35,460 bases of DNA from an uncultured Eubacterium sp. (GTDB lineage Bacteria > Bacillota > Clostridia > Peptostreptococcales > Anaerovoracaceae): positions 1 through 35,460 of the forward strand of contig CAMNSS010000023.1 in the NCBI GenBank assembly GCA_946555345.1, in the 5' to 3' direction. Numbering within the stretch: the first letter of the stretch is position 1; the number at the start of each line of letters is the position of its first letter. Below the pieces are notes generated by a model. It did not search any database, was not told the origin of the DNA, and saw only the letters and a list, made by a program, of their open reading frames with translations. The position numbers and the translations under genes were made by a program. Shown here piece after piece: positions 1 through 35,460 of this stretch.

Positions 1-183
1 ATCTTCAAAATAGTCGTCAAGAAGTTCTGCGATCATCGTTTTATCCGCACCGTCAAACAGCTGGTACATCGCTTCCTGCTCGATATAATCCTCGCTTTCC
101 AGTAAATCGGCCATACTTTCAAAGTATTCAAACTGGCTTGCATCTTCCAAATCAAGATATTCCAATAATTCCTTAAAATCCAT
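1..183 (-). CDS. Acidic hypothetical protein, N-terminal part only (runs off left edge)
   Basis: An open frame starts at the ATG at 183-181 and continues past base 1, giving 61 visible residues that begin MDFKELLEYLDLED. It is very rich in Asp and Glu, with no cysteines, signal peptide or membrane segment. The ATG lies three bases after the murI stop (TAG, 189-187) on the same strand, so the two are almost certainly co-transcribed and translationally coupled. I do not recognise the family and its C-terminus is outside the window. The overlapping frame at 33-227 has implausible composition and is treated as a shadow. Confidence 0.65.
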   Translation of the reverse strand, partial: MDFKELLEYLDLEDASQFEYFESMADLLESEDYIEQEAMYQLFDGADKTMIAELLDDYFED

Positions 184-186
184 ATG

Positions 187-1029
187 CTACTGTTCTCCGT
201 TTTCTCGTTCTCCATTTTCCAAATCAAAGTTCAGGAACCTGACCTTCGCATCCTCGCTTTCATCCGCAAAGATGTGATCGATCATGTTGATAAAGTTTTC
301 CGAAAGGTCGCTGGCGTAAAACACGTTCTCCGCCTGCGAACCCGCCGCGAGCATCCCCCGCTGCGCCAGGACCTGTTCGATGTTGTCCACGATAATGCTC
401 GATGGATTTATTATATCCAGCCCCGGATAAATTCTTTCAATGTTTTTTTTGATCAGCGGATAATGGGTACACCCGAGGATCACCGTATCCAGGTGATTGT
501 CATGCACGAAATCATCCATGTAATAGCGGATGGTCAAATCCATGATATCGTTGTCGATAATCCCTTCTTCGATGAGCGGCACGAAGGCAGGACACGGCGT
601 TTCGTAGATATCCAGCCGTTCATTGTAACGCCTGATTCCCTGCTCATAAGCTTTGCTGGCGATCGTTACCTTCGTCCCGATAATGCCGATGCGGTTTCCT
701 TCGCCGCAAGCTTTCGCGACAGCTTTGGCGGCCGGTTCGATAATGCCCAGGATCGGCGTCCCCGGAAAGCGGCGGCGCAAATCCGCAAGGCAGGTCGCGC
801 TCACCGTATTGCAAGCGATCACGATCATTTTCACGTCGCTCTTGATTAAAAAATCAGCGATTTCCATGGAAAAGCCCCTGATGGTGGTCGTCGCCTTCGA
901 ACCGTAAGGCGTCCTGGCCGTGTCGCCGAAATATATGATCTTCTCGTCGGGCAGCGCTTTCATCAGATACGGAATGCAGGTAAGCCCGCCGAGGCCTGAA
1001 TCAAAAAAACCTATCGGTCTGTTATCCAT
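187..1029 (-). CDS. murI: Glutamate racemase MurI
   Basis: This 280-residue protein interconverts L- and D-glutamate and so supplies D-Glu for peptidoglycan precursors in the cytoplasm. The N-terminus carries the family signature GFFDSGLGG. Both catalytic cysteines are visible: C73 in ACNTVSA and C187 in GCTHYP. The length matches the usual 260-290 residues, with a somewhat long C-terminal tail. The ATG at 1029 is preceded by an AAGGA-like site. The gene diverges from pepF across a 116-bp intergenic region and is followed at three bases by the acidic hypothetical gene. The assignment is secure; the tail beyond about residue 250 is less conserved. Confidence 0.96.
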   Translation of the reverse strand: MDNRPIGFFDSGLGGLTCIPYLMKALPDEKIIYFGDTARTPYGSKATTTIRGFSMEIADFLIKSDVKMIVIACNTVSATCLADLRRRFPGTPILGIIEPAAKAVAKACGEGNRIGIIGTKVTIASKAYEQGIRRYNERLDIYETPCPAFVPLIEEGIIDNDIMDLTIRYYMDDFVHDNHLDTVILGCTHYPLIKKNIERIYPGLDIINPSSIIVDNIEQVLAQRGMLAAGSQAENVFYASDLSENFINMIDHIFADESEDAKVRFLNFDLENGERENGEQ

Positions 1030-1079
1030 TATGGGTAATATTCCTTTCGTTTTTATGTTATACTAGTAAATGCTAAATA

Positions 1080-1107
1080 TTGCATGATGCAGCTTATGTA
1101 TTATACA
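1080..1107 (+). promoter_or_regulatory. Likely sigma-A promoter of pepF
   Basis: A -35 element TTGCAT at 1080-1085 and a -10 element TATACA at 1102-1107 are separated by 16 bp. The predicted transcript start is near 1114, about 30 bases ahead of the pepF ATG. The same interval must also hold the divergent murI promoter; a TATAAC at about 1057-1062 on the minus strand is a weak candidate. Confidence 0.5.
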
Positions 1108-1145
1108 ATATTTGCGTTACAAAGTAAATTATCCGGAGGAAAAAT

Positions 1146-2948
1146 ATGAGTGCAAAGGAATTGAGAACCAGGGATCAGATCGACCAGAAATACAAGTGGA
1201 ACATCGAAGCCATGATCGAAAGCGAATCTGACATTGACAAGGATTTGGAAGATGTAAAGGCGCAGGCGGAAGCGTTTGCCGAAACCTACTGCGGGCATCT
1301 CACGGAAAGCGCCGATACATTGCTTTCCGCATACCAAACCAGGGATGCAATCTGGCGGAAACTGGAACACATCTACGTCTACGCCCGCATGAGGCGGGAC
1401 GAAAACAATGCGGAAGGCAAATACCAAGCCATGGCTGACAAGTGCGGAACGGTCATCGCGGCGGTATCGGCTTCCATGGCCTTCCTCACGCCGGAGCTTT
1501 TGTCTGCGCCGGACGACACCATCCTCGGTTATATCGCAGAAAACAAAGACCTTGCGGAATATGAATTTGCCATCAGGGACACCCTGCGGCAGAAGGCGCA
1601 CATCCTGACGGAAGCGGAAGAAAACCTTTTAGCGCAGATGAGCGAGGTCACAGGCTCTACCAACGATATTTTCACCATGTTAAACAATGCGGATCTCAAG
1701 TTTGCTTCCATCACGGACGAAGATGGAGACCTGATGGAAGTAACCCACGGCAATTACATCACGTTCATGGAAAGCCACGACAGGGATGTGCGAAAAGCCG
1801 CTTACAACGCCATGTACGATTCCTACAAAAATCTGGTCAACACCATCGCGACGGCATACAACTACAACACGAAAACGGACGTCGTGGGCGCGCGCATCAG
1901 AAAATACGACTCCGCGCGGGCGGCAGCGCTTTCCAGCGACAACATCCCGGCCGAGGTTTACGATAACCTTGTTTCTGTCGTTAATGAAAACCTGCCGGTT
2001 TTGCATAAATACGTGGAGCTGCGGAAAAAGCTGCTGGGCGTTGACAAGCTGTATATGTACGATATGTACGTCCCACTCATCGAGCTTCCTAAGACGGTCA
2101 TTCCTTACGGGGAAGCGCTGGACATCATGCGTGCCGGTCTCGCCCCGCTGGGAGAAGAATACATCGCCAAGATGAACCAGGGAATCCACGAGGGCTGGAT
2201 CGACGTCTATGAAAACAAGGGAAAGACCAGCGGTGCTTACAGCTTCGGCAGCTACGACAGCTATCCGTATATCCTGCTCAACTACACCGACACGCTAAAG
2301 GATGTCTTTACCATCGTACACGAAATGGGACATTCCATGCACTCCCGCTACACGAGGGACGCCCAGCCGTACATCTACGGCAGCCATTCCATCTTTACGG
2401 CGGAGGTCGCTTCGACGGTCAACGAATCCCTGCTGATGCAGCACCTTTTGCGCAAAGAAAACGAGCCTGAAATGAGGAAATACCTTCTGAACCTGCACCT
2501 GGAAGAATTTAGGACGACGCTCTTCCGCCAGACCATGTTCGCCGAATTCGAGGACATGACCCATAAGGCGATCGAAGACGGACAGGTATTGACCGCCGAC
2601 TGGATGTGCCAGCAATACGAAGCGCTGAACGCCAAATACTACGGCCCTTGCGTGGAAGCAGACGACACCATCCGCTACGAATGGGCGCGCATCCCGCATT
2701 TTTACAATGCGTTTTACGTTTACAAATACGCGACGGGCTACTCCGCCGCCACGGCTATTTCCCAAAAGATCCTCACCGAAGGAAAACCGGCCGCGAAAAA
2801 CTATATCGAATTTTTAAAGACCGGCGAATCCGACTACCCGATCGAACTGCTGAAAACAGCAGGCGTCGATATGGGCAGCCCGGAACCGATTGAAAAAGCG
2901 ATGGAGACATTCCACAGCCTGCTGGATGAATTTGAAAAACTGGTATAG
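1146..2948 (+). CDS. pepF: Oligoendopeptidase F (M3B zinc metallopeptidase)
   Basis: A cytoplasmic zinc peptidase of 600 residues that hydrolyses short peptides of roughly 7-17 residues. The zinc site is clear: HEMGH with H392, E393 and H396, followed about 25 residues later by FTAEVAS, which supplies the third ligand Glu. Full length fits the PepF family (about 600). The start is supported by a strong CCGGAGGAAAAAT site directly before the ATG at 1146. No signal peptide is present. The gene is the first of a plus-strand group with nadK and the pseudouridine synthase. The general family is certain; the exact peptide substrates are not. Confidence 0.96.
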   Translation: MSAKELRTRDQIDQKYKWNIEAMIESESDIDKDLEDVKAQAEAFAETYCGHLTESADTLLSAYQTRDAIWRKLEHIYVYARMRRDENNAEGKYQAMADKCGTVIAAVSASMAFLTPELLSAPDDTILGYIAENKDLAEYEFAIRDTLRQKAHILTEAEENLLAQMSEVTGSTNDIFTMLNNADLKFASITDEDGDLMEVTHGNYITFMESHDRDVRKAAYNAMYDSYKNLVNTIATAYNYNTKTDVVGARIRKYDSARAAALSSDNIPAEVYDNLVSVVNENLPVLHKYVELRKKLLGVDKLYMYDMYVPLIELPKTVIPYGEALDIMRAGLAPLGEEYIAKMNQGIHEGWIDVYENKGKTSGAYSFGSYDSYPYILLNYTDTLKDVFTIVHEMGHSMHSRYTRDAQPYIYGSHSIFTAEVASTVNESLLMQHLLRKENEPEMRKYLLNLHLEEFRTTLFRQTMFAEFEDMTHKAIEDGQVLTADWMCQQYEALNAKYYGPCVEADDTIRYEWARIPHFYNAFYVYKYATGYSAATAISQKILTEGKPAAKNYIEFLKTGESDYPIELLKTAGVDMGSPEPIEKAMETFHSLLDEFEKLV

Positions 2949-2984
2949 CATATGCCAGCCGCCCATCGTTTTTTGGAGGGCAAT

Positions 2985-3791
2985 ATGGAAAATAAACTGA
3001 TTAACATTTTTACGAACAACACGAACCGTTCGCTCGATACCAAAGAGAGCCTGACGAAAAAACTCACCGACCGGGGCTATACCGTAACGGGAGAGTTTTC
3101 CCAAAACGCCCGGCTCATCATCTGTATCGGCGGCGACGGCGCATTCTTGAAGACGGTTCACTCCTGCTCCTTCCCTTCCTGCCCGATCATCGGCATCAAC
3201 ACAGGGCATCTGGGATTTTTCCAGGAGGTGCGCCCCGAAGATCTGGACAAGTTCATTGAGGATTACGAAAACCAGCGGTTTACCATCCAGGAGCTGAGCA
3301 CAGTCATGGCCACCATCACCACACGGGACGGCCATCAATACCAGCACATCGGACTCAATGAAATCGTCATCCAGGGCAGGCCATCCTACACGGTCCACCT
3401 GCACATCTCCATCGACGATGTACCGATCGAAAAATTCAGCGGCGACGGCATCCTGGTCGCAACGCCTGCCGGAAGCACGGCTTACAACTACTCGCTCGGC
3501 GGCTCTATCGTCGATCCGCGCCTGAAGCTGTTGCAGGTAACGCCAATCGCGCCGATGAACACAACGGCATACCGCTCCTTTACCTCCAGCATCCTGCTGC
3601 CGGCGGAGCTTTCCTTGGGCGTGATCCCGGAAAAGGAAACGGAGAACAGGATGGCCGTCATCAACGACGGCATCGAAACCATCTATTCGGACGTGGCGGA
3701 GATCAAGGTAAAAATGTCCGATACGGCCGTACACCTGCTCCGGCTCAAGGATTACGATTTCTGGAACAAGGTAAAGAACAAATTCCTCTAA
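2985..3791 (+). CDS. nadK: NAD kinase
   Basis: Phosphorylates NAD to NADP in the cytoplasm. The 268-residue protein contains the diphosphate-binding GGDG motif (residues 49-52), the INTGHLGF motif and the GDGILVATPAGSTAY block, all hallmarks of NadK. I chose the ATG at 2985 because TTGGAGGGCAAT immediately precedes it; a frame-open ATG at 2952 would add an unconserved 11-residue extension and has no ribosome site. The gene starts 37 bases after the pepF stop, so the two are probably co-transcribed. Confidence 0.95.
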   Translation: MENKLINIFTNNTNRSLDTKESLTKKLTDRGYTVTGEFSQNARLIICIGGDGAFLKTVHSCSFPSCPIIGINTGHLGFFQEVRPEDLDKFIEDYENQRFTIQELSTVMATITTRDGHQYQHIGLNEIVIQGRPSYTVHLHISIDDVPIEKFSGDGILVATPAGSTAYNYSLGGSIVDPRLKLLQVTPIAPMNTTAYRSFTSSILLPAELSLGVIPEKETENRMAVINDGIETIYSDVAEIKVKMSDTAVHLLRLKDYDFWNKVKNKFL

Positions 3792-3872
3792 GCCGCAGAT
3801 ACTGCCCGCAAAGAAGCGGACTGCAAAAAAAACGGAAAGAAGGTTTGCTGATAAAAGAATTGCAGAAAGAAT

Positions 3873-4859
3873 ATGGCGGAAGCGATTGTGGAAACACTGC
3901 AAAAGAAAGGGACGAAAAAGAAAATGACCGAATTTATCCACAAGGTGACAGCGGAAGAAGAAGGACTCGAAGTACGGGAACTCATGCGGGCGCACTTCGA
4001 TTTTTCCGCACGCCTGCGAAACAGGATCAAACGGGAAAAGCTGGTGATGCTCAACGACGAGAAAACGCCGGGCTGGATCAAGCCGAAAGCGGGCGATGTG
4101 TTAAAAATCACCCTGCCGGAGGAAACCAGCGGCTTTGACCCGCAGGACATCCCGCTCGATATCGTATTTGAAGACGATGCTTTGCTGATCTTAAACAAGC
4201 AGCCCGGGCTGATCGTGCATCCGACGAAGGGACACCCAAACGGCACCGTCGCAAACGGTCTCATGCACTACATGGCGCAGACGGGAAAGCCCTTTAAAAT
4301 ACGCTTCGTCAACAGGCTGGACATGGATACCTCGGGGCTTCTGGTCGTCGCAAAAAACGCCTATTGCCAGAACGACTACACACAGCAGATGAAGGCAAAT
4401 TCCGTGGAAAAAAGGTACATCGCTATCGTCCGCGGGATTGTGGACTTGGACGCAAGCATCATCGATCTTCCCATCGGAAGGCCTGACCCGGAAAACATAC
4501 GCAGGGGTGTGATGGAAGGCGGTTCTCCTTCTATCACCCATTACAAGGTTTTGAGGCGATACCACGGCAGCGGCTACAGCCTGGTGGAACTGCTGCTTGA
4601 AACGGGCCGCACCCATCAGATCCGGGTACATATGTCCCACATCGGCCACTCTGTGCTGGGCGACTGGCTTTACGGCGGGGAGAACGTAACGCTCATTGAA
4701 CGGCAGGCTTTGCATGCGGCCAAGCTGTCCTTTGTGCATCCGATGAACGGCAAACGGCTGACATTGGAAGCCCCCCTTCCGCAGGATATGAAAGACGTCC
4801 TTGCAAAGCTTTCGGAAAAGGAGCAACGGACAGCAGGACAAAAAACCGCAAGCACATAA
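3873..4859 (+). CDS. RluA-family 23S rRNA pseudouridine synthase with S4 domain
   Basis: Converts uridine to pseudouridine in RNA, most likely 23S rRNA. An S4-like RNA-binding region spans about residues 19-80, and the RluA catalytic domain follows with RFVNRLDMDTSGL, where D150 is the catalytic aspartate. A GRTHQIRVHMSH block lies further on. Full length is 328 residues from the ATG at 3873; neither start has a convincing ribosome site. The ATG at 3924 (MTEFIHKV) matches where the conserved domain begins and is a real alternative. The gene follows nadK by 81 bases and ends ahead of the bidirectional terminator at 4985-5030. Target position cannot be told from sequence alone. Confidence 0.92.
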   Translation: MAEAIVETLQKKGTKKKMTEFIHKVTAEEEGLEVRELMRAHFDFSARLRNRIKREKLVMLNDEKTPGWIKPKAGDVLKITLPEETSGFDPQDIPLDIVFEDDALLILNKQPGLIVHPTKGHPNGTVANGLMHYMAQTGKPFKIRFVNRLDMDTSGLLVVAKNAYCQNDYTQQMKANSVEKRYIAIVRGIVDLDASIIDLPIGRPDPENIRRGVMEGGSPSITHYKVLRRYHGSGYSLVELLLETGRTHQIRVHMSHIGHSVLGDWLYGGENVTLIERQALHAAKLSFVHPMNGKRLTLEAPLPQDMKDVLAKLSEKEQRTAGQKTAST

Positions 4860-4984
4860 CAAAAAAGCATTCAAGCCGAAATCAAAGATTGCCTGCACAT
4901 ATGCTTCCTGCTGCAGGCGATGCTTCGCAAAGGACGTTGCTTGCATCATATGGAAAGGTTGACAAGATATTTCCCTTTCCGATA

Positions 4985-5030
4985 AAAACAATAGCAGATA
5001 TCGTTATCCCATGATATCTGCTATTGTTTT
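4985..5030. terminator. Bidirectional Rho-independent terminator (18-bp perfect stem)
   Basis: The arms 4985-5002 and 5013-5030 are perfect inverted complements with a 10-base loop. T-runs flank both sides: TTTT-C-TTTTT on the plus strand and TTTTT on the minus strand. It serves the plus-strand pseudouridine synthase and the minus-strand Rrf2 gene. The last codons and stop (TAA at 5006-5004) of the Rrf2 gene lie inside the hairpin. Confidence 0.92.
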
Positions 5031-5396
5031 CTTTTTCATTTCGTCGATCAATATCGTTTGGATTCGTTTGATTTCCTGATGCATCCTGCAAGGCATATCA
5101 TCGGGATTTTTATTACAGGCTTCTTTCATGCAATGCAAAATTGCCAAATCCCCTTCGGTAATGCTCACCACATCGTACAGCGTAAGCTCTTCCAGCGGAT
5201 GATTAAGGTAATAACCGCCTTGGTTTCCCCGCTCGGACTTGACGAGATCAGCAGCCTCCAGCTCCCGTAAAATCTTATAGGCAAACGCCCGGGGGATCTC
5301 TTCCCGTTCGCATATTTCCCGCACGTTATGAACCTTGCCATCCCGCAATACCCTGCATATCCTCATTGCATAATCGCTTCGCCTTGTGATTAACAT
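5004..5396 (-). CDS. Rrf2-family transcriptional regulator, probably Fe-S sensing
   Basis: A 130-residue winged-helix DNA-binding protein. The N-terminus MLITRRSDYAMR and the helix-turn-helix around residues 15-60 are typical of Rrf2 (IscR/NsrR/RsrR group). Three cysteines cluster near residues 88-103 (CMKEAC then eight residues then C), the region that binds an iron-sulfur cluster in many members, though the spacing differs from IscR (C-x5-C-x5-C). The start was set to the ATG at 5396 with a GGAGC-type site; the upstream ATG at 5420 adds eight unconserved residues and has no site. Its targets are not evident; it stands alone and is not next to an isc/suf operon. Confidence 0.88.
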   Translation of the reverse strand: MLITRRSDYAMRICRVLRDGKVHNVREICEREEIPRAFAYKILRELEAADLVKSERGNQGGYYLNHPLEELTLYDVVSITEGDLAILHCMKEACNKNPDDMPCRMHQEIKRIQTILIDEMKKKTIADIMG

Positions 5397-5476
5397 AGAT
5401 TGCCGCTCCGTTTTTCTCATAAACTAACTTGACTGATACTACTATATCACAATCGGTATGCAATTACCAGATGAAT

Positions 5477-7000
5477 TTATCGGTAGACTTGCCCCGCCAC
5501 AGGCGGCGCACCTGTCTTATAAGTAATCAGCTCCGTCACGGTGACGAGCTGATACCCTTGCGATACCAGCCATGGGATCAAAAGCTCCGTGGCGTCTGCT
5601 GTCGAATCGTGAATCGAATGAAGCAAGATGATTTTTCCGTCTAAATTCCCGCTGCCTGCCACCAAATCGAATACGGCCTGCCCGTCGCGGCTCTTCCAGT
5701 CCAGGGTATCAAGCCCCCACATGATCACCGGCATTCCCGATGCAGCATTGATGGCATCGTTTGTCGCGCCATAGCTTGGCCGGAACACGGTAGGATATAC
5801 ACCGCAAGCGGCGTATATCGCATTGTTGGTATTCGTCAACTGTGAAGCTACCGCTTCCGGCGTCTGCTTCGTAAGCACAGGATGATTCCAAGTATGGTTT
5901 CCGGCCTCACAGCCCAGATCATGCGCCCGCTTGATCCTAGCCTCGTTGCCACCGATCCGGTAACCTTGGTAGAAGAATGTCGCTACAACATGATTTGCTT
6001 CCAGGCAATTTAAAATCCTGTCCTCCGATTCCTTCCCCGGGCCATCGTCATATGTAATCGCCACCATCGGCTTTGCCGGATCGATATACCGCTCGATCAG
6101 ATCCTGCCGCATATAGCCGCCAAGCTCAGCGATAGAAATCCCTTCGTATACGACGCCGTATGATTTATCTAAAATCGTGCCTTCATCGAAAAAAAACGTC
6201 ACGCCGGATTTCATCACGGCAAACTTATTAAAATTGGTTTCCGCCGGAGCAAGGTATGCTTCCCAGCCTTCCACAAAATCTTCCTTCTTGTAGTTTTTCT
6301 TAAAATATTCAGTAAAGTATTGCGAACATTTTTCCCGGTAATTTTCCGCAAACATCTGGATCGGAACCATGGACTGCCCGGTCTTTTGTGAAAACTGGTA
6401 CGTGTGGATATCGCTGGATACCGGTTCCATATCCTTTTTCTTTTCCAAATTGCTGCTTTCGTAGATGACTAAGCTGGTAATGCCCCGATCGGATTCATAT
6501 ACATCGGAGCTGATAAGCTGCGCATGCGCCAGCGGCTTATAATCCGATTTGCCGCTTTGCTTTTGTTCACGCTTTGCCTCCTCTTCCTGCCAAACCTGCG
6601 CAAAATTCTTTTTCAGGGCGTCGATCTGCTGATCCCGGAACGCCGTAATCTTCTCATTTTCGTATGTATCGTAATCTACCGCATAGGAAATCGGCGTTCC
6701 GTATTGGTAATCAGCCTTTTTGTGATCCGTCATCTTAAAAAGCTGCCTGGATTCAAACTCGCTATTGGCATATTTTTCAAATTCGGATTTGCTCTGATAA
6801 ACATTGGTATCGAAATACGCTTTGCCCCAGATTCCGCATGTCACGAATAACGCTGCCAGGAAAATGACTAAAAGGATTTCCCGTCTTTTTCGCCTGAATT
6901 TTCGCTTCGCCCGCCTTTCATATCGTTCATGCCTGCTGTAATGGCGGGCTTTCCCATTGTCCGTTGCCTGTGTTTCTTTTTCATAATTTTCATTATTCAT
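5477..7000 (-). CDS. Membrane-anchored polysaccharide (peptidoglycan) deacetylase, PdaC-like
   Basis: A 507-residue extracytoplasmic enzyme. A basic N-terminal tail is followed by one membrane segment (about residues 41-58), a middle DUF4163/DUF3298-like region (about 60-300), then a NodB deacetylase domain (about 308-490). Metal and catalytic motifs are intact: TYDDGP (D318, D319), GNHTWNHP (H369, H373), RPSYG (407-411) and LLHSIH (H461). This order resembles Bacillus PdaC, which deacetylates peptidoglycan; the exact sugar (GlcNAc or MurNAc) cannot be told. It is monocistronic with a good promoter at 7052-7079. No terminator is obvious downstream, where it faces the start of the Rrf2 gene. 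Confidence 0.92.
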   Translation of the reverse strand: MNNENYEKETQATDNGKARHYSRHERYERRAKRKFRRKRREILLVIFLAALFVTCGIWGKAYFDTNVYQSKSEFEKYANSEFESRQLFKMTDHKKADYQYGTPISYAVDYDTYENEKITAFRDQQIDALKKNFAQVWQEEEAKREQKQSGKSDYKPLAHAQLISSDVYESDRGITSLVIYESSNLEKKKDMEPVSSDIHTYQFSQKTGQSMVPIQMFAENYREKCSQYFTEYFKKNYKKEDFVEGWEAYLAPAETNFNKFAVMKSGVTFFFDEGTILDKSYGVVYEGISIAELGGYMRQDLIERYIDPAKPMVAITYDDGPGKESEDRILNCLEANHVVATFFYQGYRIGGNEARIKRAHDLGCEAGNHTWNHPVLTKQTPEAVASQLTNTNNAIYAACGVYPTVFRPSYGATNDAINAASGMPVIMWGLDTLDWKSRDGQAVFDLVAGSGNLDGKIILLHSIHDSTADATELLIPWLVSQGYQLVTVTELITYKTGAPPVAGQVYR

Positions 7001-7051
7001 AAATATCTGATTTACATATCCCTCAAATGGTGTTACAATAGTCTTAAATAA

Positions 7052-7079
7052 ATTATAACACCTTCCGATTGAGAATCAA
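7052..7079 (-). promoter_or_regulatory. Sigma-A promoter of the polysaccharide deacetylase
   Basis: On the minus strand TTGATT (7079-7074) and a perfect TATAAT (7057-7052) are separated by 16 bp. This gives a leader of about 45 bases before the ATG at 7000. A GAGGG lies in the leader but is unusually far (about 18 bases) from that ATG. Confidence 0.7.
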
Positions 7080-7156
7080 GTCCATCGGCAGGAAAATTAA
7101 AATGCATCACCAATCGGAAACGGCAGGATTGTTCTATCGTTCACCACCGCTATCAT

Positions 7157-7230
7157 GCGGATGTAGTTTAGTGGTAAAACATCAGCTTCCCAAGCTGAGG
7201 TTGGGAGTTCGATTCTCCTCATCCGCTCCA
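7157..7230 (+). tRNA. tRNA-Gly (anticodon CCC)
   Basis: A complete cloverleaf of 74 bases with encoded CCA. The acceptor stem GCGGATG pairs with CATCCGC, the D stem GTTT with AAAC, and the anticodon stem TCAGC with GCTGA around the loop TTCCCAA, giving anticodon CCC. The T stem GGGAG pairs with CTCCT (one G-T) around TTCGATT. It reads GGG glycine codons. It stands alone, followed directly by its own terminator. Confidence 0.97.
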
Positions 7231-7234
7231 CGTG

Positions 7235-7275
7235 AAAACCTTTGAAAACTAAATGTTTTCAAAGGTTTTTATTTG
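7235..7275 (+). terminator. Rho-independent terminator after tRNA-Gly
   Basis: Arms 7235-7249 and 7255-7269 form a perfect 15-bp stem with a five-base loop (TAAAT). The last arm ends in a T-run followed by ATTT. It begins five bases after the tRNA CCA end. Confidence 0.92.
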
Positions 7276-7565
7276 CGCATTGTTCTATTGTGATGCGGCA
7301 CGCCCCATTTCCCAATTTCGCCCGTTGACAAAGAAATTGCAAAGAAGCGTCCTGTTTATCCGAACTGAAACTACGTTTACATATGGCCGCCTTATTTGCT
7401 TAACATACTATTAAATAAACCAAAAAAGCAGTATAATGAAATGATTAAATTGACCTGTAAACAGCAATTTGCCACGGCGATGTATCATTTCATGGAACCA
7501 AAACGATTGGGAAACCAAGAGGAACACGAAAAAATAAAAGGGAATGCAGCCCAAGGAGAAAAATT
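7276..7565. other. Gene-free leader region of rarA
   Basis: About 290 bases between the tRNA terminator and rarA. The only promoter-like sequence is a TATAAT at about 7431-7436 without a good -35 element. A short open frame from 7396 runs into rarA in another frame and has no ribosome site, so I do not call it a gene. Nothing else was recognised. Confidence 0.5.
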
Positions 7566-8900
7566 ATGGAACAAATGTCTTTATTTGATACGCCATCGAG
7601 CGAGCCATTGGCATTCCGTATGCGCCCAAGAACGCTGGAAGAATTTGCCGGACAAGCACATTTGATCGGCGAGGGAAAAATACTACGAAAAATCATTGAA
7701 AGCGACAATATTTCATCCATGATCTTCTGGGGACCGCCGGGCGTGGGCAAGACGACGCTTGCCAGAATCATTGCGGCGCAGACGAAGTCAGAATTTATTA
7801 CATTTTCAGCGGTAACATCCGGCATAAAGGAAATAAAAAAAGTAATGCAGGACGCCGACAGCAACAAACGGCTGGGAATTAAGACGATCGTCTTCGTCGA
7901 TGAAATACACCGCTTTAACAAAGCCCAGCAGGATGCGTTTTTGCCATTTGTCGAAAAAGGCTCGATCGTCTTAATCGGGGCGACAACGGAAAACCCTTCC
8001 TTTGAGGTGAATAACGCCCTATTATCGAGATGCAGGGTGTTTGTGTTAAAGGAACTGTCAAGCGATGACATCATGGTTCTCTTAAACAGGGCGTTAACGG
8101 ATGAACGGGGGCTTGGAACGGAAAAAATCAATATCCCTGACGAGAACTTAAAAATAATCGCAGATTTTTCAAATGGTGACGCCAGAAAGGCGTTAGCAAC
8201 TTTAGACATGATCGTGATAAACGGTGAAACAGACGAAAGCGGGACGATCCATATTTCAAAAAACGCCATAGAAGAATGCTTAACGAAAAAAACATTGCTA
8301 TATGACAAGAACGGCGAGGAGCATTATAACATTATTTCAGCCCTGCATAAGTCGATGAGAAACTCCGATCCCGACGCCGCAGTCTACTGGCTGTCCCGTA
8401 TGCTGGAAGCAGGAGAAGACCCCCTGTATGTCGCCAGGAGAATCACGAGATTTGCCGCAGAAGATATCGGCCTGGCAGACACGAATGCGCTAAACGTTGC
8501 GGTCAATGCATATCACGCCTGCCATTTCATCGGTATGCCGGAATGCAATGTCCATTTAACGGAAGCCGTCATCTATCTGTCCTTAGCACCAAAATCGAAT
8601 GCTTGCTATAATGCGTATACGTTTGCCGCTTCCGATGCAAGGAAAATGCTGGACGAACCGGTTCCCCTTGTGATCAGGAATGCCCCGACGAAATTGATGA
8701 AAGAATTGCATTATGGAAAAGGTTATCAATATGCACACGATACGGAGAGCAAATTGACGAATATGGAATGTATGCCGCCAGCTTTAAAAAATAAAGTATA
8801 TTACATTCCGACAAAACAAGGAAACGAATCCAGGTTTAAAGAGCGGCTGGAAGCAATCAAAAATTGGAAAAGGGAACACCAAACCAGGGAAGAAAAATAA
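7566..8900 (+). CDS. rarA: Replication-associated recombination protein A (RarA/MgsA clamp-loader-like ATPase)
   Basis: A 444-residue AAA+ ATPase that acts at stalled replication forks. The ATPase core carries Walker A GPPGVGKTT (residues 56-64), Walker B VFVDEIH (D112, E113) and sensor 1 GATTENPSF, the pattern specific to RarA/MgsA/WRNIP1. The C-terminal half has the tetramerisation region typical of the family, including KGYQYAHD near the end. The start is supported by AAGGAG seven bases before the ATG. It is followed after 29 bases by the palindromic repeat set, with no clear terminator between. Confidence 0.96.
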   Translation: MEQMSLFDTPSSEPLAFRMRPRTLEEFAGQAHLIGEGKILRKIIESDNISSMIFWGPPGVGKTTLARIIAAQTKSEFITFSAVTSGIKEIKKVMQDADSNKRLGIKTIVFVDEIHRFNKAQQDAFLPFVEKGSIVLIGATTENPSFEVNNALLSRCRVFVLKELSSDDIMVLLNRALTDERGLGTEKINIPDENLKIIADFSNGDARKALATLDMIVINGETDESGTIHISKNAIEECLTKKTLLYDKNGEEHYNIISALHKSMRNSDPDAAVYWLSRMLEAGEDPLYVARRITRFAAEDIGLADTNALNVAVNAYHACHFIGMPECNVHLTEAVIYLSLAPKSNACYNAYTFAASDARKMLDEPVPLVIRNAPTKLMKELHYGKGYQYAHDTESKLTNMECMPPALKNKVYYIPTKQGNESRFKERLEAIKNWKREHQTREEK

Positions 8901-8932
8901 AACGATGGTGTTTTGCGGTAGAAGATGTGTGG

Positions 8933-9117
8933 TATAATGAACGCATATATCGGTACGGCGTTGCCGCAATGCTGCGTTCATTGAAACTCGCTTTTGAATC
9001 TTTGCTTTTACGGCATAGGGCTGCTCGTTATAATGAACGCATATATCGATACGGCGTTGCCGCAAAGAAGCATTCATTGAATCATGCACTGGCAAGCTTG
9101 CATGATATAATGAACGC
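8933..9117 (+). repeat. Palindromic repeat set A: two full 53-bp units plus a half unit
   Basis: Each full unit starts TATAATGAACGC and ends GCRTTCATTGAA, which are near-perfect inverted copies, around a conserved core TACGGCGTTGCCGCAA. Full units lie at 8933-8985 and 9029-9081, both exactly 53 bp, with starts 96 bp apart. A third TATAATGAACGC (9106-9117) closes the set. Spacers differ, but each is bounded by inverted arms, for example ATCATGC and GCATGAT around 9079-9107. A related set lies at 15102-15209. Translating the minus strand gives repeated NASLRQRR-like peptides, which I take to be an artefact. Confidence 0.85.
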
Positions 9118-9149
9118 AGAACCAAACAACACAGGAAAGGATTTTTAAC

Positions 9150-9689
9150 ATGGCACAAACAACACCAAATATGAGCGGGCTGCACCTTGCGCTCATCATC
9201 GAAGAAAGTGACGACGGATTTCACAGGGAGTCCCTCTGGTACGGCGGAACGCCGAAAAACCTGGGGCTGATGATCATCGACGTGATGAAGGATTGGTACG
9301 AGCCGAATAAAGCAGACCTCGACAGTTCCATCATCGAATACCACAAAATGCTGGAAAATGCAGATGACCTGACCTTTCAAAAGCTCGAAGGCAAGGGCTT
9401 TCATGCCAGCGGCAAAAAGATATTCGTGCAGATCAGCAATGACATAAACATCATGTTCAATTTCATCATCAATGAGATTTGCAATATCTTTGCCAAAAAC
9501 GGTGAAACGTCAGCGGACTTCAAAAGCCTGAGCGAATTTAAAGCTCACTTCACAACGGCATACGAGCTGGATGAAGGGCTGGCACAGGTACTGGATGGCG
9601 TCAACGAAGCTACGATTTCAAGAGCGCTTTACACCATAGACATAAAATACAATTTCACGGGAAGGCATTCGGGGAAGATTTTGAATTAA
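9150..9689 (+). CDS. Hypothetical protein, unrecognised family
   Basis: A 179-residue soluble protein with no signal peptide, membrane segment or cysteine motif; it has a single cysteine near position 110. The start at 9150 is supported by GGAAAGGATTTTTAAC before the ATG. Codon use resembles neighbouring genes, so it is probably real. It lies 32 bases after the palindromic repeat set and ends 32 bases before the decayed hicB. I recognise no fold; a segment around residues 88-115 (FVQISNDINIMFNF) looks like an amphipathic beta-alpha core. It is not a HicA toxin: it is too long and lacks the HicA GSH motif. Confidence 0.6.
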   Translation: MAQTTPNMSGLHLALIIEESDDGFHRESLWYGGTPKNLGLMIIDVMKDWYEPNKADLDSSIIEYHKMLENADDLTFQKLEGKGFHASGKKIFVQISNDINIMFNFIINEICNIFAKNGETSADFKSLSEFKAHFTTAYELDEGLAQVLDGVNEATISRALYTIDIKYNFTGRHSGKILN

Positions 9690-9721
9690 AATAGCCCCTG
9701 CCTTTACAGGAGGTAACTATC

Positions 9722-10115
9722 ATGTACACAAAATATTTTTACCCTGCATTCTTCCATAAAGCGGAAGAATGCGGCTTCTGAATTTCATTTCCCGGCCTTC
9801 CCGAATGTCTCACGCAAGGCGATAACATGAGCGAAGCATACGAAATGGCCATCGATGCCCTGGGGCTTGCCTTGGAAGACCGTATCAAGGAAAAGAATGT
9901 CCCCGTTCCCACTGAAATCGACGCGCTCCCCGTTGAAAAGGATTCATATACCGTAATCATCGAATTTGATCTGCTCGCGTACAGGCAGAAACACAGCTCA
10001 AAAGCAGTGAAAAAACATTATCCATCCCGCATGGCTCAATGAAGAAACCACCGCCAAGGGAATTAACTTTTCCCAGGTATTGCAAAACGGCCTAAAAATC
10101 CAGTCAGGACTATAA
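9722..10115 (+). pseudogene. hicB: Decayed HicB-family antitoxin
   Basis: A strong AGGAGGTAACTATC site precedes the ATG at 9722. The reading begins MYTKYFYPAFFHKAEECGF, then hits TGA at 9779 where HicB proteins have Trp, and resumes ISFPGLPECLTQGD and EAYEMAIDALGLALED, the classic HicB partial RNase H fold. Near 10011 one A is missing and near 10027 one G is missing. Reading across both losses recovers a ribbon-helix-helix-like tail ending near NGLKIQSGL and a TAA at 10113-10115. Restored, it would be about 131 residues, normal for HicB. No hicA toxin is found on either side. Confidence 0.8.
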
Positions 10116-10179
10116 AAGAACTTCATCTCGCTAAGGGCAAAAGATTTCATTCGTCTGGTTTTTCCAAACAAAAACGCCA

Positions 10180-10220
10180 TGTCAAAGACTTTTGACAGAC
10201 AAAGCAGGTGGTTATCATAT
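10180..10220 (+). promoter_or_regulatory. Promoter and candidate operator of the XRE regulator
   Basis: TGTCAAA (10180-10186) and TTTGACA (10191-10197) form a 7-bp inverted repeat with a four-base spacer. The right arm contains a perfect -35 TTGACA (10192-10197). A weak -10 (TCATAT, 10215-10220) lies 17 bp further. A palindrome over the -35 immediately ahead of a repressor-like gene suggests autoregulation; this is inference. Confidence 0.4.
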
Positions 10221-10254
10221 AGAATAAACCTTAGAATGAAACCGGAGGTGCGAG

Positions 10255-10839
10255 ATGGAACTTGGAACGAAAATCAAAAAATACAGGGAAGGGCAAAACC
10301 TTTCCCAAGACGAATTAGCATTAAAAATACTGGTATCGCGGCAGACGATTTCGAACTGGGAAACGAGCAAAAGCTGCCCTGACATCAAAAGCCTTGCGAT
10401 GCTCTGCAATGTCTTCCACATTTCCCTGGATGATTTCATAAACAAAGATATCCCGGAAATGCGAAGCCGGATCGATCAAGGCGAGGTAAAAAGGTTCAAT
10501 GTGATGGGATATATTTTCACGGCGGAATTGCTGCTCGTCATGGCCAGCGCTTACCCATTATTCCGCCTGGAAGGAAACATCGGCATTATCATCTGGCTGC
10601 TCATTTTCTTGATAACCTTTGGCACGGCATTCGTTATTGAACGATTCAAAAAAAATAACGATATCCAGACCTATAAGGAAATCGTGGCCTTTGTCGATGG
10701 CAAGCAATTAACCCATGATGAAGCGCAGCAGGAAATTGGCAAGCGGATGTACCAGAAAATCTTCGCGGCAATTTTGGCAGGCGTGATTGCGCTTATCGTA
10801 TGCCTGGTCACGGCGTTCATCGTGAACCATGTCATGTAG
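10255..10839 (+). CDS. XRE-family regulator with C-terminal membrane segments
   Basis: A 194-residue protein. Residues 1-60 form a Cro/C1-type helix-turn-helix (LSQDELALKILVSRQTISNW), and three hydrophobic segments follow at about 84-103, 108-128 and 169-190. Such HTH-plus-membrane proteins are common in Bacillota and are thought to couple a membrane signal to repression, but targets are usually unknown. The start is backed by CCGGAGGTGCGAG. It converges with the small toxin gene on the opposite strand, and the two share the hairpin at 10861-10902. Confidence 0.88.
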   Translation: MELGTKIKKYREGQNLSQDELALKILVSRQTISNWETSKSCPDIKSLAMLCNVFHISLDDFINKDIPEMRSRIDQGEVKRFNVMGYIFTAELLLVMASAYPLFRLEGNIGIIIWLLIFLITFGTAFVIERFKKNNDIQTYKEIVAFVDGKQLTHDEAQQEIGKRMYQKIFAAILAGVIALIVCLVTAFIVNHVM

Positions 10840-10860
10840 TTGCCCTCCACAAATAGCATG

Positions 10861-10902
10861 ATAAGCCCACCTGCATCCACTAGGATGACAAGGTAGGCTT
10901 AT
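10861..10902 (+). terminator. Hairpin between XRE gene and small toxin gene
   Basis: ATAAGCCCACCT (10861-10872) pairs with AGGTAGGCTTAT (10891-10902) with one mismatch, and the interior adds a CATCC/GGATG stem. A TTTATTTT run follows in the plus direction, so it can terminate the XRE transcript. On the minus strand it lies just after the toxin stop and could form the 3' structure of the toxin mRNA. Confidence 0.7.
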
Positions 10903-10998
10903 TTATTTTCGCTTGTTGTTCCTATCTATATAGGCAAGCAATACAATGAGAAACGTTCCCAAAAGAATCAACAGTGTTAAGACCTCGTATGTACTCAT
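10903..10998 (-). CDS. Putative holin-like toxin, 31 residues (type I toxin)
   Basis: The ATG at 10998-10996 opens a 31-codon frame that starts MSTYEVLTLL and ends YIDRNNKRK, with one central membrane helix and a charged C-terminus. This is the pattern of the putative holin-like toxin (Hol_Tox/TxpA/Fst-like) peptides of Bacillota, which depolarise membranes when over-expressed. AGGGAGG lies eight bases before the ATG. The Shine-Dalgarno is sequestered in a 7-bp hairpin (11007-11013 with 11028-11034), as expected for a type I toxin whose translation is held off. Assignment rests on the peptide pattern and RNA structure; the antisense RNA itself is not proven. Confidence 0.72.
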   Translation of the reverse strand: MSTYEVLTLLILLGTFLIVLLAYIDRNNKRK

Positions 10999-11006
10999 AT
11001 GCACCA

Positions 11007-11034
11007 CCTCCCTTCTTTCGTGAAGTTAGGGAGG
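11007..11034 (-). promoter_or_regulatory. Shine-Dalgarno-sequestering hairpin of the small toxin mRNA
   Basis: On the minus strand CCTCCCT (11034-11028) pairs perfectly with AGGGAGG (11013-11007) across a 14-base loop. The second arm is the ribosome site of the toxin gene, so folding would block translation. Such structures are typical of type I toxin mRNAs. Confidence 0.7.
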
Positions 11035-11068
11035 CTGCCACCTTGCAACACGGTCGCTCCATATTGAC

Positions 11069-11096
11069 AATATAACATAAATTTTATTACTAACAA
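11069..11096 (-). promoter_or_regulatory. Likely promoter of the small toxin mRNA
   Basis: On the minus strand TTGTTA (11096-11091) and TATATT (11074-11069) are separated by 16 bp. The predicted start near 11062 gives a leader of about 64 bases that includes the sequestering hairpin. Confidence 0.5.
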
Positions 11097-11161
11097 TATT
11101 CATCAGGCAAGAGAAATCAGACCCTCCGAAGATATAAATATATAAGTTTCCGAACCTTTAT

Positions 11162-11214
11162 AAAAAAAATCCCTGTCAAACAGCCAATTTTGGCGTTTCA
11201 CAGGGATTTTTTTA
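11162..11214. terminator. Bidirectional terminator downstream of popT
   Basis: An AAAAAAATCCCTGT arm pairs with ACAGGGATTTTTTT across a loop of about 23 bases. A- and T-tracts on both sides make it work in either direction. It sits just after the stop of the minus-strand DUF368 gene. Confidence 0.85.
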
Positions 11215-11218
11215 ATCT

Positions 11219-12022
11219 TTATGCTTCCTTTTTCGAAAGATACAGAATCGCAAAGAATCCTGCGATAAAGGTCACGATGCACGGGATAATTTCAGAACCC
11301 TTCGGGATGCCCGGGCAAACCTCCGGCAGAGAACCCAGCACAAACCCCAAGATCATCAGGTACGTCGGCCGCGGAAAGAGCGTCATCGCTTTTTCCAAAA
11401 CCTTAGCGGTTAAAACCACGCCCAGCAAAATTCCGACCGCAAGCGGAATCAAGTACGGCAGATACACTTCGCTGAGCGCTTTCATCGTTTCATCGTAAAG
11501 CCCTAGGAGAAGGAGCAGGTATGACCCGCTAATTCCCGGAAGAATCAAGGCAACCGCAGCGATAAATCCGGCTAATATCAAGACAAAGATGCCCTGCACC
11601 CCGCTTTGCGTGCTTTCCTCCGCAGCATCCAGCGGGAGGAAGGAAATCGCTAGGACGATAACCGCCCCTGCGACGACGTAAAACAAGCTGTTCCAAGTAA
11701 ATTTCTTCACCTGCGCTTTGCCAAAAATAAGGGGAACGCCGCCGATGACCGCACCCATAAAACAGAACAAGGTCGGATACGGATGGTTTTCCATCAGGTA
11801 CAGCAGCGGTTTTGAAAACAAAAATATCCCCAACGCGCCCCCTGCCGCTACCAAAAGCAAAAACTGAAAGCTTTCCCGCTTGTGTTTCATAAATGAGCTG
11901 ACCGACGTTATCAGCTTGTCGTATATGCCTAAGATCATCGCCATCGACCCCCCGCTGACGCCCGGGATGATCATGCTTCCGCCTATGAGCAAGCCTTTGA
12001 TTATAATCAGTATGTTCTTCAA
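11219..12022 (-). CDS. popT: PopT-type undecaprenyl-phosphate translocase (DUF368)
   Basis: A 267-residue integral membrane protein with about eight to nine hydrophobic segments. It shows the DUF368 signature twice as an internal repeat: IIPGVSGGSMAMILGIYD near the N-terminus and LILPGISGSYLLLLLGLYD in the second half. DUF368 proteins have been shown to return undecaprenyl phosphate across the membrane for reuse in wall-polymer synthesis, alongside DedA-type UptA. The gene begins six bases after the stop of the acyl-CoA ligase on the same strand, so they are likely co-transcribed, though no functional link is obvious. A strong terminator follows. Confidence 0.9.
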   Translation of the reverse strand: MKNILIIIKGLLIGGSMIIPGVSGGSMAMILGIYDKLITSVSSFMKHKRESFQFLLLVAAGGALGIFLFSKPLLYLMENHPYPTLFCFMGAVIGGVPLIFGKAQVKKFTWNSLFYVVAGAVIVLAISFLPLDAAEESTQSGVQGIFVLILAGFIAAVALILPGISGSYLLLLLGLYDETMKALSEVYLPYLIPLAVGILLGVVLTAKVLEKAMTLFPRPTYLMILGFVLGSLPEVCPGIPKGSEIIPCIVTFIAGFFAILYLSKKEA

Positions 12023-12028
12023 TTTATC

Positions 12029-13747
12029 CTACCCCTTCTTTTGCTCCTCTTCCTCCAATACGCGGTATGCCACCTTTCCGACCAGCGTCTTCGGCATATC
12101 GTTCCGAAACTCAATGTCATACGGCATGGCATATTTGGCGATGTGCTTTTTACAGTATTCCATAAGCTCCTGCTTCACTGCCTCCGACGCTGCCACGCCG
12201 GCTGCAAGCTTTACAAAAGCTTTGACCTTTTGCATTTTATAAGCATCGGGAACGCCGATCACGCAGCTCATCTGCACAAAGTCATGCGCGTCCAGAATGT
12301 TCTCAAGCTGCCCCGGATATACATTGTAGCCGGACGATACGATCATGCGCTTTGCCCTGCCTTTGAAATATACAAATCCTTGCTCATCCATGATGCCCAA
12401 ATCGCCGGTATAAACCCAGGTCAATCCGTCATCGTGCGTGCGCAGCGTCTGCTTGGTTTCCTCCGGCTTATTCATATATTCCGCCATGACGGTCGGTCCG
12501 GACAGGAGAATCTCCCCTTCCTGCCCGTAGGGAAGCTCCTCATCGGTATCCGGCTTTACAATTTTTATATAGGTGTCAGGGAAAGGCAGTCCGATGCTGC
12601 CTTCCTTGGACATATGGGACGGCGTCAGGCAGCAGGCCGTAACGGTTTCAGTCGTTCCGTACCCTTCCCGCACCTGGACGGTCGCCCTATGGTCGTATAA
12701 AAACCGGTCAAATTTCTTTTTCAGCTCAATGGAAAGCGAATCGCCGCCCGAAAAAACGCCTTTCAGGCAACTGAGATCCGCGCCGTTCATCGATGACAGC
12801 CCTAAAAGCGCTTCATACAGGGTCGGTACGCCCGCAATGAAGTTACAGCGGTACTTTACGATCTGTTTCGCATAGCTTTCCGGCGTAAACCGAGGAACGA
12901 GAATACACCTGCCGCCCTGTGAAAGCATGGTGTGAATGCACACGCCCAAGCCAAATCCGTGAAACAAAGGCATGGCGGCAAGCATTTTATCGCCGGGGCG
13001 GAACATCGGGTTTGCCGCAATCACCTGTTGCCCCAATGCGTTAAAGTTTTTGTTCGTCAACACGATTCCCTTGGTCGTGCCTGTCGTCCCGCCGGAATAG
13101 AGGATCACGGCAGGGTCATCACCGCTCCGCTCCACTTTATAATTATAAAAGCAATGCTTGCTCATTTTCATGAAATCCTTCCAGCGGATCACCGGGGCAT
13201 CGTCAGGGATTTTTTCGATTTTGCGTCCCTCCGTAAGCATATACCCTGCTTTGATCGGTTTGGAAAGCTCGTCCCGTATGCTAGCGATGATGATGTTGAC
13301 AACCTTCGTGTTCGTCCGGATTCGTTCAAATTTATGGTAAAACTGATCCAAGGTGATCGCCGTGATGCTTTCGGAATCGTTTAAGTAAAATTCAATTTCC
13401 TTTTCCGCCGAGAGCGGATGAATCATGTTCGCAATGCCGCCCACCAGGTTCACGGCGTAAAACAGGTAAATGGCCTGCGGGCAATTCGGCATGGCGATGG
13501 TTACTTTATCCCCTTCCCTGATCCCAATCGTTTTCAGCGCTTTGGCACAGGTTTCGATTCCTTTCATCAGATTTTGGTAAGTTGTGGATTTTCCCATAAA
13601 GTCAAAAGCAACCGCATCGGGATACGCCTCCGCCATGCGGCTTACTGCTTCAAACATAGACCCTTCGAAATATTCCAAATGCATGGGGACATCGCCCAAA
13701 TAATCCTCCCATGGTGTTTTAACGGTATTTTCCTGTCGCTTCCTCAT
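12029..13747 (-). CDS. AMP-dependent fatty/organic acid CoA ligase
   Basis: A 572-residue adenylate-forming enzyme that activates a carboxylic acid to acyl-AMP and then acyl-CoA. Core motifs are in order: YSGGTTGTTKG (about 217-227), EGYGTTE (about 375), YTGDLG (about 458), RAKRMIVSSGYNVYP (about 480) and the catalytic Lys in LVGKVAYR near the C-terminus. The start was set at the ATG at 13747, preceded by GAGGAGATTTACG; an in-frame ATG at 13768 adds seven residues with a poorer site. The sequence resembles long-chain and medium-chain acyl-CoA synthetases, but the substrate cannot be read directly. It is followed at six bases by popT. Confidence 0.92.
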   Translation of the reverse strand: MRKRQENTVKTPWEDYLGDVPMHLEYFEGSMFEAVSRMAEAYPDAVAFDFMGKSTTYQNLMKGIETCAKALKTIGIREGDKVTIAMPNCPQAIYLFYAVNLVGGIANMIHPLSAEKEIEFYLNDSESITAITLDQFYHKFERIRTNTKVVNIIIASIRDELSKPIKAGYMLTEGRKIEKIPDDAPVIRWKDFMKMSKHCFYNYKVERSGDDPAVILYSGGTTGTTKGIVLTNKNFNALGQQVIAANPMFRPGDKMLAAMPLFHGFGLGVCIHTMLSQGGRCILVPRFTPESYAKQIVKYRCNFIAGVPTLYEALLGLSSMNGADLSCLKGVFSGGDSLSIELKKKFDRFLYDHRATVQVREGYGTTETVTACCLTPSHMSKEGSIGLPFPDTYIKIVKPDTDEELPYGQEGEILLSGPTVMAEYMNKPEETKQTLRTHDDGLTWVYTGDLGIMDEQGFVYFKGRAKRMIVSSGYNVYPGQLENILDAHDFVQMSCVIGVPDAYKMQKVKAFVKLAAGVAASEAVKQELMEYCKKHIAKYAMPYDIEFRNDMPKTLVGKVAYRVLEEEEQKKG

Positions 13748-14124
13748 CGTAAATCTCCTCGTTTTCATGTTATGTAAACGCCTTCCTGTTTGTGCCTTGC
13801 GTTTTTATTCTAATCCTAACAATGGAGGGCGATTCATATGCCATCCCGATTGTTGAAAGATTTAGCTTTTATCCTTCCAATGCCGCGATATCGCCGAAAC
13901 TGCCGCCATCCCGCCTTACCAAAAGAACCATCCATCCCGCACCAGGCAGACCATTAGCCTTGCAGAAAAACTTTCCAGGTAAGTGGCGGAACTTGGATTT
14001 ATCCCGCACGGCAGGCCGTCAGCCTTTCTTGCATCGGTTGAACAGCAATCCTCGCCTGCGTCAGCTTAACAACCTATTTCGCCTGCGTTCACTGAACCCT
14101 CTTCTTCATCTGTACTAATTCAGA
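13748..14124. other. Gene-poor interval upstream of the acyl-CoA ligase
   Basis: About 377 bases. A 39-codon plus-strand frame at 13838-13957 (starting MPSRLLKDLAF) has a good GGAGGG site but an unconvincing Arg/Pro/His-rich composition; I do not call it a gene. A longer plus-strand frame at 13792-14118 has no ribosome site and similar composition. No clear promoter or terminator was found. Confidence 0.4.
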
Positions 14125-15024
14125 TTAGTTAATCCGCTCTTTTTCTTTATCCAAACCGGCCGCATCCTTTAGCGGCCGCTCCAAAAGCTCGGGGTTTTCC
14201 AAAAGCCTGCAAAACAGCTTGACCGTTTTCGCATAATAATACCCGTCGGCAATCCGCTCGTCTATCGTAAGGCCTAGATCGACGCTGTCCTTCATTTCAA
14301 TATTGCCCGCTTCATCGTAAAACGGCCGCCGCTTTATCTCGCCAATGGCACAGAAAATAGAATTTGTCCCCCAATTCGTCAAATGGTGGTAGGCGGATTT
14401 CAGCCCGATCGAGCCCAGATTGGAAAGCACCACGGATGAATAATACGGATCTGCCTCGATCAACGCTTGCGGCACTTTTCCATGTCGATCCAGAAAACAT
14501 ATGAAGCGCACAAGAGCCTTCGTTAAGAAACGCGGCAGCTTTTGCAAAATCTCCATGCTGTTTGTAGTCGATTCCTTTTCCCCGCCCCTGCGCCCGGATA
14601 CCTGGCGGAATATCTCATCGTGAATGGTATCGATATTATCCTCGCCTGTCGCATGGATAAACGCCAGCGCTTCGCCGCCGCTGTCGGAAAAGACAGTTTT
14701 AATCACAAAGGCAGCTGAAATTTCGTTTCTCTGGTACATATTTTTATTGGCAATGAAACGGTTCATCTTCGGCCGCAGCGTAATGGTTTTTAGCAGGGCG
14801 GTCACAACGAGCTGAAACAGGTTATAGCGGTACGCCGGATTTAATGCGTTTTTCTTTTCCAAATACCGGTTGACATTTGCCAAGTCGATGCGCTCGCTGA
14901 TAAATGCTTCATTGTCACAGCGATTCGGGTATATTATCGGCATGATGAAGTGCATCGCGTCAATATCGCGCAGCAAAACGCCATCCCGTCTGTCGCCAAA
15001 CCTCTTTTTCGTATCCCCTACCAT
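14125..15024 (-). CDS. E2-like (CAT fold) acyltransferase protein lacking the catalytic His
   Basis: A 299-residue protein resembling the catalytic domain of 2-oxo acid dehydrogenase E2 and chloramphenicol acetyltransferase, without lipoyl or subunit-binding domains. Recognisable blocks are YNLFQLVVTALLKT (about 67-80), SSVVLSNLGSIG (about 196-207) and the C-terminal LTIDERIADG (252-261). In true E2 enzymes the last block reads DHRxxDG with His as general base; here that position is Glu (E256), while D260 and G261 remain. A strong AGGAGAAAGGGAT site supports the start. It may be a non-classical acyltransferase or a binding protein. It lies upstream of the acyl-CoA ligase on the same strand, separated by 377 bases. 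Confidence 0.75.
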   Translation of the reverse strand: MVGDTKKRFGDRRDGVLLRDIDAMHFIMPIIYPNRCDNEAFISERIDLANVNRYLEKKNALNPAYRYNLFQLVVTALLKTITLRPKMNRFIANKNMYQRNEISAAFVIKTVFSDSGGEALAFIHATGEDNIDTIHDEIFRQVSGRRGGEKESTTNSMEILQKLPRFLTKALVRFICFLDRHGKVPQALIEADPYYSSVVLSNLGSIGLKSAYHHLTNWGTNSIFCAIGEIKRRPFYDEAGNIEMKDSVDLGLTIDERIADGYYYAKTVKLFCRLLENPELLERPLKDAAGLDKEKERIN

Positions 15025-15101
15025 ATCCCTTTCTCCTATTTTTGATCCATAAATGTTTGTTTTTCTTACAGTAACGCCCAGTAATGCTATGAAAATGCCC
15101 A

Positions 15102-15209
15102 GCGTTCATTGTAACGAGCAAGTTTGCCCCCTTTGGGGCAAATTGCAATTGCGAGTTTCATTGAACGCTTCCTTGCGGCAGCGCCGTAAGAATCAATGCG
15201 TTCATTATA
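15102..15209 (-). repeat. Palindromic repeat set B: one full 53-bp unit plus a half unit
   Basis: On the minus strand a full unit runs from 15209 to 15157 (53 bp). It has the same TATAATGAACGC start, TACGGCGCTGCCGCAA core and GCGTTCAATGAA end as set A. A half unit (ACAATGAACGC) follows at 15113-15102, again exactly 96 bp from the first start. The spacer holds a strong 8-bp hairpin, TTTGCCCC with GGGGCAAA (15123-15142). Flanks ACTCGC and GCTCGTTA are shared with set A. Confidence 0.85.
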
Positions 15210-15213
15210 ACAC

Positions 15214-15863
15214 AAATACTTCTCATATTATACCATTTTATTTCATGAAAATACGCTCAGAAAAAATCAGAGAGATTAGCTTTGCCCGGCTGCAAGCCTT
15301 TACACAAAACCAATCCCACAAATAGAAAAAGCGTCCTGAATGAAAAGCGCCCCTCATTCAGAAATAGCCCTTATAAGAAAAAGAAGGCTTTTGCACGAAA
15401 CTAGGCGATGGCGTTCGGGCCGGAATCGGAAATCCAAACTAGCCACCCAAACGAAAACAGCTTTTCCCTAAAAAATGCAAAAAACATTGTTTTCAGGGAA
15501 TTTGTTCAAAAATCCAGCGAAAAACAGGCAAAAACGAACCAAAATCACACTGAAATAAAAAAGATTCTCTCAGATTTTCAAAAAAGAACATTTATAGAGA
15601 AATTTACTCAATTTTTCTCTTATTTGAAGGAAAATGGAATGAATCAAGAGAAAACGGCCTGCCTTTGCATAAAACAACAATCAAAAACATTTGCTTTTCC
15701 CTGAAAAAGCGGTTTTCGAGGACAGTTCAGAGAATCACGCCCCACTCATTCCCCGCAAAAAGCCATTTTCCGCGAAAATCACTTCCGGGCGTCCCCATAC
15801 GTCCCGAAACAAAAACGACTGCGGCGGCGGCTATGCATATGTACAAAAACTTATGCTAAAAAA
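15214..15863. other. 650-base stretch without a recognisable gene
   Basis: This A-rich (plus strand) interval lies between repeat set B and the stop of the small membrane protein gene. A 98-codon plus-strand frame at 15408-15704 has no ribosome site and a Lys/Gln/Asn-rich composition unlike neighbouring genes. An 8-bp hairpin, CTGAATGA with TCATTCAG, lies at 15336-15361 without a T-run. TTCCCTRAAAA-like words occur at about 15466, inverted at about 15491, and at about 15697. No promoter, RNA gene or mobile element was recognised. Confidence 0.45.
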
Positions 15864-16316
15864 CTATATTTCTGCCCAATAAGTTGTCGTCAAAAGCAAC
15901 AAACACAAACAGGCGGTCAAAAAATAAACGCCACCCTGCAACAAATGCTGTTTATCCCTTTTCCAAAAATACAGCGCTGCACCGATCATCGTAAACGCCC
16001 AGCTTATCATTGCCAAGGCGAAAAGCAAGAGCGGCTTTCCCATAATCACCAAAAACCATATGGCAAGCAAGGCGATCTGCAATAAAATCCCCGCATGGAA
16101 TCGCTTTTGTGTGCCGCCATCGGATAGCAAGCGGATTTGCACCGACAACAGGAAAATGATTCCGAAAAAAAGCAATAGCTGCAAAACAAACAGGCTACCC
16201 GCTCCCGGATGCATTTCCACAATGTCATCTGCGCAAAAGAGAAATTCCATTATGATTGCCGCCAATGCCAGAAGGGTTCCCAATCCAAAGCTTTTTAAAA
16301 TCGTTTTTATATCCAT
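15864..16316 (-). CDS. Small integral membrane protein, unknown function
   Basis: A 150-residue protein with four to five hydrophobic helices (about residues 8-28, 42-62, 76-92, 97-117 and 127-147) and few charged residues between them. No catalytic motif is visible and I do not recognise the family. The start is well supported by GAGGAGAAGCA before the ATG at 16316. The gene stands between the crotonase terminator and the gene-poor stretch, so it is probably transcribed alone. Confidence 0.7.
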   Translation of the reverse strand: MDIKTILKSFGLGTLLALAAIIMEFLFCADDIVEMHPGAGSLFVLQLLLFFGIIFLLSVQIRLLSDGGTQKRFHAGILLQIALLAIWFLVIMGKPLLLFALAMISWAFTMIGAALYFWKRDKQHLLQGGVYFLTACLCLLLLTTTYWAEI

Positions 16317-16467
16317 TGCTTCTCCTCTGCGGGAATATCTTGATTAAGAAATCTTTGCACGTTGTGAAAAAAAGATCGATATCATTATATGCAAATGGTT
16401 TTCACAAATCAATCAGGATTTCTTTAAATCCTGCGTAATATGGGGCGGCATCTTGATATCATCAAAA

Positions 16468-16500
16468 CTGGCCGGTGATTCCTTCGGGAATTCCAGCCAG
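16468..16500 (-). terminator. Terminator-like hairpin after the crotonase gene
   Basis: On the minus strand CTGGCTGG pairs with CCGGCCAG (one G-T) and the inner ATTCC pairs with GGAAT around a CGAA loop, followed by TTTTGAT. It lies 54 bases past the crotonase stop. The T-run is short, so efficiency is uncertain. Confidence 0.65.
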
Positions 16501-16553
16501 TCTGCGATTACAATCTGGTTACTGCTCCATTATGGCATATCGAGCACCGGGCT

Positions 16554-17333
16554 TTAACGGTTGCTGAATTTTGCTTCCCGCTTTTCGAGAAACGCTTTCA
16601 TCCCTTCCACCCTGTCTTCTGAACAGAACGGCGCGCCGCAGGCCTCCCCTTCCAGTGCAATACCTGTTACTACATCCAGCATAATCCCGTTGTTGATGGC
16701 CGCTTTTGCTGCTTTGATCGCAATTGGCGCTTTTTCCATAATCTTATGTGCAACAGCTTCACAAGCTCGCATTAATTCTTCTGGCGCGACCACCTTCTCC
16801 ACAAGGCCAAGCCGTTTTGCTTCTTCTGCCCCGATATAGTCCGCTGTCATCACCAGGTATTTGCCCATTCCTTTTCCTACCAGGCGGGGAAGTCTCTGCG
16901 TGCCGCCGAACCCCGGAATGATCCCCAAGTTTACTTCCGGCTGTCCGAACCGGGCGTTTTCCGACGCGATTCGGATGTCGCAGGCCATGGCTAATTCACA
17001 ACCGCCGCCCAGGGCAAACCCATTAATCGCACCGATAACAGGCTTGCTGATGGATTCAATCAAATCCATGACTTTCGCTCCCTGCTTCATCATTTTCTGT
17101 CCTTCGATCCCCGTCAGGTTCACCATCTGGGAAATATCAGCGCCTGCTACGAACGCCCTTCCCTCACCAGTGATAATCGCAACTTTCACCTCGTCGTCTG
17201 CCTCGATGGCACGGAACACATGATCCAGCTCATCAATCGCTTCTTTGTTCAATGCATTTAACGACTCCGGCCTGTTCATCGTCACATATGCAATGCCTTC
17301 TTTTACCTCAAACGAAATGCTTTGATATTCCAT
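16554..17333 (-). CDS. Enoyl-CoA hydratase / crotonase
   Basis: A 259-residue cytoplasmic enzyme that hydrates 2-enoyl-CoA thioesters. The oxyanion-hole segments are FVAGADI (about 61-67) and GFALGGGCE (about 105-113). Both catalytic glutamates of hydratases are present, E113 in GGGCELAMACD and E133 in QPEVNLGIIPG. This favours a true hydratase such as short-chain 3-hydroxybutyryl-CoA dehydratase over an isomerase or decarboxylase. AAAGGA nine bases before the ATG supports the start. It lies downstream of the aldehyde oxidoreductase operon on the same strand, but a 428-base gap separates them, so it may have its own promoter (a TATTAT at about 17360). Confidence 0.93.
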   Translation of the reverse strand: MEYQSISFEVKEGIAYVTMNRPESLNALNKEAIDELDHVFRAIEADDEVKVAIITGEGRAFVAGADISQMVNLTGIEGQKMMKQGAKVMDLIESISKPVIGAINGFALGGGCELAMACDIRIASENARFGQPEVNLGIIPGFGGTQRLPRLVGKGMGKYLVMTADYIGAEEAKRLGLVEKVVAPEELMRACEAVAHKIMEKAPIAIKAAKAAINNGIMLDVVTGIALEGEACGAPFCSEDRVEGMKAFLEKREAKFSNR

Positions 17334-17761
17334 TTCCTGTCTTTCCTTTCTTCATGTATAATAAACAAGCTTTCCTATACAGAACCTTTTGCCGCCCACG
17401 GAACAGCCGCCGACTCCTATAGGCGGGGCGATGCTCGGCTATCCCTTGAATACCGACCATATATTTACATCTTATCCTCCCTGTTTTTTACATAAGCGCC
17501 GATGGCGCTTAATCTAAAATGGATTGGCAAAATCCAGAAACGATCAATCCCATTCTGCGATCTATCTCTTTTCAAATCCATGGAATCTCCGCTTGCTTTT
17601 CAGGATTGCTAAATATATTTTCGCTTCATTGGATCTCTGCGTTCTTTCAACTTCATTAAAAATTTGCCCGCTTTTTCAAGCCTTTGAATCTTTGTCCGTT
17701 TTTTCGTTCCCATTGAAATTCTGCCTGCGTTTTTAATGCCTTTGCATTTTCACCTTCTTTT
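17334..17761. other. Gap between ferredoxin-nitroreductase and crotonase genes
   Basis: 428 bases. The minus strand is purine-rich and holds only a short, highly basic 34-codon frame (about 17714-17610) without a ribosome site. An 8-bp hairpin with a three-base loop, TAAGCGCC-GAT-GGCGCTTA, sits at 17493-17511 with no T-run. A TATTAT-like -10 lies near 17360 on the minus strand. I see no convincing gene here. Confidence 0.4.
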
Positions 17762-18574
17762 TCAAATCCACTCGATTTCCGCCCTTTTCAGCCGATTCGG
17801 CACATTAACATATTCCTCATCCTCTGTATAACCGACGAGCAAAACGCCGTATACCTTATTGCCTTGCGGAATTTTCAGCATATCCCGGATTACGGGGACA
17901 TCGTTACACATATCGATGAGATACCCCGACCAGCACGTCCCGATGCCACGGGACTGGAGAACCAGCTCTGCGCTGTACAGCCCTAAGACCGTATCGATGC
18001 AAGGATTCGTCGCACTGGTATCGGCATAGCCGATGATAATCGTCTCCGCTTTCCCCATAACGATGTTTTTTCCCCTCTGGTATAATCTGTCGATTTCAGG
18101 GGAAATGCCTGTTTCCCGCACATAACTGATGATATGCTCCATGATGCGATCCAGCTTTTCCCGACCCTCCAGCACCATCCAGCGGGCGGGATGTTCATTC
18201 TTTGCGCTCGGCGCCCAAGATGCGATATCCAAGGCATATTCAATCTCTTCCCTCGGCACAGCCGCAGATTGAAAGTTTCGATAAGATCTTCTATTGACAA
18301 GATGTGTTTCGATGGAGCGAAATTTCACTTTTGAAAGGCTGCTCTCTTCCTCAAACGCATCATGCGAAAATACGGTCTTGTTGCTGCCATTCTCTTTTGC
18401 AAAGGTCACGGCTTCTTCCGGGCATGCTGCGGCACAATGCAGGCAATCGATACAAACCATTTCTTTATTGAGAAATACCTGACCATCCTTTTCCTGAAAT
18501 ACGCCGGCAAGACAAGCGGTAATGCACCGCCTGCAATGAATGCATCTTTCGTAATTGATTTGCCATTTGACCAT
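17762..18574 (-). CDS. Ferredoxin-nitroreductase fusion protein
   Basis: A 270-residue protein. The N-terminus is a 2[4Fe-4S] ferredoxin (C11, C14, C17, C21 and C41, C44, C47, C51, the last in CAAACPEE). An FMN-dependent nitroreductase domain follows from about residue 90, with NRRSYRNF and APSAKNEHPARW typical of FMN binding. Such fusions take electrons from ferredoxin and reduce an unknown acceptor. The start was set to the ATG at 18574 because AAGGAG lies nine bases upstream; the longer frame from 18631 adds 19 Lys-rich residues with a weak site. It ends the main catabolic gene run and could re-oxidise reduced carriers made by the aldehyde oxidoreductase module. Confidence 0.88.
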   Translation of the reverse strand: MVKWQINYERCIHCRRCITACLAGVFQEKDGQVFLNKEMVCIDCLHCAAACPEEAVTFAKENGSNKTVFSHDAFEEESSLSKVKFRSIETHLVNRRSYRNFQSAAVPREEIEYALDIASWAPSAKNEHPARWMVLEGREKLDRIMEHIISYVRETGISPEIDRLYQRGKNIVMGKAETIIIGYADTSATNPCIDTVLGLYSAELVLQSRGIGTCWSGYLIDMCNDVPVIRDMLKIPQGNKVYGVLLVGYTEDEEYVNVPNRLKRAEIEWI

Positions 18575-18703
18575 TTTAATGTCTCCTTTTTTCTCGCTCC
18601 GCTTTAAGGCCTTCTTTATCAAGGCTTCCATTTTATCGCCGCCTTTATTGTCTCCGCTTTGATGGCGTCTTTTGTTTCAGCCCCGAAAGGTCAGAATATA
18701 AAT

Positions 18704-18907
18704 TCATTTTTCTTCCAACGCCATTTCCACTTCGTTTATCTTCCCTTTTACCAGCGCCTCCGGAATATACACCTGCCCGCAGATGGGACAGCGAAGCAAC
18801 TCCGTATCAAAATTATGTTTCAAATAAGAAAAATCCGTTTTGGTTTTCACTAGCGCCACATTGCATTTCATGCATATGATGCGGTCCCTGCTTTCATCCA
18901 TTATCAT
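18704..18907 (-). CDS. Small zinc-ribbon-like redox protein (DVU_1557-type)
   Basis: A 67-residue protein with CMKC near the N-terminus and CPICG in the middle, ending in a charged helix. From memory, this matches a small family named after Desulfovibrio vulgaris DVU_1557, encoded beside a Mop-type aldehyde oxidoreductase (DVU_1559) and a fused flavin/dicluster protein (DVU_1558); the same three partners occur here. Its role is unproven, perhaps metal binding, maturation or electron relay. GGAGGGGC precedes the ATG; the third codon, also ATG (18901), has better spacing and may be the true start. Confidence 0.75.
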   Translation of the reverse strand: MIMDESRDRIICMKCNVALVKTKTDFSYLKHNFDTELLRCPICGQVYIPEALVKGKINEVEMALEEK

Positions 18908-19032
18908 GCCCCTCCGTCAGATCCTTTCATCGTCTTCCATCGTCACGCCCGTCTGCTCTATCTATCGTCATTCCCTTTTGCTGCATCGCTTCACCAAATT
19001 CCTCAGCTATGCTTCTCCGTCAAATGCTTCCA

Positions 19033-21483
19033 TTACCTTCTGTCATACTCCGCTTCAATGCGCATCCTGTGGCAATAGATATTCACCAGGCGGAAACCTT
19101 CCCCCTCCGGCCGGTATTCCACCCAGTACGTCATATGGTTCTGCATCAGGTGTCCGATATAGTGTCCCGTTTCTTCGTTCAGCAGCTTATAACCGTCCTG
19201 CTCGCAAAAATCGATTACATCCTGTGCGTCTTCTTCCAAGATCAGTTCCCTGTTCATTTTCACGGCAAGCGCTTCATCAATATACAGTTTCATCTTCTTT
19301 TCTGCCTCCGGACAATCGCTGATTCCAAACCGCAGCTGCATCCTCCGTCTGGCCTCTTCCCTGTTTCTTCGTCTCTGGGAAAGACTGGGAGCTTGCTGTC
19401 TCATGCGGGCTTCCAGATTATCTTCTCCACCCTTTCGTGCCTGCCCGTCCGACCCATCCGATTCAACCAGCCACAAAAGATCCAGCACATGAGCGGCACG
19501 CTTTCCAGATGCCGCAAAACTGTCCTTGCAATTCGTACAGTATGTGATGTAATCCGCGGTACTGGTGCTAATTCTGGCTTCTGTAACCCGATCCAGCAGG
19601 TTTCGGTCTACCGCATGAATGTGTCCGCCATATCCGCAGCACTGTGCATCCTTTCCATGGTTTGGCAATTCTTCAATCTGCATCCCGCTGTTTCGAAGCA
19701 CCTGCCTTACGCTGCGCTGCATTTGCGCAAATTCCCTAGACGAACAAGGATCAAATACAGCGTATACGGCGTCTTTGCTACCTGTGATCCGAAAGCCATG
19801 AGAAGCCATGACCTCATATACGGATATGATTTTACAATCCTCTAAGTACGTGCCGAGAAGCTTCCCGCAAGAAGGACAAGCGACGATCAGCACAGGCTCG
19901 CCCCACGCTTTCCATGCCGCCCGGATTTCCCCGATTACCTGGAGAAACCGCTCCTGATCGCCCGCCCAATAAGCTGGCGCACCGCAGCAGGAAAGCATAA
20001 CGCCCACATGATTCAAGCATTTATCCAAATAATCATATGTTTTACAGACATATCCCGCATCCGAGCTTCCCATCTGACAGCCGGGAAAGAAAAGATACAA
20101 GCAATACGCATCTTTTTTCAATACGGCATATGCGTGCGGCGACAAAGCGTGCTCCATATCCCGCAGCCAAAAAGCATGGTATGCCGGGGGAATATCCCCC
20201 GCCTTCTGCATCTGCCGCCTGCTTTCCAAGAAAATTTCTTCAAAGTCAAAATCGGAAGGGCAACGCTCTCGGCAGCTGCCGCACAGATTGCAGGAATTGA
20301 TCTGCCTCGATGCAATCCGCACTGTATAACCCTCCATGACATTTAATGTAGCATTCACATCTTCGATCACTTTTTGAGGAAACTTCTTGTATTTTGCCAA
20401 CATCTCACAGCTATCAAGGCACGTGCTGCAACCGCAAAAAAGGCAGCGCTCCGCCTCGCAGACAGCTTCTTCCCGGGTGAAAGGTTTTTCTGCGCCCACT
20501 GACCCCAACGCATCAACTATTTCCGGCTTCCCCGGCGCATCCGCATCTTCCGGCATTCCCGGCTTCCCCAGCACGTCCATTTCTTTTGGCATTCCTAGCG
20601 ACCTAGGCGTCCCCGATGCTTCCAACAACTCCGGCTTTTTTGAAACAATTCCCTTCAAATCCATTTTTAGCCTGGATGGTTTGCGCTCATAGAGATCCTT
20701 CCGCTGCTGTATGCGAGCCACCTTTAAAAAACCTTCGATCTCCGTCGCCACCAGGATTCCCTGCCGCAACGCTTCTATCGTGCTATCTTCTTTTTTTCCA
20801 AGCGGACTCAAGAATACGCCATGGCGGTCAGATGCCAGGCTGTTTTCCGCAAAACGGCTCTGCAATCCAAACCTGCTGCCGTTTTTTCCAGTCGCAACAT
20901 ATACGGCATCGCATGACAGCTCGTCAAGCGATCTGACCTCATGCCCTAAGAAGACCTGAATCCCGTCCGCCTGAAAAAGCGGCTGCAACTCGTCTTCTAT
21001 GATATCCGCCGTAAAAAGCGGCGTAACCTGCTCCCACAAAAGCCCGCCGAGCCTGCTTTCCTTCTCATATAGGTCAACCTGGTAGCCTCTCTGGGAAAGC
21101 TTTACAGCGCACCCCAGCCCACCTAGCCCGCCGCCGACAATTCCAATTTTTTTATCTTTGGCAGGCACATAATAGCCATCTTCGCTTCTTTTCTTCGCAT
21201 AAAGGCAGCAAGCCTCTTCGATTTTCCGAATAGCGATCGCTCCGCCAAAGGACTTGCGCATACAGCTTCCGCCGCATGGCGCATCACAAACAGCGCTTAC
21301 AATTTGGGGAAACAAGACCGCATTTCGATAAAGCCGGTAAGCAGCATTCAGTTTATTGTTTTTGATTTTCTCCAAGAAGGCTTTTACATCTATGCGAAGA
21401 GGACACGCATTCGTACAGTACGCAGGTTCGTCCCGCATACACCGCTGCGCCATCTCTTTCAGCTTTACGATATCCATGCCCAC
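19033..21483 (-). CDS. Fused FAD oxidoreductase / ferredoxin / CCG-domain electron-transfer protein
   Basis: An 816-residue multidomain protein. It has a GltD-like Fe-S segment (cysteines about 15-91), an FAD/NAD(P)-binding Rossmann domain (GIVGGGLGGLG, about 114-124), a repeat-like Gly/Pro linker (about 285-333), a dicluster ferredoxin with cysteines about 342-359 and 398-408, then a CCG (HdrB/GlpC-like) domain with PGCQ, SCCGAP, CPSCGK, DPC, QCCGYGG and YCTNC (about 467-652), and a basic C-terminal part. It likely carries electrons from the adjacent aldehyde oxidoreductase, which has no flavin domain. The start is GTG at 21483, with ATG at 21477 as an alternative. It follows the oxidoreductase by 43 bases. 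Confidence 0.88.
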   Translation of the reverse strand: MGMDIVKLKEMAQRCMRDEPAYCTNACPLRIDVKAFLEKIKNNKLNAAYRLYRNAVLFPQIVSAVCDAPCGGSCMRKSFGGAIAIRKIEEACCLYAKKRSEDGYYVPAKDKKIGIVGGGLGGLGCAVKLSQRGYQVDLYEKESRLGGLLWEQVTPLFTADIIEDELQPLFQADGIQVFLGHEVRSLDELSCDAVYVATGKNGSRFGLQSRFAENSLASDRHGVFLSPLGKKEDSTIEALRQGILVATEIEGFLKVARIQQRKDLYERKPSRLKMDLKGIVSKKPELLEASGTPRSLGMPKEMDVLGKPGMPEDADAPGKPEIVDALGSVGAEKPFTREEAVCEAERCLFCGCSTCLDSCEMLAKYKKFPQKVIEDVNATLNVMEGYTVRIASRQINSCNLCGSCRERCPSDFDFEEIFLESRRQMQKAGDIPPAYHAFWLRDMEHALSPHAYAVLKKDAYCLYLFFPGCQMGSSDAGYVCKTYDYLDKCLNHVGVMLSCCGAPAYWAGDQERFLQVIGEIRAAWKAWGEPVLIVACPSCGKLLGTYLEDCKIISVYEVMASHGFRITGSKDAVYAVFDPCSSREFAQMQRSVRQVLRNSGMQIEELPNHGKDAQCCGYGGHIHAVDRNLLDRVTEARISTSTADYITYCTNCKDSFAASGKRAAHVLDLLWLVESDGSDGQARKGGEDNLEARMRQQAPSLSQRRRNREEARRRMQLRFGISDCPEAEKKMKLYIDEALAVKMNRELILEEDAQDVIDFCEQDGYKLLNEETGHYIGHLMQNHMTYWVEYRPEGEGFRLVNIYCHRMRIEAEYDRR

Positions 21484-21526
21484 GGCCTGATTCCCCCATC
21501 TCGTTTGCTAATTGATATTTTTCCCG

Positions 21527-24352
21527 TTATTCAACAACAGGGTTCGCTTTGATCTGTTCCATTCTTTCATAATAATCTGCGCCAAGATAATATCGTTTCG
21601 GTGCAATGGTTTTGCCTTCTGCTTTCGCCTTAATTCCTTGTAAAACCTTTTCAGGCGTTGCCGGCAATTCATGAATCCTCACGCCGCACGCATCGTTGAT
21701 CGCATTGATTACCGCCACATGCGGAGAAGTCTGGAACAGTTCAGCACAACCGCTACCGCCATGCGGGCCTGTCGGTCTTGGCGACTCAACAAAGTCCACA
21801 TACATTGCATCAGGCACTGCATCGATGAACGGAAATCCAGCGCCTACTATTGTGCGATGCTTTTTCACGTCCTGATAGTCTTCGGACAGCGCCATTCCGA
21901 TCCCGTGCTGCATGCCGCCGAAGGCCTGGCCTTCTACATTGATCGGATGTCCTACTACGCCGACATCTGCCACGCAGCGAATGGAAAGAACCTTGGTTTT
22001 TCCCGTCTTCATATCCACCTCGACTTCGCTCAGGAACGCACCATACGTGTACTCCGCCGTTGGATTGCCCTGCCCTGTATTCGGATCTAAGTTTTTCGTG
22101 AAGCTAGTTGTATCGAAAACGCCGATGTATTTCGTCGGTATCTTTTCCGCCACCATTTCATCATAGGTCCGGTAGGTTCCGTCGTCCTTCTTCATCGCTT
22201 TTATCAGCTTATCTGCTGCATCCTTGATGGCATTTCCGGCCATATAATGCGATCTGCTGCCTGCGGCTGGACCTGTGATTGGCGAAAGCCCTGTATCGTT
22301 CTGGCAAAGCCTGATTTGATCCATCTCGATTCCCAACGGCCGCAGCGCTTCATAGGTGTGAATCAGCGTCCCTGCATCTGCACCCTGCCCCTGGTCTTCC
22401 CACGTATTGTACGAGGTAATTGTTCCATCTGGGTTCAATCCGATCGCAACCTCTGCATGGTCGTTCGGCCCTGATGTTACATTATACATACCGCAGGCAA
22501 CACCGACACCGCGCCGTTTTTCATCGGTCGTTTCAGCCTTAGCCCTTTCACGAGCCTTCTGGTAATGCGGCCTGAGTTTATCCAGGATCTCACGCATCGG
22601 ATAAACGGAAAAGGTATTTCCATTGAGGCTTGTATCTCCATCCTTGTATACATTGATATACCTGAATTCTAGTGGATCGATTCCGGCCTTTTCAGCCAGC
22701 ATATCCATTATTTGCTCCGAAGCGGTATACGCCTGCGGAGAACCGAATCCTTTGTATGCCGTGGAATATGCGTGATTTGACATGACTGCCTTGGAAAGGC
22801 CCATAGCGTTCGGAATCGTGTATGGCGCTCCCATGAACCGCACGCCCTTTTGAATCAAGATCCCTGCCACTTCCGAATACGCACCCTTGTCATAAGCAAT
22901 CTCGTATTCGATGGCCGTCAGTTTCCCGTCCTTGCCACATGCCATCCTCACATTGCTGTAAGACGGTGCGCGCTTTCCCGTAATATGCTGATGTTCTTCG
23001 TAGCTCAGCGTGATGGTCACAGGTTTTCCCGTCGCCAGCGTTGCAACTGCCACAAGCCCTTGGGTAAGCGGTGAAATGGAATACCCGAAGCTTGCGCCTG
23101 TCGGATTTTCAATGATGCGAATCTTCTCTTTTGGAAAACCAATCCCCGCTGCCAATGTACCGATCGGCGTCCCAAGACCGAGGCTTTTACAATGGATTAC
23201 CAGCATTCCATCGCCGTCAACATATGCCTGGTTCGTATCCGGCTCTAACACCAGATGCGGCTGCCTCTGCGAATAGAAGCTCCCTTCCACCGCATATTCG
23301 GATTCATCGATGACATCCCTCGTATCCTCACCCTTTAACACGACCTGTTCCAAGTAAATATTCGGATGCTCTGGATGGAGCTGAATCGCATCTTCTGCGC
23401 AGGAATCCAGGATATCCATGTATTCCGGCATCTGCTCGATTTCCACCTTGACAGCCTTCGCCGCTTCCCTGGCCTCATCCCTCGTCCTGGCCGCCACCAT
23501 CGCAACCACGTCGCCGTATCGGAACACTTGATTCGATGCAAGGATTTCATGATCAAAACCATCGGTCTTAGAACGCGGATTTCCCAACGGCCACGTAATT
23601 CTGTTAATTCCCTGCACGTCCTCCGCCGTAATGACTTTGACAACGCCCGGCATATTTTCTGCTTCCTGCTTATCGATAGACAGAATTTTTCCGTTGGATA
23701 CACCCGGAAGAACGACTGCCAGATGCAAAACGTCCCGCATCTTCATGCCGATGTCATCGCCATAGTCGCACGTTCCTGTCGCTTTGGCAATCGCCGCCGG
23801 TCTTGGAATCGACACGCCATAGATCTTGCCATCTTCCGGCATCTGAAATTTCAAGTGTTCGATCGGCTCTTCCCCTCTCATCACTTTTGCTGCTTCTACC
23901 ACACAATTTACGATATGCTTATACCCGATACACCTGCATGCGTTTCTGTTCTTCATAAACCAATCCCGGATTTCCTCCCTGGATGGATTCAGATTCTGCT
24001 TTAAAAGCGCATAGGCCGATACGATAAAGCCCGGGGAGCAAAAGCCGCACTGAACGCCGCCGTATTTTACCCACGCAAGCTGCAACGGGTGCATATTCGC
24101 AGGGGAGCCAATCCCTTCAATCGTGATGATTTCCATCTCCTCTGTGATGGTTTTCATCTTTCTGACGCAGGATCTGACTACTTTGCCATCCACCAGCACG
24201 GAACATGCACCGCACTGTCCCGCATCACAGCCGACCTTCGTTCCCGTCAGGCCAATCCTCCTTACCAGATCCGCCAAGGTATCCTTTTCCGGATCACAGA
24301 TGACCATACGAATCGCTCCATTGATGTTTAAGTTCATCTTTTTGAGTGCCAT
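21527..24352 (-). CDS. Molybdenum aldehyde oxidoreductase, Mop type
   Basis: A 941-residue xanthine oxidase family enzyme oxidising aldehydes to carboxylic acids with water. Two N-terminal [2Fe-2S] domains carry C42, C47, C50, C62 and C102, C105, C139, C141, the same spacing as Desulfovibrio gigas Mop with a constant +2 shift. The molybdopterin domain follows to the C-terminus. GGSGCAEL aligns with the Mop active-site GASGVGEL and keeps the catalytic Glu. There is no FAD domain, so electrons must pass to a partner, probably the downstream flavin/FeS protein. Its ATG overlaps the symporter stop by one base (TAATG), implying coupling. Cofactor-maturation genes are not in the window. Confidence 0.93.
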   Translation of the reverse strand: MALKKMNLNINGAIRMVICDPEKDTLADLVRRIGLTGTKVGCDAGQCGACSVLVDGKVVRSCVRKMKTITEEMEIITIEGIGSPANMHPLQLAWVKYGGVQCGFCSPGFIVSAYALLKQNLNPSREEIRDWFMKNRNACRCIGYKHIVNCVVEAAKVMRGEEPIEHLKFQMPEDGKIYGVSIPRPAAIAKATGTCDYGDDIGMKMRDVLHLAVVLPGVSNGKILSIDKQEAENMPGVVKVITAEDVQGINRITWPLGNPRSKTDGFDHEILASNQVFRYGDVVAMVAARTRDEAREAAKAVKVEIEQMPEYMDILDSCAEDAIQLHPEHPNIYLEQVVLKGEDTRDVIDESEYAVEGSFYSQRQPHLVLEPDTNQAYVDGDGMLVIHCKSLGLGTPIGTLAAGIGFPKEKIRIIENPTGASFGYSISPLTQGLVAVATLATGKPVTITLSYEEHQHITGKRAPSYSNVRMACGKDGKLTAIEYEIAYDKGAYSEVAGILIQKGVRFMGAPYTIPNAMGLSKAVMSNHAYSTAYKGFGSPQAYTASEQIMDMLAEKAGIDPLEFRYINVYKDGDTSLNGNTFSVYPMREILDKLRPHYQKARERAKAETTDEKRRGVGVACGMYNVTSGPNDHAEVAIGLNPDGTITSYNTWEDQGQGADAGTLIHTYEALRPLGIEMDQIRLCQNDTGLSPITGPAAGSRSHYMAGNAIKDAADKLIKAMKKDDGTYRTYDEMVAEKIPTKYIGVFDTTSFTKNLDPNTGQGNPTAEYTYGAFLSEVEVDMKTGKTKVLSIRCVADVGVVGHPINVEGQAFGGMQHGIGMALSEDYQDVKKHRTIVGAGFPFIDAVPDAMYVDFVESPRPTGPHGGSGCAELFQTSPHVAVINAINDACGVRIHELPATPEKVLQGIKAKAEGKTIAPKRYYLGADYYERMEQIKANPVVE

Positions 24353-25809
24353 TACATATCCTCCTTCGCATTGCTGATACGTTTGCTTTTTTCTTCTGCC
24401 ATCATAGCGGAAACCGCTTCTCGATATAACCGATATCCGGCGGAGACCTGCTGCTTACTCATCAAAGTCAAAATCACCAAAATGATTAGGCAGATGGCCG
24501 CCCCCGGCCAGAAGCATGAAATTCCCATCGGATTTTTTGCAAAAAACCACACTGCCGCTGTTGCGCCGCCCACTAACATGGACCAAAAAGCCGCCGTCGT
24601 CGATACCCTCGGCCAGAATAAGGCCACCAGCAGCGTAATCGCCACGATAGAGCGGATTTGAAACGCTCCGTACATCTGATCCAGGAAGGAATCCGCACTA
24701 AGTCCCAAGAGCGTCCCTACAATTCCTACCAGTACAACGCACAGCCTCGATACCTTCAGTTCCTGTGCATCGGTCGCTTCCGGCTTCATTCTCTTATAAA
24801 AATCCCGTGTCAGGGTCGTCGATGCGATCATCAAAAGCACCGGCGCTGTTGACCAAATGGCTGCAATGATGGCCATGCTTGTCACGCCGCTGTAAGTACC
24901 GCCAAGCTGATGTGCCATGCTGAACAGAGCCGTACCGGGATCGATATCAGGCAGGACAACTTTCGCGCAGATACCCACCAGCGATGGGCATAGTGCAAAC
25001 GGCGCTACGATCAATGCTGCGATCGGCATCCCGATCCTGGCCGTTTTTAAATCCTTCGCCGTAAAGCTCACCGTTACCGCCGTTGCCGCTGCCAGCATGG
25101 AAATGGCTGTCCCTAGCCCATTGGCAATGGTCGTCGGTACATTTGGCTGCATGAAACTGAAATACGTTTCCGGCAATACCGCATGAAGGGCATCCATGCC
25201 GCCGGCATAATGAACCGATTGATAAGCAATGATCGCCATTCCAATCATCATGATCACCGCATGAAGCACGTTCATGAAGGCGATTCCTTTCATCCCGCCC
25301 GACAACGTCACCAAGATAAAAATTGCTGCTGCGATCCATGCCACCACGGTTTCATTAACGCCGAAGAGCGGTCCGATAATCGCGCCTACTGCGGCAGGCT
25401 GGTTGGAAAACAGGATCATGTAAGTGATTACGATTACAAACAGCATGACGATCCTGCATTTTTCATCGAACATATACTTGTACGCTTCCGGAACGGAAAT
25501 CACGCCTTTTTCTTTGTTCATTCCCTTATAGAACTTCAATGCTAAGAGAACGAACAAAATTACGCCGATAGCCAGCCCCCAATCAGCCCAGACGGAAGAA
25601 AACCCCATATGATAGGCTTTCTGCGCGTTGCCGATCGTCCCTGCTCCCGCAATTAGTTCGGAAAACAGAAGAGGAATGACCAGTACGACACCCAGCTCGC
25701 CTCTCGCCGTCATAAATTTCTTGGAATCTCTGTTTCGTTTCCTAAAATATAAGCTGATGCTAATCGTAACCGCCATGTATACGATCAGCATAATCATTGT
25801 CACATTCAT
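24352..25809 (-). CDS. Sodium:solute symporter (SSS family)
   Basis: A 485-residue membrane protein with about 13 hydrophobic segments and the SSS pattern, including an N-terminal GELGVVLVIPLLFSE segment and a GAIIGPLFGV loop. Family members import sugars, carboxylates, amino acids or vitamins with sodium. The substrate is not readable, but the location between a zinc dehydrogenase and an aldehyde oxidoreductase suggests it imports the operon's substrate. AGAGGCAGAAA precedes the ATG at 25809. A large hairpin (25853-25903) lies between the dehydrogenase stop and this gene. Its stop overlaps the oxidoreductase start by one base. Confidence 0.9.
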   Translation of the reverse strand: MNVTMIMLIVYMAVTISISLYFRKRNRDSKKFMTARGELGVVLVIPLLFSELIAGAGTIGNAQKAYHMGFSSVWADWGLAIGVILFVLLALKFYKGMNKEKGVISVPEAYKYMFDEKCRIVMLFVIVITYMILFSNQPAAVGAIIGPLFGVNETVVAWIAAAIFILVTLSGGMKGIAFMNVLHAVIMMIGMAIIAYQSVHYAGGMDALHAVLPETYFSFMQPNVPTTIANGLGTAISMLAAATAVTVSFTAKDLKTARIGMPIAALIVAPFALCPSLVGICAKVVLPDIDPGTALFSMAHQLGGTYSGVTSMAIIAAIWSTAPVLLMIASTTLTRDFYKRMKPEATDAQELKVSRLCVVLVGIVGTLLGLSADSFLDQMYGAFQIRSIVAITLLVALFWPRVSTTAAFWSMLVGGATAAVWFFAKNPMGISCFWPGAAICLIILVILTLMSKQQVSAGYRLYREAVSAMMAEEKSKRISNAKEDM

Positions 25810-25852
25810 TTTCTGCCTCTTTTTCTGTCTCTTTCTGCCGGTTCATCATTCC

Positions 25853-25903
25853 GCTGTTTGAAGCGTGCCGGAGACCAACCAATCCCCCGGCACGTAAAAC
25901 AGC
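25853..25903 (-). other. Intercistronic hairpin within the catabolic operon
   Basis: CGTGCCGG (25864-25871) pairs with CCGGCACG (25887-25894), and the outer GCTGTTT pairs with AAACAGC. No T-run follows on the minus strand, so it is unlikely to terminate. It may protect or process the long mRNA between the zinc dehydrogenase and the symporter. Confidence 0.55.
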
Positions 25904-25930
25904 TATGAAATGGAGACCATCTGAATTTCT

Positions 25931-26959
25931 TTATCCGCTGATTTTCAGTAAAACTTTCACGTTCTTGGTGTCTCCAGATGCGAGATCCTCAAAGACGGCC
26001 TGGATGTCCTCAAATGGCCTGATATCCGTTATGAATTGCCTTAAATCGACTTCCCCCGCAGTCAATGCCGCCAAAGAGGCCTTAAACTCTTCAAACGTCC
26101 ACGCATGGGAAGGGATTACAGACATATTCTTTACGACGACCGGATTGAAGTTGAATGGGATCATCTCATTTGGAACGCCAAGGACCATCAGCTTCCCGCC
26201 TGATTTCAACACATCCAGATACCCATTGAGTGTCGCTTGAATGCCTACGCATTCAAAAATCATATGGTATTTTTCGCCGCCATTGGCCGCCAAGAGCTGA
26301 TCCAGGCAGTCTTCCGCTTTGGCATCGATTACCTTATCGATGAAATCGCATTTCTTCGCGAACGCCATCCTCTTCGCGCCGGCTTCCGCCATGGTGATCT
26401 GCTTCGCACCGGCTTTCTTTGCCCACATGGCAGACATCAATCCGATAATACCGCCGCCTACTACCAGCACGGAGTCCTTTGGGCCTACCTGCGATTTATT
26501 GGCAGCTGCCAACCCTACTGCCGCAGGTTCGACTACCGTCGCATCTTCAAACGGCACGTGTTCTTCCAGCTTAATCGGCAAGTGGGATCGAACCATGACA
26601 TATTCGGCAAACCCGCCCGGCGTACCGATCCCGATCGCGTCGGTCAAAGGCGCTTCACAACAATTCGTCAAGCCCGCATGACAGAATTCACAATCGAGGC
26701 ATGCTTTACTCGGCATACAAATCACCCTGTCGCCTTTTTTCAAATCTTCCCTGTCACCAGGATCTTCCACGTATCCCGTAAATTCATGACCCATGATCCA
26801 GCCCTTTGCCCATGAGTCACCGTAATGCCAATAGTGGAGATCAGATCCGCATACCCCCGCATAAGCAACCTTGATTACGACTTTATGCCCATCACTCTGC
26901 GGGATATCCCGTTCAATAATATCAATTTTCTCTTTATCCGCTATGATTGAAGATTTCAT
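25931..26959 (-). CDS. Zinc-dependent alcohol/polyol dehydrogenase (MDR superfamily)
   Basis: A 342-residue medium-chain dehydrogenase. Catalytic zinc residues are C37 (GVCGSD) and H58-E59 (GHEF). The structural zinc site is C87, C90, C93 and C101. The NAD-binding glycine motif is VVGGGIIGL (about 166-174). It resembles sorbitol, threonine and 2,3-butanediol dehydrogenases. Between an SDR and a symporter, downstream of an acetoin-dehydrogenase-like complex, a diol or ketol is the most reasonable substrate, but this is inference. The start at 26959 has an AGGATATAGAAT site. Confidence 0.92.
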   Translation of the reverse strand: MKSSIIADKEKIDIIERDIPQSDGHKVVIKVAYAGVCGSDLHYWHYGDSWAKGWIMGHEFTGYVEDPGDREDLKKGDRVICMPSKACLDCEFCHAGLTNCCEAPLTDAIGIGTPGGFAEYVMVRSHLPIKLEEHVPFEDATVVEPAAVGLAAANKSQVGPKDSVLVVGGGIIGLMSAMWAKKAGAKQITMAEAGAKRMAFAKKCDFIDKVIDAKAEDCLDQLLAANGGEKYHMIFECVGIQATLNGYLDVLKSGGKLMVLGVPNEMIPFNFNPVVVKNMSVIPSHAWTFEEFKASLAALTAGEVDLRQFITDIRPFEDIQAVFEDLASGDTKNVKVLLKISG

Positions 26960-26990
26960 ATTCTATATCCTGCCTTTCTGCGTACCCGGC

Positions 26991-27779
26991 TTATACACAA
27001 ACCTGGCCACCGTTGATATTGATCGCCTGCCCCGAAATATTTCGTGCCAAATCAGAACATAAGAACAACACTGCGTTCGCCATATCTTCCGGCTCTTGCG
27101 GCCGCTTCATCGGAATGTTGGAAACGACTCTTCCCCAGCGCGTTTCAGGATCGACAGAATTATCGTAACCATCGTATTCCCGCAAATTCTGTTCCCACAT
27201 TTCCGTGCGGACAATGCCCGGACAGATGCAGTTCACGTTGATGTTGTATTTGCCCAGTTCCTTTGCCAACACCTGGCTCATTCCGATCACGCCGAATTTG
27301 GTGGCAGAATACATCGAATGATAATCAAACGGCGCTTTTCCGGCCTGGGATGATGTATTGACAATCTTCCCTTCCCTTTGCTTGATCATATGCCTTACCG
27401 CTGCATGGCAACCGTGGTATACGCCTTTCAGATTGATATCTACCAATTTATTAAATTCGGAAATATCAGAGTCTGCAAAGAGCTTAATTACGTTATAACC
27501 AGCATTGTTGACTATGACGTCCAGCTTGCCGTATTCGGCTACAACACCATCGATCATAGCATCCATAGCCGCTTTGTCCGTTACATCGATTTGAAAAGCC
27601 TTCGCCGTGCCGCCCTTTTCCTTGATTTCAGCGGCAACCTCTTCTGCATTTTCTAAAATCAGGTCGGAAACCATCACAGAAGCCCCAGCTTCTGCCAGCT
27701 TGCGGGAAATCGCTTTGCCAAGCCCCCTTCCCGCACCTGTAACGATTGCAACTTGTTTCTCTAAATTGATCTGTACCAT
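26991..27779 (-). CDS. Short-chain dehydrogenase/reductase (acetoin/sorbitol reductase-like)
   Basis: A 262-residue NAD(P)-dependent SDR. The cofactor motif is GAGRGLGKA (about 15-23), NNAG follows (about 91-94), and the catalytic triad is S143/S144, Y157 and K161 in SMYSATK. The C-terminus GQAININGGQ is typical. I set the start at the ATG at 27779 because AAGGAGAGAAAA directly precedes it and the fold begins there; the longer frame from 27848 adds 23 unconserved residues. It resembles diacetyl/acetoin reductases and sorbitol-6-phosphate dehydrogenases. Confidence 0.92.
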   Translation of the reverse strand: MVQINLEKQVAIVTGAGRGLGKAISRKLAEAGASVMVSDLILENAEEVAAEIKEKGGTAKAFQIDVTDKAAMDAMIDGVVAEYGKLDVIVNNAGYNVIKLFADSDISEFNKLVDINLKGVYHGCHAAVRHMIKQREGKIVNTSSQAGKAPFDYHSMYSATKFGVIGMSQVLAKELGKYNINVNCICPGIVRTEMWEQNLREYDGYDNSVDPETRWGRVVSNIPMKRPQEPEDMANAVLFLCSDLARNISGQAININGGQVCV

Positions 27780-27856
27780 TTTTCTCTCCTTTTGCCGAAG
27801 CTCCCACACGAAAGCTCCCTTATCACGAAACAAAAGCAAATTTTGCATTCAATCGA

Positions 27857-29146
27857 CTATGCGCCAGCCTCTGCCTCCGCCGTTGCTTCCGCATTCTTCT
27901 TGCTGCGCTTGCTGGTATCCTGTGCCAAAGCCAGGCAAATTACCGCACCGATTCCGCCGATGGCGAACATAGCGATCCAGCCTGCCAGAGCGCTGGAGGA
28001 AGCCATAACCGTGGTAAAGATCAGCGGGAATACAACGCATCCGATTTTGTTAAGCTCAGTCAGAAGACCGGAAGCGATACCAGCCTTAACGCCTGCACAG
28101 TCCGGGTGTTCCATCATGAGCGTCCTTGCTGCGATCAGCCCAAATCCAAGGCTTAAGCCTGCGATGTTGATCATGATGCAGGATGCCAGGATATTTCCCG
28201 TGAATGCAGATGCCGGATACATGAACGATGCGAAGACCATGGCCGGAATCATGACCTTCTTCCTCGCTCCTTTGAGGAACTTATCGGCGATAAATGGCAT
28301 CACCCAGTAACCGATAGAAGATCCGATATTAGACATAGAAATCATGAGGCCTGCATCTTCCGTGCTAAGACCGTCCCAGATGCTTAAAAATGCGAGAGGC
28401 CCTACGGATGAGAATGTCAAGATTGCACCGGCAAAGAAGAACTCTGCCAGCGAACACAGAATGATCTGCTTTGAAGTGAGCGCTTCCTTGAGCTTTCTTC
28501 CGAAGGTGTAATCTTCCGCCTTGATTCCCAACGACTTATTCATCACGCCTTCCGCCTCTGTCCTGGTCGGGATTGCGAAAAAGTAGACCACTGCCAGAAT
28601 CACGATAATTACACCATAGACTTGGAACAATTTATCCCACCCGCCAAGGGCTGCGGACCAAGGCATTGTGCCATTAAAGCCGATGAAGTATCCCAGTGCG
28701 CCGCCAGAGATGTTAATCCCATTCAGCTTATAAGTCATCTTCGCATCAAACCAAACGTTGATCATTTTCAGGCATCCGGGGATGATCATCGCATTCGCGA
28801 TCCCCGTGCAAAACAATGCGATGTACGCCGTCGTAAAGTCAGAAACATACCCTCTGCAAAATGTGGAAACGCCGCTGATTACGATGAAGATTGCCATCAT
28901 GGCCTTCGGGTTGAATTTGTCAAGCAAAAGACCGGTCAGCCATACCGTCCAAACAACACCCATGGCGATACCGCCTGCTAGTAAGCCATACTGCGCGGTG
29001 GTGAATCCCATTTCTTCCGTCCAGGTCGGCAGCAGGATCGCTGTACTTGTAGTGTTTATTCCACAACAAAAGATCATTACCACCAGACCGAGCGCAGCCA
29101 CGAGGACTGCCTTTCCCCTGTCATTTCCGTTAAGATAATTAGCCAT
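27857..29146 (-). CDS. MFS transporter
   Basis: A 429-residue protein with about 12 membrane helices and a conserved loop between helices 2 and 3 (LLLDKFNPKAMMA), as in the major facilitator superfamily. The Ala/Glu-rich tail (about 415-429) is low complexity. The substrate is unknown; members of similar size often carry organic acids or sugars. A strong AGGAGGTTACGA precedes the ATG. It starts 75 bases after the E3 gene, an AT-rich gap with two CGATAAC words and no clear promoter, so it is probably part of the same transcript. Confidence 0.9.
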   Translation of the reverse strand: MANYLNGNDRGKAVLVAALGLVVMIFCCGINTTSTAILLPTWTEEMGFTTAQYGLLAGGIAMGVVWTVWLTGLLLDKFNPKAMMAIFIVISGVSTFCRGYVSDFTTAYIALFCTGIANAMIIPGCLKMINVWFDAKMTYKLNGINISGGALGYFIGFNGTMPWSAALGGWDKLFQVYGVIIVILAVVYFFAIPTRTEAEGVMNKSLGIKAEDYTFGRKLKEALTSKQIILCSLAEFFFAGAILTFSSVGPLAFLSIWDGLSTEDAGLMISMSNIGSSIGYWVMPFIADKFLKGARKKVMIPAMVFASFMYPASAFTGNILASCIMINIAGLSLGFGLIAARTLMMEHPDCAGVKAGIASGLLTELNKIGCVVFPLIFTTVMASSSALAGWIAMFAIGGIGAVICLALAQDTSKRSKKNAEATAEAEAGA

Positions 29147-29221
29147 TCGTAACCTCCTAAAAATTAATTTAATAACGATAACTACTAATTCATGCGATAA
29201 CGGATTAATTACAACAACAAC

Positions 29222-30592
29222 TTAAAACGAATGCACCGCTTCTCCCCCAATATCATGCACTGCTTCCATAACCGCCTCTGCGATGGTAGGATGCGGATGG
29301 ATTACGCTTCCGAGCTGACGTACAGACAGCCCCAGCTGCACTGCCACTGCCAGCTCGCTGACCATATCGGTCACGTGCGGACCTGCCATCACTGCGCCGA
29401 TCAGGCAAGACGCTTCATCGGCGATCACCTTCACAAAACCGCTGGTCTCGCCCATGACCATAGCTTTTCCAAGGCCTGCCATATTGAACCTGCCGATTTG
29501 ACAGGCGATCCCTTTCTCCTTTGCCCGATCCTCCGTCATGCCCACGCATGCGATTTCCGGATGGGTATAGACACATCGCGGCACAGCATGATACGTCATC
29601 ACGCTATCCCTTCCCATGATGTTCTCTACTGCCACGACAGCTTCGCGCGAAGCGACATGAGCCAATGCAGGGGAATCTACAATATCGCCAATGGCATAAC
29701 ATCCATCCACGCTCGTCTGCATTTTCTCATCCACCAAGATTTTCCCCTTTTTTATCGCTAGGCCTGCTTCTTCAAGCCCGATGCCTTCCGTCAGGGGCTT
29801 TCTGCCTATGGAAACCAGCATTTTTTCCGCTTCCAGCGTTTTTCCATCTGACAGCAGGACAGAAACTGTTCCGCCGCAGGCCGTTACTGCATCCACCTTT
29901 GTCCCTGTCAAAATGTCGATTCCGTCCTTTTTCAATGCCTTGGCAAGCAGCGTCGATGCATCGGTATCCTCCATCGGAAGGATGCGCCCTGCCAGCTCAA
30001 CGATGGTCACCTTGCATCCCATTTTCCGAAAAAACTGGCCAAATTCACATCCGATCACGCCGCCGCCCAGTATGACCATGCTGTCCGGCAGTTTTTCCAG
30101 GCGCAGCGCTTCATCGCTGGTAATCACGTGGATGCCATCATAATGAAATGCATCGGCTGCAACCGGCTTAGAACCTGTTGCCAAAATTACTGCATCTGCC
30201 GTAAGTGTCTGTTCATTCCCGTCTTCCGTAACGACTGAAACGGATCTTTCCCCAGCGAGCTTGCCGATTCCCCGAATGACCTTCACGCCGCGTTTTTTTA
30301 AAAGGAATCCCACGCCGCCAACGAGCTGCTTCACGAGCTGGTTTTTCCGCTCCAGCACTATGGCATAATCCATTACAGCCGTCCCGCTCATGACGCCGAA
30401 ACGCCCAGCGTTCACAACTTGATTCAGACAGTCTGCGCTTTGCAAAAACGATTTTGTGGGAATGCAACCCCTGTTGAGGCACGTACCCCCGACCTGATCC
30501 TTTTCAACGAGGATCGTTTCCGCGCCCAGGATCGCCGCCTTCAAAGCAGCCACATATCCCCCCGGGCCTCCGCCAATTACGATAACCTTCAT
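29222..30592 (-). CDS. lpdA: Dihydrolipoyl dehydrogenase (E3)
   Basis: A 456-residue FAD enzyme that reoxidises dihydrolipoyl groups with NAD. FAD binding is GGGPGGYVAA (about 7-16). The redox-active pair is C38 and C43 (GGTCLNRGCIPTK). The NAD-binding motif is ILGGGVIGCEFG. The active-site His-Glu pair appears in HPHPTIAEAVMEA near the C-terminus. Unlike E3 enzymes in some acetoin operons, it has no N-terminal lipoyl domain. AGGAGGCGCAGAGC precedes the ATG, which lies 13 bases after the E2 core stop. Confidence 0.95.
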   Translation of the reverse strand: MKVIVIGGGPGGYVAALKAAILGAETILVEKDQVGGTCLNRGCIPTKSFLQSADCLNQVVNAGRFGVMSGTAVMDYAIVLERKNQLVKQLVGGVGFLLKKRGVKVIRGIGKLAGERSVSVVTEDGNEQTLTADAVILATGSKPVAADAFHYDGIHVITSDEALRLEKLPDSMVILGGGVIGCEFGQFFRKMGCKVTIVELAGRILPMEDTDASTLLAKALKKDGIDILTGTKVDAVTACGGTVSVLLSDGKTLEAEKMLVSIGRKPLTEGIGLEEAGLAIKKGKILVDEKMQTSVDGCYAIGDIVDSPALAHVASREAVVAVENIMGRDSVMTYHAVPRCVYTHPEIACVGMTEDRAKEKGIACQIGRFNMAGLGKAMVMGETSGFVKVIADEASCLIGAVMAGPHVTDMVSELAVAVQLGLSVRQLGSVIHPHPTIAEAVMEAVHDIGGEAVHSF

Positions 30593-30604
30593 GCTCTGCG
30601 CCTC

Positions 30605-31282
30605 CTATAATAACTGCTCCGGCTCTGCCAGAAGCGCTACAACTTCCCCAAGGAAGGCAGCCACAGGCATTCCATCTGCCAGCATATGATTGTAATTGCC
30701 CATGATGTTTCCGATCAACCTGATGGAAGTGGTGTCATCGTCATTGACAACGAGCTGTTTTTTATAGCGCGCCAGCCCGATGATGATGCATTCGTTGTTA
30801 TTGATGATAGAATCGAAGTAATCGTTGGTGGACATTGCCTCATTGCTCACCGAGAATGTGCTGCCGGTCATTTCGTCCGGGGATGCTTTGCCGCGTTTTA
30901 AGCGGCTGGCAACATCCCGCAGCTCTTCTGTAATCTGTATAATGCTTTTATTGGCAACGTCTTTCACGGTTACTACCATTAACCCTCTTTCTGTATCCAC
31001 TGCAATCCCCGCATTGGCTTCGTCGTAGTAAACGATTTCCCCGTTTTCCAGCCGCGTATTGAGCTGCGGATATTTCTGTAATTTGATCCCGATGGCCTTT
31101 ACTAAAAACGCCGTCGTGGACAAGCTCTGTCCTTTCGCCTTATATGCTTTTTTCAGTTGATCCAGTTCCGTCATATCCACCGTCGTCATAATGGTGGCAT
31201 GTGGAATAGATGTGCGGCTTTCGTGGAGCTTCGTCCCGATCAGCTTTCTCACGCCGCGTAGTTTTTCTCTCTTGATTTCCAT
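30605..31282 (-). CDS. E2 catalytic core (dihydrolipoamide acyltransferase) without lipoyl domain
   Basis: A 225-residue acyltransferase of the 2-oxo acid dehydrogenase E2 family. It is only the catalytic (CAT-fold) domain: MEIKREKLRGVRKLIG starts where the core normally begins, MTGSTFSVSN lies near residue 140, and YNHMLADG (H199, D203, G204) holds the catalytic His, with Asn replacing the usual Asp before it. Normal E2 proteins carry lipoyl and peripheral subunit-binding domains ahead of this; both are missing. The lipoyl domain is on the preceding gene. GGGGAGGCGAAGGAG before the ATG shows it is a separately translated gene, not a frameshift product. Confidence 0.92.
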   Translation of the reverse strand: MEIKREKLRGVRKLIGTKLHESRTSIPHATIMTTVDMTELDQLKKAYKAKGQSLSTTAFLVKAIGIKLQKYPQLNTRLENGEIVYYDEANAGIAVDTERGLMVVTVKDVANKSIIQITEELRDVASRLKRGKASPDEMTGSTFSVSNEAMSTNDYFDSIINNNECIIIGLARYKKQLVVNDDDTTSIRLIGNIMGNYNHMLADGMPVAAFLGEVVALLAEPEQLL

Positions 31283-31308
31283 TGCTGTCTCCTTCGCCTC
31301 CCCTTTGG

Positions 31309-31578
31309 TTATTCATCCAGAAGGCCTGTGATGTCCTCACCTTCTTCCCCAATAATGGCGATCGTTGCCTGGCAAGGAACGGTTTCATCTTCGTCTGCAA
31401 CGATTTTCAAAAGGACGCCGTCCGCAGTTGCTTCGATTTCATTGGCCAGCTTTTCTGTCGTCACTTCACAGATCGGCTCTCCTTTTTTGACAACGTCTCC
31501 TTCCTTTTTCAACCATGCAGTAATCGTCCCGTCCTCCATCGTCAGCCCCAGCTTCGGCATGATAAATTTACTAGCCAT
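31309..31578 (-). CDS. Free-standing lipoyl (biotinyl) carrier protein
   Basis: An 89-residue single-domain lipoyl carrier that swings acyl groups between E1, E2 and E3. The MPKLGLTMEDG N-terminus is typical of E2 lipoyl domains, and the lipoylation site is K43 in TTEKLANEIEA. It ends after the domain (GLLDE, then TAA), 26 bases before the E2 core start. AAAAGGAGACGAAA precedes the ATG. It is clearly a complete small gene rather than a truncated E2. Confidence 0.92.
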   Translation of the reverse strand: MASKFIMPKLGLTMEDGTITAWLKKEGDVVKKGEPICEVTTEKLANEIEATADGVLLKIVADEDETVPCQATIAIIGEEGEDITGLLDE

Positions 31579-31624
31579 TTTCGTCTCCTTTTCTTGCCTT
31601 TTTGTTTGCAGGCTTTGTCTTCTC

Positions 31625-32596
31625 CTATAAAATTGATTTCACTGCCTTTACGACATCCTTTTCATGCGGCAGGATGTAATCTTCCAGGTTCGCTGTGAAC
31701 GGAACCGGCGTATTGAGCGATCCGATCCTGATGACCGGCTTTTTCAACAGATCGAAGTTTTCCTCCGCCAGCATAGCCGCCAATTCCCCAGACCATGCGC
31801 CCCGCTTGTTCTCTTCTGTAATGATCACGACTTTGCCTGTCTTGGCAACGGATTTCACAATTGTTTCCTTGTCCAGCGGGAACAGAGATCTCGGATCGAT
31901 GATCTCGATACTGATGCCCTCTTCTGCCAGTTGTTTTTCTGCTTCCAGCGCCACATGAACCATCCTGCCTGTCGCAATGACCGTAACGTCTTTTCCTTCC
32001 TTCTTCACATCGGCTGTGCCGATCGGAATTGCTACGCCATTGGCTTCAAACGTATCACTGATACGGTATAACCTCTTATGCTCGAAAAACATGACCGGGT
32101 TGTCATCCCTGATGGAAGAAAGCATCAGTCCATATGCTTCCTGCGGCGTAGATGGGTATACGACCTTCAACCCGGGGATGTGCGCCAGCAACGCTTCCAA
32201 GTTCTGTGAATGATGCCCCGCAGCTCCTTTCGGACATCCGCCCGGCAGCCTCACGACCATCGGGACACTGATCTGTCCGCCATTAAAGTACCTCGCCTTT
32301 GCTGCCTGATTTGCGATCTGATCCATGGAGATCAGCATGAAGTCTGCAAACATCAATTCTGCAACCGGGCGCATTCCCACCATGGCCGCGCTTACAGATG
32401 AACCGATGATCATCTGTTCCGAAATCGGCGTATCGATTACCCTGTCCTTTCCAAACTCATCCAAAAGCCCTTTGGTGATTCCAAATGATCCGCCCATTAC
32501 GGCGATATCTTCCCCGATACAATAAACACTGTCGTCCCTTGCCATTTCTTCACGGATAGCCGTTCTAATGGCTTCAATCATTGTTGCTTTTGCCAT
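31625..32596 (-). CDS. acoB: 2-oxo acid/acetoin dehydrogenase E1 beta subunit
   Basis: A 323-residue transketolase-like pyrimidine-binding subunit. It has the E1 beta features: an ALREEMARDDSVYCIGED-type N-terminus (read here as IREEMARDDSVYCIGED), a central GGCPKGAAGHHSQ loop and a C-terminal half ending near ILPHEKDVVKAVKSIL. It pairs with the E1 alpha gene, whose stop lies two bases upstream. The acoB symbol follows the AcoR neighbour and the acetoin hypothesis; pyruvate or branched-chain E1 cannot be excluded by sequence alone. Confidence 0.9.
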   Translation of the reverse strand: MAKATMIEAIRTAIREEMARDDSVYCIGEDIAVMGGSFGITKGLLDEFGKDRVIDTPISEQMIIGSSVSAAMVGMRPVAELMFADFMLISMDQIANQAAKARYFNGGQISVPMVVRLPGGCPKGAAGHHSQNLEALLAHIPGLKVVYPSTPQEAYGLMLSSIRDDNPVMFFEHKRLYRISDTFEANGVAIPIGTADVKKEGKDVTVIATGRMVHVALEAEKQLAEEGISIEIIDPRSLFPLDKETIVKSVAKTGKVVIITEENKRGAWSGELAAMLAEENFDLLKKPVIRIGSLNTPVPFTANLEDYILPHEKDVVKAVKSIL

Positions 32597-32598
32597 AA

Positions 32599-33579
32599 TT
32601 ATCTATCCTCCTCAATGATATCTGTGTACACGCCCTCCAAAGCTTCTTTATTTTCTGGGAACGGGCTGTCTTCTGCAAATTTCACGGCTTCCAGCATTTC
32701 CGCCTCTGCGGCCTTGTCGATGGCATCCAGCTCTTCCGCCGTCGCCATCCCATCTGCAATCAATTTATTCCTTGCCGTAAGAAGCGGGTCTTTCGCTTTC
32801 CAAGCTTCCAGTTCTTCCTTCGTCCTGTAAAGGCAGGCGTCGCCGACGAAATGTCCGGTCCAGCGGTACGTCTTGCATTCGATCAGTGTAGGGCCTTCGC
32901 CGCACCTTGCCCGTTCCACGGCTTCCTTGGCAGCGTCGTAAACGGCAAATACATCATTTCCATCCACGACTACGCCCGGAATCCCGTATCCTTGCGCCCT
33001 GTCCGCCAAGTCGGTAACATTCGTTGCTTCCTGCTGTTTCGTTGAAATCGCATACAGGTTGTTCAAAAGTACATATACGACGGGCAATTTCTGTGCGCTG
33101 ACAAAGTTCAGGCTTTCATGGAACGCACCCTCGTTGCTTGCACCATCCCCGAAGAATACCACGGAAACCTCATCTGTTCCTTTAATCCTCGATGCGATGG
33201 CAGGTCCCACTGCCAAAAGCTGTCCTGCGCCGACGATCCCATTTGAACCGATCACGCCCATGTCCAGGTTTGAAATATGCTGCGAGCCGCCCTTTCCCCT
33301 GTTGTAGCCGGTAACCTTTCCGCAGATTTCCGCAAACATCTTCTTGGAATCAAGTCCTTTGAGGAGCATATGGTTATGCCCTCTGTGATAAGTACACAGA
33401 TAGTCCTTCTGTTCCAGGTTCGCGCACACGCCAGCAGGAATTGCTTCCTCCCCAATGCCGGGATGAACGAAACCGTAAACAAGACCGCTGCCAAAATTAT
33501 CAACAACCTGCTGTTCAAAGTTTCTCGCCCTGGCCATGCCCTCATACAGCTTCAAGCATTCCGCCTTCGTTAAACTCAT
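32599..33579 (-). CDS. acoA: 2-oxo acid/acetoin dehydrogenase E1 alpha subunit
   Basis: A 326-residue thiamine-diphosphate subunit. The ThDP motif begins GDGASNEGAFHESLN and ends about 30 residues later in LLNN, as expected for GDG-x(25-30)-NN. The N-terminus (MARARNFEQQVVDNF) and GHNHMLLKG resemble acetoin and pyruvate E1 alpha proteins. AAGGAGGGAAAGAA precedes the ATG. It is the first gene of the run, about 30 bases downstream of a predicted sigma-54 transcript start, beside an AcoR-like activator, which is why acetoin is favoured. Confidence 0.9.
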   Translation of the reverse strand: MSLTKAECLKLYEGMARARNFEQQVVDNFGSGLVYGFVHPGIGEEAIPAGVCANLEQKDYLCTYHRGHNHMLLKGLDSKKMFAEICGKVTGYNRGKGGSQHISNLDMGVIGSNGIVGAGQLLAVGPAIASRIKGTDEVSVVFFGDGASNEGAFHESLNFVSAQKLPVVYVLLNNLYAISTKQQEATNVTDLADRAQGYGIPGVVVDGNDVFAVYDAAKEAVERARCGEGPTLIECKTYRWTGHFVGDACLYRTKEELEAWKAKDPLLTARNKLIADGMATAEELDAIDKAAEAEMLEAVKFAEDSPFPENKEALEGVYTDIIEEDR

Positions 33580-33620
33580 TTCTTTCCCTCCTTCTGTTCT
33601 TTCTTGATGCCCTATATAAG

Positions 33621-33637
33621 AGCATAAATCATGCCAA
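33621..33637 (-). promoter_or_regulatory. Sigma-54 (-24/-12) promoter of the catabolic operon
   Basis: The minus strand reads TTGGCATGATTTATGCT: GG at the -24 element (33635-33634) and GC at the -12 element (33623-33622) with exactly 10 bases between, matching TGGCAYR-N4-TTGCW except for one base in the -12 box. A start near 33611 would leave about 31 bases before the E1 alpha ATG. The neighbour is a sigma-54 activator. Confidence 0.8.
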
Positions 33638-33640
33638 GAT

Positions 33641-33690
33641 GCAAAAAACAGCCAAAATCACGTAATTTCAACGTTTCTAGCTGTTTTTGC
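33641..33690 (-). terminator. Terminator-like hairpin after the AcoR-like gene
   Basis: GCAAAAACAGC and GCTGTTTTTTGC (minus strand) form an 11-bp stem across a loop of about 27 bases. T-rich sequence in the second arm could stop transcripts from the activator gene just before the sigma-54 promoter. Confidence 0.5.
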
Positions 33691-33703
33691 AAAAGTTATG
33701 AAC

Positions 33704-33740
33704 CGTTACATATCGTTACGGCCGGGAGTACGCCGTAACG
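33704..33740 (-). promoter_or_regulatory. Candidate upstream activator sites (CGTTAC repeats)
   Basis: CGTTACGGC (33714-33722) and GCCGTAACG (33732-33740) are perfect inverted repeats with a nine-base spacer. Another CGTTAC lies at 33704-33709, one helical turn away. They sit about 95-130 bp upstream of the predicted sigma-54 start, a usual distance for enhancer-binding proteins. Binding by the neighbouring activator is inferred. Confidence 0.6.
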
Positions 33741-33823
33741 ATTTTTTACGATTATGCAGAGGAGGATTTTTTTCCACCTCGCATCTTTATCAGTTATTTT
33801 TAGATATTCCTGTTTGAAATCTT

Positions 33824-35460
33824 TTATTTTAAGTTTTCCGTAACGATGCCGTATTTCTTGATTTTGCGGTAGAGCGTCGGTTTGCTCATGCCCAGGTCCT
33901 TGGCGGAACGGGTGATATTGCCTTTGTTCTTGATGATCGTATCGATAATGATGTTCTTTTCCATGTTGTCTATAATTCCGTACGAATCCCCTGTGCTGTT
34001 TTTCAGGGAAATATTCCTGATGTCATCCGGCAGCTCACATTCCGTAATCAACGCCCCATCGCAGATATAAAATGCCTTGGATATGACATTTTGAAGCTCC
34101 CTGACATTCCCCACCCACTGATAGTTCTCCAAATATTTGACAAAATTCTCATCAAAGCGCTTCTGCTTATGCCCCTCCTTGTTGAGCCTGTCCAGGAAGA
34201 GATTTGCCAGCAATTTGATATCTCCAGGACGGTCGTTCAGCCGCGGCACTTCGATGGACACCACGTTGATGCGATAAAATAAATCCAGGCGGAACGTGTT
34301 TTTCCCCACTTCTTCCTTCAAATTGCGGTTAGTGGCCGTAATGATGCGCACATCGATGTTCCTGTCCGTTTTCCCGCCAATCCTGGAAATTTTCCGCTCT
34401 TCCAGCACCCGCAGCAGCTTTCCCTGTGCATCCAGCGGCATTTCCCCGATCTCATCCAGCAAAATTGTTCCTCCGTTTGCCAGCTCAAACTTGCCGATCA
34501 TGCCTTCTTTTTTCGCCCCGGTAAATGCACCGCCTTCATAGCCAAAGAGCTCGCTTTCCACCAGATCCTTTGGCAGCGCTGCGCAGTTGACGGCGACAAA
34601 CGGGCCTTTTGACCGCAAACTAGCATTGTGGACCGCCTGTGCGAACAGTTCCTTTCCTGTGCCGCTTGCGCCCAGAATCAAGATGTTGCAATCCTCCCTG
34701 GCGATATTTTTCGTCTGCTCGATCAGGCGCAGCATATTCGGTGCGCCTGTTTTGATATCATCGAAGGAATAACTGGCTCTGCTCCCCGCATACATCGCCA
34801 TCACCTGGTTCATCCGCTTTGTCGTGCGGAACACCACGGAAACGCCCATCGTGCTGTTGTTGAAGATCATTTTATTGATCCGCCCCATGCAGAAAACGGT
34901 TTTCCCATCGATGGAAAAAGCGATTTCTTCAAATTTACCATGTTCCTTCTCCAGCCCCAGGCTTCCGACGATAATTTCCCTTAAATCCCTTCCGATCAGC
35001 TTATCATGCACATCTTCCAAAATCATCCGCCCCTGCTCGTTGATCGTCTTGATTTTAAACGTTCCATCCGTTATAATCATTCCTTCCGACATGGCGTCGA
35101 TGCCGTAGGTAATCAATTTGTTGGCGTTTAGCAAGGTGATCTGCTCCTCAATCAGCTTGGCAGCCGCCGTCACCATCCCCAAGGAATAATTGCTGAAAAT
35201 ATTCATATCGCTCGTCAAGTTGATGCTGCCGATAATCGCGCCGTTTTCATCATGAATCGGTGCGCCAGAGCCAGTCGCACTGTGCTGCCACCTGCCATAC
35301 TGCTCTACGCTGGCCGTCTGGATCGGGCAGTCCATATCGATGCATAACGCCAGGGAATTGGTCCCTACCTGGTCTTCCGACCAATGCGCGCCGATACAAA
35401 AATTGCTCTTCTCAAATCGCTTGATCGTGATCTCATCGCCCGTCATCAGGAGCAGGTTGT
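33824..35460 (-). CDS. acoR: AcoR-family sigma-54-dependent activator (5' end outside window)
   Basis: An enhancer-binding protein that opens sigma-54 promoters using ATP. From the first visible Met (35446), a GAF-type sensor region (GAHWSEDQVGTNSLAL, about 19-34) is followed by a PAS domain (about 110-210), an AAA+ domain with Walker A GASGTGKE (259-266), the sigma-54 contact GAFTGA (306-311) and Walker B LLDEIGEM (329-336), and a Fis-type helix-turn-helix near residues 505-535. The frame stays open to the window edge and AcoR proteins are longer at the N-terminus, so the true start lies beyond 35460. It faces the operon it probably controls, in the same direction, with the promoter and sites between. 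Confidence 0.93.
   Translation of the reverse strand, partial: NLLLMTGDEITIKRFEKSNFCIGAHWSEDQVGTNSLALCIDMDCPIQTASVEQYGRWQHSATGSGAPIHDENGAIIGSINLTSDMNIFSNYSLGMVTAAAKLIEEQITLLNANKLITYGIDAMSEGMIITDGTFKIKTINEQGRMILEDVHDKLIGRDLREIIVGSLGLEKEHGKFEEIAFSIDGKTVFCMGRINKMIFNNSTMGVSVVFRTTKRMNQVMAMYAGSRASYSFDDIKTGAPNMLRLIEQTKNIAREDCNILILGASGTGKELFAQAVHNASLRSKGPFVAVNCAALPKDLVESELFGYEGGAFTGAKKEGMIGKFELANGGTILLDEIGEMPLDAQGKLLRVLEERKISRIGGKTDRNIDVRIITATNRNLKEEVGKNTFRLDLFYRINVVSIEVPRLNDRPGDIKLLANLFLDRLNKEGHKQKRFDENFVKYLENYQWVGNVRELQNVISKAFYICDGALITECELPDDIRNISLKNSTGDSYGIIDNMEKNIIIDTIIKNKGNITRSAKDLGMSKPTLYRKIKKYGIVTENLK

Follow-up and report, generated by a model that had tools for sequence, protein, structure and literature searches.

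Introduction

In 2-oxo acid and acetoin dehydrogenases, substrate is channelled on an E2 scaffold, whose PSBD binds E1 and E3. A natural system whose genome shows no detected PSBD, and in which carrier and transferase are separate proteins, would directly test the need for this scaffold.

The closest described counterparts of the locus analysed here are the aco system (acoABCL with AcoR; Clostridium, Pelobacter and Bacillus), the Mop cluster and, with respect to stand-alone lipoyl carriers, the glycine cleavage system with its H protein and LbpA. According to PMC3022650, acoABCL converts acetoin to acetaldehyde and acetyl-CoA. For Pelobacter carbinolicus, PMC4275255 describes a non-acetylating acetaldehyde dehydrogenase activity in acetoin-grown cells and the expression of a Mo-dependent acetaldehyde dehydrogenase upon growth on ethanol when tungsten is lacking. 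PMC6615313 lists the sigma-54 regulons acoABCL and mop of Clostridium separately, predicts sigma-54 control of mop in the MopR regulon and gives the function of mop as unknown; for such mop genes, the operon described below would offer a concrete pathway. LbpA, a protein with a single lipoyl domain, stands next to five characterised lipoate-dependent complexes in PMC6067878.

Gene content and layout

The window, that is, the whole stretch of DNA that was analysed, is one entire contig of 35,460 bases from a host genome of 2.85 Mb (96% complete, 36 contigs). Thirteen minus-strand genes (17762-33579) lie downstream of a sigma-54 activator gene, an inverted repeat and a promoter-like element, and follow one another in the order of Table 1, separated from E1α to the ferredoxin-nitroreductase by 2, 46, 26, 12, 75, 8, 31, 121, -1, 43, 125 and 72 nt. 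All parts of this run were found where the sequence-only reading had placed them, with mostly short gaps and with the 67-aa ORF included in the count; its single TAATG overlap was located at 24352, joining the stop of the symporter gene with the start of mop. Internal promoters could be accommodated in the gaps of 121 and 125 nt. A scan with Rfam revealed no element within the operon, the single match being a tRNA elsewhere, and neither predicted terminators (16 in the region versus 16.7 in shuffles) nor sigma-70 matches were more frequent than in shuffled sequence.

Table 1. Positions of the genes and control elements in the window, in the order in which they would be read on the minus strand.
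Feature	Position	Strand	Basis
Sigma-54 activator (AcoR/DhaR/PrdR-like EBP)	33824..35446	minus	PF00158 228.6 bits, PF02954 39.4 bits
Inverted repeat, candidate activator-binding site	33712..33742		11-bp perfect arms, 9-nt spacer
Sigma-54 -24/-12 promoter-like element TTGGCATGATTTATGCT	33621..33637	minus	Clostridiales consensus match
E1α, TPP-dependent dehydrogenase	32599..33579	minus	PF00676 300.4 bits
E1β	31625..32596	minus	PF02779/PF02780; NF006667 355.1, cut-off 321
Free-standing lipoyl protein, 89 aa	31309..31578	minus	PF00364 65.7 bits; TEKL lipoyl-lysine motif
E2 catalytic core alone, 225 aa	30605..31282	minus	PF00198 acyltransferase core
E3 dihydrolipoyl dehydrogenase, without lipoyl domain	29222..30592	minus	TIGR01350 525.1, cut-off 408.8
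MFS transporter	27857..29146	minus	PF07690 105.8 bits
SDR dehydrogenase, acetoin-reductase-like	26991..27848	minus	PF00106 217.1 bits; top PDB match 4weo
Zinc-dependent polyol/threonine-dehydrogenase-like enzyme	25931..26959	minus	PF08240/PF00107
Sodium:solute symporter (SSS)	24352..25809	minus	PF00474 92.3 bits
Mop, molybdopterin aldehyde oxidoreductase	21527..24352	minus	NF045668 1273.4, cut-off 1100
FAD/NAD and multi-FeS electron-transfer protein (NF045663)	19033..21483	minus	720.7, cut-off 530
DVU_1557-family small Cys redox protein, 67 aa	18704..18907	minus	NF045645 78.3 bits, cut-off 60
Ferredoxin-nitroreductase fusion	17762..18631	minus	PF00881 90.4 bits and Fer4 domains

Predicted sigma-54 control

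The element TTGGCATGATTTATGCT differs by one mismatch from the published Clostridiales sigma-54 consensus TTGGCATNNNNNTTGCT (given in PMC6615313); all other sites in the window have two or more. Allowing up to two mismatches, six sites were found versus 5.4 expected, and the general consensus TGGCACNNNNNTTGC gave 33 versus 40.4 at the same threshold; with looser matches at chance level, the case for the promoter stands on its position and the single best score. Among the upstream stretches of E1α in relatives, 18 of 140 contained a site that deviates at one position or none, as compared to none of 140 shuffles, the number of distinct sites being smaller than 18 because some loci overlap. An inverted repeat as good as that upstream of the promoter-like element was obtained in 1 of 300 shuffles. 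The activator ORF contains the GAFTGA motif and runs open to the contig end; its N-terminus is cut off, since the window is the entire contig. RpoN is encoded in the host genome. At the level of sequence, the predicted sigma-54 control is supported, and the sigma-54 activator with a putative -24/-12 promoter corresponds to the aco system.

The E1 component and its clade

The E1α subunit is the only strong match to PF00676 in the whole genome (300 bits), two others reaching 28.6 bits. It scored below the cut-offs of both pyruvate dehydrogenase models (TIGR03182, 339.1 versus 393.85; TIGR03181, 257.8 versus 411.35), while E1β passed NF006667, a broad subfamily model entitled 'pyruvate dehydrogenase E1 beta'. 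In a tree of E1α plus E1β comprising 111 rows taken from the loci of relatives, with duplicate loci of the window itself removed from this and the E2 set, the window joined three loci with a split E2 (G531, G035, G123; SH-aLRT 98), nested in a clade of 25 rows with a support of 99. Members of this clade include Clostridium, Tissierella, Acetobacterium and Thermoanaerobacter, and for 16 rows a sigma-54 activator was found somewhere in the fetched locus. A second E1 tree, for which four rows were added and 24 of 115 dropped, supported a five-row clade at 97. The position inside a clostridial sigma-54-linked clade of aco type, in a tree built without characterised acetoin dehydrogenase sequences, agrees with the proposal that E1 is of the acetoin-dehydrogenase type. 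A further relative on an Enterococcus plasmid, whose E1α is 47% identical to that of the window, is annotated with a sigma-54 regulator, lpdA, E1α, E1β, E2 and a 2,3-butanediol dehydrogenase.

A split E2 with a free lipoyl protein

The main surprise of the locus, as judged from its genes, is a split E2 free of PSBD. The E2 component named by the sequence-only reading is present; what that reading overlooked is its division between two genes without a PSBD, one for a lipoyl protein of 89 residues and the other for a catalytic core of 225 residues. Self-built HMMs detected no PSBD in the operon, neither in the lipoyl protein nor in the E2 core, and no lipoyl domain in the E2 core or in E3. PF02817 was found nowhere in the host genome (96% complete, 36 contigs), with a positive control matching in 10 of 14 genomes; the PSBD of a pyruvate or other 2-oxo acid complex was thus not detected in the genome as assembled, and the operon lacks the E2 of the aco system, in which lipoyl, PSBD and catalytic domains share one chain. 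A frameshift or mis-assigned start behind the split was ruled out: the 26-nt gap between the two genes cannot hold a PSBD, each gene has its own AAGGAG-like site, and the identical split was found again in other genomes.

Among 107 other E2 ORFs examined, 100 have a PSBD; of the remaining seven, six show the split of the window and the last is situated at a contig end. Within the family, lipoyl and core genes are apart in 10 of 349 genomes, at a total of 11 loci, the window included. Around the best 80 of 580 E1α relatives, E2 was fused in 56 cases, a stand-alone core was seen in none, a small lipoyl gene without an E2 match in two, and no E2 in 22. A search of genome contigs for the E2 core found no relative, and the genus-mates G538 and G544, both with E1α, have an ordinary fused E2.

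The split occurs in at least two E1 lineages, and a single origin of all split E2s is disfavoured, as the E1 trees require two separate groups. The E2-core tree, from which one row at a contig end (L111) was dropped, placed the window with the other split lineage (SH-aLRT 84), as did a careful tree with 54 of 107 rows kept and 53 left out by choice, four of them as long or odd (90/88). The AU test kept both a grouping of the window core with its E1 relatives (p-AU 0.44) and one of all split cores (0.23). Given the very long branch of the window's E2 core and these retained alternatives, we prefer the E1 tree.

The E2 core combines the PF00198 fold with the HxxxDG motif of an acyltransferase, retaining the catalytic His199, Asp203 and Gly204, and structure prediction gave a complete CAT/E2 fold, suggesting that the core is intact. 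Of 39 conserved columns it agrees with 26, where fused E2s reach a median of 38; Arg200 is replaced by Met and Pro163 by Asn. Its long branch and lost conserved columns make an altered acyl or acceptor specificity possible.

The neighbours of the split-E2 relatives vary, comprising hydantoinase- and B12-domain proteins, UbiD, a sulfatase-like protein and an NCS1 permease; with such dissimilar surroundings, acetoin does not follow from a common E1/E2 unit. Several split-E2 loci (G019, G577, G579, G667, G724 and G123) are accompanied by a gene for an SDR, a Zn dehydrogenase or both, which backs a diol or ketol theme and not acetoin itself.

By analogy, the split E2 implies that a diffusible, GcvH-like carrier would take the place of an E2-scaffolded complex. 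Like the H protein and LbpA, the carrier of the window stands alone; unlike these, it would serve an E1/E2/E3 acyl-CoA system, and it matches PF00364, with no H-protein model reported. Glycine cleavage P and T proteins were absent among the window proteins scanned. A literature search of titles and abstract openings, covering few subscription papers, found nothing describing split lipoyl/E2 genes.

The Mop cassette

The Mop protein aligns nearly end to end with its top PDB match, the aldehyde oxidoreductase 1sij, which we take to be that of D. gigas. It has the score of a curated NF045668 member and retains eight FeS cysteines and the Glu of the GSGxxEL motif, presumably representing two [2Fe-2S] sites and the catalytic Glu. 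In comparison to D. gigas Mop, F425 is replaced by I426 and F494 by V495, both Phe being, as we assume, pocket residues. With NF045668 and NF045663 above their cut-offs, the annotation as a Mop-type Mo enzyme with an FAD/FeS carrier held on the evidence of the profiles.

Homologues of Mop, the NF045663 protein and the DVU_1557 protein stand together, without E1, at all four long Mop loci of family relatives (L116-L119); one of these (L118) is a second copy of the cassette in the host genome, with a gene for a molybdate-binding protein nearby. For the nitroreductase fusion, the best hit at the 33 Mop loci scanned, mostly short and three represented twice, was unconvincing, with an E of 0.35. 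Genes of Mop type are widespread in the family, 39 of 148 genomes having a match at E 1e-80. Beside E1α, a Mop of the window's type was found at none of 137 other fetched loci, many of which are too short to show one, ending only some 1.5 kb beyond the match; among the 80 named loci, 45 reach at least 9 kb downstream. One E1α locus (L151) contains two distant Mop matches of 25% and 44% over parts. In G035, whose E1 and E2 genes are on two contigs, a gene of the AOR family adjoins the split E2 core, with a Mop about 5 kb further on, which is suggestive of a shared need for aldehyde oxidation.

Among the loci fetched, the pairing of E1 with such a Mop is confined to the window, and this weakens the link between Mo enzyme and pathway, although many of the loci are short and the split-E2 region of G035 has its AOR-family gene.

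Dehydrogenases and transporters

The top PDB match of the SDR (4weo) is a putative acetoin(diacetyl) reductase, its score for acetoin reductase being 231 versus a cut-off of 304. For the Zn dehydrogenase, the top PDB matches were threonine dehydrogenase and ketose reductase, the matches overall threonine, inosose, idonate and ketose enzymes, and the identity to an annotated 2,3-butanediol dehydrogenase 28%. For diol and acetoin families, neither enzyme scored high enough to pass a curated cut-off, and all transporter matches (D-galactonate-type MFS, PutP-type symporters) were likewise below cut-offs. An acetoin or diol pathway, as first suggested, is plausible, SDR and Zn dehydrogenase being of broad diol/ketol type; the substrate may be acetoin or another ketol.

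Proposed pathway and alternatives

We lean, if only slightly, towards reading the locus as an operon, switched by sigma-54, that serves the breakdown of a vicinal diol or an acetoin-type alpha-ketol. Import of the substrate or export of a product would fall to the SSS and MFS carriers, and SDR and/or Zn dehydrogenase would oxidise the diol to the ketol. E1 with TPP would split the ketol into an aldehyde, which is set free, and an acyl half, which is loaded onto the separate lipoyl protein; the stand-alone E2 core would transfer the acyl group to CoA, and E3 would reoxidise the lipoyl protein with NAD+. Mop would convert the aldehyde to the acid, and the NF045663 flavo-FeS protein would receive the electrons by way of Mop's [2Fe-2S] clusters. 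The likely mechanism is that of a ketol dehydrogenase whose lipoyl carrier is free and resembles GcvH, combined with Mo-dependent oxidation of the released aldehyde.

The locus shares with the aco system the sigma-54-linked type of E1α/E1β, E3, the activator with its promoter-like site and neighbouring diol/ketol-type dehydrogenases; it differs in an E2 made of two proteins without PSBD and in adding a Mop cassette, a symporter and an MFS carrier to the run of genes. We conclude that the system would work like an acetoin dehydrogenase with E1 and control of the aco clade and, on account of its E2 architecture, is not a canonical member. NF045668, NF045663 and NF045645 all pass as in a known Mop cluster, from which the window departs by the attachment to an acetoin-type operon and the two replaced Phe; in contrast to the MopR regulon, its mop sits behind an acetoin-type gene set. 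More broadly, and with somewhat less than even confidence, a lineage of Clostridia may have dissolved the E1-E2-E3 scaffold, a free lipoyl protein shuttling, as in glycine cleavage, from E1 to a bare E2 core and E3 with no subunit-binding domain involved, and in the operon of one member a Mo enzyme may oxidise the aldehyde, so that both halves would yield usable electrons.

A ketol dehydrogenase acting on another alpha-hydroxyketone or polyol, for instance derived from a sugar or an amino acid, with Mop acting on an aldehyde of greater size or different shape, is a less probable reading that deserves serious weight. The sub-threshold transporter matches, the enzymes resembled by the Zn dehydrogenase, the exchange of the two presumed pocket Phe of Mop and the non-acetoin genes flanking split-E2 relatives all point this way, against which stand the acetoin-type sigma-54 clade of E1 and the SDR's closest structure. 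A 2-oxo acid dehydrogenase, for pyruvate or a branched-chain substrate, appears improbable. The broad E1β model and the lack of any other strong E1_dh match in the genome are compatible with it, and a cluster of A. woodii is left in PMC10472528 as a 'potential pyruvate dehydrogenase/acetoin dehydrogenase'; E1α, however, stays under both pyruvate dehydrogenase cut-offs, and a 2-oxo acid would release CO2 and no aldehyde, so that neither Mop nor the diol dehydrogenases would have an obvious task. In the genome, moreover, a PFOR domain is found in two long ORFs (1199 and 1179 aa), which make a pyruvate role of the operon unnecessary.

That the run consists of two or more units, an acetoin-type operon from E1 to the Zn dehydrogenase or symporter and an independent Mop cassette behind it, is also unlikely, albeit less so than a 2-oxo acid substrate. 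The E1-free cassettes of the family, including that in the host genome itself, and the two longest gaps would fit such a division, whereas the symporter-Mop overlap suggests translational coupling, and terminators are no denser than in shuffles. For the diol or ketol pathway favoured here, cofactor supply is represented in the host genome by genes for lipoate ligase and MoaA.

Lipoyl Domain Location among the Subunits

Examination of 107 E2 ORFs revealed 13 with a peripheral subunit-binding domain and without a lipoyl domain (L007, L009, L013, L017, L020, L024, L025, L040, L167 and others), with the lipoyl match being located on a long neighbouring ORF, which is presumably E3. The lipoyl domain seems to be mobile among subunits in this family.

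A separate lipoyl gene beside E1 was found in L193 and L194, two loci from Chloroflexota and Actinomycetes among the best 80 of 580 confirmed E1α relatives, and no E2-core match was obtained within either locus. In locus L059, the E1α match lay in a 696-aa ORF, possibly an E1α–E1β fusion.

Coordinates of E2-like, lipoyl and neighbouring genes
Locus	Position	Strand	Feature
Window	14125–15024	−	299-aa protein; partial E2/CAT-fold match (PF00198, 47 bits)
L108 (G035)	1240–12212		split-E2 region: UbiD-type decarboxylase, sulfatase-like protein, anaerobic sulfatase maturase, AOR-family protein
L103 (G123)	5445–6506		lipoate-protein ligase gene near split-E2 operon
L193	9105–12408		SDR–E1α–E1β, then lipoyl gene (92–98 aa)
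L194	2–3071		as L193

Additional Genes

In the split-E2 operons L206 (genome G531) and L248 (G599), a gene of 533–560 aa, hydantoinase/oxoprolinase-like in L206, precedes E1α, and another of 591–637 aa, with a weak B12-binding-domain match in L206, separates the lipoyl and core genes.

The PF00198-matching protein of the window, whose gene adjoins an acyl-CoA ligase gene, reads DERIADG at the HxxxDG site; judging from this motif, Glu seems to take the place of the catalytic His.
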